Assembly: GCA_016916535.1 (NCBI GenBank)
Contig: CP070276.1
Coordinates: 1,240,001 to 1,304,000, forward strand
Length of the DNA: 64,000 nucleotides
Direction: 5' to 3'
DNA from: Dysgonomonadaceae bacterium zrk40
GTDB lineage: Bacteria; Bacteroidota; Bacteroidia; Bacteroidales; Dysgonomonadaceae
Under the pieces are notes generated by a model. The model did no database searches and was not told where the DNA came from. It saw only the letters and a list, made by a program, of their open reading frames with translations. Below, piece after piece: positions 1 to 64,000 of this stretch (position 1 is the first letter of the stretch; every line of letters starts with the position of its first letter). The position numbers and the translations under genes are program-made.

Positions 1-980
1 TGAATCCATGCCAGACCGCCATGAAAGATGCGGGGCTTTCCAACTCCGACATCGACGAGGTGATTCTGGTAGGTGGCTCCACGCGTATCCCCGCGGTGCA
101 AGAGCTGGTAGAAAAGCTCTTTGGAAAGAAGCCACACAAGGGTGTGAACCCCGACGAAGTGGTTGCTATCGGAGCCGCCATACAAGGGGCCGTTCTCACC
201 GGCGAGGTGAAAGATGTATTGCTACTCGATGTGACCCCCCTTTCACTCGGCATCGAGACATTGGGTGGGGTGATGACCAAGCTGATTGATGCCAACACGA
301 CCATTCCCACAAAGAAGAGCGAGACCTTCTCCACAGCCAGCGACAACCAGCCCTCTGTACAGATCAACGTTTTGCAGGGTGAACGATCCATGGCACGTGA
401 CAACAAGCAAATTGGCGTCTTCAATCTTGACGGTATACCACCTGCTCCCAGGGGAATCCCACAGATCGAAGTAACCTTCGACATCGATGCCAACGGCATC
501 CTGAACGTCTCAGCCAAGGATAAGGCATCGGGCAAGGAGCAAAAGATTCGCATTGAGGCTTCTTCCGGACTCAGTGAAGATGAAATCAAGCGGATGAAAG
601 AGGAGGCTGCTGCCAATGCCGAGGCCGACAAGAAAGAAAAGGAACGGATCGACAAACTGAACCAGGCTGATTCCACCATCTTCCAGACAGAAAAACAGCT
701 GAAGGATCTGGGGGACAAGATTCCGGCAGACAAGAAGGCTCCGATTGAAGCAGCTCTCAGCAAGCTGAAAGATGCCCACAAAGCACAGGATCTCTCTGCC
801 ATCGATGCTGCATCCGATGAGTTGAACAATGCTTTCCAGGCAGCATCGCAGGAGATGTACAATGCCACGAACAATCAGCCGGGAGGACAACCGGGCAGCG
901 ATGCCGGTCAGCAGACAGCATCAGACAACAACCAGTCGGGCGATGATGTAACCGATGTTGATTTTGAAGAGGTGAAATAA
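1..980 (+). CDS. dnaK: Chaperone DnaK (Hsp70), C-terminal part
   Basis: This is the 3' part of an Hsp70 chaperone whose start lies left of the window; the reading frame is open from base 3. The visible ~326 residues begin near the end of the ATPase domain ([14 protein letters not shown], nucleotide-binding). Next come the interdomain linker and start of the substrate-binding beta domain ([17 protein letters not shown]), the helical lid rich in Lys and Glu, and a disordered Gly/Gln/Asn tail. The last residues, DVDFEEVK, resemble the acidic EEVD-like end of DnaK proteins. DnaK binds exposed hydrophobic peptides in an ATP-dependent cycle with DnaJ and GrpE in the cytoplasm. A terminator-like hairpin follows, so it is probably the last gene of its transcript. 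Confidence 0.97.
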
Positions 981-1021
981 AAAAAAGTCATCATTTCCAA
1001 TATGCCTGTTAATTGGTGTAG

Positions 1022-1058
1022 CAACCCCGCCACAAATGTGTGTGCGGGGTTGTTCATC
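1022..1058 (+). terminator. Probable terminator after dnaK
   Basis: CAACCCCGC at 1022-1030 pairs perfectly with GCGGGGTTG at 1044-1052, and CACA/TGTG can pair inside the loop. The following sequence is only moderately T-rich (TTCATCT), so termination may be incomplete. It separates dnaK from the rpsU promoter. Confidence 0.6.
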
Positions 1059-1079
1059 TAAAAAAATGAATCTCACCGC

Positions 1080-1110
1080 ATTGGTATAAAAATAAATATT
1101 ATTATCTTTG
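1080..1110 (+). promoter_or_regulatory. Bacteroidetes-type promoter for rpsU
   Basis: ATTG at 1080-1083 is followed after 19 nt by TATCTTTG at 1103-1110, matching the Bacteroidetes -33 TTTG / -7 TAnnTTTG consensus. Transcription would start near 1117. That gives rpsU an untranslated leader of about 170 nt, which is long for this gene. I see no known riboswitch or leader motif in it. Confidence 0.6.
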
Positions 1111-1285
1111 CAGCCCAAACAGAAGGGAGGTTATTGATTATCCGGAAAAAGAAACAGGAAGAGATTCTATAAATAAATCCAATTTTCCGCCACAAGGAAG
1201 TTTTTTCCCTGTGCAAAGAGTCAATACTCAAACATTTACAAGCTGAAAGGCTCATTTATAAGCAAAAACTAAAAAAACAAGAATA

Positions 1286-1477
1286 ATGATCGTAGTACAA
1301 CTGAAAGAGGGCGAAAATATTGAAAGAGCCCTGAAGAAATTCAAACGCAAATATGAGAAGACTGGCGTGGTAAAAGAACTCCGAAGTCGCCAGGCATTCG
1401 TGAAACCCTCAGTGGAAAAACGCAAGAAAAAACAACACGCAGTTTACGTACAGCAACTGCAACAAAACGAAGAGTAA
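1286..1477 (+). CDS. rpsU: 30S ribosomal protein bS21
   Basis: A 63-residue, strongly basic protein starting MIVVQLKEGENIERALKKFK, the typical bS21 N-terminus, with a Lys/Arg-rich C-terminal helix. bS21 sits near the anti-Shine-Dalgarno end of 16S rRNA in the 30S subunit and takes part in initiation. In Bacteroidetes, where Shine-Dalgarno use is low, bS21 is known to help sequester the 16S tail. The gene stands alone with its own promoter and a long leader. The length is normal for the family. Confidence 0.96.
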   Translation: MIVVQLKEGENIERALKKFKRKYEKTGVVKELRSRQAFVKPSVEKRKKKQHAVYVQQLQQNEE

Positions 1478-1501
1478 TTTCGTTGTTGTAAAATTTTTTC
1501 T

Positions 1502-1509
1502 TATCTTCG
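1502..1509 (+). promoter_or_regulatory. Candidate -7 box for the Xer-type recombinase
   Basis: TATCTTCG differs from the TAnnTTTG consensus at one base. A TTTC at 1478-1481 lies 20 nt upstream. A start near 1516 would give a short leader before the ATG at 1540 and would exclude the upstream in-frame TTG at 1522 as the main start. Confidence 0.45.
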
Positions 1510-1539
1510 TAGCACCATCATTTGAACGGCCACGGTGCT

Positions 1540-2445
1540 ATGTGGAAAGAAAAATTCATAGACTATCTCCGTTATGAGAAGAACTACTCCTCTCTAACGG
1601 AGATTTCTTATTTCAAGGATATCTCTCAATTCGAGGCGTTCATGCAGGAGGAATGCGGAGGATTCGATCCGGCAACTGTAGAGAGCGACCATATCCGTAA
1701 CTGGATGATCCACCTCATGGAAGAGGGTGTGAAAGCACGTTCCGTAAACAGGAAATTGAGCGCCGTGAGATCCTTCTTTCGTTTCCTGAAACGCAAAGGC
1801 TTTATCACCAACAACCCCGCCACTGGCATCAATGGCCCAAAAACACCAAAGAAGCTGCCGGGATTTGTCAAGGATCGTGAGATGTCATTGGTTATTGACA
1901 ATGCCAACGAATACCCTGACAATTTCTGCGGCCACCGCGATCGCTTCATTATTGAATTGCTTTACCTCACCGGTATGCGCCGTGCTGAACTGATTGCCCT
2001 CCGTGACAACGATATCGATTTCGAAGGCTGCAAATTACGGGTAACCGGCAAACGGAATAAACAGCGGATCATCCCCTTTTCACCTGGAACAAGAGAAAAA
2101 ATCAGCAATTATATTGAGAAAAGAGATGCTGAAGTGGAAAACAAATCGCCGTTTCTCTTTGTTAAGAAAGATGGAAACCCATTATACCCAAAGCTTGTGT
2201 ACAATATCATCCACACGCACCTGAGCAGCATCCCCACCCTCTCCCACAAAAGCCCCCATGTGCTGCGCCATTCATTTGCCACCGAGATGTTGAACAACGG
2301 TGCCGACATCAACGCCGTAAAGGAATTACTGGGTCACACAAGCCTCGCATCAACGCAGATCTACACCCACGTAACACTGGAGGAGATGAAAAAAACATAC
2401 GATCACGCCCATCCCAGGGCACATAATAAAATGAAGGAGGAATAG
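1540..2445 (+). CDS. Tyrosine recombinase, XerC/XerD type
   Basis: Site-specific recombinase of about 301 residues, the normal size for the chromosome-dimer-resolving Xer proteins. An N-terminal SAM-like core-binding domain (roughly 1-90) is followed by the catalytic domain. Catalytic residues are visible: Arg in TGMRRAEL (about 147), Lys in VTGKRNK (about 171), HVLRH (His 240, Arg 243), LGHTS (His 266), and the nucleophile Tyr in TQIYTH (Tyr 275). I take ATG 1540 as the start, since an in-frame TTG at 1522 sits almost on the predicted transcription start. It lies in a housekeeping context with hpf directly downstream, so a cellular XerC/D role is likelier than an element integrase. XerC and XerD cannot be told apart here. 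Confidence 0.9.
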   Translation: MWKEKFIDYLRYEKNYSSLTEISYFKDISQFEAFMQEECGGFDPATVESDHIRNWMIHLMEEGVKARSVNRKLSAVRSFFRFLKRKGFITNNPATGINGPKTPKKLPGFVKDREMSLVIDNANEYPDNFCGHRDRFIIELLYLTGMRRAELIALRDNDIDFEGCKLRVTGKRNKQRIIPFSPGTREKISNYIEKRDAEVENKSPFLFVKKDGNPLYPKLVYNIIHTHLSSIPTLSHKSPHVLRHSFATEMLNNGADINAVKELLGHTSLASTQIYTHVTLEEMKKTYDHAHPRAHNKMKEE

Positions 2446-2446
2446 T

Positions 2447-2743
2447 ATGGAAATGACAATTCAATCTGTAAACTTCGACGCCACTGAACAGCTGAAAGCA
2501 TTTGTGGATAAGAAAGTGAAAAAACTGGAACGTTTTTCTGACGACATCATTCTGGCAGAGGTAATCCTGAAGGTGGTGAAACCGGAAACAGCCAACAACA
2601 AAGAGGCCTCAGTAAAGCTAAACATCAGGCACAAAGAGGCATTCGCGAGTAAGATCGCCGATACTTTTGAAGAGGCTGTTGACCTATGCATAATAGCACT
2701 GGAAAAACAGATCCAAAAGACAAAAGAAAAAAAGGATCGGTAA
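2447..2743 (+). CDS. hpf: Short-form ribosome hibernation promoting factor (HPF/YfiA family)
   Basis: A 98-residue sigma-54 modulation / S30AE family protein. It has the family pattern of an N-terminal beta strand (MTIQSVNFDATEQLKAFVDKK), a Lys-rich helix, and a C-terminal helix (FEEAVDLCIIALEKQIQKTK). It binds the decoding region of the 30S subunit and silences ribosomes in stationary phase. It lacks the C-terminal dimerisation domain of long HPF. The start codon lies one base after the recombinase stop, and its GGAGG site is inside the end of that gene, so the two are translationally coupled. Confidence 0.92.
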   Translation: MEMTIQSVNFDATEQLKAFVDKKVKKLERFSDDIILAEVILKVVKPETANNKEASVKLNIRHKEAFASKIADTFEEAVDLCIIALEKQIQKTKEKKDR

Positions 2744-2764
2744 TCTAAAAAACAGACCAAATAT

Positions 2765-2795
2765 TTTGGCATCATAAAAAATATCACTACCTTTG
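2765..2795 (+). promoter_or_regulatory. Consensus promoter of the tRNA-tuf cluster
   Basis: TTTG at 2765-2768, 19 nt, then TACCTTTG at 2788-2795 is an exact match to the Bacteroidetes housekeeping promoter. The predicted start, near 2802, lies about 46 nt before tRNA-Thr. This is the best promoter match in the window and fits a highly expressed stable-RNA operon. Confidence 0.8.
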
Positions 2796-2847
2796 CGACC
2801 GTTTCTCTCTCAATCTGGGGGAGGAACGGTTAAAAGTAAGTAAATAA

Positions 2848-2921
2848 GCCTCTTTAGCTCAGTTGGCCAGAGCACGTGATTTGTAATCTCGGGGTCGTTG
2901 GTTCGAATCCGACAAGAGGCT
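2848..2921 (+). tRNA. tRNA-Thr (anticodon TGT)
   Basis: A cloverleaf is visible: acceptor GCCTCTT/AAGAGGC, D arm AGCTCAGTTGGCCAGAGC, anticodon loop TTTGTAA with TGT, and T arm GTTCGAATCC. The discriminator is T 2921. CCA is not encoded. It is first in a four-tRNA cluster upstream of tuf. Confidence 0.96.
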
Positions 2922-2934
2922 CAGAAACAGACAA

Positions 2935-3017
2935 GGGCAGTTACCAGAGTGGCCAAATGGGGCTGACTGTAACTCAGCTGGCTTACGCCTTCGGTGGTTC
3001 GAATCCATCACTGCCCA
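2935..3017 (+). tRNA. tRNA-Tyr (anticodon GTA)
   Basis: A long-variable-arm tRNA of 83 nt. The acceptor is GGGCAGT/ACTGCCC, the anticodon stem GCTGA/TCAGC encloses CTGTAAC (GTA), and a class II variable arm precedes the T arm GGTTCGAATCC. Discriminator A. Confidence 0.96.
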
Positions 3018-3094
3018 CTTTGTTGGTTCGATGATCTTGAATTTGCTGGTTCGACGACAAAAACAGTAAAGCAACCAATCATCCAATCAGTTTC

Positions 3095-3170
3095 GCGGAA
3101 GTAGCTCAGTTGATAGAGCATTAGCCTTCCAAGCTGAGGGTCGCGGGTTTGAGTCCCGTCTTCCGCTCCA
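3095..3170 (+). tRNA. tRNA-Gly (anticodon TCC)
   Basis: Acceptor GCGGAAG/CTTCCGC and anticodon loop CTTCCAA with TCC. The 3' CCA is encoded at 3168-3170, unlike the other four tRNAs of this window. Confidence 0.96.
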
Positions 3171-3176
3171 GATTTT

Positions 3177-3248
<72 letters not shown>

Positions 3249-3274
3249 CAACGACAGATCGTGCAACGCTTCAT

Positions 3275-3305
3275 CAAGACAAAAGGCCGGGGGCCGGGTG
3301 TCTTG
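3275..3305 (+). promoter_or_regulatory. Hairpin in the tuf leader
   Basis: CAAGACA (3275-3281) pairs with TGTCTTG (3299-3305), with a GC-rich loop holding two GGCC words that can also pair. It lies between the last tRNA and tuf. No T tract follows, so it looks more like a processing or stability structure than a terminator. Confidence 0.4.
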
Positions 3306-3376
3306 AGTTTCACTGTTTACAAACGAAAGAATCGGAAATACAATTTTTTATTTTACACTAATTAATAGGACATTTT

Positions 3377-4564
3377 ATGGCAAAAGAACATTTTAACCGG
3401 ACGAAACCGCATGTCAACATCGGTACAATCGGTCACGTTGACCACGGTAAGACTACTTTAACGGCTGCTATTACAACTGTTTTGGCAAAGAAAGGATTCT
3501 CGGAACTCCGTTCGTTCGATTCCATCGACAACGCTCCCGAAGAAAAGGAAAGAGGTATCACCATCAACACCTCACACGTGGAATACCAGACGGAAGCTCG
3601 TCACTATGCGCACGTAGACTGTCCGGGGCACGCTGACTATGTAAAGAACATGGTTACAGGTGCTGCCCAGATGGACGGTGCCATCATCGTGGTAGCTGCC
3701 ACCGACGGCCCCATGCCTCAGACCCGCGAGCACATCCTGCTTGCCCGTCAGGTGAACGTACCCAAGTTGGTTGTTTTCATGAACAAGGTGGACCTGGTAG
3801 ACGACGAAGAGATGCTGGAACTGGTTGAAATGGAAATGCGTGAACTGCTCTCATTCTACAACTTCGACGGCGACAACACCCCGGTGATCCGCGGATCTGC
3901 CCTTGGCGGTCTGAACGGTGACGCGAAATGGGAAGAAAAGATCCTCGAACTGATGGAAGCTGTTGACACATGGATTCCGCTGCCTCCGCGCGATGTAGAC
4001 AAACCATTCCTGATGCCGGTGGAAGACGTATTCTCCATCACCGGTCGTGGTACCGTTGCCACAGGTCGTATCGAAACCGGTATCATCAAGACCGGTGAAG
4101 AAGTACAGATCATTGGTCTTGGTGCTGAAGGAAGGAAGTCTGTAGTTACCGGTGTGGAAATGTTCCGCAAGATCCTCGACGAAGGACAGGCTGGTGACAA
4201 CGTAGGTCTGCTGTTGCGTGGTATCGACAAGGACGAAATCAAGCGTGGTATGGTGATCTCTCACCCGGGTAAGGTGAAACCTCACTCCAAGTTCAAAGCT
4301 GAGGTCTATATCCTAAAGAAGGAAGAAGGCGGTCGCCACACTCCTTTCCACAACAAATACCGTCCCCAGTTCTACATCCGTACACTTGACGTAACCGGTG
4401 AAATCCAGCTTCCCGAAGGCGTGGAAATGATTATGCCCGGTGACAACGTGACCATCGAGGTGGAACTGATCTACCCGGTAGCTTGTAACGTAGGTCTCCG
4501 TTTCGCTATCCGCGAAGGTGGACGTACTGTGGGTGCAGGCCAGATCACTGAACTGATCGACTAA
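3377..4564 (+). CDS. tuf: Translation elongation factor Tu
   Basis: A full-length 395-residue EF-Tu that delivers aminoacyl-tRNA to the ribosomal A site with GTP hydrolysis. The G motifs are clear: GHVDHGKT (about 19-26), DCPGHADY with the catalytic His, NKVDLVDD, and GSALGG. The GTPase domain is followed by two beta-barrel domains ([20 protein letters not shown] near the tRNA-contact region). The gene sits between two tRNA loci, tRNA-Thr upstream and tRNA-Trp downstream, and ahead of secE-nusG, an arrangement shared by many bacteria. The start is preceded by an A/T-rich leader without a Shine-Dalgarno site. Confidence 0.99.
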
Positions 4565-4576
4565 TTCCCTCCATCG

Positions 4577-4590
4577 CCCCTGTAAAGGGG
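4577..4590 (+). promoter_or_regulatory. Short hairpin just after tuf
   Basis: CCCCT/AGGGG with a GTAA loop, starting 12 nt after the tuf stop. No T run follows, so it may be a 3'-end stabiliser or processing signal. Confidence 0.4.
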
Positions 4591-4612
4591 TAATGCAGGA
4601 TGATTTCAAATA

Positions 4613-4661
4613 TTACTGCTCCAAACAACCTACCCTGCGGGTAGGTTTGGAGGAGCAGTGA
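4613..4661 (+). promoter_or_regulatory. Long stem-loop immediately before tRNA-Trp
   Basis: The outer stem is ACTGCTCC (4615-4622) with GGAGCAGT (4652-4659). The inner stem is AACCTACCC (4627-4635) with GGGTAGGTT (4639-4647) around a TGC loop. The near-continuous helix ends two bases before the tRNA-Trp 5' end and is not followed by T residues. A processing site that frees the tRNA and the secE mRNA is the likeliest role (inference). Confidence 0.5.
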
Positions 4662-4663
4662 AT

Positions 4664-4736
4664 ACGGGTCTAGCTCAGTTGGTAGAGCACTGGTCTCCAA
4701 AACCAGGTGTCGGGAGTTCGAGTCTCTCGACCCGTG
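4664..4736 (+). tRNA. tRNA-Trp (anticodon CCA)
   Basis: Acceptor ACGGGTC/GACCCGT, anticodon stem CTGGT/ACCAG around CTCCAAA (CCA), T arm GGGAGTTCGAGTCTCTC, discriminator G as expected for tRNA-Trp. It is embedded between tuf and secE, as in many bacteria. Confidence 0.97.
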
Positions 4737-4755
4737 CACAATCGATCTGAATTAA

Positions 4756-4947
4756 ATGAAAAAAATAGTTGCATATCTCAGGGATGCTTATAACGAACTC
4801 GTTTATAAGGTGTCCTGGCCATCCAAAGAAGAACTCTCCGGCAGTACGGTAATTGTATTGATTGCTTCCCTTATCATTGCCTTGATCGTGTTCGGAATGG
4901 ATTCTTTGTTTGAGTGGGTGTTAAAACTCCTCTACGGTATTTTGTAA
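4756..4947 (+). CDS. secE: Preprotein translocase subunit SecE
   Basis: A 63-residue single-span SecE, the minimal form. The amphipathic N-terminal helix carries YNELVYKVSWPSKEEL, whose V-x-WP-S/T-x-E motif contacts SecY, and one transmembrane helix follows (about 30-60). SecE clamps the SecY channel in the inner membrane. It lies 19 nt after tRNA-Trp and 19 nt before nusG, the standard order. Confidence 0.96.
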   Translation: MKKIVAYLRDAYNELVYKVSWPSKEELSGSTVIVLIASLIIALIVFGMDSLFEWVLKLLYGIL

Positions 4948-4966
4948 TTTCTGAACAAAAGAGACT

Positions 4967-5509
4967 ATGACTGAAGAGAGAAAAAAATGGTACGTACTGC
5001 GTTCCGTTAGTGGAAAAGAAAACAAAGTCAAAGAGTATCTTGAGTCAGAGATCAAAAAAACCGATTTAGGAAAGTACATTTCTCAAGTTCTCATCCCCAC
5101 GGAAAAGACTTACATCGTACGCAACGGTAAGAAAGTGATGAAAGAACGCGCTTATCTTCCCGGTTACGTGCTCATTGAGGCTGAACTGACGGGTGAGGTG
5201 ATTCACGAACTGAAGAATATCAATTACGTGGCCGGCTTTCTGCCAAACACAACCGATCCGCAACCCTTGCGGGAATCGGAGGTGAAACGCATCCTCGGAA
5301 CGATGGATGAACTGGAAGAGGCAGGTGACGAGATGGATATGAAATACTACGTGGGAGAAAATGTGAAGGTGATCGGAGGTCCCTTCAGCAGCTTCTCCGG
5401 TGTGGTGGAAGAGGTGAACGACGAGAGAAAAAAACTCAAAGTGATGGTGAAGATCTTCGGGAGGAAACAGCTCCTGGAGCTGAGCTATATGCAAGTAGAG
5501 AAGGAATAG
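4967..5509 (+). CDS. nusG: Transcription termination/antitermination factor NusG
   Basis: A 180-residue NusG with the NGN domain (KKWYVLRSVSGKENKVKEYLE at the start; AYLPGYVLIEAEL) and a C-terminal KOW domain (ENVKVIGGPFSSFSGVVEEV). It binds the RNA polymerase clamp, adjusts pausing, and couples transcription to the leading ribosome. It belongs to the secE-nusG-rplKAJL string, and about 75 nt separate it from rplK. That spacer could hold the L1 autoregulatory site, though I cannot define one. Length and domains are ordinary. Confidence 0.98.
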   Translation: MTEERKKWYVLRSVSGKENKVKEYLESEIKKTDLGKYISQVLIPTEKTYIVRNGKKVMKERAYLPGYVLIEAELTGEVIHELKNINYVAGFLPNTTDPQPLRESEVKRILGTMDELEEAGDEMDMKYYVGENVKVIGGPFSSFSGVVEEVNDERKKLKVMVKIFGRKQLLELSYMQVEKE

Positions 5510-5584
5510 TCAGCAATTTGGTTACGCAGATTCTGTAAGTTCTTCAATGTGTTTCGAAAACCGTAATTTATTAAAATCAAGAAA

Positions 5585-6034
5585 ATGGCTAAAGAAGTTG
5601 CCGGACAACTAAAATTACAAATCAAAGGAGGAGCTGCAAATCCATCTCCCCCGGTAGGACCCGCACTGGGTTCCAAAGGGATCAACATCATGGAGTTTTG
5701 CAAGCAATTCAATGCCAGAACTCAGGACAAAGCCGGTAAAGTGTTGCCAGTGGTAATCACCTATTATACCGACAAGTCGTTTGATTTTATTGTTAAGACA
5801 CCACCGGTTGCGATTCAGTTATTAGAAGCTACGAAGCTCAAGGGCGGTTCGGCAGAACCCAACCGTAAAAAGGTTGCAGAGGTTACCTGGGAACAGGTGA
5901 AGACCATTGCCGAAGAGAAAATGACGGACTTGAACTGCTTCACGGTTGAATCAGCAATGCGCATGGTAGCGGGAACGGCTCGAAGCATGGGTATCACAGT
6001 GAAAGGGGATTTCCCGGAAATGAATAACAATTAA
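5585..6034 (+). CDS. rplK: 50S ribosomal protein uL11
   Basis: A 149-residue uL11, starting [29 protein letters not shown] with the conserved Pro-rich N-terminal segment, followed by the rRNA-binding C-terminal domain (SMGITVKG). It forms the GTPase-associated centre with 23S rRNA helices 43-44 and contacts elongation factors. rplA follows after 14 nt. Length is close to the family norm. Confidence 0.98.
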
Positions 6035-6048
6035 ACTTCAATTGAGAC

Positions 6049-6747
6049 ATGAGTAAACTGACAAAAAATCAAAAGTTGGCTTTGAGCAAGATTGAAGTGG
6101 GCAAGACCTATACACTGAAAGAAGCATCTGCATTGGTGAAGGAATTAACCACCACCAAATTTGATGCCTCGGTAGATATCGATGTACGCCTCGGCGTAGA
6201 TCCGCGCAAAGCTAACCAGATGGTAAGGGGCGTTGTCTCTTTGCCACACGGAACAGGTAAACAAGTAAGAGTTCTTGTATTGTGTTCTCCAGAGGCTGAG
6301 GCCGATGCGAAAGCAGCGGGCGCAGACCATGTGGGACTCGATGAATATATCGACAAGATTAAAGGAGGTTGGACCGATGTGGATGTGATCATCACACAGC
6401 CGCAAATAATGGGTAAGATCGGAGCGCTGGGCCGTGTTTTAGGTCCCCGCGGACTGATGCCAAACCCAAAGAGCGGTACTGTTACCCCCGATGTGGCCAA
6501 GGCCGTACAGGAGGTAAAACAGGGGAAAATCGACTTTAAAGTAGACAAAGCCGGTATCATTCACACCTCGATTGGAAAAGTATCTTTTACGCCGGAACAG
6601 ATTCGAGACAACGCGAAAGAATTTATTCAAACGTTGATCAAACTGAAACCGACTGCGGCAAAAGGAACCTATGTGAAGAGTATTTATCTTTCCAGTACGA
6701 TGAGTCCAGGTATCAAAGTGGACCCCAAATCGGCAGAAGAAATCTAA
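6049..6747 (+). CDS. rplA: 50S ribosomal protein uL1
   Basis: A 232-residue uL1 of the L1 stalk, which moves deacylated tRNA out of the E site. Family motifs are the central Rossmann-like domain ([38 protein letters not shown]) and the split N/C domain that binds 23S rRNA. In many bacteria L1 also represses its own rplK-rplA mRNA. It sits between rplK and rplJ with very short spacers. Confidence 0.98.
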
Positions 6748-6765
6748 TGAACTAAGCAGAAATCT

Positions 6766-7287
6766 ATGAAAAAGGAAGATAAACAACTAATAATCGCACA
6801 AATCGCAGCCAATCTCCAGGAGTATGAAAACTTCTACCTTACTGATATTGCCACACTCAATGCGGCAAAAACCAGTAAGTTGAGAAGAGAATGTTCCAAA
6901 GAGGATATCAAGCTGATGGTGGTGAAGAATACCTTGCTGCAGAAAGCTTTTGAATCGCTCGAAGGGAACTATGAAGAGCTCTATCCCATTTTGAAGGGGA
7001 ATACAGCCATCATGTTCTCCAACGCAGCGAATGCACCTGCCAAGCTGATTGACAAGTACAAGGCCGACAAAGTGCCCGCATTCAAGGGAGCTTACGTACA
7101 GGAAAGCTTCTTTGTGGGTGCCGGAGCCCTGAAGGACCTGGTCAACATCAAGAGCAAGACAGAGCTTATCGGCGATGTAATTGCACTGTTGCAGTCACCT
7201 GCAAAGAATGTAATCTCCGCACTCCAGTCGGGTGGCACGCTGCTCCACGGAGTACTCAAAACATTGTCGGAAAAGGAAGAAGCCTGA
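6766..7287 (+). CDS. rplJ: 50S ribosomal protein uL10
   Basis: A 173-residue uL10, the base of the ribosomal stalk. The N-terminal domain binds 23S rRNA (about 1-130), and the C-terminal helix (about 140-173) holds bL12 dimers. Only 18 nt separate it from rplA, so there is no room for a separate L10 leader of the enterobacterial type. The next gene, rplL, is 117 nt away, with hairpins in between. Confidence 0.97.
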   Translation: MKKEDKQLIIAQIAANLQEYENFYLTDIATLNAAKTSKLRRECSKEDIKLMVVKNTLLQKAFESLEGNYEELYPILKGNTAIMFSNAANAPAKLIDKYKADKVPAFKGAYVQESFFVGAGALKDLVNIKSKTELIGDVIALLQSPAKNVISALQSGGTLLHGVLKTLSEKEEA

Positions 7288-7315
7288 TAACAAAGGTGCT
7301 TTTTCTTAATGAGTT

Positions 7316-7347
7316 ATGCTGCAGGCAGCATGAAGGAGATTACCTTC
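7316..7347 (+). promoter_or_regulatory. Tandem hairpins between rplJ and rplL
   Basis: ATGCTG (7316-7321) pairs with CAGCAT (7326-7331) around CAGG, and GAAGG (7332-7336) pairs with CCTTC (7343-7347). There is no strong T run on the sense strand. The position fits a device that sets the 1:4 or higher bL10:bL12 ratio (processing, stability or partial read-through); that role is inference. Confidence 0.4.
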
Positions 7348-7404
7348 TTAAAAAAAATCAACATCAACAAACAGAATTAGTAATCAATTTAAACCAATAC
7401 AACA

Positions 7405-7779
7405 ATGGCAGACTTAAAAAAATTTGCTGAAGAATTAGTAAACTTGACCGTTAAAGAGGTAAACGAACTGGCTGAAATCCTGAAAACGGAATATGGCATT
7501 GAACCGGCTGCTGCCGCTGTAGCTGTTGCTGCAGGTCCCGCCGCCGCTGAAGCCGCCGCTGAAGAAAAAACCTCTTTCGACGTGATCCTGAAGAGTGCAG
7601 GTTCCGCCAAGCTCGCCGTAGTAAAGGCAGTGAAAGAACTTACCGGTCTCGGCCTGAAAGAAGCCAAGGACCTCGTGGACGGAGCTCCCAGCGAATTGAA
7701 ACAAGGTGTAACAAAAGACGAAGCAGATGCTTTGAAAAAACAACTTGAAGAGGCTGGAGCAGAAGTTGAGCTTAAATAA
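7405..7779 (+). CDS. rplL: 50S ribosomal protein bL12 (L7/L12)
   Basis: A 124-residue stalk protein with the N-terminal dimerisation helix ([26 protein letters not shown]), an Ala-rich flexible hinge (about 32-53), and the globular C-terminal domain that recruits translational GTPases ([37 protein letters not shown]). It is present in several copies per ribosome through uL10. A strong palindromic hairpin follows it. Confidence 0.98.
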
Positions 7780-7803
7780 CATTATCCTAAATTAGGTTAA
7801 TAT

Positions 7804-7840
7804 GGTTAGGAATCTTCTTCCGGAAGATTCTTAACCTTTT
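7804..7840 (+). terminator. Attenuator-like hairpin between rplL and rpoB
   Basis: GGTTAGGAATCTTC at 7804-7817 pairs with GAAGATTCTTAACC at 7823-7836 with one wobble pair and a 5-nt loop, followed by TTTTG. The stem is long and uniform with a short T tract. This is the place where other bacteria have a partial terminator that lowers rpoBC expression relative to ribosomal proteins. Partial read-through is expected, because no strong promoter is evident before rpoB. Confidence 0.7.
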
Positions 7841-7875
7841 GTGTCAATATATATTAGGTTCAAAAACTCATTTCC

Positions 7876-10800
7876 ATGTCTTCAAATAACGCCAACCCAA
7901 GAATCAATTTTGCGTCGATTAAGAATCCGCTCGACTTCCCCGATTTCCTGGAAGTACAGCTGAAATCATTTCAAGATTTCCTCCAACTCGATGCACCCCC
8001 CGAAAGCAGAAAAAACGAAGGATTGTATAAGGTTTTCACTGAGAACTTTCCAATTGCGGATACCCGTAACAACTTCGTCCTTGAGTTTTTAGATTACTAC
8101 GTAGATCCTCCGCGTTACACCATCGACGAATGCACAGACAGGGGACTTACCTACAGCGTTCCGCTGAAGGCAAAGCTTTACCTCTACTGCACCGACCCCG
8201 ACCATGAAGACTTCACCCCGGTAATCCAGGATGTGTACTTGGGTACCATCCCTTACATGACCGACAAGGGCACCTTCGTCATCAACGGCGCAGAACGGGT
8301 CATCGTATCACAGCTGCACCGTTCACCCGGCGTTTTCTTCGGACAGAGCATGCATGCCAACGGCACCGTTCTCTACTCCGCTCGTATTATCCCGTTCAAG
8401 GGGTCATGGATTGAGTTTGCAACCGACATCAACAGCGTGATGTATGCTTACATCGACCGCAAAAAGAAATTACCTGTCACCACACTGCTGCGTGCCATTG
8501 GTTTCGAGAGTGACAAGGATATCCTTGAGATCTTCGACCTGGCAGAAGAGGTGAAGGTGAACAAGACAAACCTGAAAAAAGTATCAGGACGCAAGCTTGC
8601 CGCTCGTGTTCTGAAATCATGGATGGAGGACTTCGTAGACGAAGATACCGGAGAGGTGACCTCCATCGAACGCAATGAAGTGGTGATTGAACGTGAAACG
8701 GTTCTCGAACCGGAGCACATGGATGAGATCCTCGCATCGGGTGTTTCCTCCATTCTCCTACACAAGGAATCAGCCAACACTTCGGACTATTCTATCATCT
8801 ACAACACCCTGCAGAAGGACCCCAGCAACTCGGAGATCGATGCCATCCGGCACATCTACCGTCAGCTGCGCAGTGCCGAGCCGGCCGACGACTCAAGCGC
8901 TCGCGAGGTGATCAACAACCTCTTCTTCTCAGAGAAACGTTACGACCTGGGTGATGTGGGTCGCTACCGTATCAACAAGAAACTGAATCTCGACATCGAT
9001 GTCGACACCCGTGTACTCACCAAGGAAGACATCATCGAGATCATCAAATACCTGATCGAACTGATCAACTCCAAGGCGGTAGTCGACGACATCGACCACC
9101 TCAGCAACCGTCGTGTGCGCACCGTTGGAGAACAACTATACACCCAGTTTGGTGTGGGCCTGAACCGCATGGCACGCATCATCCGCGAAAGGATGAACGT
9201 TCGTGACAACGAGGTGTTCACACCAATCGACCTGATTAACGCGAAGACCATCTCCTCGGTGATCAACACCTTCTTCGGCACCAATGCGCTCTCGCAGTTC
9301 ATGGACCAGACAAACCCCCTGGCGGAGATCACCCACAAGCGACGTCTCTCGGCACTTGGCCCGGGCGGCCTCTCCCGTGAACGTGCCGGCTTCGAGGTGC
9401 GTGACGTACACTTCACTCACTACGGGCGACTCTGTCCCATCGAGACTCCGGAAGGTCCAAACATCGGACTGATCTCCTCACTCTGTGTATATGCCAAGAT
9501 CAACGACCTTGGTTTCATCGAGACACCCTACCGTAAGGTAGAGAACGGCAAGGTGAATACCAAGAATGAGGAGGTGATCTACCTGGCTGCCGAAGAGGAA
9601 GAAGACAGGTTAATCGCACAGGGCAACGCCCCTCTCGACGACAAGGGTAAGTTCATCAATCCCCGTGTGAAAGCACGGCAGGATGCCGACTATCCGGTGA
9701 TTGCTCCTGAGGATGTGGAGCTGATGGACGTATCGCCCATGCAAATTGCCTCTATTGCTGCCTCGCTCATTCCCTTCCTGGAACATGACGATGCCAACCG
9801 TGCATTGATGGGATCGAACATGATGCGCCAGGCTGTGCCGTTGTTGCGTACCGAAGCTCCCATCGTAGGAACGGGCATTGAAAATCAGGTGATTCACGAC
9901 TCACGCACCCAAATAATGGCGGATGGCAACGGTGAAATTACCTATGTAGATGCCACCACCATCAAGATCAAATATGATCGTAGTGAGGAGGAAGAGTTCA
10001 CCAGCTTCGATGATGCAGTAAAGGTTTACACCATCCCGAAGTTCCGCAAAACGAACCAGAATACCACCATCGACCTGCGACCCATCTGTCGTGTAGGCCA
10101 GAAGGTAAAGAAGGGAGATATCCTAACCGAAGGATATGCTACCGAGAAAGGTGAGCTGGCCATCGGTAAAAACCTGAAAGTGGCATTCATGCCCTGGAAG
10201 GGCTATAACTTTGAAGATGCAATTGTGCTCAACGAACGGATGGTGAGCGACGACGTCTTCACCTCTGTACATGTGGAGGAGTTCTCACTCGAGGTACGCG
10301 AAACCAAGCGCGGACTGGAAGAACTCACTTCCGACATCCCCAACGTGAGCGAAGAGGCCACCAAGGACCTCGATGAAAGAGGAATCGTACGTGTGGGTGC
10401 ACGCATCAAGCCGGGCGACATCATGATCGGTAAGATCACTCCCAAGGGAGAATCGGACCCCTCACCAGAGGAGAAATTGCTACGTGCCATCTTCGGAGAC
10501 AAGGCCGGCGATGTGAAGGATGCATCACTGAAGGCATCCCCCTCACTGAAGGGTGTGGTGATCAGTACCAACCTCTTCTCAAAGGCTTCCAAGAAAGGAA
10601 AGACCCGTCTCTCCAGCAAAGCACTGCTGCCCAAGCTCGACGAGGAGTATGAGCAGAAGATGGATGATCTCAAAAAGGTTTTAATTGAAAAGCTGCTGAC
10701 ACTCACCGAAGGGAAGAGCTCCGCTGGAGTGAAGGACTACACCAATATGGATGTAGTTCCCAAGGGTGCCAAGTTTACCCACAAAGTTTTCAACGAAATC

Positions 10801-11688
10801 GATTTCCAATCGGTACAGCTCAACAAGTGGACCGCTGACGCTCATAAGAATGAACTGATCCGCGCCACGGTGATCAACTACCTGCGTCGCTTCAAAGAGC
10901 TTGATGCAGAACTGAAACGGAAGCGGTTCGACTTCACCATCGGCGATGAGCTGCCTTCCGGCATCATGCAGATCGCCAAGGTCTACGTAGCCAAGAAACG
11001 GAAGATCCAGGTGGGTGACAAGATGGCCGGACGTCACGGTAACAAAGGTATCGTCTCGCGCATCGTGCGCCAGGAAGACATGCCCTTCCTTGCCGACGGG
11101 ACCCCCGTTGACATCGTGCTCAACCCGCTGGGGGTACCCTCCCGTATGAACCTGGGACAGATCTTCGAAACCGTGCTCGGATGGGCCGGCAAGAATATGG
11201 GCGTTAAGTTCGCCACTCCCATCTTCGACGGGGCTTCACTCGACGACCTGAACCAATGGACTGAGAAAGCAAACGTACCCGCTTATGGTAAATCCTACCT
11301 TTACGACGGAGGTACCGGCGAACGTTTTGATCAGCCCGCTACGGTTGGAATCATCTACATGCTGAAGCTCGGCCACATGGTGGAAGACAAGATGCATGCC
11401 CGTTCCATTGGTCCCTACTCGCTTATCACACAGCAGCCGCTGGGAGGTAAAGCTCAGTTCGGTGGTCAGCGTTTCGGAGAGATGGAAGTATGGGCCCTGG
11501 AAGCATTCGGTGCCTCACACATCCTCCAGGAGATCCTGACGGTGAAATCGGACGACGTGGTAGGACGCTCCAAGGCTTACGAAGCAATCGTGAAGGGGGA
11601 GGCAATGCCTTCGGCAGGTATCCCCGAGTCACTCAACGTGTTACTGCACGAGCTGAAGGGTCTGGGTCTGAACATCAGCCTGGATTAA
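7876..11688 (+). CDS. rpoB: DNA-directed RNA polymerase subunit beta
   Basis: A 1270-residue beta subunit, complete, with the length typical of Bacteroidetes. The N-terminus ([24 protein letters not shown]) and the fork/active-site segments are clear: [41 protein letters not shown] covers the rifampicin region, and the C-terminal [24 protein letters not shown] is present. The rifampicin-site residues read as the ordinary sensitive form, as far as I can judge by eye. It forms the catalytic core with beta-prime. rpoC follows after 105 nt. Confidence 0.99.
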
Positions 11689-11793
11689 ATCACTCCCGTT
11701 CATCCCCGGGGGAGCTGCTTCAGGCTGTTCCTGCAACGGGATGATCAGGAGATACAAATAACATTCCGATAACTCTTTATATATACAAAACAT

Positions 11794-14700
11794 ATGGCAT
11801 TTAGAAAAGACAACAAGATAAAGAGTAGCTTTTCAAAAATCACGATTGGGCTGGCTTCGCCGGAACAAATTCTGGAAAACTCTTTCGGGGAGGTACTCAA
11901 ACCCGAGACCATCAACTACCGAACCTACAAGCCTGAGCGCGACGGTCTGTTCTGTGAACGAATCTTCGGACCGGTGAAGGACTACGAATGTCATTGCGGC
12001 AAGTACAAACGTATTCGCTACAAGGGCATCGTCTGCGACCGTTGCGGTGTGGAGGTGACTGAGAAGAAGGTGCGCCGCGAACGTACCGGCCACATCCACC
12101 TGGTGGTGCCGGTGGCACACATCTGGTACTTCCGCTCACTGCCCAACAAAATCGGTTATCTGCTGGGCATCCCCACCAAGAAACTCGACTCCATCATCTA
12201 TTATGAGCGCTACGTGGTGATCCAGGCGGGTGCACTTGAGGATAAAGTGAGTGAGAGGGATCTCCTCACAGAAGAGGAGTACCTCGACCTGCTGGAGACC
12301 CTCCCCCGTGAGAACCAGATGCTGGAGGATAGCGACCCCAACAAGTTCATCGCCAAGATGGGTGCCGAGGCAATCCTCGACCTGCTGGAGCGGCTCAACC
12401 TCGACAAGCTGGCCAACCAGCTGCGTCACCGCGCCAACACCGACACCTCTCAACAGCGCAAGAACGAAGCGCTGAAACAACTGCAGGTGGTGGAAGCCTT
12501 CCGCGGTTCAAAGAACATCAACAAGCCGGAATGGATGATCATGAAGGTGATCCCCGTGATCCCACCCGATCTGCGTCCGCTGGTACCTCTCGACGGAGGC
12601 CGCTTTGCCACCTCCGACCTGAACGACCTCTACCGCAGGGTGATCATCCGCAACAACCGACTCAAACGACTGATCGACATCAAGGCTCCCGACGTGATCC
12701 TGCGCAACGAGAAGCGTATGCTCCAGGAGTCCGTCGACTCACTGTTCGACAACTCCCGCAAGTCGAGTGCCATCAAAACCGAGTCGAACCGTCCGCTCAA
12801 GTCACTCTCCGACAGTCTTAAGGGAAAACAGGGCCGTTTCCGTCAGAACCTGCTCGGTAAGCGTGTCGACTACTCCGCCCGCTCGGTAATCGTGGTGGGT
12901 CCGGAACTCAAAATGCACGAATGTGGTCTGCCCAAGGATATGGCAGCCGAACTCTATAAACCATTTATCATCCGCAAGCTGATTGAACGAGGCATCGTCA
13001 AGACGGTGAAATCGGCCAAGAAGATCGTCGATCGCAAGGAACCTGTGGTCTATGACATCCTCGAACATGTGATGAAGGGACATCCGGTGATGCTCAACCG
13101 TGCCCCTACCCTTCACCGCCTCGGAATCCAATCGTTCCAGCCCAAGCTGATTGAAGGAAAGGCCATCCAACTGCACCCTCTTGCCTGTACGGCTTTCAAT
13201 GCTGACTTCGATGGAGACCAGATGGCTGTCCACCTTCCACTGGGCAATGAAGCAATTCTGGAAGCACAGCTGTTGATGCTCGCATCGCACAACATCCTCA
13301 ACCCCGCCAACGGCGCCCCAATTACCGTGCCTTCACAGGACATGGTACTCGGACTCTATTACATCACCAAGATTCGCCCGGGAGCGAAAGGGGAAGGGAT
13401 GACCTTCTACGGTGAAGAGGAGGCACTCATCGCCTATAACGAGAAGAAGGTGGCACTGCACGCACTGATCAAGGTGATCGTCGATGACATTGACGAAAAT
13501 GGTGATCCCATCAGCAAGATGCATGAGACCACAGTGGGCCGTGTCATGGCCAATGAAGCCATTCCTAAAGAGGTGGGTTACATCAATGAGCTGCTCTCCA
13601 AGAAGTCGCTGCGCGACATCATCGGCAAGGTGATCAAGACCTGCGGTGTGGCACGTACGGCACAATACCTCGACGACATCAAGGACCTGGGTTACACCAT
13701 GGCCTTCAAGGGAGGTCTCTCCTTCAACCTGGAAGATGTGATCATCCCCGAGGAGAAAGAGAAACTGATCCAGGACGGATATGCCGAGGTGGAACAGATC
13801 ATGGAGAATTACAACATGGGTTTCATCACCTACAACGAACGTTACAACCAGATCATTGACACCTGGACACACATCAACTCCAAGCTCTCCAACATCCTGA
13901 TGAAGCAGCTTGCAGAAGATGACCAGGGATTCAACTCGGTATACATGATGCTCGACTCGGGCGCCCGCGGATCGCGCGAGCAGATTCGTCAGCTCTCCGG
14001 TATGCGTGGTCTGATGGCCAAACCGCAGAAGAGCGGTGCCGAAGGGGCTCAGATCATCGAGAACCCGATTCTTGCCAACTTCAAGGAGGGACTCTCGGTA
14101 CTCGAGTACTTCATCTCCACCCACGGTGCCCGTAAGGGTCTCGCCGACACCGCCCTCAAGACTGCCGATGCCGGGTATCTCACCCGTCGTCTGGTCGATG
14201 TATCGCAGGATGTGATCATCAACGAGGAGGACTGTGGCACGCTCCGCGGCCTGGCAGCCACCGCCATCAAGAACAACGATGAAGTGATCGCCTCACTCTA
14301 CGAGCGCATCCTGGGTCGCGTTTCGGTGCACGACGTACAACACCCCAACAGCGGTGAGGTGTTGGTCAACGCCGGTGATGAGATCACCGAAGATATTGCG
14401 AAGAAGATAGACGAGTCACCCATCGAACGGGTAGAGATCCGTTCAGTACTCACCTGTGAGTCGCACCAGGGCGTTTGTGCCAAGTGCTACGGTCGCAACC
14501 TGGCCACTGGCAGGATGGTGCAGCGTGGTGAAGCAGTAGGTGTGATCGCGGCTCAATCAATTGGAGAGCCGGGTACACAGCTTACACTTCGTACCTTCCA
14601 CATGGGTGGTACAGCTTCCAACATCGCTGCTGAAAACAGCATCAAAACAAAGTACGACGGTATCCTGGAATTCGATGAACTTCGCTTCGTGGAGAGCACC

Positions 14701-16080
14701 GACTCAGAAGGCAAGAGCTACAAGGTAGTGGTAAGCCGACTGGTGGAGATGCGCATCATTGATCCCAACACCAAAATCGTGTTGCTCTCACACAACATCC
14801 CCTACGGTTCGAAGCTTTACTTCGGTGACGGCTCAAAAGTTGCGAAAGGCGATCTGATCTGTGAGTGGGACCCCTTCAACGCAGTGATCGTCTCAGAGGC
14901 AACCGGTAAGATCCGCTTCGAAAACTTCACCGAGAACATGACCTACAAGGTTGAATCGGATGAACAGACCGGTCTGAAGGAGAAGGTGATCATCGAATCA
15001 CGCGACAAGACACGTGCTCCTTCCGCGCATATCGTGAACGAGAACGACGATATTCTACGCACCTATACCCTACCCCTCGGTTCGCACATCGTGAAGAACG
15101 AGAACGACGAGATCAAGGCAGGTGATGTGCTGGTGAAGATCCCCCGTGCCGTAGGCAAGGCGGGTGACATCACCGGTGGTCTGCCCCGTGTCACAGAGCT
15201 CTTCGAAGCACGTAACCCTTCAAACCCGGCAGTGGTTTCAGAGATCGATGGTGAGGTTTCGTTTGGCAAGATCAAACGAGGCAACCAGGAGATCAGCGTT
15301 ACCTCCAAAACGGGAGAAACGAAGAAGTACATGGTACCGCTCTCGAAACAGATCCTGGTACAGGAGAACGACTATATCCGTGCCGGCATGCCTCTTTCCG
15401 ACGGCGCCACTACACCGGCCGACATTCTTGCGATCATGGGGCCGACTGCCGTGCAGGAGTACATCGTGAACGAAGTGCAGGATGTATATCGTCTGCAGGG
15501 TGTAAAGATCAACGACAAGCACTTTGAGGTGATCGTCCGTCAGATGATGCGCAAGGTGGAAGTGGTGGATCCGGGAGATACCCGCTTCCTCGAGCAGCAG
15601 CTGGTCGACAAACATGAGATGATGGAAGAGAACGACCGCATCTGGGGCAAGAAGGTGATCGTCGATGCCGGCGATTCACAGATCTTCGAGCCGGGCCAGA
15701 TTGTCACCGTGCGTAAGCTGCGTGACGAGAACAGCTCGCTGAAACGACGCGACCTGAAACCGGTGGAGGCACGCGATGCCATACCTGCCACCGCCAACCA
15801 GGTGCTGCAGGGTATCACCCGTGCCGCGCTGCAGACCACCAGCTTCATGTCGGCCGCCTCATTCCAGGAGACCACCAAGGTGCTGAACGACGCTGCCATC
15901 AACGGCAAGACCGACACACTGGAAGGGCTCAAGGAGAATGTGATCGTAGGTCACCTTATCCCTGCCGGAACGGGTCAGCGCGAGTTCGAGAAGTTGATCG
16001 TCGGTTCACGCGAGGATTTCGAGAAGCTCAACGCCAGCAAGCGCACCAACCTGTTCCAGGAAGCCGCTGTGGAAGAATAA
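11794..16080 (+). CDS. rpoC: DNA-directed RNA polymerase subunit beta-prime
   Basis: A 1428-residue beta-prime. The N-terminal zinc ribbon is seen as [24 protein letters not shown]. The catalytic metal loop NADFDGDQM lies at residues 469-477, with its three Asp residues intact. The bridge helix/trigger loop region ([38 protein letters not shown]) and the second zinc site ([13 protein letters not shown]) are present. It is the last gene of the supercluster, and a strong terminator follows within about 25 nt of the stop. Confidence 0.99.
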
Positions 16081-16103
16081 TAGCTTTGAAATAACTTTTT
16101 CTT

Positions 16104-16140
16104 AAAAACCCGTGTTGGATTGCCGGCACGGGTTTTTTGT
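16104..16140 (+). terminator. Rho-independent terminator after rpoC
   Basis: AAAAACCCGTG (16104-16114) pairs with CACGGGTTTTT (16127-16137), running straight into the T tract. It ends the ribosomal/RNA polymerase supercluster. Confidence 0.9.
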
Positions 16141-16198
16141 TGTGCTATGCTCGTTTCATGCATCCATAAACCTGCACGTTCGTTTTGCATGTTCAATC

Positions 16199-16301
16199 AA
16201 AGTTACACTTTAGATATTCATGAGAAAACAAAGTGCAACTTTAGATATTCATGAGAAATGTGTATATTTGTAAGGTTAAGTGCTAATATTCACGAAAAAT
16301 G
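16199..16301. repeat. Tandem 29-bp direct repeats upstream of the DUF4143 ATPase
   Basis: Units at 16199-16227 and 16230-16258 share AAAGT, three differing bases, then an identical 21-nt block that starts ACTTTAGATATT and ends CATGAGAAA. A shorter, degenerate third copy (TATTCACGAAAAATG) lies at 16287-16301, just before the gene start. The period is 31 bp, about three helical turns. An operator or iteron-like protein-binding array is the simplest reading (inference). Confidence 0.75.
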
Positions 16302-16308
16302 AATCTTT

Positions 16309-17448
16309 ATGTTATCACGAAAAATAACTCTTCAGGATGCTGAAAGAGACAGCATTTTCCTTTGGGGTGCACGGCAAACCGGTAAAAGCACGTTGCTGAA
16401 AATGCAATTTCCCGACAAGCACTATATAGACTTGTTGAAATCGGATGAATTCGAGCGATACAACCGTCGTCCGGCGCTTTTACGCGAAGAACTCAGTTTA
16501 CTTCCCATAAACGAGTTGATTATTATTGACGAAATTCAGAAAATTCCTGCATTACTCGACGAAGTGCATTGGCTCATGAGCAATCGCAACCTTCGTTTCA
16601 TCCTGAGCGGCTCCAGTGCACGCAAGCTGCGGAGAAGCGACGTCAACCTGCTTGGTGGCAGGGCCATCCGAAAGCATCTCTATCCATTAGTGAGCACTGA
16701 GATTCCTGATTTTGACCTATTAAAAGCTTGCAACAACGGTATGCTGCCACGACATTATCTTGTGGAAGATGCAGGCAAACGACTTCAGGCTTACGTGGGC
16801 GATTACCTCCAACAAGAAATCAAAGCCGAAGCGCTTACCCGCAACCTCAACACTTTTTCACGGTTTATGGAAGTGGCTGCTCTTAGTAACGGTGAGATTG
16901 TAAATTACAACAACATTGCCACGGAATGTGGCATCAGTGCTCCGACTGTGAAGGAATATTTCTCCATTCTTGAAGAGACACTCATCGGATACATGATTCC
17001 GGCATTTACCCAAAAAGTAAAACGCAGGGTGATCCAGTCACCCAGGTTTTATTATTTTGATGTGGGTATCGCCAATTTCCTGCTCCAAAGAACTACGCTA
17101 AATCCGGGGTCACCGGAATTTGGGCACGCTTTCGAACACTTTATCTTACAGGAAATCATTGCCTACATCGGGTATTTCAAGCCGTTATTGAATTTATCGT
17201 ATTGGCGTACCACATCGGGTTACGAAGTAGATGCCATCATTGGCAATGCCGATTTTGCCATTGAAGTTAAATCTTCCACCGAAGTACAATCACATCATAC
17301 GAAAGGATTAAAAGCATTCTCAGAAGAATTTCCCGACGCCCGGCTCATCATCGTTTCATTGGATAAATATCCACGACGGACAAACAATGTGGATATCTAT
17401 CCTGCCACACAATTCCTTTCAAAGATGTGGAACGGCGATTTCTTTTGA
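16309..17448 (+). CDS. AAA-family ATPase with DUF4143 domain
   Basis: A 379-residue protein with an N-terminal ATPase (AAA_14 type). Walker A is GARQTGKST (about 20-28), Walker B LIIIDEIQKIP (about 70-80), and a sensor-like ILSGSSARKLRR follows. The C-terminal DUF4143 domain contains a nuclease-fold-like pattern, EVDAIIGN then AIEVKSS (about 300-325), as in PD-(D/E)XK enzymes. Proteins of this family are abundant and variable in Bacteroidetes genomes, and their cellular role is not settled. The gene stands alone between the rpoC terminator and the TPR regulator, behind tandem repeats that probably control it. I see no partner toxin or antitoxin. Confidence 0.85.
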   Translation: MLSRKITLQDAERDSIFLWGARQTGKSTLLKMQFPDKHYIDLLKSDEFERYNRRPALLREELSLLPINELIIIDEIQKIPALLDEVHWLMSNRNLRFILSGSSARKLRRSDVNLLGGRAIRKHLYPLVSTEIPDFDLLKACNNGMLPRHYLVEDAGKRLQAYVGDYLQQEIKAEALTRNLNTFSRFMEVAALSNGEIVNYNNIATECGISAPTVKEYFSILEETLIGYMIPAFTQKVKRRVIQSPRFYYFDVGIANFLLQRTTLNPGSPEFGHAFEHFILQEIIAYIGYFKPLLNLSYWRTTSGYEVDAIIGNADFAIEVKSSTEVQSHHTKGLKAFSEEFPDARLIIVSLDKYPRRTNNVDIYPATQFLSKMWNGDFF

Positions 17449-17478
17449 TATTCCACCAGATGATGCTTCGGCATATTT

Positions 17479-17509
17479 TTTGACAAATCCGCATTTTCAA
17501 CTAATTTAG
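17479..17509 (+). promoter_or_regulatory. Promoter of the TPR-HTH regulator
   Basis: TTTG (17479-17482), 19 nt, TAATTTAG (17502-17509); one mismatch to TAnnTTTG. The predicted start, near 17516, is only about 11 nt before the ATG, giving an almost leaderless mRNA. Confidence 0.6.
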
Positions 17510-17526
17510 CGCCATATATCAATCGA

Positions 17527-19254
17527 ATGAAAGCTGCGCGCAATTCTCACCTCCCGGTGTGGATCATCATCATTTGGCTGGCACTGGCCTCTTGCTCCAA
17601 CCCGCAACCTGAAGCTGTCACGTTATTGAAAGCGGCCGAACAGCTGGCAGATAGCTGTCCCGACAGTGCTCTGCAATTGATCGACTCGATTTTTTATCCG
17701 GAGAAGAGTTTTAACAAAAGGGATTACATGCGCTATTGGGTGACACGTGTGCAGGTCCGGTATAAAAACTACCTGGCGGTAGATGAAGATACCCTCATAT
17801 TCAAGGCCGGGGATTATTTTACAAAACACTCCAATGATCCGGTGAAAAGCACTTTGGCCTGTTTTTACAGCGGCTGTGTCTATCGTGAACAAGGGAATAA
17901 GGAGCAGGCAATGGAGCTTTATAAAGATGCTGAAACATATGCAGTGAAGACATCCGACGTAGATCTGCAGGGACTGGTGCAGTACAATATGGGCGACTTG
18001 CTGGCAGAACAAGGGTTGTACGATCAGGCACTGATCAACTATCAAAAGGCAGAGAGCTTCTATGCTCTATCTCCGGTGAATGCAATAGAGAAGCAGACCC
18101 GATGTTTGAGTGCAACGGGCAGGATGTTTCTACTTTCGGGGCAACAGGAGAGTGCCTTTGCTGACATGCACAAAGGTTTTGAGCTGGCTCTTACCACGGA
18201 AAACGATGCGTTGAAAAGTTTACTCGCACAGAATCTAAGTGTTTTTTATGCTGAAACAGCGCAACCAAATGAAGCGATCAAATACTTACGCCAATCCTAT
18301 ATGCTCAACAAAGACAGCACAAAAGCTCTCCGCTATTATCTGAATTTTGCTGAAGCATATGCTGGAATTGGGCAAACCGACTCTTGTAGTTATTATTCAG
18401 ATATATTGGCACAAAAAATTGAGACAAACGATAAGCTCCCTTTAAAAGCCGCTGCCTACTTTTTTCTATCCACACAAGCCAAGAAGAATCACAATTATAA
18501 TCTGGCATTCAATTACCAACAAAAATATGTACAGCTCGTGGAAAAAATAACCCAGGAAAGACTTCAACAGTCGGTCTATGAGGTACAACAGAAATACGAC
18601 TACAATAAACAACAGAACAGATACAATCTTCAGTTGATGCACCGGCAACGTCTTATCATCATCTTTATCTCATTCTTTTTGCTGGTCAGCCTCATTGCAC
18701 TCTTCCTTCTCCGACGTATTGTCATTCAAAAAAACAGGCTAATAAGTATACAAAATACGGTGCAAACACTGAGTAAGACAGCAAAAGACCTGCTGAAACG
18801 GCAGAATGCAACCAATGAAAAAGAGGTACAGCAAAGAGAAAGTTTACTTTGGAAATTTAATGTGTTGTATAAATCATCCTTGTTAAAAGCTGAACTGCAA
18901 CAATTTGATCAGATGGATACAAAAAATGCCATTGCGCGCTTTGACGAAATTGTATATGGTAAGAATCATCCCTCACAATGGAATAAGTTAGTGGATACAA
19001 TCGATGAAATGCACCCCGGACTTTCATCATTTACACGGTCTACCTATCCTCAATTCACAGAGACCGAATTCAAAGTTTGCCTGTTGTCCTATACCGGATT
19101 ACCAAGTAAGGAAATAGCCCTTCTAATTGACCAAAGTGTACATACGGTGAACATGACACGTAGCCGTATCCGTCAAAAAATGGGTCTAAAAGAAGCGGGA
19201 GCCGATTTCAACACACATTTAAAGAAGAGATTCTCCGAAAACAGTATCTCCTAA
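17527..19254 (+). CDS. Membrane-anchored TPR regulator with C-terminal HTH (copy 1)
   Basis: A 575-residue lipoprotein-like regulator of the Bacteroidetes TPR-TM-HTH type. An N-terminal hydrophobic stretch ends in LASC (Cys 23, lipobox). About six TPR-like helical repeats follow (about 30-340), then a coiled segment, one transmembrane helix (about 375-396, LIIIFISFFLLVSLIALFLL), a cytoplasmic coil, and a LuxR/sigma-like HTH (about 511-555, TETEFKVCLLSYTGLPSKEIALLID). The periplasmic TPR part presumably senses a partner and the HTH acts on nearby promoters (inference). It is followed by a 50-aa exported peptide and a Wzy-TPR gene. A truncated second copy of its C-terminus lies at 26516-26726. 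It shares architecture with the regulator at 52.4-54.1 kb. Confidence 0.85.
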   Translation: MKAARNSHLPVWIIIIWLALASCSNPQPEAVTLLKAAEQLADSCPDSALQLIDSIFYPEKSFNKRDYMRYWVTRVQVRYKNYLAVDEDTLIFKAGDYFTKHSNDPVKSTLACFYSGCVYREQGNKEQAMELYKDAETYAVKTSDVDLQGLVQYNMGDLLAEQGLYDQALINYQKAESFYALSPVNAIEKQTRCLSATGRMFLLSGQQESAFADMHKGFELALTTENDALKSLLAQNLSVFYAETAQPNEAIKYLRQSYMLNKDSTKALRYYLNFAEAYAGIGQTDSCSYYSDILAQKIETNDKLPLKAAAYFFLSTQAKKNHNYNLAFNYQQKYVQLVEKITQERLQQSVYEVQQKYDYNKQQNRYNLQLMHRQRLIIIFISFFLLVSLIALFLLRRIVIQKNRLISIQNTVQTLSKTAKDLLKRQNATNEKEVQQRESLLWKFNVLYKSSLLKAELQQFDQMDTKNAIARFDEIVYGKNHPSQWNKLVDTIDEMHPGLSSFTRSTYPQFTETEFKVCLLSYTGLPSKEIALLIDQSVHTVNMTRSRIRQKMGLKEAGADFNTHLKKRFSENSIS

Positions 19255-19372
19255 AACAGCCCAATTCTTAAATATTCCCCATCGCACTTATATCCTCATT
19301 TTTTAACACGCACAATGTGTGCCGTTTACCTGAATCAAAATGTTAAACCACTTATACCTGACTTTTCACCTA

Positions 19373-19403
19373 TTGACCGGTTAATTTTTCTTTTGTACGT
19401 TTG
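19373..19403 (+). promoter_or_regulatory. Promoter of the 50-aa peptide / Wzy-TPR operon
   Basis: TTG (19373-19375), 20 nt, TACGTTTG (19396-19403), an exact -7 match. The predicted start is near 19410, about 30 nt before the peptide ATG at 19440. The peptide is therefore the first gene of the transcript. Confidence 0.65.
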
Positions 19404-19439
19404 TCACAATAATTCTATTCAACAAATCAATCTTCACCA

Positions 19440-19592
19440 ATGAAACAACACTTTTTTTTATTTATGATTGCAGGAATCCTATTTATTCCTATTCCCATGT
19501 ATGGATATGCAAATACTCAATCAATGTTTTGTAGTACCCAAACAATGGAAAGCACAGATCTTCCTTTCAACTTGCTTTTAATTTGGACATAA
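19440..19592 (+). CDS. Small exported peptide, 50 aa, unknown
   Basis: A short reading frame starting MKQHFFLFMIAGILFIPIPM, with a Lys-started hydrophobic core and a likely signal-peptidase site after YGYA (residue 24). It leaves a mature peptide of about 26 residues with one Cys (NTQSMFCSTQTMESTDLPFN, then a hydrophobic LLLIWT end). It has its own consensus promoter, and its stop overlaps the TTG that opens the Wzy-TPR frame, which suggests translational coupling. I do not recognise the family. The position right after a regulator and before a polymerase/ligase-like membrane protein suggests a secreted signal or substrate (inference). It could also be a leader peptide that only sets Wzy translation. 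Confidence 0.5.
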   Translation: MKQHFFLFMIAGILFIPIPMYGYANTQSMFCSTQTMESTDLPFNLLLIWT

Positions 19593-21433
19593 AAACAGCC
19601 CTAGTGAAACATATTGTAAAACATATCCCCTCTTTCTACCTGTTAACTCTTTTTGCAGGAGCGCTTTTCTTTATTCCTGCTATTTTCGTAAACAGGTTTA
19701 CAACCGCCCCGGCATTGTGGATGCAGGTCGGAATAGGTATAGGTATAGCAGTATATGTTTTCTCGGCAAAAAGACGGATCCCTCTTCCCCCTAAAGGATA
19801 TATCCTTTTAATGACAGCATGGGCAATTTATCATTTATGGCAAAATCAGGGCAATATTGAAAACACAATAACTATTATTACGCTTATCTCTGGTTTCTTT
19901 CTGTTCTATGCAATCTGTTCGCATTTGAAGGATAAAGGGGTGATATTTGTCCTTTTCACATTTTTAGCACTGGTACTTTCCTTATGGGGATTGGCCCAAT
20001 TTTCTGGACTGATGCCATCATACCATGGTTCGTTCGCAGTGACCGGACCATTCGATAATCCCGCCGGCATATCGGCTTCGCTCGCACTTCTGTTACCTTT
20101 TGCATTATACGGGTGCCTGCAAAGAAAACAGCGCGTAATCGCAATTATTGTCGTATGCCTGATTGTTACCGTCATCATATTATCACGGGCACGGGCAGCT
20201 GTCTTGGCAGCTGTTATCATTCTCATCTTCTTTTTTATCCGGTTATTGAGGGAGCGAAATATAAAACTGCTTTCTCTGCATTATACTGCTATAACCGTAA
20301 GTTGTCTTTTATTGCTTGTCGGACTGTTTGTTGCTAAAAAAGATTCAGCCAGCGGAAGATTGTTCATCTGGCAATGTTCGACAAAACTTATATCCCGCAA
20401 GCCGATATCCGGATATGGAGGGAATGGTTTCACAGCTAATTACATGAACGAACAAGCAACATATTTTACAAGATATCCCGACAGCAAGTACGTGAATCTT
20501 GCCGACAATGTACGCCATCCGTTCAACGAATTTTTAAAATGGACGATAAATTACGGTATGGCAGGATTATGCCTGATGTTATTATTGGTCGCTATCCCGT
20601 TATGGATTTCCCGAAAAACGGATTCTCCGGAGTTGTTTTATATCCGTTTAAGTCTTTTCTCTATAGGTATCTGTGCGTTTTTTTCCTATCCGCTCAACTA
20701 TCCGTTTATCCGGATCATGGTAATGTTTCTCCTTGCATCCACATTAGCTTCCAATCCTCAAAAAAGTATCACCTCAAGAATTGGTTATTTTACTAAAGGG
20801 ATAGTCCTGATGTTTTCATTAGGATTACTTAGCGCGACCACTTACCAGGCTATTTATGAACGCGAATGGTATAAGATAGCCCATAAATCGTTAAGGGGTG
20901 AAACAGCGCAGATGTTACCCCGGTATAAATCGCTTTATGCACATTTGTACCGCAAAGACCTTTTCCTTTATAATTATGCTGCGGAGTTGAATGTAGTGGG
21001 GCATTACAAAGAAAGCCAGCAAATCGCGTGTGAATGCGATAGTCTTTGGGCTGATTATGACCTGCAAATGCTGATGGCGGATAATTGCCTGCAATTAAAG
21101 CAATACAGCGACACAGAAAACTATCTGGAAAAAGCGGCGGCTATGTGTCCTGTTAAATTTATGCCGTTATACCGGTTAACCGAACTTTACCTGGAAACCG
21201 GGCGAAAAGAGGACGCACGAGTATTGGCCGAAAAGATACTGGACAAGCAAGTAAAGATCCCTTCTCTGGTCATAAGCAGTATTAAAAGTAAAATGCGAAA
21301 CTTATTGAATGAACTGGACAGTTTGAATGATTCACCACAATTAATTGAATCCGATATGAAACCGACAACTATTTCCTCATGGCAGGATTGCCTTTTGGAT
21401 CCCCGGATTCCAAGGGCACTCCTGCCTACCTGA
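19583..21433 (+). CDS. O-antigen ligase/Wzy-like polytopic protein with C-terminal TPRs
   Basis: The frame opens with TTG at 19583; an in-frame GTG at 19604 (MKHIVKHIPSFYLLTLFAG) is an alternative start, and no ATG is available. It is about 616 residues. Roughly ten hydrophobic helices (about 10-400) include the Wzy_C region with FDNPAGISASLALLLPF, ILSRARAAVL and GYGGNGFTANYM, features of O-antigen ligases and oligosaccharyl polymerases. TPR-like repeats follow (about 440-590). Such enzymes join glycans to lipid or protein acceptors at the periplasmic face. There are no glycan biosynthesis genes nearby, so an O-antigen role is doubtful. The last ~15 codons (SWQDC...LLPT) recur at 27.3 kb. It overlaps the 50-aa peptide gene by 10 nt. 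Confidence 0.75.
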   Translation: MDIKTALVKHIVKHIPSFYLLTLFAGALFFIPAIFVNRFTTAPALWMQVGIGIGIAVYVFSAKRRIPLPPKGYILLMTAWAIYHLWQNQGNIENTITIITLISGFFLFYAICSHLKDKGVIFVLFTFLALVLSLWGLAQFSGLMPSYHGSFAVTGPFDNPAGISASLALLLPFALYGCLQRKQRVIAIIVVCLIVTVIILSRARAAVLAAVIILIFFFIRLLRERNIKLLSLHYTAITVSCLLLLVGLFVAKKDSASGRLFIWQCSTKLISRKPISGYGGNGFTANYMNEQATYFTRYPDSKYVNLADNVRHPFNEFLKWTINYGMAGLCLMLLLVAIPLWISRKTDSPELFYIRLSLFSIGICAFFSYPLNYPFIRIMVMFLLASTLASNPQKSITSRIGYFTKGIVLMFSLGLLSATTYQAIYEREWYKIAHKSLRGETAQMLPRYKSLYAHLYRKDLFLYNYAAELNVVGHYKESQQIACECDSLWADYDLQMLMADNCLQLKQYSDTENYLEKAAAMCPVKFMPLYRLTELYLETGRKEDARVLAEKILDKQVKIPSLVISSIKSKMRNLLNELDSLNDSPQLIESDMKPTTISSWQDCLLDPRIPRALLPT

Positions 21434-21540
21434 AGCAAGGCGGTATAATATATGTTTCTATTCCAGCAAGCCGCCTGCCTTTGAGAAAAATTGATTTGAT
21501 AATTGATTTTGGAATAGGAGTAAAGAATAAAAAAAAGTTA
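21434..21540 (+). repeat. Shared leader downstream of Wzy-TPR, copy 1
   Basis: From the Wzy stop to about 21530 the sequence is closely matched at 27367-27463. It includes a GGCGG...CCGCC hairpin (21439-21474) and the AT-rich block TTGATTTGATAATTGATTTT. The cargo gene begins about 30 nt later. It may hold the cargo promoter or a partial terminator (inference). Confidence 0.55.
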
Positions 21541-21561
21541 TACAAATTAAAATGATTTAAC

Positions 21562-22287
21562 ATGAAACAGTTTTTGAAAAACGGGACTTTTAGTTTAGGA
21601 GTTATATTGCTAAGTATTATTACCTTCGGCCTTATGGTGCAAAGTTGTCAAATGGAAGATGATACGTTGTTATTAAATGAAAATTTAGAATATTCGGGAT
21701 ATTTGGATATCAATGTTTATAATAACACCAAAGCTTTTACTGAACATGAACTCAAGATAATAACTGAAGCGTTCATGCGAATTGATAAATATTTATCAGA
21801 AAAAAATGATATTGCTTTTATTTTGGGTAATAAGCGAGATGTGAGAATGAGTTTAAATATTTCTGAAAATCTATTCGAGTATTTGCTTCTTGGGATTAAT
21901 ATGGATAATCCAGTTCGAAACACTCAAATTAGGTTAAGGTCTGGGGCTGAGGTAGAGAGCCAGAGTGGTCCCGGCTATTATATGAGGTCTGTTAAATTAT
22001 CTCATTCTGAAACAATAGCATTAATGAATGGGATGCAATCAGCTGCTTCAGATGCAAGTTTCTGGGGTGGAACTGGTGCTGGTATCGCAGGTGGTCTTTC
22101 AGGAATAGTTGGTGGCACTGCGGCAAGTGTACTCATTGGGGGTAGATTTTATCTTGAAGGATTGCATTGGGCTAATATGGAAAATAACTATTTGCAAGGA
22201 AGCCAAAACGGTGCTGAATATATTGAAACGACGATATACTCCCCAACCGGAATGTCATACACATCGCATCAATTCATATACCATTGA
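21562..22287 (+). CDS. Lipoprotein with glycine-rich hydrophobic segment
   Basis: A 241-residue protein that I do not recognise. A signal sequence ends in MVQSC (Cys 29), so it is probably lipidated. The middle (about 45-160) is mixed alpha/beta without an obvious domain. Residues 168-195 form a Gly/Ala-rich hydrophobic run (SFWGGTGAGIAGGLSGIVGG) with GxxxG spacing, like the membrane-active segment of some class II bacteriocins and glycine-zipper proteins. The C-terminal 45 residues are polar. A 3-TM protein follows after 1 nt. A membrane-active effector with its immunity partner is one reading, and a structural glycine-zipper lipoprotein another. Base composition is AT-rich compared with the core genes. 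Confidence 0.6.
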   Translation: MKQFLKNGTFSLGVILLSIITFGLMVQSCQMEDDTLLLNENLEYSGYLDINVYNNTKAFTEHELKIITEAFMRIDKYLSEKNDIAFILGNKRDVRMSLNISENLFEYLLLGINMDNPVRNTQIRLRSGAEVESQSGPGYYMRSVKLSHSETIALMNGMQSAASDASFWGGTGAGIAGGLSGIVGGTAASVLIGGRFYLEGLHWANMENNYLQGSQNGAEYIETTIYSPTGMSYTSHQFIYH

Positions 22288-22288
22288 T

Positions 22289-22534
22289 ATGGAAAAGTTG
22301 AAGAGGACAAGAGTTGTCTTGTGGGTACTAGCAATTGTATTATCTACGATATATGTATATGTGTATGTTGGTAATCCACTTAAAAAAGAGTTTGATATTG
22401 GCATTTTTGGGCTCATATTCCCGCTATTATTAATTTCAGCACAATTATTGTTAAGAAAAAACGAATTAAACAAAGAAATGTCGCTAATAATCTCTTCGGG
22501 ACTATTAATCGTTTTCTATCTTGTTTTCTTATAA
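22289..22534 (+). CDS. Small three-helix membrane protein, unknown
   Basis: 81 residues from the ATG at 22289, one base after the preceding stop, so the pair is coupled. A Lys/Arg start (MEKLKRTR) is followed by three hydrophobic helices (about 9-27, 37-54, 65-81). Size and layout resemble bacteriocin-immunity-like proteins, but no family is recognisable. An IS982 copy lies directly at the stop codon. Without that element the next sequence is already an IS1595 remnant, so an older insertion may have shortened the 3' end. Confidence 0.55.
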   Translation: MEKLKRTRVVLWVLAIVLSTIYVYVYVGNPLKKEFDIGIFGLIFPLLLISAQLLLRKNELNKEMSLIISSGLLIVFYLVFL

Positions 22535-23555
22535 ACGTGAGTTCGGGATAAAAACAGTATAAAAAAGTTGTGATACAGGGAGATTATTTGTATATTTATA
22601 ACTGTTAATCAAATATATAACAAAAATAAGCCCTATGATCACAACAGACAAAGTTATAGAAATATTTTGTGTTGCCGATGATTTTTGTGAAGAATATGTG
22701 AATGAAATTCAGAATCATTAACTTCAAGCTGGTAGTACTAAAAGGAGAAAAAGGAAAAAGGAAATATCTCATAACGTGATCATTGCTGTGATGATCTGTT
22801 TCCACTGCGGAACCTTTCATAATTTAAAGAATTATTACCTGTTATATATTTGTCAGCACATGAAGAGTTATTTTCCAACTGCTGTTTCCTACAACCGTTT
22901 TGTTGAGTTGCACCCCCGGGTGATTGTACATTTCACCAAACTGTTTGGATTTGGTGAATGCACAGGCATTACATATGTGGATAGCACTCCGATTAAAATA
23001 TGTCATAACAAGCTTATACACTCCAATAAAGTATTCAGGGACCTGGTCCAAAGAGGGAAAAGTACGATGGGCTGGTTTTTTGGCTTCAAGCTTCATATAG
23101 TCTGTAACGAAAAGGGTGAATTGCTGAATTTTTCTCTCACAAAAGGTAATGTAGACGATAGGATCCCTGATGTAATCAATGTCCTTACCAAAGATCTTTT
23201 CGGCAAACTTTGTGCTGACAAGGGTTACATCAGGACTAAACTCTTCGAGACGCTTTTTGACCAGGGAGTTCATTTAGTGACCGGTATACGCTAAAATATG
23301 AAAAATTCCCTGATGTCATTCCGCGACAAGATTCTCTTACGCAAAAGATCCGTAATTGAGTCCATCAATGATGAGCTGAAGAATATCTGTCAGGTAGAAC
23401 ATTCAAGGCATCGTTCCACACATAATTTCATCATGAACATAAATGCTGCATTGATGGCATATTGTTTCTTTCCCAAAATGCCTTAAATCAAACTTGAAGT
23501 AGAAAAGTCAAGTCAATTAACCATTTGGGGATAAAATTTTATCCCGGACTCACGT
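22535..23555 (+). mobile_element. IS982-family insertion sequence
   Basis: A 1.02-kb element bounded by inverted repeats: ACGTGAGTTCGGGATAAAA at 22535-22553 and its near-perfect complement ending at 23555. It is flanked on both sides by TAA (22532-22534 and 23556-23558), a 3-bp target duplication. The left TAA is the stop codon of the upstream small membrane protein. The transposase frame has two in-frame stops, so this copy is probably inactive by itself. Confidence 0.85.
22635..23486 (+). pseudogene. IS982 transposase with two in-frame stops
   Basis: A single continuous reading frame of 284 codons, the expected size, is interrupted by TAA at 22719-22721 (codon 29) and TAA at 23292-23294. 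The frame is otherwise preserved: no indels, with the same phase across all three segments. IS982 features include ITYVDSTPIKICHNKL (first catalytic Asp), TMGWFFGFKLHIV, LCADKGYI (second Asp) and [14 protein letters not shown] (the Glu). Two point nonsense changes without frameshifts suggest recent inactivation. Confidence 0.85.
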
Positions 23556-23558
23556 TAA

Positions 23559-24267
23559 GGAGTCATTTCCTACAGAAGAAATTCGCCGGCAATTAGGGCA
23601 TAAACGTTATCAACCTATTTGGGAGATGGTCTATAAGTTACGAGACGTAATGGGCAAGCGTGATGATGAATACTCACTTTCAGGACAGATAGAACTTGAT
23701 GATGCTTTTTTTACAACTGAGATTCCCGATGATCAAAAGAAGAAACCTTTGAAGCGCGGGTGTGGCAGTCAAAATAAAACAAAAGTACTGGTAATGTGAG
23801 AAAGTAGTTTTCAGGATAACCCGGGGAAGGGACAAAAACCCAAACGGGTAGGTTATCTGAAAATGAAAGTCATAAGCGATTTAAAAGCCGACACAATTAC
23901 ACCGATTGTCAAAGAGCGAATTGATGAGAGGTCGGATTTACTAACCGATGATTACACATCTTATGGAGACTTGAAGCATCACGTGGAATCCCACACATCA
24001 AAGGTGATAAAACCGGAAGAGCTTGAAACGGTCTTGCCTTGGGTGCATGTGGCAATTGGTAATGCAAAACGTTTATTGTTGGACGTACATCATAAATTAA
24101 AACCGGAATATTTACAATATTATCTAAATGAGTTCTGCTATCAATTCAACCGAAGATTCTTCGGTGAGAAGCAATTCGATAGGCTGGTTTTAGCAGCCGT
24201 AACGTATCAATGGATTTCAGAACGAAAACATATAATAGGACTCATTGCGGATAATCATTCAATCTAA
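23559..24267 (+). pseudogene. IS1595-family transposase remnant
   Basis: A 5'-truncated transposase lacking the zinc-ribbon start. The remaining frame reads FPTEEIRRQLGHKRYQP, then the catalytic stretch SGQIELDDAFF, a TGA stop at 23797-23799, LTDDYTSYGDLKHH, and VAIGNAKRLLLDVHHKLKP with the Asn expected in the DDN triad. The C-terminus (YQFNRRFFGEKQFDRLVLAA) is intact. The IS982 copy inserted next to its truncated 5' end, so this remnant is the older of the two. Confidence 0.85.
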
Positions 24268-24324
24268 TTTCAAAGTCATGATAGCGACATTGCTGACGAC
24301 AAATAACATCATAATATTTGTAAA

Positions 24325-26343
24325 ATGAGTGCGAAAAATAGACAGCATCAATTTTTATTCACGAATATCATATCATATAAAAAGTGTTTTGATAAACTTT
24401 TGTTGTTGATATTCATTATATGCATTTTAACTTCCTGTGTGAAGGATACTTATAGCAGCAGACTAGCTGCTGCCTTAGAGCTGGCAGGGCCAAACAGATC
24501 GGAGCTTGAAAAGGTTCTGGAATATTATTCTCAAGAAAAAAGCGACTCGCTAAAACTCAAAGCCGCAAAGTTCCTTATCTGCAACATGGATGTTCATTTT
24601 TCATACAAAAGTAGGACTTGGGATATCTTTCAGATGGAATTGGACTCTCTTTTCAGGACGGAAAACCAGCCCAAGAACCTCGAACAGGGTTTGGAGGTTT
24701 TATATGATAAATATGCTAACAGATTAACTGCTGACTTGGAGTTCGTTTCTGATCTGCGAACCATGCGTGCTGATTTTCTCATCCGGAGTATCGATGCGGC
24801 TTTTTCCAGATGGCAAAATCCTTACTCACGTCATTTGACCTTTGAGGATTTCTGTGAGTATATCCTTCCATATCGTGCCGGAAAAGAATCATTGAATGAT
24901 TGGAGGCAGGAATTTGGGACTAATTTCATTCCTTCGCTCTATGAACGGTTGACAAAAGAAAAGGATTCAATCAGTGCCATTGACTTGAGTAACGCGATCA
25001 AATCATATCCCTATAGCAATCTCTCCACCACTGTAAGCAAACTACCCGATTATAACGCCCATACCCTCTCCATAATGAGAATAGGTAACTGTAGACAATA
25101 TACCCTACAAGGATTGTTGGCTGCCAGATATTTAGGTGTTCCGGTTGCAATCGACTTCACACCACAGTGGGCAACCCGCAGCATGGGTCACGAATGGAAT
25201 GCTTTCATCACCCGTGAGGGAAAACCTCTAAGTTTTGGCATAGGCGATTACTGTGAGCTTGGCGAACATATAGAGTTTATTCCGGATAGAATCCCACCCA
25301 AGATATACCGTCAGACCTTTGCCAAACAAAAGAAAAGTCTTGCAATGATTAGAGGCCGTGAAGCAATTCCTCAAACTCTGGCATCTCCATGCATGAAAGA
25401 TGTGACAATGGATTATTATTCATGCGTTGATGTGCCCATTAAGTTTGACTTCAAGGCTCCGGGAAGAAATAAGTTTTCCTATCTGGCCGTTTTTGACAAT
25501 AGTAACTGGATTCCCGTATCCTGGGCACCCAGTAAAAAGGGAATGTCACTGTTTGAGAATCTCAACAGGAATATTGTATGCCTGCCGGGTTACTATGATC
25601 ACGAAGAATTTATACCCGCGGCCCCACCGGTCATGATTGACAGTATCGGAAACATCAAGCACTTAAAAGTTGACTTACAGAATAAACAGGATATGGTGCT
25701 GAGCAGGAAATATCAAACCGGTTTGGTTGAGGGGCATTGCAAGGAAATGGTTGGAGGCAGGTTTCAGGGAGCAAACAGGAGTGATTTTTCTGATGCGGTG
25801 GACCTGTATGTGATTGAAGATGTACCGGAATCGAGCTATCAAATTGTAGAGATACATTGCGAGGATTCTTTTAACTATTTCAGGTACCTTGCTCCGGAGA
25901 ATTCCATTGGCACCATTTCAGAGTTGGAAGTGTTTGAGGCGGGTGCCAGCGAAAAGCTATCGGGGAATATGATTGGGACGGAACAAGATTTAGTTGATAT
26001 CTCTAAAGAGATGGCCTTTGATGGCAATCCGCTTACCTCTTTCAGGAAGTACGGATTTCCTGAGGTGTGGGTGGGATTGGAGTTTGACAGCCCTAAAAAA
26101 ATAGAGAAAATTGTATTTCTGCCGGGAAATGATGACAATTGCATTCGAGATGGCGAACTGTATGAGTTGTTCTATTGGAATAATAAATGGGTATCGTTGG
26201 GTAAACAATTGGGATCGAGTGAAACATATAAATTGAAATATGAAAACGTTCCTACGAATACGCTTTATCTTTTACGAAATCTGACGAAAGGTAAGGAGGA
26301 ACGTGTTTTTACATACGAGAAAGGAAAACAAGTATGGTGGTAA
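24325..26343 (+). CDS. Transglutaminase-like lipoprotein with C-terminal discoidin-like domain
   Basis: 672 residues. A hydrophobic N-terminus ends in LTSC (Cys 38), so it is probably a lipoprotein. A helical region (about 50-230) precedes a transglutaminase-like core with a candidate triad Cys 256 (IGNCRQYT), His 289 (GHEWNAF) and Asp 308 (GIGDYC). The C-terminal part (about 480-672) has a beta-sandwich pattern like F5/8 type C domains (AFDGNPLTSFRKYG, VWVGLEFDSPKKIEKIVFLP). Such Bacteroidetes proteins are thought to act on surface peptides or glycans; the substrate here is unknown. It lies between insertion-sequence remnants, on the same strand as the two regulator/Wzy copies, and may be accessory cargo of that island (inference). 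Its own promoter is not clear. Confidence 0.8.
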   Translation: MSAKNRQHQFLFTNIISYKKCFDKLLLLIFIICILTSCVKDTYSSRLAAALELAGPNRSELEKVLEYYSQEKSDSLKLKAAKFLICNMDVHFSYKSRTWDIFQMELDSLFRTENQPKNLEQGLEVLYDKYANRLTADLEFVSDLRTMRADFLIRSIDAAFSRWQNPYSRHLTFEDFCEYILPYRAGKESLNDWRQEFGTNFIPSLYERLTKEKDSISAIDLSNAIKSYPYSNLSTTVSKLPDYNAHTLSIMRIGNCRQYTLQGLLAARYLGVPVAIDFTPQWATRSMGHEWNAFITREGKPLSFGIGDYCELGEHIEFIPDRIPPKIYRQTFAKQKKSLAMIRGREAIPQTLASPCMKDVTMDYYSCVDVPIKFDFKAPGRNKFSYLAVFDNSNWIPVSWAPSKKGMSLFENLNRNIVCLPGYYDHEEFIPAAPPVMIDSIGNIKHLKVDLQNKQDMVLSRKYQTGLVEGHCKEMVGGRFQGANRSDFSDAVDLYVIEDVPESSYQIVEIHCEDSFNYFRYLAPENSIGTISELEVFEAGASEKLSGNMIGTEQDLVDISKEMAFDGNPLTSFRKYGFPEVWVGLEFDSPKKIEKIVFLPGNDDNCIRDGELYELFYWNNKWVSLGKQLGSSETYKLKYENVPTNTLYLLRNLTKGKEERVFTYEKGKQVWW

Positions 26344-26377
26344 AATAATCTCACAGAACTCGGTACCCTTACAAAAA

Positions 26378-26470
26378 ATGAATCAACAAGACAAAACAAA
26401 TAGATCCATAATCAGGGATACTGTAATGCTGTTGCTTGCGGCAGTAGTGCTTATATCTTACTATCACTGA
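26378..26470 (+). CDS. Possible 30-aa hydrophobic peptide
   Basis: Starts 34 nt after the transglutaminase stop. It has a polar start (MNQQDKTNRSIIRD) and one short hydrophobic helix (TVMLLLAAVVLISYYH). Its length, position and single-span character make it a candidate small membrane peptide, but a chance frame is just as possible. Confidence 0.25.
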   Translation: MNQQDKTNRSIIRDTVMLLLAAVVLISYYH

Positions 26471-26515
26471 ATTGAAAGTCCGAATTTGTTTACGCTTATG
26501 ATGAATATGTTCGGT

Positions 26516-26726
26516 TTTTACACGGTCTACCTATTCTCAATTCACAGAGACCGAATACAAAGTTTGCCTGTTGTCTTATGCCGGATTATCAAGCAAGGAA
26601 ATAGCCCTTCTCATTGACTAAAGTGTACATACAGTAAACATGGCACGTACCGGTATCCGCCAAAAGATGGGTCTAAAAGAAGCGGGAGCCGATTTCAACG
26701 CGTATATAAAGCAAAAATTTCGAGAC
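26516..26726 (+). pseudogene. Decayed C-terminus of a second TPR-HTH regulator (copy 2)
   Basis: Closely matches the 3' end of the copy-1 regulator from about 19030 to 19240, with scattered substitutions. The translation keeps FTETEYKVCLLSYAGL, SSKEIALLID, RQKMGLKEAGADFN and a basic end. An in-frame TAA replaces the Gln codon after LLID. There is no TPR or transmembrane part upstream. Homology stops at the IS256 inverted repeat at 26727. Confidence 0.85.
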
Positions 26727-27273
26727 TGTAAATTAAACTGTGTCAAAGAATAGAACATTTTTTTTACTTTTACACAACAGTTTACATTATGGAAGATTTT
26801 GATTACAAGTCCTTTCAAGCCAAGGCGCTGGAGCAGTTAAAAGCCAGCAAGCCTCTTTTAGGAAAAGACGGTGCATTTGCCCCGTTACTGTAGAACCTTC
26901 TAAATACTGCACTGGAGGGTGAGATGGATGTCCAGATGGATGGAGGAGAACCTGGGTAACCGGGTTTCAGCCGATACCATCAGTGCCATTACCGACAGGG
27001 TGCTGCCTGAACTTCAATCCTGGCGGGACAACTGGCATAAATTATCGGCCTATTTCCAGTATACTGACGCCAACCGGCGACTGATCTACACTACCAACAC
27101 GGTGGAGGGATATCATCGTCAGATTCGCAAGGTGACAAAGAACAAAGGGGTTCGATTAGGGGGTCGACACCTAACTGTTTTTGACCAACAAAAACTCAGG
27201 TCTTAGCATTACCCATTAGAAAAAAGGTGCCAAATTAACTATAAAATTAAAACCTGACAAAGTTCTATTTACA
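26727..27273 (+). mobile_element. Internally deleted IS256-family element
   Basis: The ends are imperfect inverted repeats: TGTAAATTAAACTGTGTCA (26727-26745) and TGACAAAGTTCTATTTACA (27255-27273). At about 550 bp it is well under half the usual IS256 length. The element now fills the place where the Wzy-TPR gene of copy 2 should be. I see no clean target duplication, which fits deletion of adjacent sequence. Confidence 0.75.
26789..27206 (+). pseudogene. IS256-family (Mutator) transposase remnant
   Basis: Starts MEDFDYKSFQAKALEQLKASK and KDGAFAPLL, followed at once by a TAG stop. It then jumps in another frame to the middle of the protein (RVSADTISAITDRVLPELQSW) and to the C-terminal part (WRDNWHKLSAYFQYTDANRR, then IYTTNTVEGYHRQIRKVTK). 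At least two internal deletions and a frameshift are present. The catalytic Asp region is absent, so it is not functional. Confidence 0.85.
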
Positions 27274-27288
27274 CAACCTAAATTCCTT

Positions 27289-27366
27289 ATGAATCCAACA
27301 ATTACCCCCTCATGGCAGGACTGCATTTGGGATCTTCGGACTCCGGGGGAACTCCTGCCTACCTAA
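27289..27366 (+). pseudogene. Residual 3' end of the Wzy-TPR gene (copy 2)
   Basis: Twenty-five codons from an ATG to TAA encode MNPTITPSWQDCIWDLRTPG plus ELLPT. They align with the last codons of the copy-1 Wzy protein (SSWQDCLLDPRIPRALLPT). The rest of the gene is gone. It could be translated as a short peptide, but the likeliest status is a gene remnant. Confidence 0.65.
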
Positions 27367-27480
27367 GGCAAGACGGCATAATATGTTTTCTATTCTGGCA
27401 TGGCCGCCTGCCTTTGTGAAAAAATTGATTTGATATTTGATTTTGGAATAGGTGTAAAGAATAATATAATTCAAAAGAAC
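27367..27480 (+). repeat. Shared leader downstream of Wzy-TPR, copy 2
   Basis: Matches 21434-21530, including the GACGG/GGCCGCC arms of the hairpin and the block ATTGATTTGATATTTGATTT. The match fades just before the cargo start at 27505. Both copies therefore join the same leader to unrelated cargo genes. Confidence 0.7.
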
Positions 27481-27504
27481 TTAAACAAAAACAACTAACA
27501 TAAT

Positions 27505-27786
27505 ATGAATTTAAAAGAACAACTCAGAATAAGCTGGACGTTTGTTGTCGCTGCTGGAATATTTATTTTATTTACCGTGCTTTCGACGACCGGGATATAC
27601 GATGTAAGTAATATTATTTTCGGGGTGGCTAAAATACTCTTGGCTGTAACAATTACGTATACGTGCGTCAAAGTATCAAAAAGTTTACATAAGAAAGGCA
27701 AATACTCCGCCTCCACATGGTTCACATACGGAGCAGGGCTCCTTTCCGGATTATGGCTTTATGATGCCATTCAATATTTATTTTAA
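27505..27786 (+). CDS. Small three-helix membrane protein, unknown (copy-2 cargo)
   Basis: 93 residues with three hydrophobic stretches (about 10-31, 35-56, 72-93) and Lys-rich loops; no recognisable family. It occupies the same place behind the shared leader as the lipoprotein/3-TM pair of copy 1, but shows no sequence likeness to either. It may be an orphan immunity-like or other accessory membrane protein (inference). No gene follows on this strand before ppk. Confidence 0.55.
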   Translation: MNLKEQLRISWTFVVAAGIFILFTVLSTTGIYDVSNIIFGVAKILLAVTITYTCVKVSKSLHKKGKYSASTWFTYGAGLLSGLWLYDAIQYLF

Positions 27787-27867
27787 AACATCCCTTGAGA
27801 TTTATCGAATGAGTTTACTTGTCTGATAAATCGAAGGTGATAGATAGTGTTCAACTGGGTCGTATAT

Positions 27868-27973
27868 GGCTCTAATATGGCACTAATATCGTTCGTATCT
27901 CGTTCTAATCTCGTTCTAATATGGTTCTAATATGGTTCTAATAGATTAGAACGAGATTAGAGCCAGTTACGAG
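27868..27973. repeat. 11-bp tandem repeat hairpin element, copy 1
   Basis: Seven consecutive 11-bp units of the form (C/G)GTTCTAAT(A/C)T occupy 27868-27944; the first three are degenerate. Two units in inverted orientation follow (ATTAGAACGAG, ATTAGAGCCAG, 27945-27966) and then TTACGAG. The single-stranded form can fold into a hairpin with several alternative registers. A second copy lies at 61349-61453. It sits between a convergent small membrane protein gene and ppk. Confidence 0.85.
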
Positions 27974-28033
27974 TGATATAAAAAGAATATAAAGTTCAGA
28001 TTAAGAGCTGGCTTATTGGAAACATTGTATCTA

Positions 28034-30112
28034 CTATCCGGTAGATCTCTTCAGATACTCATAAATCGCATGCTGCGCGCGTACAGGAGGGGCATCGGGT
28101 GAAGCCAACTCACTTTTAAAGACATTGTTCAGTTGTTCATCTACCCAAACGGCGCTCTGGTTGTCCTCCAGCTGGATCTTCAAAATATCGATGATCTGGC
28201 GCTTTAGCGGCTCGGCATAGACCGGGAAGGCCACCTCTATTCGGCGGTGCAGGTTGCGAGTCATCCAATCGGCTGAAGTGAGGTAGATTGTCTCCTTGCC
28301 TCCGTTCAGGAAGTACCAGACACGCGCATGCTCCAGGTAGGCATCAACGATGCGTGTCACCCTGATATTTTTGCTGTAGGGCTGGTTGGGTACCAGGCAG
28401 CAGATGCCACGGATGATCAGATCAATCTTCACGCCCGCCTCGCTTGCACGATAGAGCGCATTGATCATCCCCTTGTCCTCCAGGCTGTTCATCTTCAGGA
28501 TGATATATCCTTCGCCACCCTGTTTCACCTGCGTGATCTCCTGCTCAATCATCCCGTGAATGGCGGGCAGCATGTTGAACTGAGTCACCAGCAGATGTTT
28601 GAAGTCGTGCATGTATGGTTTCCCCTCCAACACGCGGAACACCTCGTCGATGTCGCGGATGATCTCCTTGTTGGAGGTGAGCAACCCCTTGTCGGAATAG
28701 ATGCGGGCGGTTTTTTCGTTGAAGTTGCCGGTACCCAGGTAGGCATACCCCTTTATCGGATCATCCGGGTCGTTGCTTCTCTTGCGCACGTAGGCCAGCT
28801 TGGCATGCACCTTCAGTCCCGGCAGGCTGTAGATGATCTTCACCCCCGCCTGTTGCATCAGTTCGGAGGAGAAGTAGTTGTTCTCCTCATCGAAGCGGGC
28901 TTTCAGCTCCACGAAGACGGTCACCTTCTTGCCATTCTTGGCAGCACTGATCAGGCTGTTGATCACGGCAGAGTTCTCCGCCACACGATATTGGGTCACC
29001 TTGATCTCGAGCACCTTCGGATCGAACGCAGCCTGCATGAGGAAGCGCAACAGATAGTCGAACGACTGGTAGGGGAAGTGGAGCAGCAGATCCTGGCGAC
29101 GCAGCACCCGCAGGATTGAGTTGTTGGCCTCCAACTCCGGAACCCGCAGGGGATGCGGCAAAGGTTGACGGAGGCTATCACCAACCGGGTTGGGCAGCTT
29201 CATGAGGTCTGCCAGGTTGAGGTATCGTCCCGAGGGGAGCAACTCCTCCTCCTCAATCTCGTAGGCCTCGCAGAGGTGCTTCAGGAAGTAGTCCGGCATA
29301 TCCTTGTCGTACTGAAAACGGGTCACGGCACCTATCTTCCGTTTGCGCACCTTGCGCAGGATCCGCTCGGCAATATCTTTCTGATCTTCGTTTTCGAGAG
29401 AGAAATCGGCATCGCGAGAAATCTTGATGCTATAGCAATCTACGATCTGATAGCCGGGGAAGACGCTCGACATGTTCGCCTTGATCAGGTCGTCAATAAA
29501 GATGATGTAGTGGTTCCCGCCAAATGAGGGGAGCTCCACGAACCGCGGCACCTTGGTGAAGGGAATCTTCATGATGGCGTAGGTGTAGGAAGGGCGGTTG
29601 GAACCCTTCTTCTTTTTTTTGAGCAGACTCACCACCTGATAAATGCGACCATCCTGAATGAAAGAGTGGATGTCATCCTTCAGGATAATCATCGGCTGCA
29701 GGTAGGGGAACACTTCCTCGTTGAAGTACTTCTCCACGAAAGCCCGGTGGAAAGGCTCCACAGCATCGGTCTGGTAGAGGATGATGCCGTTGCGCCGGAG
29801 CTCAGGGAGAATCATCTCGTTGAAGATGGCGTAATACTCCTTCTCATGAGCCGTCACCTCGCGGTTGATCTCTATGATGGTCTGAAGCGCTTCCTCCACC
29901 GACTCATCACGCTTGATGCTCTCAAGAAGGGAGCTGTGATAGCCCGACACGCGGATTTTGTAGAACTCCTCCAGGTTTGACGAGTAGATGGAGAGGAACT
30001 TGATCCTCTCGTAGATGGGCAGCCGCTCATCCTTCGCCTCCAGGAGTACCCGGTAATTGAAAGAGAGCCAGCTGATATCGCGTTTGAAATAGGCGTAATT
30101 GTTATATTCCAT
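28034..30112 (-). CDS. ppk1: Polyphosphate kinase 1
   Basis: A complete 692-residue PPK1 that reversibly transfers the gamma phosphate of ATP to polyphosphate. The N-terminal signature is RDISWLSFNYRVLLEA and SSNLEEFYKIRVSG. The two phospholipase-D-like catalytic domains contain the autophosphorylated His in GLKVHAKLAYVRKR (about 436) and the second His in LEHARVWYF. It is transcribed leftwards. CAAAAATA at 30144-30151 (TATTTTTG on the minus strand) is a likely -7 box about 30 nt before the start. No partner exopolyphosphatase is seen in the window. Confidence 0.97.
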   Translation of the reverse strand: MEYNNYAYFKRDISWLSFNYRVLLEAKDERLPIYERIKFLSIYSSNLEEFYKIRVSGYHSSLLESIKRDESVEEALQTIIEINREVTAHEKEYYAIFNEMILPELRRNGIILYQTDAVEPFHRAFVEKYFNEEVFPYLQPMIILKDDIHSFIQDGRIYQVVSLLKKKKKGSNRPSYTYAIMKIPFTKVPRFVELPSFGGNHYIIFIDDLIKANMSSVFPGYQIVDCYSIKISRDADFSLENEDQKDIAERILRKVRKRKIGAVTRFQYDKDMPDYFLKHLCEAYEIEEEELLPSGRYLNLADLMKLPNPVGDSLRQPLPHPLRVPELEANNSILRVLRRQDLLLHFPYQSFDYLLRFLMQAAFDPKVLEIKVTQYRVAENSAVINSLISAAKNGKKVTVFVELKARFDEENNYFSSELMQQAGVKIIYSLPGLKVHAKLAYVRKRSNDPDDPIKGYAYLGTGNFNEKTARIYSDKGLLTSNKEIIRDIDEVFRVLEGKPYMHDFKHLLVTQFNMLPAIHGMIEQEITQVKQGGEGYIILKMNSLEDKGMINALYRASEAGVKIDLIIRGICCLVPNQPYSKNIRVTRIVDAYLEHARVWYFLNGGKETIYLTSADWMTRNLHRRIEVAFPVYAEPLKRQIIDILKIQLEDNQSAVWVDEQLNNVFKSELASPDAPPVRAQHAIYEYLKRSTG

Positions 30113-30243
30113 TGTGTCTGTCTGTGCTGGTAAGATTAAACCTCAAAAATAGGAAGTTTGTTCGAATAAAACATCTTTTGCCTGAAAATTACCAATTCAT
30201 CGCCATTTTTGCCGAAATGGTTCAAACAAAAGAACAAAAGTTG

Positions 30244-30251
30244 TAAGTTTG
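30244..30251 (+). promoter_or_regulatory. Candidate -7 box for the DUF368 gene
   Basis: TAAGTTTG fits TAnnTTTG, with a start near 30258. It covers an in-frame TTG at 30249, which argues for the ATG at 30282 as the true start. The -33 region is weak. Confidence 0.5.
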
Positions 30252-30281
30252 TGCATTCTTAGAAAAAAAACAGTCGGTAGA

Positions 30282-31214
30282 ATGAAAAAAAACATACGTG
30301 ATTACCTGCTCCTGACACTGAAAGGGATGGCAATGGGAGCAGCCGATGTGGTTCCGGGTGTCTCGGGCGGGACGATTGCCCTGATCACCGGGATCTATGA
30401 GGAACTCATCTTTTCCATCAAGTCGATCAACCTGACAGCCTTGAAACTTCTCTTCTCAGGGAAACCTGCCGCCTTCTGGAAAGCCATCAACGGTAATTTC
30501 CTGCTGAGCGTTTTGCTGGGTATCGCCATCAGCATCTTTTCACTGGCCAAAGGGCTGACCTTTTTGCTGCATCACTATCCCATCCTGGTATGGTCCTTCT
30601 TTTTTGGTCTCATCGTTGCATCTGCCATTTATGTGGCACGAACCATCAAAACCTGGAATGCCGGTGCAGTGATTGCGGGCATTGCAGGGATTGTGATCGC
30701 CTATTTTATCACGGTGATCTCACCCACTGAGGCCAACACCAGCTGGATCTACATCTTCTTTTCGGGTGTGATAGCGATCTGTGCCATGATCCTGCCCGGT
30801 ATATCCGGCAGTTTCATCCTGGTGTTGCTCGGCATGTACCAGTTCATCCTGGGTGCCGTAGGAGATCTGAATATTCCGGTGTTACTCGTTTTTGTTGCCG
30901 GTGCGGCTATCGGGATCATCGGCTTTTCCAACATCCTCTCCTGGCTGCTGAAGAAATTTCACACCCTCACCATCGCACTGCTGTCCGGATTCATGGTCGG
31001 CTCCCTCAACAAGATCTGGCCCTGGAAGGAGGTCACCGAATCGTTTATCGACCGACATGGAGAAGTGAGACCGCTGGCTGAGAGGAATATTTTGCCCGGC
31101 ACATATGAAAACCTCACGGGAAATGAATCCTTGCTATGGGGAGCCATCTTTTTCCTGGTCGTTGGTTTTGTGTTGATTTTTGTAATTGAAGGCGCAACGA
31201 AACGGAAGGGATGA
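30282..31214 (+). CDS. DUF368 membrane protein (PopT-type lipid-carrier translocase)
   Basis: 310 residues from ATG 30282. Several transmembrane helices are visible, with the family motif GAADVVPGVSGGTIALITGIYEELI near the N-terminus and a second related motif, ICAMILPGISGSFILVLLGMY, mid-protein, suggesting an internal repeat. DUF368 proteins have been shown in other bacteria to recycle undecaprenyl phosphate across the inner membrane, so a role in cell-wall and surface-glycan supply is likely. It overlaps the next gene by 4 nt (ATGA), which indicates coupling. Confidence 0.88.
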   Translation: MKKNIRDYLLLTLKGMAMGAADVVPGVSGGTIALITGIYEELIFSIKSINLTALKLLFSGKPAAFWKAINGNFLLSVLLGIAISIFSLAKGLTFLLHHYPILVWSFFFGLIVASAIYVARTIKTWNAGAVIAGIAGIVIAYFITVISPTEANTSWIYIFFSGVIAICAMILPGISGSFILVLLGMYQFILGAVGDLNIPVLLVFVAGAAIGIIGFSNILSWLLKKFHTLTIALLSGFMVGSLNKIWPWKEVTESFIDRHGEVRPLAERNILPGTYENLTGNESLLWGAIFFLVVGFVLIFVIEGATKRKG

Positions 31215-31708
31215 AGAAAATCGGGTTGCTCTCCGACACCCACGGCTACTGGGACGACAAGTTCGAGACCTATTTCGAAACGTGCGACGAGATCTGGCAC
31301 GCGGGTGACATCGGTTCGCTGGAGCTGGCCAGCCGCTTTGAAGAGATGAAGCCTTTCCGTGCCGTCTACGGCAACATCGATGACTACAAGACCCGCATCG
31401 CCTACCCACAGACGTTGCGCTTCACCCTGGAGAAGGTGGAGGTGCTGATGACCCATATCGGCGGCTACCCGGGACGCTACGATCCCTCCATCCGTGCCCA
31501 GCTCCAGACCCATCCCCCCAAGCTCTTTATCGCCGGCCATTCACACATCCTGAAGGTACTCTACGACAAGAACCTGGATTGCCTCCACATGAACCCTGGT
31601 GCAGCTGGCAAGTATGGCTTCCACCGGGTGCGAACGCTGCTCCGCTTCCTGTTGGATGAGGGGGATATCCGCGACCTGGAGGTGATTGAAATAGGCAAAC
31701 AGGGTTAA
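31211..31708 (+). CDS. YfcE/MJ0936-type metallophosphoesterase
   Basis: 165 residues of the calcineurin-like fold. Metal-binding motifs are LLSDTHG (about 6-12), HAGDIG (about 36-41), VYGNID (about 59-64), and GHSHILK near the C-terminus. Small proteins of this group hydrolyse phosphodiesters in vitro; the physiological substrate is not known. It is coupled to the DUF368 gene by an ATGA overlap, and its 3' end overlaps the convergent LysE-type gene by four bases. Confidence 0.9.
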   Translation: MKKIGLLSDTHGYWDDKFETYFETCDEIWHAGDIGSLELASRFEEMKPFRAVYGNIDDYKTRIAYPQTLRFTLEKVEVLMTHIGGYPGRYDPSIRAQLQTHPPKLFIAGHSHILKVLYDKNLDCLHMNPGAAGKYGFHRVRTLLRFLLDEGDIRDLEVIEIGKQG

Positions 31709-32340
31709 AAAAGCCCCGGAAAGAGGGTCATCAGGATGCCCCCCACACCGATCACCATGAAGAGGCTGCCCACCGTGCGGTTGAGCAGGACCAGCCCTCT
31801 CCGGTTGAATCGCTTACGCAGACGGGCTATAAAGAGCGTAAGAAAGAACCACCAGCTGAAAGCGGCCAGTACAAATGCACTGATCCCGGCAACGAGTGAC
31901 ATGGTCCCCCCGGCGACAGGATTGAAGGAAAAGCGGGTGTAGAGCCCCATAAAGACCAGGATAATGGCTGCGTTGGAGAAAGTAAGCAGGAAGGAGGAGA
32001 TGAAATCCCGGAGCAGGCGATTCTCACCGGAGGCAATTGCCGGGTTCCATCCTTTCAGGGGATTGCTGCGAAAGACAAACCAGCCGAAGAAAATCAGCAC
32101 CAGTCCACCAAAAGGCTGAAGCCAGGGCTCGTAACGCTCCAGAAAGCGGGAGACAAATCCCATGGCTGTCATTGTGAGCAGTGCATAGGTGATGTCCGAC
32201 AGCATGGCCCCCATACCGGTTAGGAATCCGTGACGACGTCCCCTGGCGAGTGTCCGCTGGATGGTCAACATGTTGATCGGTCCCATGGGTGATGAGACCA
32301 TGAACCCAATGAGAAAACCCTTGGCAATGGTTTCAAGCAT
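31705..32340 (-). CDS. LysE/RhtB-family exporter
   Basis: A 211-residue polytopic protein with about six hydrophobic helices and the LysE-type N-terminal signature (GFLIGFMVSSPMGPINMLTIQRTLARG). The family exports amino acids or related small molecules across the inner membrane. The substrate cannot be told from sequence. It converges on the phosphoesterase gene with overlapping stop codons and diverges from purL. Confidence 0.88.
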   Translation of the reverse strand: MLETIAKGFLIGFMVSSPMGPINMLTIQRTLARGRRHGFLTGMGAMLSDITYALLTMTAMGFVSRFLERYEPWLQPFGGLVLIFFGWFVFRSNPLKGWNPAIASGENRLLRDFISSFLLTFSNAAIILVFMGLYTRFSFNPVAGGTMSLVAGISAFVLAAFSWWFFLTLFIARLRKRFNRRGLVLLNRTVGSLFMVIGVGGILMTLFPGLF

Positions 32341-32463
32341 CTTGCATTACAATTCTGTAGGAGTAGGAATGTTCAGCTGTAAAGATACGGTGGTTAATGT
32401 TCAGTACAAAACCGGAGCGCCACTTTTCACCCTCCAATTACTCCTCTTTTCACCAAAGTTGTT

Positions 32464-32471
32464 TAACTTTG
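32464..32471 (+). promoter_or_regulatory. Candidate -7 box for purL
   Basis: TAACTTTG fits TAnnTTTG, about 55 nt upstream of the purL ATG. No good -33 element. I see no purine riboswitch or PurR-like palindrome in the leader. Confidence 0.45.
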
Positions 32472-32526
32472 TCTTTCCGTTCAGCCCTGTGGAATCCTCC
32501 CGCTGAACCCAACAAAAACAAGAGAC

Positions 32527-35500
32527 ATGATTTCATTTTTCAGAACCCCCTCCCAGAGTGTGATTGCCGTGGAATCGGCTGAGGTCTTAACCCCTGAAAC
32601 AGTAGAAAAGCTCTGCTGGCTCTTCGGCGAGGCTGAGATGCTCACAGCTGCATCGCTCGACACCCCCTTTATCGGTCCACGCCGTGAGATGATCACCCCC
32701 TGGAGCACCTGCGCCGTGGAAATCACGCAGAACATGGGCATTGGAGGAATCAGTCGCATGGAGGAGTATACCCCCCTGGCAGCAAGCAGCGCGTTCGACT
32801 TCGACCCGATGCTGCAACGCAAGTATGAGCAGCTGGACCAGACACTCTTCACCATCGGCCGCCAGCCTGAGGCGATCATCTACATCGATGACATCGCCGC
32901 CTACAACAGTGCCGAAGGGCTTGCACTGAGCGACGATGAGATCGCCTACCTGAACGAGGTGAGCTCGAAAATGGGACGGAAGCTGACCGACAGCGAGGTG
33001 TTCGGCTTCTCACAGGTCAACTCGGAGCACTGCCGCCACAAGATCTTCAACGGCCGTTTTATCATCGACGGCGAGGAAAAAGAGCTCTCGCTCTTCCAGC
33101 TGATCAAGAAGACATCGAACATCAACCCCAACAGCCTGATATCAGCCTACAAAGACAACGTAGCCTTCATTCGGGGACCCCAGATCGAACAGTTTGCCCC
33201 CGCCAGCGGCGACAAGCCCGACTTCTTCGAGACACGGGAAGTAGAGAGCGTGCTCTCGCTAAAAGCTGAAACACATAACTTCCCCACCACCGTGGAACCC
33301 TTCAACGGCGCCTCCACCGGCACCGGTGGGGAGATACGCGACCGCCTCGCCGGCGGCAAGGGTTCACTGCCCGTCGCGGGAACCGCTGTCTACATGACCT
33401 CCTACCCCCGTCTGGAGGAGGGTCGTCCCTGGGAGCAGGTGATGCCTCCCCGTCCCTGGCTCTACCAGACACCGGAGCAGATCCTGATCAAGGCCTCGAA
33501 CGGAGCCTCCGACTTTGGAAACAAGTTCGGTCAACCACTCATCTGCGGCTCCCTGCTCACCTTCGAGCATGCCGAGAGCCAAAAGAAGTTCGGCTATGAC
33601 AAGGTGATCATGCTCGCCGGAGGTGTGGGCTACGCCAACAGCCGCGACGCCCAAAAGGGCGATCCGAAGAGTGGTGAGAAGGTGGTGGTACTGGGAGGCG
33701 ACAACTACCGCATCGGCATGGGTGGTGGTGCGGTCTCCTCGGTTAACACAGGCGAGTACTCCTCCGGCATCGAGCTCAACGCGGTACAGCGTGCCAACCC
33801 TGAGATGCAAAAACGGGTGGCCAACGTGATCCGCACACTCTCTGAATCGGAGGAGAACCCCATCGTCTCCATCCATGACCATGGCGCGGGGGGACACCTC
33901 AACTGCCTCTCCGAGTTGGTGGAACAGACCGGCGGTGTGATTGAGATCGACAAGCTTCCCGTGGGCGACAAAACCCTCTCTGCCAAGGAGATCATCGGCA
34001 ATGAGAGCCAGGAACGGATGGGTCTCCTGGTGGAACAGCAGGAAATTGATCGGATCGAACGGATCGCTGCCCGTGAGCGTGCTCCGATGTATGTGGTGGG
34101 CGAGACCACCAATGACATGCGCTTCACCTTCCGCAAGCAGGGGGAAGCCAATCCCATCGACATGGAGCTGGCCGATTTCTTCGGCAAGCCACCGGTCACC
34201 GTGATGGAGGACAGCACCCTGGAGGAGACCTACGAGGCTCCCGAATACAACAAAGCGGAGCTTGGCACCTACATCGAGAACGTGCTGAAACTGGAGACCG
34301 TGGCCTGTAAGGACTGGCTCACCAACAAGGTGGACCGCTCCGTGACCGGCAAGATAGCCCGTCAGCAGTGCCAGGGAGAGATACAACTGCCACTGAGCGA
34401 CTGTGGCGCCATCGCCCTCGACTACCGTGGATACGCCGGCATGGCCACCTCCATCGGACATGCGCCCCAGGCAGCGATGATTGATCCGGCTGCCGGCTCG
34501 GTACTGGCCATCTCCGAAGCACTCACCAACATGGTGTTCGCGCCCCTCAGCGAAGGCCTCCAGAGCATCTCACTGAGCGCCAACTGGATGTGGCCCTGCC
34601 GCAACCCAGGTGAAGATGCACGCCTCTACAAGGCGGTGGAAGCCTGCTCCGACTTCGCCTCAGAGCTGGGCATCAACATCCCCACCGGTAAGGACTCCCT
34701 CTCTATGACACAAAAGTATGGCGACGAAAAGGTCTACTCCCCCGGCACGGTAATCATCTCCGCAGCCGCCGAGGTGAAGAACATCCGTCGCATCGCCAGC
34801 CCGGTGCTGGCCTACATCAAAGGCACCTACCTCTACTACATCGACTTCTCGTTCGACACCTTCAAACTTGGCGGTTCCGCCTTCGCCCAAACCATGGGCA
34901 GGGTAGGCGACGAGGTGCCGACAGTGAACGACAGCGAATATTTCAAAAATGCCTTCGCCGCCGTGCAGGAACTCATCAGCCGTGGTCTCATCCTGGCGGG
35001 ACATGACATCTCCGCCGGTGGACTGGTCGCCACGTTACTGGAGATGTGCTTTGCCAATCCGCAGGGGGGCGTTGAGGCACACCTCGACAAGATCCGCCAT
35101 GCCGACCTGATCAAGATCCTCTTCTCCGAGAACCCGGGGGTGGTGATTCAGGTGAAGCATCACCGCCTGGTGGAGAAGATCCTGGAAGATTACGGCGTGG
35201 GATTTGCCATTGTGGCACGCCCCACCGAAGAACGCAAGCTGGTGATCGCAAAGGATGATTACCGGCAAGAGTTCGACATAGACCATCTGCGCGATGTCTG
35301 GTACAGGAGCTCCTACCTCCTCGACCGCAAGCAAAGCGGCGAGAAATGTGCCGCCGACCGCTTCGCCAACTACAAGCAACAACCGCTGCAATTCAGCTTC
35401 AACCCCTCCTTCACCGGGAAGATGGCCGACCTGGGTCTTGCTCCCAACCGGAAGGAGCGCAGCGGCCTCACCGCAGCGATCATCCGCGACAAGGGAACCA

Positions 35501-36219
35501 ACGGCGAACGGGAGATGGCCTACGCCCTATACCTGGCAGGCTTCGACGTGAAGGATGTGCACATGACCGACCTCACCTCGGGACGGGAGACACTCGAAGA
35601 AGTTCAATTCGCCGTTTTCTGCGGCGGCTTCTCCAACTCCGACGTACTGGGCTCTGCCAAGGGGTGGGCTGGCGGCTTCCGTTACAACGAGCAGGCCAAA
35701 GCAGCGCTCACCCAATTCTACGCACGTGAGGATACACTCAGCCTGGGCATCTGCAACGGCTGCCAGCTGATGATGGAACTGGGGCTGCTCTACCCCGAGA
35801 TGGGCGAAAACCATCCAAAGATGGCGCACAACCTGTCGCACAAGTTTGAGTCCGCTTTCGTGAGCGTGGAGATCCCACAGAACGAATCAGTTCTGTTCCG
35901 CTCGCTTGCAGGCACCAAGATGGGCATCTGGGTGGCTCACGGCGAAGGGCGCTTCGTGCTGCCCGGCGAAGAGTCGGCCTACAACATTGCCGCAAAGTAC
36001 CTCTACAACGAGTATCCCGGCAACCCCAACGGATCCGATCATGCCACTGCCGCCGTCTGTTCAAGCGACGGCCGTCACCTGGCGATGATGCCCCACCTGG
36101 AACGCACCATCTTCCCCTGGCAGAATGCCTTCTACCCCTTCGCCTACCGCAAGCATGAAGTAACCCCTTGGATGGAAGCATTCGTCAACGCAAGAGAGTG
36201 GCTGAAAAATAGGAAGTAA
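32527..36219 (+). CDS. purL: Phosphoribosylformylglycinamidine synthase, large single-chain type
   Basis: 1230 residues, the long form that fuses the synthetase and glutaminase parts. It converts FGAR, glutamine and ATP to FGAM, the fourth step of purine synthesis. The synthetase domains are recognised by FSQVNSEHCRHKIFNG, ETHNFPTTVEPFNGASTGTGG and the ATP-binding HDHGAGGHLNC. The C-terminal class I glutaminase has the nucleophile in SLGICNGCQLMMELG and the His region in WVAHGEGRF. It is followed after 12 nt by a thioesterase and then dprA, an apparent operon without a pathway link. Confidence 0.98.
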   Translation: MISFFRTPSQSVIAVESAEVLTPETVEKLCWLFGEAEMLTAASLDTPFIGPRREMITPWSTCAVEITQNMGIGGISRMEEYTPLAASSAFDFDPMLQRKYEQLDQTLFTIGRQPEAIIYIDDIAAYNSAEGLALSDDEIAYLNEVSSKMGRKLTDSEVFGFSQVNSEHCRHKIFNGRFIIDGEEKELSLFQLIKKTSNINPNSLISAYKDNVAFIRGPQIEQFAPASGDKPDFFETREVESVLSLKAETHNFPTTVEPFNGASTGTGGEIRDRLAGGKGSLPVAGTAVYMTSYPRLEEGRPWEQVMPPRPWLYQTPEQILIKASNGASDFGNKFGQPLICGSLLTFEHAESQKKFGYDKVIMLAGGVGYANSRDAQKGDPKSGEKVVVLGGDNYRIGMGGGAVSSVNTGEYSSGIELNAVQRANPEMQKRVANVIRTLSESEENPIVSIHDHGAGGHLNCLSELVEQTGGVIEIDKLPVGDKTLSAKEIIGNESQERMGLLVEQQEIDRIERIAARERAPMYVVGETTNDMRFTFRKQGEANPIDMELADFFGKPPVTVMEDSTLEETYEAPEYNKAELGTYIENVLKLETVACKDWLTNKVDRSVTGKIARQQCQGEIQLPLSDCGAIALDYRGYAGMATSIGHAPQAAMIDPAAGSVLAISEALTNMVFAPLSEGLQSISLSANWMWPCRNPGEDARLYKAVEACSDFASELGINIPTGKDSLSMTQKYGDEKVYSPGTVIISAAAEVKNIRRIASPVLAYIKGTYLYYIDFSFDTFKLGGSAFAQTMGRVGDEVPTVNDSEYFKNAFAAVQELISRGLILAGHDISAGGLVATLLEMCFANPQGGVEAHLDKIRHADLIKILFSENPGVVIQVKHHRLVEKILEDYGVGFAIVARPTEERKLVIAKDDYRQEFDIDHLRDVWYRSSYLLDRKQSGEKCAADRFANYKQQPLQFSFNPSFTGKMADLGLAPNRKERSGLTAAIIRDKGTNGEREMAYALYLAGFDVKDVHMTDLTSGRETLEEVQFAVFCGGFSNSDVLGSAKGWAGGFRYNEQAKAALTQFYAREDTLSLGICNGCQLMMELGLLYPEMGENHPKMAHNLSHKFESAFVSVEIPQNESVLFRSLAGTKMGIWVAHGEGRFVLPGEESAYNIAAKYLYNEYPGNPNGSDHATAAVCSSDGRHLAMMPHLERTIFPWQNAFYPFAYRKHEVTPWMEAFVNAREWLKNRK

Positions 36220-36231
36220 GATCTTAAATGA

Positions 36232-36645
36232 GTGAATGTGGCACAACCGATATTTGAGCAGACGCTAAAGGTGCGTGATTATGAGTGCGATACGCAGGGA
36301 CATGTGAACAATGCCAACTATCAGCACTATTTTGAGGTAACGAGACATGAGTTTCTGGAAAAGGTGGGGCTCAACTTTCATGAGCTGCACCTGCAGGGGA
36401 TCGATGCAGTAGTCTCCCGTGTGGAGATACGCTACAAGGTACCCCTCATCGGGATGGATCTCTTCCGCTGCACCGTCACCCGGCTGGAGCGGATTGGTGT
36501 GAAGTACATCTTCCACCAGGAGATCATCCGCGCAAAGGATGGAGTGATCTGCGCCAAGGCGAAGATTGAGGTGGTCAACCTGGTGAACGGCAAGCTGTCG
36601 CAGCCGGAGGTGTTCGACCAGGCTTTCAGGGATTACATCAGATAA
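36232..36645 (+). CDS. Hotdog-fold acyl-CoA thioesterase (4HBT/YbgC type)
   Basis: 137 residues, starting at GTG 36232 (MNVAQPIFEQTLKVRDYECD) or possibly GTG 36238. The upstream ATG at 36228 is out of frame and closes after nine codons. The active-site segment is DTQGHVNNANYQHYFEVTRHEF, with the Asp-x-x-x-His-x-x-N pattern of 4-hydroxybenzoyl-CoA thioesterase-like enzymes. These hydrolyse short or aromatic acyl-CoA thioesters; the substrate is open. It lies between purL and dprA with spacers of 12 and 16 nt. Confidence 0.88.
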   Translation: MNVAQPIFEQTLKVRDYECDTQGHVNNANYQHYFEVTRHEFLEKVGLNFHELHLQGIDAVVSRVEIRYKVPLIGMDLFRCTVTRLERIGVKYIFHQEIIRAKDGVICAKAKIEVVNLVNGKLSQPEVFDQAFRDYIR

Positions 36646-36661
36646 GGTTTTTCAACGTATC

Positions 36662-37768
36662 ATGGACAACAAAACCCTCTATCAGATCGCGCTCACGCTG
36701 ATGAAAGGTGTGGGGGTGATGCATGCCCGCAACCTGATGGAGATCGTGGGCGATGAGGAGGCGATCTTCCGGGAGAGCAGGCAGCGTCTCAAGGCCATCC
36801 CCCGACTCCCGGAGAAGGTGATCGATGAAATCCGCAACCCGGAAGTACTCCGGCGGGCAGAAAAGGAGCTTACCTTTGTCACGAAAAACAACCTGCAAAC
36901 CCTCTTTTTTACGGATCCCTCCTACCCGCAGCGGCTTACCCAATGCATCGATGCGCCGGTACTGCTCTACAGCAGGGGAGAGTGTGACCTGAACCGCAGC
37001 AAGGTGGTCAGCGTGGTGGGTACCCGCAATGCCACCCGCCAGGGAATCGAGTTCTGTGAAACATTCATCCGAGAGCTGTCGGAAAGCAATCCCGACATTC
37101 TGGTAGTAAGCGGACTGGCCTACGGCATTGATATCTGTGCCCACCGTTCGGCATTGAAACAAGGCCTCTCAACCGTGGCGGTACTGGCTCACGGCCTCGA
37201 CCGCATCTACCCCTCGCTGCATCGTCAGACTGCAGTAGAGATGCTGAAAGCAGGAGCACTGCTCACCGAGTTCCCCAGCGAGACCAACCCCGACAAGCAC
37301 AACTTCGTGAAGCGCAACCGCATCGTTGCCGGCATGGCAGACGCGGTAGTGGTAATTGAATCAGGAGTGAAGGGAGGATCGCTCACCACTGCCGACATTG
37401 CTAACTCCTACTTCCGTGAGGTGTTTGCCCTGCCGGGGCGCGTGAAAGACCCTATGTCGGCAGGCTGCAACCGCCTCATCGCGGACAACCAGGCGGTGTT
37501 GTTGCACAGCAGCCAACAGTTCCTCGCCCACATGGGATGGGAGAAACAGCCGGAGGTGAAAAAAGCGACACAGAAAGAGTTGTTCGCGGAGCTGACCGCG
37601 GAGGAAGAGCAGATATGCCAACTTTTGAGCCGACAAGAGTCGATGCAAGTCAACAACCTCTCCGTCGAGATGAACATTCCCGTCACAGAACTGTTCCTTA
37701 CCCTGCTGGAACTGGAAGTAAAAAAAGTGGTAAAAGCGCTGCCGGGCGGGGTTTATCGTTTGGCGTAA
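36662..37768 (+). CDS. dprA: DNA processing protein DprA (Smf)
   Basis: A 368-residue DprA, which loads RecA on incoming single-stranded DNA during transformation. An N-terminal helix-hairpin region (GVGVMHARNLMEIVG) is followed by the Rossmann fold (VVGTRNATRQGIEFCETF, VVSGLAYGIDICAHRSAL, VAVLAHGLDRIYPSLH, EFPSETNPDKHNFVKRNRIVAG) and a C-terminal winged-helix (about 300-368). recA lies only about 650 nt downstream on the same strand, a functional neighbour. Confidence 0.96.
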   Translation: MDNKTLYQIALTLMKGVGVMHARNLMEIVGDEEAIFRESRQRLKAIPRLPEKVIDEIRNPEVLRRAEKELTFVTKNNLQTLFFTDPSYPQRLTQCIDAPVLLYSRGECDLNRSKVVSVVGTRNATRQGIEFCETFIRELSESNPDILVVSGLAYGIDICAHRSALKQGLSTVAVLAHGLDRIYPSLHRQTAVEMLKAGALLTEFPSETNPDKHNFVKRNRIVAGMADAVVVIESGVKGGSLTTADIANSYFREVFALPGRVKDPMSAGCNRLIADNQAVLLHSSQQFLAHMGWEKQPEVKKATQKELFAELTAEEEQICQLLSRQESMQVNNLSVEMNIPVTELFLTLLELEVKKVVKALPGGVYRLA

Positions 37769-37811
37769 AAAAGCACCGTTCATCCTTTCGTTTCATCTGA
37801 ACTTTTTTTTA

Positions 37812-37819
37812 TATCTTTG
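37812..37819 (+). promoter_or_regulatory. Candidate -7 box for bcp
   Basis: TATCTTTG matches TAnnTTTG and would start transcription near 37826, about 20 nt before the ATG. The -33 region is T-rich but without a clear TTTG at the right spacing. Confidence 0.5.
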
Positions 37820-37846
37820 AGAACGAAACTCATTTAATAAAAATCA

Positions 37847-38305
37847 ATGGCATTACACATTGGACACAGGATACCGGAAGAACTTGGAACCGACCAGCAT
37901 GGAGATCCGGTGAAAGCAAGTCATCATGCCGGCAGGAAGCTGGCCATCTACTTCTACCCGAAAGACAACACCCCCGGGTGTACTGCCCAGGCTTGTAGTC
38001 TGCGCGACGGGTACAGTGACCTGCAACAGGCGGGTTACGAGGTTTTGGGGGTCAGCGTAGACAGCGAAGCATCCCATCAGAAGTTTATCAACAAGCATAC
38101 ATTGCCCTTCCCGCTGATTGCCGATACCGAAAAAGAGTTGGTGCAACTGTTCGGCGTGTGGCAAGAGAAGACCATGATGGGCAAAAGATATATGGGAACG
38201 GTGCGAACCACTTTCCTGACAGATGAGCAGGGTGTGATCACCCATGTGCTGGCAGGACGTGAAGTGGATACGAAGAACCATGCTGTACAGATCCTGGGCA
38301 GCTGA
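37847..38305 (+). CDS. bcp: Thiol peroxidase, BCP/PrxQ type
   Basis: 152 residues of an atypical two-Cys peroxiredoxin that reduces peroxides using thioredoxin. The peroxidatic Cys 45 and resolving Cys 50 are in NTPGCTAQACSLRDG, and the active-site Arg region is GTVRTTFLTDEQG. The fold positions YPKDNTPGCTAQA and VSVDSEASHQKF are as expected. It is a stand-alone gene with its own promoter between dprA and recA. Confidence 0.95.
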   Translation: MALHIGHRIPEELGTDQHGDPVKASHHAGRKLAIYFYPKDNTPGCTAQACSLRDGYSDLQQAGYEVLGVSVDSEASHQKFINKHTLPFPLIADTEKELVQLFGVWQEKTMMGKRYMGTVRTTFLTDEQGVITHVLAGREVDTKNHAVQILGS

Positions 38306-38415
38306 TAGCAATTCAAATCGGGTTTTTACTCCCCACGACATCCTCTTTGCCAAGCTGGTTTCAAAAGTGATTGCCGCCGGGGTATCATGCTAAAAAGAAA
38401 CAAACCAACAACATT

Positions 38416-39429
38416 ATGGAACAGGAAAAAGAGAACAAGAACAGTGAGAAGCTGAAAGCACTGCGGGCAGCGATGGACAAGATAGAGAAGACATACGGCA
38501 AGGGATCCATCATGATGATGGGCGATGAGAAGGTTGAGGAGGTGCCGGTCATCTCCTCCGGTTCCATCGGGCTGAACGTCGCTTTGGGCGTGGGGGGATA
38601 CCCACGTGGCAGGGTGATAGAGATCTACGGACCGGAATCTTCGGGTAAGACCACCCTGGCCATTCATGCCATCGCCGAGGCGCAGAAGGCGGGAGGGGTA
38701 GCAGCCTTCATCGATGCGGAGCATGCCTTCGACCGTTTTTATGCCGAGAAGCTGGGAGTAGACACCGACGAGTTGCTCATCTCCCAGCCTAGCAGTGGCG
38801 AGGAGGCACTCGAGATCGCAGAGCAACTGATACGCTCTTCTGCGGTCGATATCATCGTGATCGACTCGGTAGCGGCGCTCACACCGAAAAAGGAGATCGA
38901 GGGAGACATGGGCGACTCCAATGTAGGCCTACAGGCACGCCTGATGTCGCAGGCACTGCGCAAGCTCACCTCAGCCATCAGCAAGACCAATACCACCTGC
39001 ATCTTCATTAACCAGCTGCGCGAGAAGATCGGCGTGATGTTCGGCAATCCCGAGACCACCACCGGTGGTAACGCATTGAAGTTCTATGCCTCGGTGCGAC
39101 TCGACATCCGGGGAAACGGATCCCCCATCAAGGATGGTGAGGAACAGATCGGTCGCCCCACCCGTGTCAGGGTGGTGAAGAACAAGGTGGCACCTCCCTT
39201 CCGTAAAGCTGAGTTTGACATCATGTACGGTGAGGGCATCTCCCGTACCGGTGAGATCATCGACCTGGGATCGGAGCTCAACATCATCAAGAAGAGTGGC
39301 TCCTGGTATAGCTACAACGACACCAAGCTGGGACAGGGACGCGATGCCGCCAAGCTGGCCGTCAGAGACAATCCCGAGTTGGCCGAGGAACTGGAACGTT
39401 TGGTCTTTGAAGCATTGAAAAGTAAGTAA
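38416..39429 (+). CDS. recA: Recombinase RecA
   Basis: 337 residues from ATG 38416; an in-frame ATG at 38371 would add 15 residues that do not look like RecA. Walker A is GPESSGKTT (about 65-73), Walker [11 protein letters not shown], the L2 DNA-binding loop region [30 protein letters not shown], and a C-terminal acidic helix. It drives strand exchange and LexA-type co-proteolysis. No LexA-box-like palindrome is obvious in the 110-nt upstream gap. A strong terminator follows. Confidence 0.98.
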
Positions 39430-39442
39430 GCATACGAACCGA

Positions 39443-39476
39443 AGCGAGATCCCCAAAGGGGAGTCTCGCTTTTTTC
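39443..39476 (+). terminator. Rho-independent terminator after recA
   Basis: AGCGAGATCCCC (39443-39454) pairs with GGGGAGTCTCGCT (39458-39470) around AAA, with one bulge, followed by TTTTTTC. Confidence 0.9.
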
Positions 39477-39544
39477 TGGAGCCAATCGGCCAACAGACAA
39501 ATCATTCATCCAATCTATTCATTATCTCAATACAGAATCAAACC

Positions 39545-41533
39545 ATGCAACCATATCGATCATTGACCGAAGCAGAGATCCGGGCACTGCGGCAGAACGG
39601 GTGTAGCAGCACCGACTGGGATTCCGTCAGGGTGAAGGAAGGATTTCTTCCCGACCATATCAGACACACTCAGTTCTCCGGGAATATTGAGCTTGGACTT
39701 TTTGACAAGGAGTTTCCGCTAGCCGGGGGATTGAAGAAACATGCCGGCATCAGCCATGCGGTGCTTCACAATTGCACTGTGGGAGACAATGTAGTGATCG
39801 AAAACGTACAGAACTACATTGCCAACTACACCATCAGCGACGATTGCTTCATTCAGAATGTAGATGTGATCATGGTAGATGGCTTCACCAATTTCGGTAA
39901 CGGAGTGGAAGTCTGCGTGTTGAATGAAACTGGCGGTCGGGAGGTGCACATCAACGACAAGCTGTCTGCACATTTTGCTTATATCTACTCACTCTACCGT
40001 CACCGACCGGTGCTGATTGAGCGAATGAAAGCAATCATTGACCACTACTGCGACAAACATGCTTCCGACAGGGGCTCCATCGGTATCGGTTGCAAGATTG
40101 TCAATGTGGGCTATATCAAGAACGTGCGTATTGGTGCACACACCATGATCACAGGTGCAATGAAGTTGAAGAACGGCAGCATCAACAGCAACGAACATGA
40201 TCCGGTATACATTGGGCGTAATGTGATCGCTGAAGACTTTATCATCTCCTCCGGCACCACTGTCGACGGGGGGTCTTTCATTACCCGATGCTTCATTGGC
40301 CAGGCCTGTCATATCGATCATGGTTATTCCGCTTCAGACTCTCTTTTCTTCAGCAATTGCCAGGGAGAAAACGGAGAGGCTTGTGCACTTTTTGCCGGTC
40401 CCTACACGGTGACACACCACAAGTCAACACTACTGATCGCCGGGATGTTCTCATTCATGAATGCCGGCTCAGGATCGAACCAGAGCAACCACATGTACAA
40501 GCTGGGGCCCATCCACCAGGGGATCGTGGAGAGAGGAGCCAAGACCACCAGCAACTCCTACGTGTTGTGGCCAGCCAAGGTAGGAGCATTCTCACTCATC
40601 CTGGGACGTCATTATCAACATGCTGACACCTCCAACCTGCCCTTCTCCTATCTTGTGGAAAAGGATAACAGCACCTACATCGCTCCGGCTGTCAATCTGC
40701 GGAGCGTGGGCACTATCCGCGATGCCAAGAAATGGCCCGAAAGGGACAAACGGAAGGACCCCGACAAGCTGGACTGCATCAACTTCAACCTGCTCAGTCC
40801 TTATACCATTCAAAAGGTTTTTGCCGGAATGGAAATCCTCCGCAACCTACAGGCCACCGCCGGAGAAACCTCCGAGATCTACACTTATCAGAGTTGTATC
40901 ATCACCAACAGGGCACTTAAACGAGGATTGGAGCTTTACGAGATCATCATCCACAAGTTCCTCGGCAACTCCATCATCAAACGTTTGGAAGGAACGAAAT
41001 TCAACAGCAATGAAGAGATACGGGAACGACTCACTCCCGGCAACACACCGGGTCTGGGAGAATGGGTGGATCTCTCCGGGCTGATCGCCCCCAAGACAGA
41101 GATTGACACACTGTTGAACCGTATTGAGTCGGGTGAGATCACAAGACTACAGGAGATTAACGAGGTGTTTGCAACGTTGCACGCTACTTACTATGTGAAC
41201 GAATGGACCTGGGCATGGGACAAGATTCTATCATTCTACCACCTCACCCACGAAACCATCACCGCAGCAGATGTAATCCGCATCGTCAAGAAATGGGAGG
41301 AGAGCGTTGTCAGTCTCGATGAGATGATCTACAGCGATGCACGCAAGGAATTCTCACTCTCCTTCAAGACCGGCTTCGGTGCCGACGGCAACATACAGGA
41401 GAAAGCACTCGACTTTGAGTATGTACGTGGTGTTTTCGATAAAAATCCTTTTGTCATTGCCACACTCAAGCACATTGAAGTGAAAAAGGCACTGGGTGCA
41501 GAACTGATTGAACGGATCAGCCATATAGGATAG
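39545..41533 (+). CDS. DUF4954 protein, left-handed beta-helix type
   Basis: 662 residues of a family common in Bacteroidetes. The central region (about 60-330) shows hexapeptide-like turns (VGDNVVIENVQNYIANYTIS, GIGCKIVNVGYIKNVRIGAH, YIGRNVIAEDFIISSG), typical of left-handed beta-helix acyl or sugar-nucleotide transferases. A helical C-terminal part follows (about 430-662). No catalytic assignment is firm. It lies 25 nt before the serine acetyltransferase gene, another hexapeptide-repeat enzyme. Shared transcription with cysteine synthesis is suggested by spacing alone. Confidence 0.85.
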   Translation: MQPYRSLTEAEIRALRQNGCSSTDWDSVRVKEGFLPDHIRHTQFSGNIELGLFDKEFPLAGGLKKHAGISHAVLHNCTVGDNVVIENVQNYIANYTISDDCFIQNVDVIMVDGFTNFGNGVEVCVLNETGGREVHINDKLSAHFAYIYSLYRHRPVLIERMKAIIDHYCDKHASDRGSIGIGCKIVNVGYIKNVRIGAHTMITGAMKLKNGSINSNEHDPVYIGRNVIAEDFIISSGTTVDGGSFITRCFIGQACHIDHGYSASDSLFFSNCQGENGEACALFAGPYTVTHHKSTLLIAGMFSFMNAGSGSNQSNHMYKLGPIHQGIVERGAKTTSNSYVLWPAKVGAFSLILGRHYQHADTSNLPFSYLVEKDNSTYIAPAVNLRSVGTIRDAKKWPERDKRKDPDKLDCINFNLLSPYTIQKVFAGMEILRNLQATAGETSEIYTYQSCIITNRALKRGLELYEIIIHKFLGNSIIKRLEGTKFNSNEEIRERLTPGNTPGLGEWVDLSGLIAPKTEIDTLLNRIESGEITRLQEINEVFATLHATYYVNEWTWAWDKILSFYHLTHETITAADVIRIVKKWEESVVSLDEMIYSDARKEFSLSFKTGFGADGNIQEKALDFEYVRGVFDKNPFVIATLKHIEVKKALGAELIERISHIG

Positions 41534-41558
41534 GGAAATTTTAAACAAGAAGTGACAA

Positions 41559-42380
41559 ATGACCGACAAAACACTTGAACTGATCACAAAATTCAGTCCA
41601 AAGCTCATCAACATACCTGTCAACAAGTGCGAACTGGAAGAGGTGATCGACACACTGATCAACCTGATGTTCCCCATCTGTAACTGCCCCGAAGATTTGC
41701 ATGTGCAGGAGGGGCTTAAAACAGCGGCAGATAAATTGCATGCCAACATCACCACGCTCCACAACCGACAGTCAGCCGATGAAAAGACAGAAGCCTTTTT
41801 CGCGCTCTACCCCGCTTTACAGGAACGGCTCTACAAAGATGCCGCCTGTTATTTGCAATATGACCCTGCGGCGAAGAGCCTGGAGGAGGTGGTGATCACC
41901 TACCCCGGCTTCTATGCGCTCTGTGCGCACCGCATCGCACATGCACTCTATCAATTGGGACTTCCACTCATCTCCCGCCTCTTCTCCGAACATGCCCATG
42001 CCAAGGTGGGCATTGACATCCACCCTGCTGCCCGTATCGGGAAGAATTTCTTCATGGATCACGGCACCGGCATCGTGATTGGTGAGACTGCGGAGATCGG
42101 CGACAACGTGAAGATTTACCAGGGAGTGACGCTGGGAGCCCTCTACGTGGAGAAGAAGCTCTCCGACGTTAAACGGCACCCCACCGTGGAGGATAACGTG
42201 GTTATCTACGCCAACGCCACCATACTCGGGGGAGAAACGGTGATCGGTCACGACTCGGTGATCGGAGGCGGAGCCTGGCTCACCCAGAGCGTAATCCCCT
42301 ACTCTTTGGTCTACAACTCGGTAGATGTAAAAATCCGCACTGTGAAAGATTTCGATGAACCCCACAACTTCGTCATTTGA
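41559..42380 (+). CDS. cysE: Serine O-acetyltransferase (EpsC/CysE type)
   Basis: 273 residues. A helical N-terminal domain (about 1-130) precedes the hexapeptide beta-helix with the SAT signature GIDIHPAARIGKNFFMDHGT and VIGETAEIGDNVKIYQGVTLGA. It makes O-acetylserine from serine and acetyl-CoA, the first step of cysteine synthesis. The next gene, 49 nt on, is the O-acetylserine sulfhydrylase that uses its product. The C-terminus (KIRTVKDFDEPHNFVI) ends in Ile, the residue that inserts into the CysK active site in cysteine synthase complexes. Confidence 0.94.
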   Translation: MTDKTLELITKFSPKLINIPVNKCELEEVIDTLINLMFPICNCPEDLHVQEGLKTAADKLHANITTLHNRQSADEKTEAFFALYPALQERLYKDAACYLQYDPAAKSLEEVVITYPGFYALCAHRIAHALYQLGLPLISRLFSEHAHAKVGIDIHPAARIGKNFFMDHGTGIVIGETAEIGDNVKIYQGVTLGALYVEKKLSDVKRHPTVEDNVVIYANATILGGETVIGHDSVIGGGAWLTQSVIPYSLVYNSVDVKIRTVKDFDEPHNFVI

Positions 42381-42429
42381 CCCTTCAACAGATCAACATA
42401 TCATTTAATCAACGAATCATCACACCAAC

Positions 42430-43338
42430 ATGAAGTACAGCAATATTCTGAAGGCCGTGGGCAATACGCCACATGTTCAACTGAAACACCTTTTCCCCAA
42501 TCAGGAGGTATGGATCAAGCTTGAGAAGCAGAACCCTGCCGGCAGCATCAAGGACCGCATCGCCTTGGCGATGGTGGAGGATGCAGAGCGCAGAGGCATC
42601 ATCCACCCGGGTGACACCATCATCGAACCTACCTCCGGCAATACCGGTGTCGGTCTCGCCTTTGTAGGAGCCACAAAAGGTTACCGGGTAATCATCGTGA
42701 TGCCTGAGTCGATGTCGGTAGAGCGGCGCCGCCTGGTAGCGCTCTATGGTGCGGAGCTGGTGCTCACACCCCGCGAGAAGGGGATGAAGGGAGCCATCGC
42801 CAGGGCTGAAGAGCTGCAGCAAGAGATACCCGGCTCCTGGATTCCCCAACAGTTTACCAACGAAGCCAATCCGCGTATTCATGCAGAGACTACCGCACAG
42901 GAGATCCTGGCAGACTTTCCGGAGGGTTTGGATTACCTGATCACCGGCATGGGTACCGGTGGACATATCACCGGTGTGGGCAGGGAGCTGAAGAGAGCAT
43001 TTCCTTCGCTGCAGGTGATTGGCGTGGAGCCTGCTGATTCACCCATCATCACCGAGGGGCGGTCGGGACCGCATGCCCTGCAAGGTATTGGAGCTGGGTT
43101 CATTCCCGACACTCTCGACATCACAATACTCGACAGCGTGATCAAGATAGAGAAAGAGGAAGCATACAGATTTGCGCAGCTGTTGGCACGTGAAGAAGGC
43201 ATTCTTGGGGGTATCTCCACCGGCGCCTCACTGGCAGCAGTGGCACGTAAAATAACCGAACTGAAAGAGCTAAAACGAATTCTCACCTTTAACTATGACA
43301 CGGGTGAGCGTTATCTCTCCATAGAAAAACTATTCTGA
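42430..43338 (+). CDS. cysK: Cysteine synthase (O-acetylserine sulfhydrylase)
   Basis: A 302-residue PLP enzyme of fold type II. The PLP-Lys is in [14 protein letters not shown] (about 41), the substrate loop is [12 protein letters not shown], and the phosphate-binding loop is [12 protein letters not shown]. It combines O-acetylserine with sulfide to give cysteine. The SAT gene immediately upstream makes its substrate. CysK and CysM types cannot be told apart with certainty; pairing with an Ile-ending SAT favours CysK. Confidence 0.94.
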
Positions 43339-43346
43339 GAATCGAT

Positions 43347-43366
43347 CCTTGGCAGTAAATCCAAGG
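43347..43366. terminator. Small hairpin between convergent cysK and mfd
   Basis: CCTTGG (43347-43352) and CCAAGG (43361-43366) with an 8-nt loop lie in the 30-nt gap between the two stop codons. T tracts are lacking on both sides, so termination is uncertain. Confidence 0.35.
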
Positions 43367-43368
43367 GT

Positions 43369-46300
43369 TCAAGCAGTGCGGGTGAGCATCTCCTCCAGAA
43401 TTGAGACAGCTGTCTCTACACTGTTCACGTTGCGGATCACCACGGAACGCTTTTTCCCTTTCTCCCGCAACTGGCATTGACGGGCGTACTGTTGCACGTA
43501 GAGCAGCAGCTTGTCGAAAGCGGCCGAACGGTAATAAGGTGAGTCGGGATCATTGATCAGGTTGAGGGTCATCTGGTTGTTCTTGAGGACCACCTTCTCC
43601 ATGCCGAGCGACTTGGCCAGACGACGCAGCCGTACGATGCGAATCAGCTCTCTGCCCTGTGAAGGTATCTTACCGAAGCGGTCCTCCAGTCGCGAGGTGA
43701 AATCGAGGATCTCAGTTTCTGTTTCGATATTGTCCAGCTCGCGATAGATTGCGACCCGTTCCGCATCGTTGGGAATGTACATCACCGGGAACATCAGCTC
43801 CAGGTCACTCTCCACCAATACATCCTCCACGAACTCCTGCTCTTCTGCCTTAGCCTCCTGTTCGTCGCGGTAAAGGTCTGCAAACTCCTCTTTGCGCAGC
43901 TCCTGTACAGCCTCGGTGAGAATCTTACGGTAGGTCTCATACCCCAGGTCGGCGATGAAGCCACTCTGCTCGGCACCCAGCAGGTTACCCGCACCCCGGA
44001 TATCGAGGTCCTGCATGGCGATGTGGATACCGCTGCCCAGTTCGGAGAAGTTCTCGATGGCCTGCAGGCGGCGACGCGAGTCGGCGCTCAGTGTGTAGAG
44101 CGGTGGAGCCAGCAGGTAGCAGAAAGCCTTGCGGTTGCTGCGTCCCACCCTGCCGCGCAGCTGATGGAGGTCGCTCAACCCGAAGTTCTGCGCATCGATT
44201 ACGATGATGGTGTTGACGTTGGGCATGTCGATGCCCGACTCGATGATTGTGGTGGCGATCAGCAGATCCTGTTCGTGGTCCATGAAATCGGCGATCACCC
44301 CCTCCAGCTTCTTGGGGTCCATCTGACCGTGTCCCACGGCAATCCGCACATCCGGGATCTCCCGCTTGATGAGTGCCTCCAGCTCATAGATATTCTGGAT
44401 GCGGTTGTTCACGATAAAAACCTGTCCGTTGCGACTCATCTCAAAGTTGATGGCATCGCGGATGATCTCAATGTCAAAGGTGTGCACCTCCGTCTGTACC
44501 GGATAGCGGTTGGGAGGAGGGGTACCGATGGTAGAGAGGTCGCGTGATCCCATCAGTGAGAACTGGAGGGTACGGGGGATGGGGGTGGCAGTCATGGTGA
44601 GCGTGTCGACATTCACCTTGAGCTGTTTCAGCTTCTCCTTCACCGAGACGCCGAACTTCTGCTCTTCGTCGATGATGAGCAGTCCCAGGTCCTTGAACTG
44701 CACATCCTTGCCCACGAGCCGGTGTGTCCCGATCAGGATGTCTATCTTACCCTCCTTCAGGTTGGCCAGGATCTCCTTCTGTTCCTTGCTGCTGCGTGCA
44801 CGGCTCAGGTAATCCACCTTCACCGGGAAGCTGGCGAGGCGGTCGTGAAAGGTGTGGTAGTGCTGGGTGGCCAACACGGTGGTGGGCACCAGCACGGCTG
44901 TCTGCTTGCCGTCTGTTGCCGCCTTGAAGGCAGCGCGCACGGCGATCTCGGTCTTGCCGAAGCCCACGTCGCCGCAGATCAGCCGATCCATGGGTTGCTC
45001 GCTCTGCATATCCGCCTTCACGTCGCGTGTTGCTTTTATCTGGTCGGGGGTATCCTCATACATGAAAGAGGCCTCCAGCTCGGTCTGCAGGTAGGAGTCG
45101 CGTGAGTAGGCGTAACCCTTCTCCTCCTGACGACGGGCATAGAGCTTGATCAGGTCGCGGGCGATATCCTTGATCTTCTTCTTGGTCCGTTCCTTCACCT
45201 TCTCCCAGGCGCCTGAACCCAGCTTGTTGAGCTGTGGCGACTCCCCCTCCTTACCCTTATACTTGGAGACCTTGTGCAGCGCGTGAATGGAGACGAACAC
45301 AGCATCGTTGTTGAGATAGGTGAGCTTGATCACCTCCTGCACCTTTTCTCCTATGCGCAAGCGCACCAGACCCGCGAAGCGGCCGATGCCGTGATCCATG
45401 TGCACCACGTAATCGCCCTGTTGCAACTGGTTGATCTCCTTCAGTGTGAGGGCGATCTTGCCGGTTCGTGCCTTATCCGATTTGAGGCTGTACTTGTGGA
45501 AACGGTCGAAAATCTGGTGGTCGGTGAAACAGCATATCTTCAGGTTCTCACAGGAGAAACCCTCATGCAGGGTCCTGTTGACCGGCACAAAGGGAATGGC
45601 AACATTGCGGTCCTCGAAGATATGATAGAGCCTTTTCTGCTGTTTCTCGCTGTCGCTCAGGATATAGAGTGTATACCCCTCATCGGTAAACTGATGGAGC
45701 GACTCGCTCAGCAAGTCGAAATTCTTGTGATAAAGGGGCTGCAGAGAGGTCTGAAAACGCAGCGTAGCGTCGGGTGTCTCCTGCATTCTCATATCAAAGC
45801 GTAGTTGACAGAAGGGTGCAATATGTCCAATGAACTCCTCGCGGGTAAGCATGTCAGCCTTTACAAAGGCCACATCCTTCGGGTCTATGTAAAGCTCATC
45901 CTGGTTGAGCGACTCCACACGGCTGGCTATCCAGCGCATATCCTCCACGCCAATTACTGTCTGTGCCGGCAGCGAATCAAAAAGGGAGGCATGTAAACCA
46001 CCGTTACGGCTGAACTCTGGCACGATGCGCACCTCACTGAGCTTCTCTTTGGAGAGCTGAGTTTCCAAGTCGAAGCTGCGGATGGTTTCCACCTCATCTC
46101 CGAAGAAATCGATTCGGTAGGGAAGCTCGCCGGAAAAGGAGAATACATCGAGGATGCTTCCCCTCACGGCATACTGTCCCGGCTCATATACGTAATCGAC
46201 GTACTGAAAGCCATAGTAGCTGTCGAGCACCTCGCTGACGAAGGAGGCGTCAACCCGCTCTCCCGCCGATAGTTTCAGTGTCTTCTCCGCCAGCTGATCA

Positions 46301-46713
46301 CGTGAAACAGTCTTCTCTGCAAGTGCATCGGGATAGCTCACGATGATCAGCGATCCGGGGTCACCCTGCAAACGGCTAAGTGTTTCAGTGCGCAGTACCT
46401 CGTTGGCGGCATCGAGCTGCCCGTAGCGGGCCGCCCGCTTGTATGCGGAAGGGAAAAAGAGCACTTCGCTGGAACCGATCAGTTGTGTCAGGTCGTGATA
46501 GAAGTAACCGGCGGTCTCGGCATCGTTGAGAATGTAAAGATAGGTCCGGGGAGCTTTGCGGAAGAGCGAAACGGCAAAAAGCGCACGCGACGACCCCTGC
46601 AAACCTGTTACCGACAACAAGTGCACCTTGTCGAGCAATGAGCCTGCCGCAGCCATGTTGGGATGGAGATCCATCCGCTGCTGAAGTTGCGTAATGTCTA
46701 TTGTTTCAACCAT
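43369..46713 (-). CDS. mfd: Transcription-repair coupling factor Mfd
   Basis: A 1114-residue Mfd that removes stalled RNA polymerase and recruits UvrA. The N-terminal UvrB-like module (about 1-380) is followed by the RNA-polymerase-interacting domain (LKEINQLQQGDYVVHMDHGIGRFAGL) and the RecG-like translocase. The translocase has Walker A GDVGFGKTEIA, DEEQKFG (DExQ box), TATPIPRTL, and the C-terminal QLRGRVGRS. The C-terminal TRCF domain closes the protein. It diverges from the glycogen synthase gene; the two share a palindromic promoter region. Confidence 0.97.
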   Translation of the reverse strand: MVETIDITQLQQRMDLHPNMAAAGSLLDKVHLLSVTGLQGSSRALFAVSLFRKAPRTYLYILNDAETAGYFYHDLTQLIGSSEVLFFPSAYKRAARYGQLDAANEVLRTETLSRLQGDPGSLIIVSYPDALAEKTVSRDQLAEKTLKLSAGERVDASFVSEVLDSYYGFQYVDYVYEPGQYAVRGSILDVFSFSGELPYRIDFFGDEVETIRSFDLETQLSKEKLSEVRIVPEFSRNGGLHASLFDSLPAQTVIGVEDMRWIASRVESLNQDELYIDPKDVAFVKADMLTREEFIGHIAPFCQLRFDMRMQETPDATLRFQTSLQPLYHKNFDLLSESLHQFTDEGYTLYILSDSEKQQKRLYHIFEDRNVAIPFVPVNRTLHEGFSCENLKICCFTDHQIFDRFHKYSLKSDKARTGKIALTLKEINQLQQGDYVVHMDHGIGRFAGLVRLRIGEKVQEVIKLTYLNNDAVFVSIHALHKVSKYKGKEGESPQLNKLGSGAWEKVKERTKKKIKDIARDLIKLYARRQEEKGYAYSRDSYLQTELEASFMYEDTPDQIKATRDVKADMQSEQPMDRLICGDVGFGKTEIAVRAAFKAATDGKQTAVLVPTTVLATQHYHTFHDRLASFPVKVDYLSRARSSKEQKEILANLKEGKIDILIGTHRLVGKDVQFKDLGLLIIDEEQKFGVSVKEKLKQLKVNVDTLTMTATPIPRTLQFSLMGSRDLSTIGTPPPNRYPVQTEVHTFDIEIIRDAINFEMSRNGQVFIVNNRIQNIYELEALIKREIPDVRIAVGHGQMDPKKLEGVIADFMDHEQDLLIATTIIESGIDMPNVNTIIVIDAQNFGLSDLHQLRGRVGRSNRKAFCYLLAPPLYTLSADSRRRLQAIENFSELGSGIHIAMQDLDIRGAGNLLGAEQSGFIADLGYETYRKILTEAVQELRKEEFADLYRDEQEAKAEEQEFVEDVLVESDLELMFPVMYIPNDAERVAIYRELDNIETETEILDFTSRLEDRFGKIPSQGRELIRIVRLRRLAKSLGMEKVVLKNNQMTLNLINDPDSPYYRSAAFDKLLLYVQQYARQCQLREKGKKRSVVIRNVNSVETAVSILEEMLTRTA

Positions 46714-46726
46714 TCAGACGAAAGTG

Positions 46727-46756
46727 CAAAGGTAATTCTTTTTTTTATTACCTTTG
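46727..46756. promoter_or_regulatory. Palindromic divergent promoter between mfd and glycogen synthase
   Basis: CAAAGGTAAT (46727-46736) is the exact reverse complement of ATTACCTTTG (46747-46756), separated by ten mostly T bases. Each arm contains a TACCTTTG -7 box, facing mfd on the minus strand and glycogen synthase on the plus strand. Good -33 boxes are not seen on either side. Confidence 0.6.
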
Positions 46757-46783
46757 TCCTCATTCCAACAAGAAATAGATTTT

Positions 46784-48478
46784 ATGCAGATAGATGCCCG
46801 TCATACACCCGACTACATCTTCGAAACCAGCTGGGAGGTATGCAACAAGGTAGGTGGTATTTACACCGTACTCTCTACCCGAGCCAACTCCCTACAGAAA
46901 CTTTACAAAGACCGCATATTCTTCATCGGGCCCGATCTATGGGAAGATAAGGAAAATCCATGGTTCCGTGAAGATCGGAGTCTCTATGCAGAGTGGTGCG
47001 ACTTTGCAAAGAGCAACCATAACCTGGAGATTCGTGCCGGGAGATGGGATGTGCCGGGAGAGCCAATAGTCTTCCTGGTGAAGTTCGACGCATTCTTCGC
47101 GAAGCAGAACGATATCTACACCTCCATGTGGAAAGACTATGGAGTGGATTCACTGCATGCATACGGCGATTACCACGAGTCGGTGATGTTTGCCGTTGCC
47201 ACCGGACTGTTGATCGAGAGCTTTTACCGGTATCACAAGCTGGAAGCGGACAACGTGGTTGCCCACTTCAACGAGTGGATGCTGGGGGCAGGTGCCCTTT
47301 ACATCCGCAAGCATGTCCCCAAGATAGCCACCCTCTTCACCACCCACGCCACCTCCATCGGTCGCTCCATTGCCGGCAACAACCTGCCGCTCTACGATCA
47401 CCTCAAGGAGTACAACGGCGACCAGATGGCCCGTCAGCTTAACATGACAGCCAAGCACTCCATCGAAAAGAAAGCAGCCCAGCATGTAGACTGCTTCACC
47501 ACCGTAAGCGACATCACCGCCCGGGAGTGTGCACAGTTGCTGCAGCGACAGCCTGATGTGGTCACCCCCAACGGGTTCGAAAAGGATTTCATCCCGAAGG
47601 GTAAAGAGTACCGGGAGGCACGAGAACGTGCTCGCGGCATACTGCTGCAAGTAGCAGAGAAGATGCTGGGCCACACTGTCGATCCCGATGCACTGCTGAT
47701 AGGAACCAGTGGCCGTTATGAGTACAGGAACAAGGGTTTGGATATCTACGTGGAAGCGATGAACCGTCTCCGCAAAATGCCCGGTGTGACGAAGGATGTG
47801 ATTGCCTTCATCATGGTGCCCGGATGGATCAAAGGGCCGCGTGCCGACTTGCAGGCAGCACTGCGGGGTGAGAAGCATGCGAAGGGCTCATCAGGCAAGA
47901 GAGAGTGTCCCTTCGTGACACATGAACTGATGGAACCGGAGCATGACAACATCCTGAACCAGGTGCACCATGCCGGATTCTGCAACTCGGCAGATGAACG
48001 GGTGAAGATCATCTTCGTGCCCTCCTACCTCAACGGTGACGACGGCATCTTCAACCTGCCCTATTATGACCTGTTGATTGGACTTGATCTTTCAATCTTC
48101 CCATCCTACTACGAGCCATGGGGCTACACACCCCACGAAAGCGTGGCTTTCTCAATCCCCACCATCACCACCTCGCTGGCCGGATTTGGGGTATGGGCAC
48201 AGAAACAAGGCGACAAAAAAGGAATGGACGACGGCATCGAGGTGATCCACCGCGATGACAGCAACCATGGTGAGGTAGCCGAGGAGATCGCGCTGCTGGT
48301 GCTCGACTTCTCACAGAAAAGCACCGAACAGGTGAAGCTTTTGAAGAAATGCGCTGCGTCACTGTCAGACAAAGCCGATTGGGCACACTTCGTCTCCTAT
48401 TATCAGGAAGCTTACCGCAAAGCATTGCATAACTCCTTTGTCAGATTATCCCAGCCCTGCAAACTTAAAGCAGAATAA
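46784..48478 (+). CDS. Glycogen synthase, GT3/GYS-like
   Basis: 564 residues from ATG 46784 (MQIDARHTPDYIFETSWEVC); an in-frame TTG at 46754 overlaps the -7 box and is unlikely. NKVGGIYTVLSTRA is the donor-binding loop near the N-terminus. AHFNEWMLGAG, LFTTHATSIGRSIAGNN, TVSDITARECAQLL and the C-terminal PSYYEPWGYTPHESVAFSIPT resemble the eukaryotic-type glycogen synthase family found in Bacteroidetes, not bacterial GlgA. It elongates alpha-1,4-glucan from an activated glucose. The glucan phosphorylase is the next gene. Confidence 0.9.
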   Translation: MQIDARHTPDYIFETSWEVCNKVGGIYTVLSTRANSLQKLYKDRIFFIGPDLWEDKENPWFREDRSLYAEWCDFAKSNHNLEIRAGRWDVPGEPIVFLVKFDAFFAKQNDIYTSMWKDYGVDSLHAYGDYHESVMFAVATGLLIESFYRYHKLEADNVVAHFNEWMLGAGALYIRKHVPKIATLFTTHATSIGRSIAGNNLPLYDHLKEYNGDQMARQLNMTAKHSIEKKAAQHVDCFTTVSDITARECAQLLQRQPDVVTPNGFEKDFIPKGKEYREARERARGILLQVAEKMLGHTVDPDALLIGTSGRYEYRNKGLDIYVEAMNRLRKMPGVTKDVIAFIMVPGWIKGPRADLQAALRGEKHAKGSSGKRECPFVTHELMEPEHDNILNQVHHAGFCNSADERVKIIFVPSYLNGDDGIFNLPYYDLLIGLDLSIFPSYYEPWGYTPHESVAFSIPTITTSLAGFGVWAQKQGDKKGMDDGIEVIHRDDSNHGEVAEEIALLVLDFSQKSTEQVKLLKKCAASLSDKADWAHFVSYYQEAYRKALHNSFVRLSQPCKLKAE

Positions 48479-48483
48479 AGTGT

Positions 48484-48491
48484 TATATTTG
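48484..48491 (+). promoter_or_regulatory. Candidate -7 box for glucan phosphorylase
   Basis: TATATTTG fits TAnnTTTG, giving a start near 48498 and a leader of about 100 nt with a GCCGC...GCGGC-type hairpin (ATGCCGCTATTCCGTTAGGCGGCAT region, 48507-48531). No convincing -33 box. Confidence 0.4.
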
Positions 48492-48600
48492 TTGCATGTA
48501 AGTCTGATGCCGCTATTCCGTTAGGCGGCATTATATATTATTGTACACAGCTATAGCTTATTCATATATTACGCATAAAAAAAAATTAAATAGAACCAAT

Positions 48601-51165
48601 ATGATCATTCAATCGAGTTATTCCAATGCTCCTGTCTGGAGAGATATACATGTGCATGCAGAGCTTCCTGCCGAACTGCGTCCACTCGAAGAGATCGCAC
48701 ACAACCTTTGGTGGGTCTGGAACGAAGAGGCCAAGGCTATTTTTGAAACCATGGATCCTCAGGAGTGGGAAAAGAGTGGCAAAAATCCTGTGGTGCTACT
48801 ACAGAACCTGCAGTCAGACACCTCTGAGCGCATCATCCAAGACAGTGTCATGATGTCACGCATCGAAGCGTTGTACAGCAAGTATCGCGATTACATGGCG
48901 GTTCCCCACAACAGCGATCGCCCCAGTGTGGCATATTTCAGCATGGAGTATGGCCTGTCTCACGTGCTGAAGATTTACTCCGGTGGTCTTGGCATCCTCG
49001 CCGGCGACTACCTGAAGGAGGCGAGCGACAGCAACGTGGACATGACTGCCGTAGGTTTTCTCTACCGCTACGGATATTTCACGCAGACCCTTTCGATGGA
49101 AGGGCAGCAGATTGCGAACTACGAGGCACAGCACTTTGGCAACCTTCCCGTCACCCAGGTGATGAATGAAGATGGTACGCCGACGATTCTGGAGGTGCCT
49201 TTTCACGACCGGATCATCTACTCGCACATATGGAAAGTGGCAGTGGGCCGCATCAATCTCTACCTGATGGATACCGACCTGGAGCTCAACAGCGAGTACG
49301 ACCGTTCCATTACACACCAGCTCTATGGCGGCGACTGGGAGAACCGCATGAAGCAGGAATTCCTGCTGGGCATCGGAGGCATCCATCTGCTCAACAAGCT
49401 TGGCATCAAAAAAGAGGTTTACCACATGAATGAGGGGCACGCCGCCCTGATCAATGTGCAGCGATTACTCGATTATATCAGGCAAGAAGGACTCACTTTC
49501 CATGAAGCACTGGAGGTGGTACGTGCCTCTTCGCTCTACACCGTGCACACACCGGTACCTGCCGGACACGACTATTTCGATGAACCCCTTATTGGCAAGT
49601 ACATGACACCCATCGTACAGCAGCTGGGGATCTCCTGGCAACATTTCATGGACATGGGACGTGCCAACCCGGGCTCACATGAGAAGTTCTCGATGAGTGT
49701 CTTCGCCCTCAACACGGCGCAGGAAACAAACGGCGTGAGTCAACTGCATGGCACCGTCTCGCAGAAGATGTTTCAGCCCGTATGGAAAGGTTACTTCCCC
49801 GAGGAGCTGCATGTAGGATACGTTACCAATGGTGTGCACCTGCCCAGCTGGGCCACCTCGACGGTGAAGGCCCTCTACGAGAAGCATTTTGGCGAATCGT
49901 TCTTCGCAGACCAGTCGAATCCCGAAATCTGGAGAAAGATCTGGGATGTGAACGATGAAGAGCTCTGGGACCTGCGCATGCACCTGAAAAAGAAGCTGGT
50001 CGACTATATCCAGGTGGAGTTTAAGGAGGGATGGTTGAAGAACCAGGCCGACCCGTCGCGCATCATGAACATGCTGGAGGAGGTGAATCCCAACGCACTG
50101 TTGATTGGCTTCTCCCGTCGTTTTGCCACTTACAAGCGCGCACACCTGCTCTTCACCGACCTTGAACGGTTGGCACGCATCGTGAACAACCCGAAGCATC
50201 CGGTACAATTCATCTTTGCCGGCAAGGCACACCCTGCCGACGGCGGCGGACAAGGACTGATCAAGCAGATCGTAGAGATCTCCCGCCGTCCCGAGTTCCT
50301 AGGCAAGATCATCTTCCTGGAGAACTATGACATGCGTTTGGCCAAGCGTTTGGTATCGGGTGTGGACATCTGGCTCAACACCCCCACCCGTGCACAGGAA
50401 GCCTCCGGCACCTCAGGTGAGAAGGCTGAGATGAACGGGGTACTGAACTTATCGGTGCTCGACGGATGGTGGTACGAAGGTTACCGCGAAGGTGCGGGCT
50501 GGGCAATCACCGACAAGCGCACCTACGACAATCAGTCGTTCCAGGATGAACTGGATGCCTCTACCCTCTACTCAATGCTGGAGAATGAGATTATACCACT
50601 CTACTATGCACACAACAGCCAAGGCTATTCGCCCGAGTGGATACAGTTCATCAAGAAGTCGATGGCAGAGATCGCGCCCCATTACACCACCAAGCGAATG
50701 ATGGACGATTACTTCGAACGATTCTACAGCAAGCTTGCCCAACGGTCGCAGCTGCTTCATGCCGACAACTATGCCAAGGCGAAAGAGATCGTCCGCTGGA
50801 AAGAAGAGACTGCAGCCAAGTGGGATACCCTTCAGGTGGTGAAGCTGGATTTTAACCCCAACCAACAGATGGCAAAATCCAAAAACAAAAACGAAATATT
50901 CGGGAAACTGGTGATCGACCGCAAAGAGCTCACCTGTGACCTCGGCGTTGAGTGCGTAGTGGTTGATCATGATCCCACGAGCAACGAACAGCTGTTTGTT
51001 GAATCGTGTGCATTTGAACTGGTAAAGCAGGAAGGCAGCCTGCTTTACTTTGAGACACACTGCGGACTGAAAGATCCGGGGGCACACCAGTACGGACTCA
51101 GGGTCTATCCCAAGCACCCAGACCTGCCGCACCGCATGGATTTCGCCTACATGCGCTGGATCTGA
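48601..51165 (+). CDS. glgP: Alpha-glucan (glycogen) phosphorylase, GT35
   Basis: 854 residues from ATG 48601; upstream in-frame TTG codons are unlikely starts. It releases glucose-1-phosphate from glycogen using PLP. The short N-terminal domain (LRPLEEIAHNLWWVWNEEAK) is typical of the GlgP group related to archaeal and Thermus enzymes. Catalytic features are SMEYGLSHVLKIYSGGLGILAGDYLK, the NEGHAAL loop, and the PLP-Lys region EASGTSGEKAEMNGVLNLSVLDGWW (about 620). The last ~120 residues are an extra beta domain. It pairs with the upstream glycogen synthase, and a bidirectional terminator follows. Confidence 0.95.
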   Translation: MIIQSSYSNAPVWRDIHVHAELPAELRPLEEIAHNLWWVWNEEAKAIFETMDPQEWEKSGKNPVVLLQNLQSDTSERIIQDSVMMSRIEALYSKYRDYMAVPHNSDRPSVAYFSMEYGLSHVLKIYSGGLGILAGDYLKEASDSNVDMTAVGFLYRYGYFTQTLSMEGQQIANYEAQHFGNLPVTQVMNEDGTPTILEVPFHDRIIYSHIWKVAVGRINLYLMDTDLELNSEYDRSITHQLYGGDWENRMKQEFLLGIGGIHLLNKLGIKKEVYHMNEGHAALINVQRLLDYIRQEGLTFHEALEVVRASSLYTVHTPVPAGHDYFDEPLIGKYMTPIVQQLGISWQHFMDMGRANPGSHEKFSMSVFALNTAQETNGVSQLHGTVSQKMFQPVWKGYFPEELHVGYVTNGVHLPSWATSTVKALYEKHFGESFFADQSNPEIWRKIWDVNDEELWDLRMHLKKKLVDYIQVEFKEGWLKNQADPSRIMNMLEEVNPNALLIGFSRRFATYKRAHLLFTDLERLARIVNNPKHPVQFIFAGKAHPADGGGQGLIKQIVEISRRPEFLGKIIFLENYDMRLAKRLVSGVDIWLNTPTRAQEASGTSGEKAEMNGVLNLSVLDGWWYEGYREGAGWAITDKRTYDNQSFQDELDASTLYSMLENEIIPLYYAHNSQGYSPEWIQFIKKSMAEIAPHYTTKRMMDDYFERFYSKLAQRSQLLHADNYAKAKEIVRWKEETAAKWDTLQVVKLDFNPNQQMAKSKNKNEIFGKLVIDRKELTCDLGVECVVVDHDPTSNEQLFVESCAFELVKQEGSLLYFETHCGLKDPGAHQYGLRVYPKHPDLPHRMDFAYMRWI

Positions 51166-51187
51166 TGATCCTAGATAAGTTATACGC

Positions 51188-51224
51188 AAAAAAAAAGCGT
51201 CTCCATAACGGAAGCGCTTTTTTT
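51188..51224. terminator. Bidirectional terminator between glgP and the AraC-type gene
   Basis: A nine-A run plus GCG (51188-51199) faces CGC plus a seven-T run (51215-51224), with TCC/GGA inside the loop. It works on both strands: for glgP reading right and for the AraC-type gene reading left. Confidence 0.8.
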
Positions 51225-51301
51225 ATTCACCGGCATGTCAGGCAAGATTGTCCGGATATAAAATAAAGATTGTGTCCAAAATCAATGAATCAGGTTGAGA
51301 G

Positions 51302-51775
51302 TTAAATCGCGTTGGACAATCTGCATTTTTGCGGTGAAATTCCGTATCGTTTGCTGAAAATCGTCACAAGGTGAGAGACACTTTTGAACTCATACATCCG
51401 TGCAATCTCGGTGATGGTGAAATCGGAGGTAAGCACCATTGAGTGAATCTCCTCCATCTTCCTCTCCAGCAACCACTGGTAAGGTGTCTGTTTAAAAGAT
51501 TTCTTGAAGTGGCGGGTAAAGGTACGGAGGCATTGATATCCACACAATGATGCCAGCTCATTTATCGTCCTCACTGAATTGTAGTTGGCGAGTACCTTGT
51601 CTTCAAAGCTCTTTATCTTCGATGTACGTGGGATCAGCTTTATCAGCACGATCTCATTTTCGGGAGAGGCGGTGAAGCTGCTTTTGAGACCATCGGAGAA
51701 GGTGAAGGTACAGGCCTGTACATCGGTCAGCAGATATTTCCGCTCATCAACAGGGTTATCAGTTTTCCTTTTCAT
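51302..51775 (-). CDS. Short AraC-family transcriptional regulator
   Basis: 157 residues. An N-terminal part of about 55 residues has no recognisable domain, and the AraC-type double HTH follows (about 60-150): INELASLCGYQCLRTFTRHFKKSFKQTPYQWL, then ITEIARMYEFKSVSHLVTIFSKRYGISPQKCR. There is no full ligand-binding domain. Its ATG lies one base after the stop of the DUF3244 gene, so the two are translationally coupled. That pairing suggests it responds to or controls the exported protein's locus (inference). Confidence 0.85.
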   Translation of the reverse strand: MKRKTDNPVDERKYLLTDVQACTFTFSDGLKSSFTASPENEIVLIKLIPRTSKIKSFEDKVLANYNSVRTINELASLCGYQCLRTFTRHFKKSFKQTPYQWLLERKMEEIHSMVLTSDFTITEIARMYEFKSVSHLVTIFSKRYGISPQKCRLSNAI

Positions 51776-51776
51776 C

Positions 51777-52193
51777 TTACTTTACTTTCATAAATTTACC
51801 TGAATAGATGGTCGCATCATCCTGTATCACACGGATGGTATATTTGCCATTTTTAAGGCCTGAGAGGTTAAGTACCTCAAAACCCATGTCAAACACCTGG
51901 AAGAAGCTCTGTCTTGAGCCGCCTTCACCTATCACCTCTATCCAAGCTCCGCCGCGGAAGTTCTGTACAGCTACTGACACCACGTCATCCATCACATAGG
52001 CATCTACGGTGGAAGGAGCAGACATCAATGTGGAACTGGTCATCATTGTAGCCGAATTGGTCGGCACGGCGCGGGTGGTGCCTCCTTGTCGGCTCAACTC
52101 AATCTTATCCTCTACCGGATCCTGAGCCTGAGCCTGGATGAAAATTCCCTGGCAGAGTAAAAAAACAAACGACGCAAAGATTAATTTTTTCAT
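51777..52193 (-). CDS. Secreted DUF3244 protein
   Basis: 138 residues with a signal peptide (KKLIFASFVFLLCQGIFIQAQA, cleavage about residue 23-24). A Thr/Ser/Met-rich linker (AVPTNSATMMTSSTLMSAPS) leads into a single beta-sandwich with FDMGFEVLNLSGLKNGKYTI, a Por-tail or Ig-like pattern, seen in DUF3244 proteins of Bacteroides. The family function is unknown. Its start is about 200 nt from the next gene's end. It is followed by the coupled AraC-type regulator. Confidence 0.82.
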   Translation of the reverse strand: MKKLIFASFVFLLCQGIFIQAQAQDPVEDKIELSRQGGTTRAVPTNSATMMTSSTLMSAPSTVDAYVMDDVVSVAVQNFRGGAWIEVIGEGGSRQSFFQVFDMGFEVLNLSGLKNGKYTIRVIQDDATIYSGKFMKVK

Positions 52194-52399
52194 ACCTCAA
52201 CTATTTTTTTAATGTGTGTAAATACGAATTTTAAATGTTGTGCATTCAGAGCAATGTGATCAAAAATAACATTACAAATAGATGACACAAAAATAACTCC
52301 TGAAAGAGCAAAATACAATAGCCATTGTGAAATTTAACGGCAAAAAGGATGCTATTATGCTTATTTACTGCTTCTTAACAAACAGCAATTTAACGGTGG

Positions 52400-54070
52400 T
52401 TATTCATCAAAAAGAGCAGTTTCGAGTCCTTTTTCCGATATTTTTTTCTTCAGTTGCGATTTTCTGACACGAATGCTGTCAATGGAAGTATTGAGGAAAG
52501 TGGCCAACTGCCGGTTGTCGGCATCACAGGCAAGCAGCATCAACATCAGTTTCTCGTTCACGCTGAATGATTGTTCCTCATTGATCAATCCTGTGTAGGC
52601 TGTAAAAGTAGGATCGTCGGGGACCAGTGTTTTGGTGATGTCACGAAGGTCGGCATCGGTGTTTTTCAAAATCAGGTGCATCTCATTGTGCACCTTTTTG
52701 TTGACCGACACATACCGTTCTGCCAGTTTTTCAAATTCATTCTGCAGGAAAGTGAGTCGATCGGAGATGTTTCCATAGAGCTGTATCAGCCAGCGACGCT
52801 TACCGGCCTCCTCTTTCAGGATATCGGCCTGCAACTGTTGTTGTTTCACCCGGTGTTCGGTCTCCAGTAGCCTTAGTTGGGTGTTGCGTCTCATCCAGAT
52901 AGCATATACGGCAATAAAAAGTAGCAACAGAATGGCAATCAGCGAGAAGATTATGATCTTTGAGATTTGCTCACGGGTTCGCAACACTTCGTTTTCAGCT
53001 TCTGCAAGGTCATAGCGCTTCTCCATCTCGGCTACCTGAACATCCAGTCGTTCACTAAGTGACAAATTGTGAAGCTCTATCGATTTTTTGAGGTATTGGT
53101 TGGAGAGATTAAAGTCACCCATTTTTTCGGCTATCTGCGCCACATTCTGGTAATAGAGGTAGTTTTGGCGATAGGTACTGTCTCCAATCATTTCGATGGC
53201 TATCTGACCATAATAGAGTGCACTATCCAACTGTTCAAGCCCAACAAAACGGTCTGAAATGACAAAGTAGAGTCTTGATAAATCAATTACTTCTTTTTGT
53301 TTCTTAACAAGTTCTAATTGCATTTTTTCCCTCTCCAGCGCCATCTCCGGTTGGCCGGTAATATCGTAATAAATAGATTGAGCATTGAGCACAAAGTAGT
53401 CTTTTCCTGGCAACAAACCATAAAATGCAGAAAGTGAATCAAGATATGCTGCACCTTTGCTGAATTGTCGTTGTTGCATCTCATTCCAATAGAGTGCCAG
53501 GTAGGCATCAAAAAGGTGAGTTGAATCACCTTCAGCCCTTGCGCACTGTAGGGTTGTCTGAAAATAATTAGTTGCTGAGGGATAATTGCGACTGTTGTAA
53601 TGAATATTCCCCAGGAAATAGTGGATCATATAGCCAAGAGAGGGATCGGGAACAAGTTGCATCTCAAGGAGTTTATCCGCCTCACGGAGTGGCTCGTACA
53701 CCGTGCTGTCCTTCACTCCCATGCGGGTACGCACAATGCCTTGGTAGGCCAATGCCCGGATGAAGTTAGTGTTTTCAGGCTCAGACTTGCGGTAATAGTC
53801 TGTCACCGAATTGATCAGGGAATCACTGGTAAAGTTGACATAGGTCTTGTCGTCGGAGATCACCTTCAGCAGGTCATAATAAGCCTTTCCGCTGCGAGAC
53901 AAATCTTCTCTATCAAGTGATTTCAGGCTGTCAGATACACGCTGCGGATAGTGGTCGATCATGCTATCCCAGCCATTCAACCTGGTCAACATCTCCTCAT
54001 CGCCCCCTTTGTTGCAGGAATTTGCGAAAAGAAGGAGGAGAAAAAAGAGAAATGTCGATATGATACGCAT
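52400..54070 (-). CDS. Membrane-anchored TPR regulator with C-terminal HTH (second type)
   Basis: 556 residues from the ATG at 54070; the in-frame start nine codons earlier adds a polar stretch before the signal sequence and is unlikely. A lipobox FANSC follows a hydrophobic core (about Cys 19). TPR-like helices occupy about 60-330, then a coil, one transmembrane helix (IIIFSLIAILLLLFIAVYAIW), a second coil, and a C-terminal HTH (ACDADNRQLATFLNTSIDSI, RVRKSQLKKK). The architecture equals the 17.5-kb regulator, but sequence similarity is low. It may act on the DUF3244/AraC pair downstream or on the susCD operon upstream (inference). Confidence 0.82.
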   Translation of the reverse strand: MRIISTFLFFLLLLFANSCNKGGDEEMLTRLNGWDSMIDHYPQRVSDSLKSLDREDLSRSGKAYYDLLKVISDDKTYVNFTSDSLINSVTDYYRKSEPENTNFIRALAYQGIVRTRMGVKDSTVYEPLREADKLLEMQLVPDPSLGYMIHYFLGNIHYNSRNYPSATNYFQTTLQCARAEGDSTHLFDAYLALYWNEMQQRQFSKGAAYLDSLSAFYGLLPGKDYFVLNAQSIYYDITGQPEMALEREKMQLELVKKQKEVIDLSRLYFVISDRFVGLEQLDSALYYGQIAIEMIGDSTYRQNYLYYQNVAQIAEKMGDFNLSNQYLKKSIELHNLSLSERLDVQVAEMEKRYDLAEAENEVLRTREQISKIIIFSLIAILLLLFIAVYAIWMRRNTQLRLLETEHRVKQQQLQADILKEEAGKRRWLIQLYGNISDRLTFLQNEFEKLAERYVSVNKKVHNEMHLILKNTDADLRDITKTLVPDDPTFTAYTGLINEEQSFSVNEKLMLMLLACDADNRQLATFLNTSIDSIRVRKSQLKKKISEKGLETALFDE

Positions 54071-54097
54071 TGTGCGAAATTCAAAAAATAAGGACAA

Positions 54098-55060
54098 AGA
54101 TAGTCTATTTTATATATAAAAATATGTTTAGCCTATCTTAAAAAGTTCGCAAAAGCAACGCATCAATTAGCAGAAAACAACTTCATACTAAATTCGCACC
54201 AAAGATATTAATACGTAATAAATAAATGACGGGATAGTAAAGATGGTAAAAAGATAGAAAAAGTTTAGAATAAACAAAAAAACAGGAGTAGACACACCCC
54301 GTGAGCGCTATGGCAACTTTCATACCGGGATATTGGCATTTCTTCATGACCAGTAGATTGAGAAGAAAGTAGTGTCTTGATGGTGAGCGATGAACTCACT
54401 ATCCTGGATAAAAACCTTTTAGTTATTTATCCTGTGGTTCAGCTCTGGCTGTTTTTAATCAACTTAAAACGGTGCATGCTTATAAAAGTAGGTATCAAAG
54501 ATAAAATGGAGTTGCAGAAGACTTACGCGAGGTCCTTCACTCCAGGTAAAAGCATTACACACGGGAGGATGCCGAGGAAAACACAATCCTGTAAATGATC
54601 TATACCACAAACTAGGTTGAACGGCTAAACAAGATAACCGCCGGGTGCTGAAGACGCGTGTTGCCACGCCCTACTAAGACTCTGTTTCGCTGCTCATAGG
54701 AAATGTGACGATGGTCAAACATGAATATAACAAGGTGTTACCCGATATAGACAAGGATGAATCGTTATTCCAGAGGGAGCTTTATATGTTTTCTCTATTT
54801 CTTGACAAAGGCCTTTAATTCCTCTAAGTTGGAGAGGGAAAAGAAAGTTACAGGCTACGCCGGTAATCATTGTTCAAGTATTGGAATTAAAAAATTGAGT
54901 ATAAGGAGTAGGTGAAAAAGAAAAAAATAGCTTTGAATCAAGGCTGACAAAGAACCTAGACTTGAGAAACACTAAATGTAACAAAACCTCTATTAAACAT
55001 ACAAATGATGCGATGATCCACCGCTACGCTAGCTAAACGTAAAAAATAGAATCAATTAAC
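54098..55060. other. Gene-poor, apparently decayed 1-kb region
   Basis: No convincing gene. Short frames at 54377-54598 (73 codons) and 54712-54819 (36 codons, coding an acidic MVKHEYNKVLPDIDKDESLF start) have many stops around them and no recognisable family. The GC content is higher than in the flanking AT-rich spacers, and frames keep switching, which suggests remnants of a deleted or mobile gene. I find no inverted repeats. Confidence 0.45.
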
Positions 55061-55067
55061 TGTCGAT

Positions 55068-55101
55068 AAAAAAACGGGATGACTTGAGAGCCATCCCGTT
55101 T
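55068..55101 (-). terminator. Terminator of the susCD operon
   Basis: Read on the minus strand, AAACGGGATG (from 55101 down) pairs with CATCCCGTTT (ending at 55073), followed by a run of seven T. It lies about 30 nt beyond the stop of the last operon gene. Confidence 0.88.
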
Positions 55102-55132
55102 ATGATTTAGTGAATAAATCAAACTAACTTTT

Positions 55133-55951
55133 TTACGGAAGGTATATGATTTCTGTTCCCCCACCAAAGGATCCTGCCGCAACAGTGTAAGCACCCACAT
55201 TCAGTACAACAGCATTATACTCGGGCAGATATTCACCCGTAACTGTCCCCATAGTCACAGGGCCGTATCCACCTGAACCAAAGTCATATATGATCTGGTT
55301 GGGCATAAGAATTGTATTATCCGCTTTAATCATAAATGCGAAATTGTTAAACCCAAATGGGGAAATCAATTTGTAGACATTTACACCACTTGCTTTATGA
55401 ATCACCGGAGTAAGAAAATCGTCTTCCGTTTCACCACCCCACCAGCCAGACCTCGAATCAAGCACGGCTGTACCAATAGACGTAAACTCGAGCGCATTGG
55501 CAGCCAAAACATTGATTGAGTTCTTCCCAGCCTGAGATACAGCATCATCTGCAACAGTTAGTTTAAATGGATAAGCTAGGCCTACATTCACATCCATACC
55601 ATCGGCTGAAATTGAAAGTGTACTCGGGTCAATAGATGCAAGATTTGAATAGGTTATCTCTACATATGTTTTACCAGAGCCATTAGAAAATTGCGCTTGT
55701 GCAGCGTTGAAAACATTTGTATAACCTGCACCGGTTGCAGTCAAATCAACTGATACAGAATAATCACCCTCTATGGAAGTTCTGCCAATAGGCACCTTGA
55801 TTGGCCCCTCACCCATCACCTGGTTGGTTGAACTACCAAGAAAACCAACCTTATTAGGTTCTCCCGAATACAATGCTCCTTCGGGCTTCTCACAAGCAGC
55901 GAAAAGTAAAACACCAAGGAGTATGAATAAAAGATTTCTATATTTTTTCAT
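55133..55951 (-). CDS. SusCD-associated lipoprotein
   Basis: 272 residues with a lipoprotein signal ending LFAAC (Cys 20). An N-terminal beta-rich domain (about 25-130, NKVGFLGSSTNQVMGEGPIK) looks Calx-beta/DUF4843-like, and the C-terminal half is Gly and aromatic rich (RSGWWGGETEDDFLTP, DFGSGGYGPVTMG). It lies 20 nt after susD and most likely is a surface glycan- or peptide-binding protein of this uptake system, the place taken by SusE/SusF in the starch system. The exact family is not certain. Confidence 0.75.
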   Translation of the reverse strand: MKKYRNLLFILLGVLLFAACEKPEGALYSGEPNKVGFLGSSTNQVMGEGPIKVPIGRTSIEGDYSVSVDLTATGAGYTNVFNAAQAQFSNGSGKTYVEITYSNLASIDPSTLSISADGMDVNVGLAYPFKLTVADDAVSQAGKNSINVLAANALEFTSIGTAVLDSRSGWWGGETEDDFLTPVIHKASGVNVYKLISPFGFNNFAFMIKADNTILMPNQIIYDFGSGGYGPVTMGTVTGEYLPEYNAVVLNVGAYTVAAGSFGGGTEIIYLP

Positions 55952-55971
55952 ATTTTCTTAATTGTTGAATT

Positions 55972-57522
55972 TTACATCGGATTTTGATCTGTTGTTGCAT
56001 CCAAAGCAGGATTACTATCAAATTCTTTCTGCGGTATTGTCAGAATAAACTCTTTGTTATCGGGTTGAAGAGTATTGATGTTAGGAAGCTTCTGGCTATG
56101 ATTACTGCCTGTAGCATTCCTATCAAATCCGGTCTTCATTCTCAAAATATCAAAAATTCGCTCAGTTTCCCCCCATAACTCAATACGACGCTGTAATACA
56201 ATCATATCGAGGAGTGTTGTAACATTACCAATGGAGCCCATTGTCAATTCGTTTGACATCACCAGTCCGTCAAGAGACATCTCATAACCTGCTGGATCTC
56301 TTAGCTCCATCAATTCAACCAATGCATCTTTGGCCTGCGTGTATTGTTCGGCACGACAAAGTGCTTCAGCCTTCACCAATTGCATCTCTTCGGCACGCAT
56401 AAAGATATAATCACCTAGATCAGTACTTAATTCAGAATACCTGAATTTAACCTGATTGTAGGGTTTTGTAACATTCGTACCACCATCTGTAGGCCCATTC
56501 CACCATTTCTTTCGTGTATCTGTTGTAGGAATCTTATCGTACAACCAGTTATAAATACATTTTCTGGATGAACGGGCATAACGATCGGCAGAGGCATCCA
56601 TATGGGCAAAGAAAGAGGCATAAATACCAGATTGATCTGCAATAATCTCACCACCCCACATCACACCTTCCATTCCTACATTGTTAAATCCTGAATGAAG
56701 AGCCGATCCGCTAGCCAATGAAAGATTGGGTTTTGAAAGAGCTTCATCAGCATAACCTGCAGCCTCTGTCCACTTGTTTTGAACCATCATCACATTAGCC
56801 ATGATCGCATTGGCAACATAATAGTCAACATGAGATTTGTGCTCCTGCCTGCTTTTATCACCTGAGAAAAGAGTAATCGCATTTTCAAGGTCAGCATTGA
56901 TTTGCTGATAAACCTCTTCCACAGTTCCCCTACCTTTCCCTTCTGTTACAGCTGTAGTGGGCTCGGTGTACAATGGTACTCCCGGAGCCTGTTCATGTCC
57001 TTTATAAGTCTGCTGAAAGGACTGAATAAGGATAAAGTAAGCATAAGCCCTCATCGTATAAGCCTGTGCGATGATGTTGTCAATAACAACTTGTTCACCT
57101 GTGAGCAACTCTTGCGAACCTAGTACATAGTTCGCATTACTGATAATCTGATAATAAAAGTTCCAGGTTGCATAAGGTCTCCAGGTACTGGATGTATAAC
57201 GACTTCGTACATCATAACGATAATCGAAGTAAAACCATCCGTTACCCATTGCATCCTGCAACAAATCCTCTCCCATAAGTGAAGTGTATAGCTTGGTAGA
57301 TAGAATACCAAAATTCTGATGGGTGTTACCGGTGGTCCAGTCACCAGAAGTATACAGCATTCGGTAAATCCCGTTCATAGCTACCTGCGCTCCTTCGGTA
57401 GTCTTAAACAGCTCCGCACCTGATGTTCTGTCTGTGGGAGATGTTTCCAATTTATCATCACTGCACGAAAAGAAGATTATCGTGGATGAGATGAATAAAA
57501 GTGATAAAAATATTTTTTTCAT
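55972..57522 (-). CDS. SusD/RagB-family nutrient-binding lipoprotein
   Basis: 516 residues with a lipobox FFSC (Cys 20). The helical TPR core of SusD proteins is seen (AQAYTMRAYAYFILIQSFQQTYKG near 150-175; RAEEMQLVKAEALCRAEQYTQAKDAL), followed by the C-terminal RagB/SusD domain with RRIELWGETERIFDILR. It forms the lid of the SusC pore and captures the substrate at the cell surface. It is 12 nt from susC. The substrate is not predictable, because no hydrolases or peptidases are linked. Confidence 0.94.
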   Translation of the reverse strand: MKKIFLSLLFISSTIIFFSCSDDKLETSPTDRTSGAELFKTTEGAQVAMNGIYRMLYTSGDWTTGNTHQNFGILSTKLYTSLMGEDLLQDAMGNGWFYFDYRYDVRSRYTSSTWRPYATWNFYYQIISNANYVLGSQELLTGEQVVIDNIIAQAYTMRAYAYFILIQSFQQTYKGHEQAPGVPLYTEPTTAVTEGKGRGTVEEVYQQINADLENAITLFSGDKSRQEHKSHVDYYVANAIMANVMMVQNKWTEAAGYADEALSKPNLSLASGSALHSGFNNVGMEGVMWGGEIIADQSGIYASFFAHMDASADRYARSSRKCIYNWLYDKIPTTDTRKKWWNGPTDGGTNVTKPYNQVKFRYSELSTDLGDYIFMRAEEMQLVKAEALCRAEQYTQAKDALVELMELRDPAGYEMSLDGLVMSNELTMGSIGNVTTLLDMIVLQRRIELWGETERIFDILRMKTGFDRNATGSNHSQKLPNINTLQPDNKEFILTIPQKEFDSNPALDATTDQNPM

Positions 57523-57534
57523 ATTCTGTCTGTA

Positions 57535-60500
57535 TTAAAATTTGATATTGAGACCACCTGAAATAACTCTGTTCGGAGTATACGCGAAGTCAGTTGATCC
57601 GCTGAAGTTGTACTGAGGATTCAGGCCCTGGCGTGCAGAGAAGATTGCAAGATTATCACCCTGTCCGAAGATCCTGATAGACTCAATACCAGTATTTTTC
57701 AACTTGAAAGTATAGCCTACTGCGATATTCTTAAATGCGAAATAAGAAGCGTCTACCAAAGCACGGTCGTTAAGTGTATGGGTCATGCCTTTCTGAGTAC
57801 GCGGGATATCTGTAATATCTCCCGGTTGTTTCCATGCCCTCAGCACTTCTTTTGTCCAGTTATTACCAATATAGAGCGGATTCGTGTAATTATATCCAAC
57901 ATAATCGTAGATTTTTCCACCTAATGAATAGGTCGCCATCATTGAAAAGTCAAATCCTTTGTAAATAAGAGACGTAGAGAGTGAACCATAAAGATCCGGA
58001 ATACGGCTACCAAGAAGTACACGGCTGGAAGCCGCTTTTGATTTATCACTCGATACATAATGCTTGCTACGGTCTTGCTCATCTTCTTTGTTATCAAAGA
58101 CCCAATAGAGCTGGTCTCCGGTAGCAGGATCAACACCGGCACTACGTGCCATAAAGAATGTGTTAAGCTGTTCACCAACACGGATGATGGTGCTTCCACC
58201 AATTATTTCATCCTGTTCATCAGTCAGGTGAATCACTTCGTTGTTCACCTTTGATCCCATTGCTGTAACATTCCACACGAGATCTTTTGTCTTGATAAAA
58301 TCATATCCTACTGAAAGATCAAAACCCCAGTTCTTCATATCACCCACATTGTCGTTATAGCCAGTGAAACCGGAAGAGAATGGCAATGGCCTGTTAAGCA
58401 ACATGTCGGCTGTTTTTCTGGTATACCAGTCAAAGCCAAGCGATAACCTGGAGTCAAACATGAGCGCATCGAAACCAGTATTAAAACTGGCATTCTTCTC
58501 CCATGACACCATCATATTTTCAACAGAAGAGGCCTTTGCTCCGTTTGAGTTGGCATTATTCCATGTCAAATCATAAAATGCCTGCCATGCGTAAAGTCCT
58601 ACACGGTTGTTACCTTGTGTTCCATAACTTGCTTTTACTGTCAGGTTATCAATCCAGTCAACATCATCCATAAAAGGCTCTTCGGAAACACGCCATGATG
58701 CACCCAATGACCAGAAATCACCCCATCGGTAATCCTTATGAAATCGTGAAGATCCATCACGACGATAACTGGCCGAAAGATAATATTTATCCATATAGTT
58801 GTAGTTCAACCTGGAGAAATAAGAGTCGAGCGTTTCGTTATTCTCATAAGATGTTGCATCTGCGATTGATGAACCAGGAGCCAGTTCATATATTTCAGGG
58901 AATGGGAATCCTGTCTTACTGGCGCTCAGATGATTGAACTTGTAACTGTAAAACTCGTGTCCGAACATCAGGTCAAAGCTGTGCAGATCAAATGTACGGT
59001 CCCAGTTCAATACCTGATTGAATGTATAAGAGAAAGTTTTATTGGCTTCTTTACCAAGACGACCCGATCCGGCTGCGTTACCAAAAAGCGGATTGTAGTA
59101 AAAGGTATAACTACCGTTTACATAATCAGCCCCTAAATTCATCGTGAAGGTTAGCCCTTGGAAAGCGCCGTACTTTTCATCGTTTGTATTGAATTCAACC
59201 AATCCCCTAGCACTCACATTCTCGCTACTATTGTAATATCTGTCATCATAAAGAGTAGCAATTGAGTTAAAATTCTGCTGAGCTCCTGAAGCTCTGTTCA
59301 AACCATAATCAAAAAGAGGGTTTCCAAGATCGTTTTTCAGAATTTCACCATTGACGTCTCTCTCCCATATCGGGTAAATTGGTGCCATCTGTTCGGCAGA
59401 GTACCACACGTTGGAAGTAGCAGATCCATCAATATCGAGCATATTGGAGGTTGTTTTTGCAACATTGGCTGATAGTGAAGTTCTAAACCAGTCTGTTGCC
59501 TGAAGGTCGGTAGATACACGACCGGCAAAACGATCGAAAGAAGTGGTTTTCAGCAAACCCTCCTCATTCAGGTAGTTAAATGAAGCCAAAGTCTTCATCT
59601 TTGCATTACCACCTGAAACATCAAACTGATACTCCTGGCGCATAGGAGAAGGTGCAATTACCTCATCCATCCAGTTGTCGGACCACCTTAGCTGAGCAGA
59701 AGGATTAATCTTACCGGTAGTTAGATCAAATAACTCAGAAACAGGTACATTATAAGGGTTATACTGTTCATTAACACCGAAAATCGGGTCAACTGTACCT
59801 TTCATTCTATTAACTGCATTGATTGCAGCTTGTTGTTCATTTGCACCCAAGCCAAAAATTTCATCATTTTTGTATGATTGAAAAGCAGTTTCCAGATATT
59901 CCTGTGTGTTCATCACATCGTACCTTTTAATTGCTCTCGATGCAACACCAATCGTGGTTTTGAAGTTTACATTCACCTTTCCGTCAGTATTCTGTCCAGA
60001 TTTGGTGGTAATCATTACCACACCGTTCGCAGCACGAGAACCGTAAAGTGATGAAGCTGAAGCATCTTTTAAAACGGTAAGACTCTCAATATCGTTTGGA
60101 TTGATTGAATTAAGAGAACCATCATAAGGGATTCCGTCAACAACGTAGAGGGGTGACTGGGACGCGTTGATGGATCCGAAACCGCGAATCACGATTCCTG
60201 AACTTGAGCCCGGTTGGCCACTGCCTAATGTTGTCTGCACACCCGGTACGGTTCCATCCAGTGCTTTGGATACGTTGGCGATTGAGCGGTTGGTTATCTG
60301 GTCTGTATCCACGGTGGCTGCTGAGCCGGTGAATGTAGATTTTCTGGCTGTACCATATGCAACCACCATCACCTCATCCAACAATTTTGTATCAGCCTCA
60401 AGCACAACTCTCATGTTTGGACTCGCTGTTACTACTTGTGTGAGCATCCCTACATAAGAGATCTCCAGTCTGGCATTGGCAGGTACTGATAGGGTGAAAT

Positions 60501-60672
60501 TTCCGTCAAAATCGGTAACTGTACCCTGCGTTGTACCCTGAATCTGAATCGTAGCACCGATCACAGCCTCACCTGCTTCATCCACCACGGTACCACGTAC
60601 CTGAGTCTGAGCAGATATAATCCCTATTCCCAAAAAGAACAGGGATAAAAACATCATTAGTTTTCTTTTCAT
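57535..60672 (-). CDS. SusC/RagA-family TonB-linked outer-membrane transporter
   Basis: 1045 residues from ATG 60672. A signal peptide (MKRKLMMFLSLFFLGIGIIS) precedes a carboxypeptidase-D-like regulatory domain (about 24-105, VRGTVVDEAGEAVIGATIQI), the TonB box/plug region (DEVMVVAYGTARKSTFTGSA, then VVDGIPYDG and NPNDIESLTVLKDASASSLY), and a 22-strand barrel ending in a C-terminal aromatic Phe. There is no N-terminal anti-sigma-contact (STN) domain, so it is not a sigma/anti-sigma-controlled transporter. It is the first gene of a three-gene operon with susD and a lipoprotein. Confidence 0.95.
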   Translation of the reverse strand: MKRKLMMFLSLFFLGIGIISAQTQVRGTVVDEAGEAVIGATIQIQGTTQGTVTDFDGNFTLSVPANARLEISYVGMLTQVVTASPNMRVVLEADTKLLDEVMVVAYGTARKSTFTGSAATVDTDQITNRSIANVSKALDGTVPGVQTTLGSGQPGSSSGIVIRGFGSINASQSPLYVVDGIPYDGSLNSINPNDIESLTVLKDASASSLYGSRAANGVVMITTKSGQNTDGKVNVNFKTTIGVASRAIKRYDVMNTQEYLETAFQSYKNDEIFGLGANEQQAAINAVNRMKGTVDPIFGVNEQYNPYNVPVSELFDLTTGKINPSAQLRWSDNWMDEVIAPSPMRQEYQFDVSGGNAKMKTLASFNYLNEEGLLKTTSFDRFAGRVSTDLQATDWFRTSLSANVAKTTSNMLDIDGSATSNVWYSAEQMAPIYPIWERDVNGEILKNDLGNPLFDYGLNRASGAQQNFNSIATLYDDRYYNSSENVSARGLVEFNTNDEKYGAFQGLTFTMNLGADYVNGSYTFYYNPLFGNAAGSGRLGKEANKTFSYTFNQVLNWDRTFDLHSFDLMFGHEFYSYKFNHLSASKTGFPFPEIYELAPGSSIADATSYENNETLDSYFSRLNYNYMDKYYLSASYRRDGSSRFHKDYRWGDFWSLGASWRVSEEPFMDDVDWIDNLTVKASYGTQGNNRVGLYAWQAFYDLTWNNANSNGAKASSVENMMVSWEKNASFNTGFDALMFDSRLSLGFDWYTRKTADMLLNRPLPFSSGFTGYNDNVGDMKNWGFDLSVGYDFIKTKDLVWNVTAMGSKVNNEVIHLTDEQDEIIGGSTIIRVGEQLNTFFMARSAGVDPATGDQLYWVFDNKEDEQDRSKHYVSSDKSKAASSRVLLGSRIPDLYGSLSTSLIYKGFDFSMMATYSLGGKIYDYVGYNYTNPLYIGNNWTKEVLRAWKQPGDITDIPRTQKGMTHTLNDRALVDASYFAFKNIAVGYTFKLKNTGIESIRIFGQGDNLAIFSARQGLNPQYNFSGSTDFAYTPNRVISGGLNIKF

Positions 60673-61348
60673 AAACTCTACTTTTAAATTAATCACATTA
60701 TTCATTTTTTCATTAACTAATCAAAGCCTCTAGTATGACTATAAGGGAATTGTGGTTTAAATCAATTGAAAAATGACTGTTAAGGTTGTTTCAGTAATTT
60801 TTCTTTTAATAGCTTTATTCCAATATTAACATACTTATAGAATACCATCTATTACGCAAATATATGGCAATTATTTTAATTGCATAATTTTTTACACATT
60901 TTTTTTAATAAAATGTCATTATACACTGTATCTACATCATTTTTTCATATTTCTTGCTAAAGGAAAATAATATCCCAAGCTAAAAGCACCCTTCATTTTT
61001 AACAAATAATAAACCCTAGAACAATCTACCTTCTAAAAAAAACAAAGATAAATTATAAATACACATGATGCAACTTAAAGTGCCTCAAACTGCGATTTTT
61101 TAACATGACAAAAGCGGTTTTCTTTGAAAAATGATAAAATTAAGGCATGTTATGCAACTAAAAGTAACCCAGTTAATCATGGGGTCAATAGCCCATAACT
61201 TTCTCCTATGAGAAATAAAAGGGATTGGGAAAGGTTAAAAAAAAAGAGGTTGCCTCATATTATTACATGAGACGTGCTTTTATCTGTTTATACGTTGCAG
61301 TTTGAGTAGCCCTGTTTCAGGAAGAAACAGCCTACCTTCTTCGCTACA
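60673..61348. other. Long AT-rich spacer upstream of susC
   Basis: No gene is visible. CAAATATA at 60858-60865 (TATATTTG on the minus strand) is a possible susC -7 box, giving a leader of about 180 nt. A small CTCAT/ATGAG hairpin lies near 61255-61272. The long leader is compatible with RNA-level control, but I see no defined motif. Confidence 0.4.
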
Positions 61349-61453
61349 GGTTCTAATCTCGTTCTAATCTCGTTCTAATCTCGTTCTAATATGGTTCTAA
61401 TATGGTTCTAATATGGTTCTAATCTATTAGAACCATATTAGAGTCAGTTACGA
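61349..61453. repeat. 11-bp tandem repeat hairpin element, copy 2
   Basis: Seven 11-bp units (61349-61425) run GGTTCTAATCT, CGTTCTAATCT twice, CGTTCTAATAT, GGTTCTAATAT twice, GGTTCTAATCT. Two inverted units (ATTAGAACCAT, ATTAGAGTCAG) and TTACGACTGA follow. The architecture, unit number and orientation equal the copy at 27868-27973, and the TTACGA tail is shared. It lies between the fkp operon and susC. Confidence 0.88.
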
Positions 61454-61614
61454 CTGAATTGAAACGCAGTAAAAAGCCAACTAAGGCGAATCTTAGTGTG
61501 TGGGATGACAAATAGCCACCTCATTTGTGTATTGAGACAGCATCATAAGCTTAGAATACAAGGAGAGCTTCCAAAAATAGACGATAAACAATATCAGGAT
61601 GAGGCACTTTGCAC

Positions 61615-61650
61615 AAAAAAAAGACTGCCTCTAAGTTGAGACAGTCTCTT
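61615..61650 (-). terminator. Terminator of the FKBP operon
   Basis: On the minus strand, AGACTGTCTC pairs with GAGGCAGTCT across a short AACTTA loop with one G-T type mismatch, followed by a T-rich run (A run at 61615-61622 on the plus strand). Confidence 0.75.
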
Positions 61651-61674
61651 TCATATAATTTGATTCAATTCTCT

Positions 61675-62688
61675 TTATTTCTCGATACCGAGCAACTCCA
61701 CGTCGAAGATCAGGTTGGAGAAGGGCTTGATGGTGCCACGGTCGGCAGAACCATAAGCGAGGTCATAAGGAATATAGAGTCTCCATTTCGATCCTACCGG
61801 CATCAGCTTGAGGGCTTCCGTCCAGCCTGGAATCACCTGGTTCACACCGAAGGTGGCAGGTTCGCCGCGATCAACACTGCTGTCGAACACCGTTCCATTA
61901 ATAAGGGTACCGTGATAATGCACTTTCACACGGTCGGTTTCTGTAGGCATCGGTCCATTGCCGGCACGGATTATCTCATATTGCAAACCGCTGGGAAGTG
62001 TTGTCACACCTTCTTTAGCGCCATTCTCATCCATAAAGGCATCACCGGCAGCAATACTATCAGCATATTGTGTCTTGAGATCCTCTTCCTGACGCTTCTG
62101 CTGTTCAGCCTGTGCCTTCTCGGCAGCTGTCTGCACCATGCCGTTGGCATCCATCTTGCTGATGGCCAGCTCCTGGTTCTTCAGCGCGGAGATGATACCA
62201 GCTAACACCTGATCCTTATTGACGCTCTTGGTGGAGTCACTGCCAAAAAGCATGTCGTTGAACTGCGGCAACATCTGCTGCGAGAACTGTACACCGATAC
62301 TCAAACCATTACCGTATGCAGAATTTTCTTCCAGACCCATCGCTTCGGTAAGCCCCTTGATAAACTGATTCAAACGTGGAGCGTTGATCTTGTTGATTGA
62401 ATCAACCTTCGCGTTCATTTCCTTCTGCAACACCTCTTTCTGGGTGGAATCGGCCGATGCGATCCGCATCTGATAATCGTACTCAATACCTGAGGCGCTT
62501 TGCAGAACACCTGACTGCTCAAGGAACTGCACCAATCCCTGATCGGTCATGCTTACTCCGTATGCGTAAGATACGCTGTCAACTGAGTTCTTCAGTGAAG
62601 TCTTAGGGGTAGAGGCACCGCCACAGGAGACCATCATCAAAGCCATTACGGCTACGGCACTAAAAGTGCCAAAAATTGTTTTCTTCAT
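61675..62688 (-). CDS. FKBP-type peptidyl-prolyl isomerase lipoprotein
   Basis: 337 residues. A signal ends at MMVSCGG (Cys 22), so it is a lipoprotein. An N-terminal FKBP_N-type dimerisation domain (about 35-215) contains the repeated motif DSVSYAYGVSM. The C-terminal FKBP domain (about 230-337) has VKVHYHGTLINGTVFDSSVD and GWTEALKLMPVGSKWRLYIP. It isomerises prolyl bonds and acts as a chaperone in the periplasm or at the outer membrane, like FkpA or Mip. It is the second gene of a tandem pair. Confidence 0.94.
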   Translation of the reverse strand: MKKTIFGTFSAVAVMALMMVSCGGASTPKTSLKNSVDSVSYAYGVSMTDQGLVQFLEQSGVLQSASGIEYDYQMRIASADSTQKEVLQKEMNAKVDSINKINAPRLNQFIKGLTEAMGLEENSAYGNGLSIGVQFSQQMLPQFNDMLFGSDSTKSVNKDQVLAGIISALKNQELAISKMDANGMVQTAAEKAQAEQQKRQEEDLKTQYADSIAAGDAFMDENGAKEGVTTLPSGLQYEIIRAGNGPMPTETDRVKVHYHGTLINGTVFDSSVDRGEPATFGVNQVIPGWTEALKLMPVGSKWRLYIPYDLAYGSADRGTIKPFSNLIFDVELLGIEK

Positions 62689-62749
62689 TTCTGTTTACTT
62701 ATTTATTCGTTAAAATTCTTTTGATTCTAATTCTTTACTGCGTTTGAGC

Positions 62750-63334
62750 CTATTCAATCCCGAGCAACTCAACGTCGAAGATCAGCGTTGAATTGGGTTC
62801 GATGGAGTTGCCTGCACCCTGCTCGCCATATGCCAGGTAAGAGGGGATGAAAAGACGCCACTTGGAACCGACGGACATCAGCTGCAAGGCTTCTACCCAT
62901 CCTTTGATCACCTGGTTCACACCAAACAGGGCCGGTTCTCCGCGCTGTACTGAGCTGTCGAAGACGGTACCGTCGAGCAGCGTACCGTGATAGTGGCATT
63001 TCACCTTGTCGGTGGCGGCAGGCTTGGCACCGTTGCCTTCTGTCAGTACTTCATACTGCAGACCGCTGGGCAGCGTCACCACCTTTTCATTTTTTCCGTT
63101 TTCAGCCAGAAAGGCCTTTCCCTCTTCCAGGTTATGGGTCAGCATCTCATCCTGACGTTTGCTGAAAAACGCCTGAATCACCTGGTTGGCTTCCTGTGGC
63201 GACAGCGATGGGGCTGTGTTGTTGAATACACTGTTGAAAGCATCGGTAAAAGAGGCTACATCGATATTGCGCAACCCGGAATTCATCAGATTTGAGGCCA
63301 TACTCATCCCGAGGGCATAACTTAATTTATCCAT
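62750..63334 (-). CDS. FKBP-type peptidyl-prolyl isomerase, no signal peptide
   Basis: 194 residues with a short FKBP_N domain (MDKLSYALGMSMASNLMNSG) and a C-terminal FKBP domain (VKCHYHGTLLDGTVFDSSVQ, GWVEALQLMSVGSKWRLFIP). It is nearly parallel to the downstream lipoprotein paralogue, but lacks a signal, so it is probably cytoplasmic. The pair looks like an old tandem duplication in which one copy gained or lost export. The -7 box TACTTTTG is on the minus strand at 63364-63371. Confidence 0.92.
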   Translation of the reverse strand: MDKLSYALGMSMASNLMNSGLRNIDVASFTDAFNSVFNNTAPSLSPQEANQVIQAFFSKRQDEMLTHNLEEGKAFLAENGKNEKVVTLPSGLQYEVLTEGNGAKPAATDKVKCHYHGTLLDGTVFDSSVQRGEPALFGVNQVIKGWVEALQLMSVGSKWRLFIPSYLAYGEQGAGNSIEPNSTLIFDVELLGIE

Positions 63335-63363
63335 TCACTTTTTTCTTTTATGACATTTGGGCA

Positions 63364-63371
63364 CAAAAGTA
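63364..63371 (-). promoter_or_regulatory. Candidate -7 box for the FKBP operon
   Basis: CAAAAGTA on the plus strand is TACTTTTG on the minus strand, about 30 nt upstream of the first FKBP start. The -33 element is not clear. Confidence 0.5.
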
Positions 63372-63414
63372 CGATTTTATGTTGAATTATATCCCCAATC
63401 CCGCAATAAAAAAC

Positions 63415-63422
63415 TATTTTTG
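63415..63422 (+). promoter_or_regulatory. Candidate -7 box for the sirtuin
   Basis: TATTTTTG fits TAnnTTTG and lies 28 nt before the ATG, so the leader would be about 22 nt. The divergent FKBP box is 43 nt away. Confidence 0.45.
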
Positions 63423-63450
63423 CTGAATAAGAAGTGAGGAGAACCAATTG

Positions 63451-64000
63451 ATGAAAAAGAAATTAGTGGTGCTGACAGGCGCCGGTATGAGTGCCGAAAG
63501 CGGCATCGCCACTTTCCGCGATTCAGGTGGATTGTGGGATCGCTACCCGGTGGAGCAGGTAGCCACACCCGAAGGTTTTGCCGCCGACTCGGAGCTGGTA
63601 CTCGGTTTTTACAACATGCGCCGCCGTGAGCTGCTGCGTGTAAGCCCCAACGAAGGACACAAGGTGCTGGCTTCGATGGAGAAAGATTTCGAAGTGCACA
63701 TCATCACCCAGAACATAGACAACCTGCACGAACAGGCCGGCAGCAGCAGGGTGCTCCACCTGCATGGCGAGCTGATGAAAGCCCGCTCTACGGGTGAAGA
63801 GACGCTTGTTTACGACCTCGACCCGAAGGATAGCGACATCCTCCCGGGCGACCTTTGTGAAAAAGGATTCCAGCTGCGGCCCCACATCGTCTGGTTCGGT
63901 GAGGCGGTTCCCATGATGGCGGAAGCGGAGCGAATCACCCGCCAGGCCGACATCTTCGTCATCATCGGTACCTCCATGAACGTTTATCCCGCTGCGGGAC
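63451..64000 (+). CDS. cobB: Sir2-family NAD-dependent deacylase, N-terminal part, cut by window end
   Basis: 183 visible residues. The NAD-binding GAGMSAESGIATFRDSGGLW, the QNIDNLH motif, and the catalytic His in LHLHGELMK identify a sirtuin. It removes acetyl or acyl groups from lysines using NAD. The small zinc-binding module of classical sirtuins should follow HGEL, but here the segment (KARSTGEETLVYDLDPKDSD) lacks the paired cysteines; only one Cys (DLCEKG) is present in the visible part. The frame continues past base 64000. It diverges from the FKBP operon. Confidence 0.92.
   Translation, partial: MKKKLVVLTGAGMSAESGIATFRDSGGLWDRYPVEQVATPEGFAADSELVLGFYNMRRRELLRVSPNEGHKVLASMEKDFEVHIITQNIDNLHEQAGSSRVLHLHGELMKARSTGEETLVYDLDPKDSDILPGDLCEKGFQLRPHIVWFGEAVPMMAEAERITRQADIFVIIGTSMNVYPAAG

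What the first reader, a model, noticed from the sequence alone, without database searches (positions are those of the whole stretch)
17527..27786. Duplicated regulator/peptide/Wzy-TPR locus with exchanged cargo
Copy 1 holds an intact TPR-TM-HTH regulator, a 50-aa exported peptide, a Wzy-TPR protein, then a lipoprotein and a 3-TM protein. Copy 2 keeps the regulator C-terminus (26516-26726), the last Wzy codons (27289-27366) and the same ~100-bp leader (27367-27463 versus 21434-21530). After that leader the genes are unrelated (27505 versus 21562). A fixed chassis with swapped downstream genes is typical of polymorphic signalling, antagonism or immunity systems. The similarity is read directly from the sequence; the function is inference.
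Basis: partly seen in the sequence, partly recalled or inferred. Interest (0 to 1): 0.75.

Follow-up and report, generated by a model that had tools for sequence, protein, structure and literature searches.

The report
Swappable surface-toxin cassettes in Bacteroidales
This stretch looks like a bacterial weapons locus in which a fixed set of genes carries interchangeable surface-anchored toxins, each with a small membrane protein that probably protects its owner, and relatives of it occur on plasmids of human gut bacteria.

Summary
The repeat is real: 203 bp of regulator (89%) and the wzy tail plus leader (78-84%) occur twice, followed by unrelated genes. The leader is a conserved two-hairpin element with compensatory changes, without Rfam match. 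At 11 of 19 sites the next gene encodes a predicted lipoprotein. Many cargo lipoproteins carry R-[LIMV]-[KR]-[STN]-x-E before a variable C-terminus (16 of 172; shuffles 1.0); 12 of 31 are followed at once by a 2-4-TM protein. The window cargo's pro-domain recurs near wzy in another family with an unrelated C-terminus. One linked cargo is a curated bacteriocin relative. Best reading: polymorphic surface-lipoprotein bacteriocins with membrane immunity proteins; copy 2 keeps an orphan immunity gene. Order-wide, the chassis is Wzy-TPR plus a transglutaminase-like lipoprotein (24 of 39 loci), not regulator or leader. The copies are not simple duplicates. Toxicity, processing enzyme and the role of Wzy are untested.

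The parts
17527..19254 (+). TPR-TM-LuxR-type HTH regulator; distant relative of NCBIfam BT3442 family
   Evidence: TPR_12 33.6 bits, GerE 23.0 bits (just under its cut-off 23.5); NF053779 118 bits against cut-off 940
19440..19592 (+). 50-aa ORF with signal-peptide-like N-terminus; doubtful gene
   Evidence: ORF; surrounding DNA matched none of the other loci held
19604..21433 (+). Wzy_C/O-antigen-ligase-like membrane protein with C-terminal TPR; start probably GTG 19604 (ORF listing gives TTG 19583)
   Evidence: Wzy_C 65.6 bits, cut-off 31.7; matches in 8 of 39 genus genomes and 34 of 393 order-sample genomes, own genome included in both
21374..21485 (+). leader element copy 1: two conserved hairpins, overlapping the wzy stop
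   Evidence: RNA model hits; fold z -3.6; in 18 copies 90.6% of cells paired, 11 of 24 pairs with double changes
21562..22287 (+). cargo 1: predicted lipoprotein (lipobox MVQSC, acidic residues after Cys), pro-domain plus hydrophobic/Gly-Ala-rich C-terminal domain; candidate bacteriocin
   Evidence: no Pfam family over cut-off and no NCBIfam match
21931..21951 (+). junction motif RLRSGAE between pro-domain and variable C-terminus (candidate processing site)
   Evidence: coordinates read
22289..22534 (+). 81-aa 3-TM protein starting 1 nt after the cargo stop; candidate immunity protein (family immA)
22776..23486 (+). IS982 transposase remnant; with a further transposase-like remnant (23626-24267, recognised by eye only) it fills the slot before the transglutaminase-like gene where L032 and L033 have a C11 peptidase
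   Evidence: IS982 155.6 bits; ORFs; C11 positions in relatives
24325..26343 (+). transglutaminase-like lipoprotein (Cys and Gly-His conserved in 6 of 6) with discoidin/CBM-like C-terminal domains; order-wide partner of Wzy-TPR
   Evidence: Transglut_core 16.0 bits and F5_F8_type_C 17.1 bits, both below cut-off
26517..26719 (+). copy 2: 3' fragment of the regulator gene
   Evidence: 89% identity to 19030-19232
26919..27206 (+). IS256-family transposase remnant inside copy 2
   Evidence: 61 bits, cut-off for a whole protein 150
27281..27366 (+). copy 2: last codons of wzy
27307..27418 (+). leader element copy 2
   Evidence: 103 bits with R1, 97.1 with R2
27505..27786 (+). 93-aa 3-TM protein; candidate orphan immunity gene (a relative starts 4 nt after a lipoprotein-toxin C-terminus in L060)

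Best explanation
A locus of exchangeable antibacterial cargo. Each cassette encodes a lipoprotein that is lipidated after a signal-peptidase-II signal and probably carried to the outer surface by an acidic export signal. It consists of a pro-domain, a short R-L-K/R-S-x-E junction and a variable C-terminal toxic domain (hydrophobic Gly/Ala-rich, Cys-rich fulvocin-like, papain-like, others). A small membrane protein encoded immediately downstream gives immunity. Cleavage at or near the junction releases the toxic part. The leader (two hairpins, sometimes followed by a promoter-like box) ends or insulates the upstream operon and gives each cassette its own expression. As DNA shared by unlike cassettes, it is also a likely tract for their exchange by recombination. 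Wzy-TPR and the transglutaminase-like lipoprotein are the order-wide chassis that handles or matures cargo. In the window, cassette 1 is a toxin-immunity pair; cassette 2 has decayed to an orphan immunity gene. Shown by sequence: cassettes, variability, junction, pairing, hairpins, association of Wzy with the transglutaminase-like gene. Inferred: surface display, toxicity, immunity, cleavage, leader function, role of Wzy.
For: 19 leaders with 12 families behind them. The pro-domain HMM of the window cargo without signal peptide hits L070 (another family of the order, one gene away from Wzy) at E 7.9e-11 while the C-terminal HMM does not; L070 has the same junction and a papain-like tip (Gln_amidase 15.3 bits, below cut-off 24.1). 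TOXB pair L032/L055: 78% identity before the junction, 44% after, downstream TM proteins without BLASTP match at E 0.01. Junction motif in 16 of 172 lipoproteins, shuffled mean 1.0 (max 5 in 300 runs), 1 of 343 other ORFs. TM proteins of 2-4 segments start -46 to +24 nt from the stop in 12 of the 31 cargo genes or fragments examined. The L032 cargo is 'bacteriocin fulvocin C-related' (119 bits, cut-off 35). Array of cargo-TM units in L059 with wzy-tail remnants. On a Bacteroides finegoldii plasmid the same chassis carries a fulvocin relative, and an immA homologue (E 1.9e-8) starts at the end of the O-antigen ligase gene.
Against: No experiment. The window's genome has no C11 peptidase (0 hits), so the best-precedented activating enzyme is absent here. 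For the window cargo family the C-terminus is only slightly less conserved than the pro-domain (21-31% against 31-37%). The model of the cargo is unusable (pLDDT 39). Most cargo has no database family. The motif was found by eye before it was counted and the pattern was tightened once; TOXB and some others carry only a looser R-x-K-G form, and the 272-aa family has neither. 19 of 31 cargo genes or fragments do not have a 2-4-TM protein at -46 to +24 nt. 15 of 39 order-level wzy loci lack the transglutaminase-like gene within 6 kb (some are cut by contig ends), and a good part carry signal peptidase I (16) or NVEALA peptides (6) instead of lipoprotein cargo. Four of 19 leaders are weak (39-54 bits).
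Confidence: 0.68

Rival explanations
1. Signalling system: the TPR-HTH regulator senses a secreted peptide (pheromone), and cargo lipoproteins are peptide precursors or receptors rather than weapons.
For: Regulator architecture; NVEALA-type secreted peptides occur near 6 of 39 order-level wzy loci and on gut plasmids beside O-antigen ligase and transglutaminase-like genes.
Against: Cargo differs between close relatives and much of it is tightly paired with different TM proteins; fulvocin relatives are annotated bacteriocins; the 50-aa peptide region has no match in the other loci; the regulator is near only 1 of 39 order-level loci.
Confidence: 0.13
2. Ordinary decay and shuffling: assorted surface lipoproteins moved by IS elements and homologous recombination; the leader is only a conserved 3' end of wzy without a cassette function.
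For: IS982 and IS256 remnants in the locus; wzy tails hitchhike with many leaders; copy 2 regulator and wzy are fragments.
Against: The leader also lies behind other genes, keeps its hairpins and sits 45-86 nt before the start codon at 12 of 15 sites measured; the junction motif and TM pairing are not expected of assorted lipoproteins.
Confidence: 0.12
3. The leader is a site-specific recombination site or the end of an unknown mobile element (attC-like folded site), and the cassettes move by it.
For: Two hairpins, several copies in one locus, unlike genes behind them; a 10.6-kb insertion between the AAA gene and ppk relative to G031.
Against: Many G-U pairs point to RNA rather than a DNA site; at most 4 copies per genome, in 11 of 101 genomes; several leaders lie in old wzy tails. 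No recombinase was noticed beside it, though none was sought systematically.
Confidence: 0.07

Closest known systems
SitA/SitI lipoprotein toxins of myxobacteria (passages of PMC12288465 seen)
   Same: Polymorphic lipoprotein toxins, cognate immunity gene immediately downstream, many loci, often on mobile elements
   Different: SitA is delivered by TraA outer-membrane exchange; here acidic residues suggest surface display, there is a shared junction motif and a Wzy/transglutaminase-like chassis; no homology to SitA tested
Lipobox toxins with a cystatin-like N-terminal domain (PMC12419801, section 29 read)
   Same: Lipobox, conserved N-terminal domain, variable C-terminal toxin including papain-like folds, linked immunity proteins
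   Different: Several unrelated pro-domains share one junction here; whether any is cystatin-like was not tested (model of the window cargo unusable)
BcpT of Phocaeicola, activated by C11 proteases (passages of PMC9308784 seen)
   Same: Bacteroidales signal-peptidase-II toxin, predicted on the surface, cleaved after Arg, small downstream immunity gene
   Different: BcpT is 499 aa with a lipoprotein immunity protein; here smaller toxins with TM immunity candidates; no C11 gene in this genome; BcpT's sequence was not compared
Fulvocin C-related bacteriocins, NCBIfam NF033852
   Same: One cargo class next to the Wzy-TPR relative is a member; annotated so on a Bacteroides finegoldii plasmid with the same chassis
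   Different: The window cargo is not a member; 0 NCBIfam matches; only 6 of 295 order-sample genomes have a member
BT_3442-BT_3433 MACPF cluster of B. thetaiotaomicron (passages of PMC2954219 seen)
   Same: Headed by a TPR protein of the family that the window regulator distantly resembles; duplicated lipoproteins and a 3-TM protein
   Different: MACPF and trefoil proteins as cargo; no O-antigen ligase or leader in the passages seen

Membership tests
Polymorphic toxin system | Conserved N-terminal part with variable C-terminal toxin domain | tested here: met
   TOXA pro-domain with unrelated tip in L070, E 7.9e-11; TOXB 78% against 44%. That the tips are toxins is inferred
Polymorphic toxin system | Immunity gene immediately downstream, differing with the toxin | tested here: met
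   By arrangement only: 12 of 31 cargo genes or fragments followed by 2-4-TM proteins at -46 to +24 nt
Polymorphic toxin system | Toxicity neutralised by the cognate gene | not testable with these tools
   needs expression assay
SitA/SitI | Signal-peptidase-II lipoprotein toxin with downstream immunity | tested here: inconclusive
   lipobox by pattern; neighbours by arrangement; no function shown
SitA/SitI | Homology to SitA families and TraA-dependent delivery | not tested
   no SitA or TraA sequence was compared
BcpT-like C11-activated toxins | C11 protease available to the producer | tested here: not met
   PF03415: 0 hits in the window's genome; C11 present in relatives L032 (Pfam), L033, L031 and L065
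Fulvocin C-related (NF033852) | Score over curated cut-off, window cargo | tested here: not met
   no match; L032 cargo 119 bits against cut-off 35
O-antigen ligase (Wzy_C) | Wzy_C domain over Pfam cut-off | tested here: met
   65.6 bits, cut-off 31.7; weak match to polymerase/ligase 7tpg, E 0.076
BT3442 family regulator | NCBIfam cut-off | tested here: not met
   118.1 bits against 940
Known RNA family (Rfam 15) | match of the leader | tested here: not met
   17000-28500 searched at E<=1: only an unrelated match at 27885-27980

The most novel reading that the evidence does not exclude
An undescribed, order-wide Bacteroidales weapon-export module: an O-antigen-ligase-like Wzy-TPR protein and a transglutaminase-like, carbohydrate-binding surface lipoprotein together display, attach to surface glycan, or mature any cargo lipoprotein that carries the R-L-K/R-S-x-E junction. 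Cassettes are kept portable in one family by a new structured RNA element that insulates them and serves as recombination tract.
Probability: 0.25. Interest if true: 0.88.

Novelty: new variant of a known kind. Interest (0 to 1): 0.74.

Why it matters
Bacteroidales dominate the human gut and fight with secreted toxins, of which many probably remain unidentified (general knowledge). A shared junction and a pair of neighbour genes give a handle for finding cargo without sequence similarity, on chromosomes and on gut plasmids. It makes directly testable why O-antigen-ligase-like proteins sit beside bacteriocin genes, and what cuts these lipoproteins.

Tried and rejected
AlphaFold2 on the window cargo with 3 sequences gave pLDDT 39; no fold search was run and the second structure job was not used. 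The leader model found only the own genome in a 393-genome order sample; weak matches in L024 and L027 at the wzy stop (E 0.15-0.21, 4.3 and 1.2) were not counted. C11 as activator in this strain was rejected. The leader as coding sequence was rejected: invariant columns do not follow codon positions in the wzy frame (read off), although a second frame is open in some copies. A promoter-like TGATTTTG box behind the leader is exact in only 5 of 15 sites, so a promoter there is only a suggestion. A first, looser motif scan gave 24 of 237 against 8.1 in shuffles, with many false hits; the stricter pattern was set after seeing it, so its statistics are partly post hoc. Before the strict count, lipoproteins of 90 aa or less and of 450 aa or more were dropped. 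A first grouping put the L030 lipoprotein with the window cargo; without the signal peptide it has no match, so I count it apart. Plasmid searches by protein: transglutaminase-like protein 7 records, fulvocin relative 1 record. All ten paper searches were used; in the listings I saw no paper on this module, but several listings were cut (10 of 7,602, 10 of 12, 12 of 13, 8 of 37), three searches returned nothing, and only openly licensed papers are held. PMC11699363 and PMC13288982 were searched for terms only.
Full report
WHAT IS THERE. The window lies in a genome of 3.47 Mb; genomes placed in its genus match named Proteiniphilum records. Copy 1 runs regulator (17527-19254), wzy-TPR (to 21433), leader (21374-21485), lipoprotein (21562-22287) and 81-aa 3-TM protein (22289-22534). 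Copy 2 is regulator fragment, IS256 remnant, wzy tail, leader and 93-aa 3-TM protein. A transglutaminase-like lipoprotein gene (24325-26343) lies between. The 50-aa peptide ORF has no match in the other loci held and I doubt it. Relative to G031, where the AAA gene and ppk are about 60 bp apart, the whole block (about 17465-28029) is an insertion.

THE LEADER. Ten copies first found by BLAST, and then 18 of the 19 copies (G057 left out), align over about 110 nt. Two hairpins are predicted from the ten. In the 18, the 24 pairs are formed in 90.6% of cells and 11 pairs have changes on both sides; none of 500 shuffles reaches these values, 1 of 500 reaches the covariation score and 11 of 500 the number of pair types. 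Sliding the partner strand by 1-3 columns drops pairing to 37-53%, though the structure was derived from part of these sequences. G-U pairs are frequent, which favours RNA. No Rfam family matches it. An RNA model built from the ten finds 19 copies in 11 of 101 genomes of the family, 4 of 15 genera; four are weak (39-54 bits: G100, G014 contig 55, G030, G057), and two of these lack most of the second hairpin. In a 393-genome order sample, which held few genomes of the family, only the own genome has it. At 12 of 15 sites measured it ends 45-86 nt before the start codon of the next gene (for G038 with an assumed start; 88 nt to its first ATG), at three sites 146-162 nt; four sites were not measured. 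It often follows a wzy tail but also lies behind other genes, such as a 130-140-aa lipoprotein.

WHAT FOLLOWS THE LEADER. By reading the ORF maps of all 19 with BLAST groups and checks without signal peptide: window-type cargo (TOXA) 3; TOXB 3; a 272-aa lipoprotein family 3 (1 intact, 2 as a 3' remnant followed by an intact 260-aa exported protein); and one each of a 132-aa, a 214-aa, a 175-aa and a 327-aa lipoprotein, a 206-aa exported protein, the 93-aa TM protein (window copy 2), a 109-aa TM protein, a thioredoxin-like protein and the transglutaminase-like protein; one site (G078, fourth copy) was not resolved, with a weak remnant like the 327-aa lipoprotein (E 3e-4). That is 12 families, or 9 behind 15 leaders if the four weak ones are dropped.

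WHY TOXINS. (1) In the window cargo family, the pro-domain without its signal peptide recurs in L070, a lipoprotein one gene away from a Wzy relative in another family of the order (E 7.9e-11), followed by the same R-[LV]-[KR]-S-G junction and then by an unrelated C-terminus; the C-terminal model of the window cargo does not hit it. Pfam gives that C-terminus a sub-threshold match to papain-fold toxin 1 (15.3 bits, cut-off 24.1). A third, weak case (L071, E 0.008) also has an IRLKG junction and another tail. (2) Two TOXB proteins are 78% identical before the junction and 44% after it, and their downstream TM proteins do not match each other. (3) The strict junction pattern occurs in 16 of 172 lipoproteins between 90 and 450 aa from 60 loci, against a mean of 1.0 and a maximum of 5 in 300 shuffles, and in 1 of 343 other ORFs of that size. 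Fifteen of the 16 are cargo, one is a C11 peptidase. The 15 form 8 groups without mutual BLASTP matches at E 0.01; two of the 8 (window cargo and L070) share a pro-domain by HMM. The motif was first seen by eye in the family loci and in L024 and L026, before the order-level loci were fetched; four of the cargo hits come from those later loci, but the exact pattern was tightened. (4) Of 31 cargo genes or fragments examined, 12 are followed by a 2-4-TM protein starting between -46 and +24 nt of the stop. Of five fulvocin-type genes, three are followed by 4-5-TM proteins at -34 to +43 nt; Cys-rich cargo is mostly followed by further cargo or thioredoxin-like proteins. (5) The fulvocin-type cargo of L032 exceeds the NCBIfam cut-off for 'bacteriocin fulvocin C-related protein' (119 against 35 bits). 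That mature fulvocin C is a 45-residue peptide with 8 cysteines is recalled; the C-termini after the junction here hold 8 cysteines in 51-68 residues. (6) L059 carries an array of cargo-TM units with remnants of wzy tails, as expected of cassettes gained and lost by recombination. (7) The 93-aa protein of window copy 2 has a relative that starts 4 nt after a lipoprotein-toxin C-terminus in L060, so copy 2 reads as an orphan immunity gene.

SURFACE AND RELEASE. At 11 of the 19 leaders the next gene is an intact or nearly intact predicted lipoprotein; all 11 have 1-3 acidic residues in the five positions after the cysteine, like the lipoprotein export signal described for Bacteroidetes (abstract of PMC5080379). 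Release by cleavage is inferred from the junction and from BcpT, which is cut after Arg by C11 proteases (passages of PMC9308784). C11 proteins lie in four relatives (L032, L033, L031, L065), but none is in the window's genome, where IS remnants fill the place before the transglutaminase-like gene. That gene's product, with Cys and Gly-His conserved in all 6 sequences, is a candidate for maturation; this is inference.

THE WIDER CHASSIS. Wzy-TPR relatives occur in 34 of 393 order-sample genomes, 27 of 207 genera, at 52 places, own genome included. I fetched 39 stretches with such a gene; 24 have the transglutaminase-like gene within 6 kb, 16 a signal peptidase I, 10 a DUF1573 protein, 10 a propeller lipoprotein, 6 an NVEALA peptide, 1 the regulator (signal peptidase, propeller and NVEALA were recognised from patterns of my own). 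Plasmids show both flavours: Bacteroides finegoldii NZ_OY725911.1 carries transglutaminase-like (annotated discoidin), DUF1573, fulvocin relative, TlpA-like and O-antigen ligase genes, and a 75-aa homologue of the window's TM protein (E 1.9e-8) starts at the end of the ligase gene. Phocaeicola vulgatus and P. dorei plasmids carry NVEALA, 6-bladed propeller, lepB, O-antigen ligase and transglutaminase genes. So the neighbourhood of Wzy holds different secreted products across the order.

RELATION OF THE TWO COPIES. The regulator fragments are each other's closest match among the loci compared (89%; next is 76% in G031). The leaders are not: leader 1 is 93% identical to one G031 leader, 89% to G038, 84% to G001 and 82% to leader 2. 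The copies therefore have mixed histories, which suits repeated exchange better than one duplication.

LIMITS. No function was tested. The structure model failed. The lipoprotein calls are by pattern, not by a trained predictor; TM counts are by a hydropathy window. Several loci are contig ends of draft or metagenome assemblies. The paper searches listed no description of this module, but the listings were partly cut and only openly licensed papers are held.

Noticed in passing
17465-28029: The whole block is absent in G031, where the AAA-DUF4143 gene and ppk are about 60 bp apart; G031 has a related leader-toxin locus nearby, between a phosphoesterase and a LysE gene (L058).
   Followed up: partly
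L135 (NZ_OY725911.1), 8887-19864: Bacteroides finegoldii plasmid with the same chassis, a fulvocin relative, a duplicated 90-aa TM protein and an immA homologue at the end of the O-antigen ligase gene.
   Followed up: partly
L136 and L137 (Phocaeicola plasmids): NVEALA peptides, 6-bladed propeller and lepB beside O-antigen ligase and transglutaminase-like genes; no paper in the library holds the word NVEALA.
   Followed up: no
24325-26343: The transglutaminase-like lipoprotein family has C-terminal domains matching a solved carbohydrate-binding module (2yb7, E 7.9e-35).
   Followed up: partly
27886-27979: Imperfect AT-rich inverted repeat with repeated TCTCGTTCTAAT units between the locus and ppk; weak, probably chance match to a plant microRNA family.
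   Followed up: no
L029 867-1685, L059 530-1402, L066 8417-9412: Lipoprotein family whose C-terminus resembles JAB-type toxin domains by eye (recalled, not tested), followed in L029, L059 and L066 by a conserved 259-278-aa exported protein.
   Followed up: no
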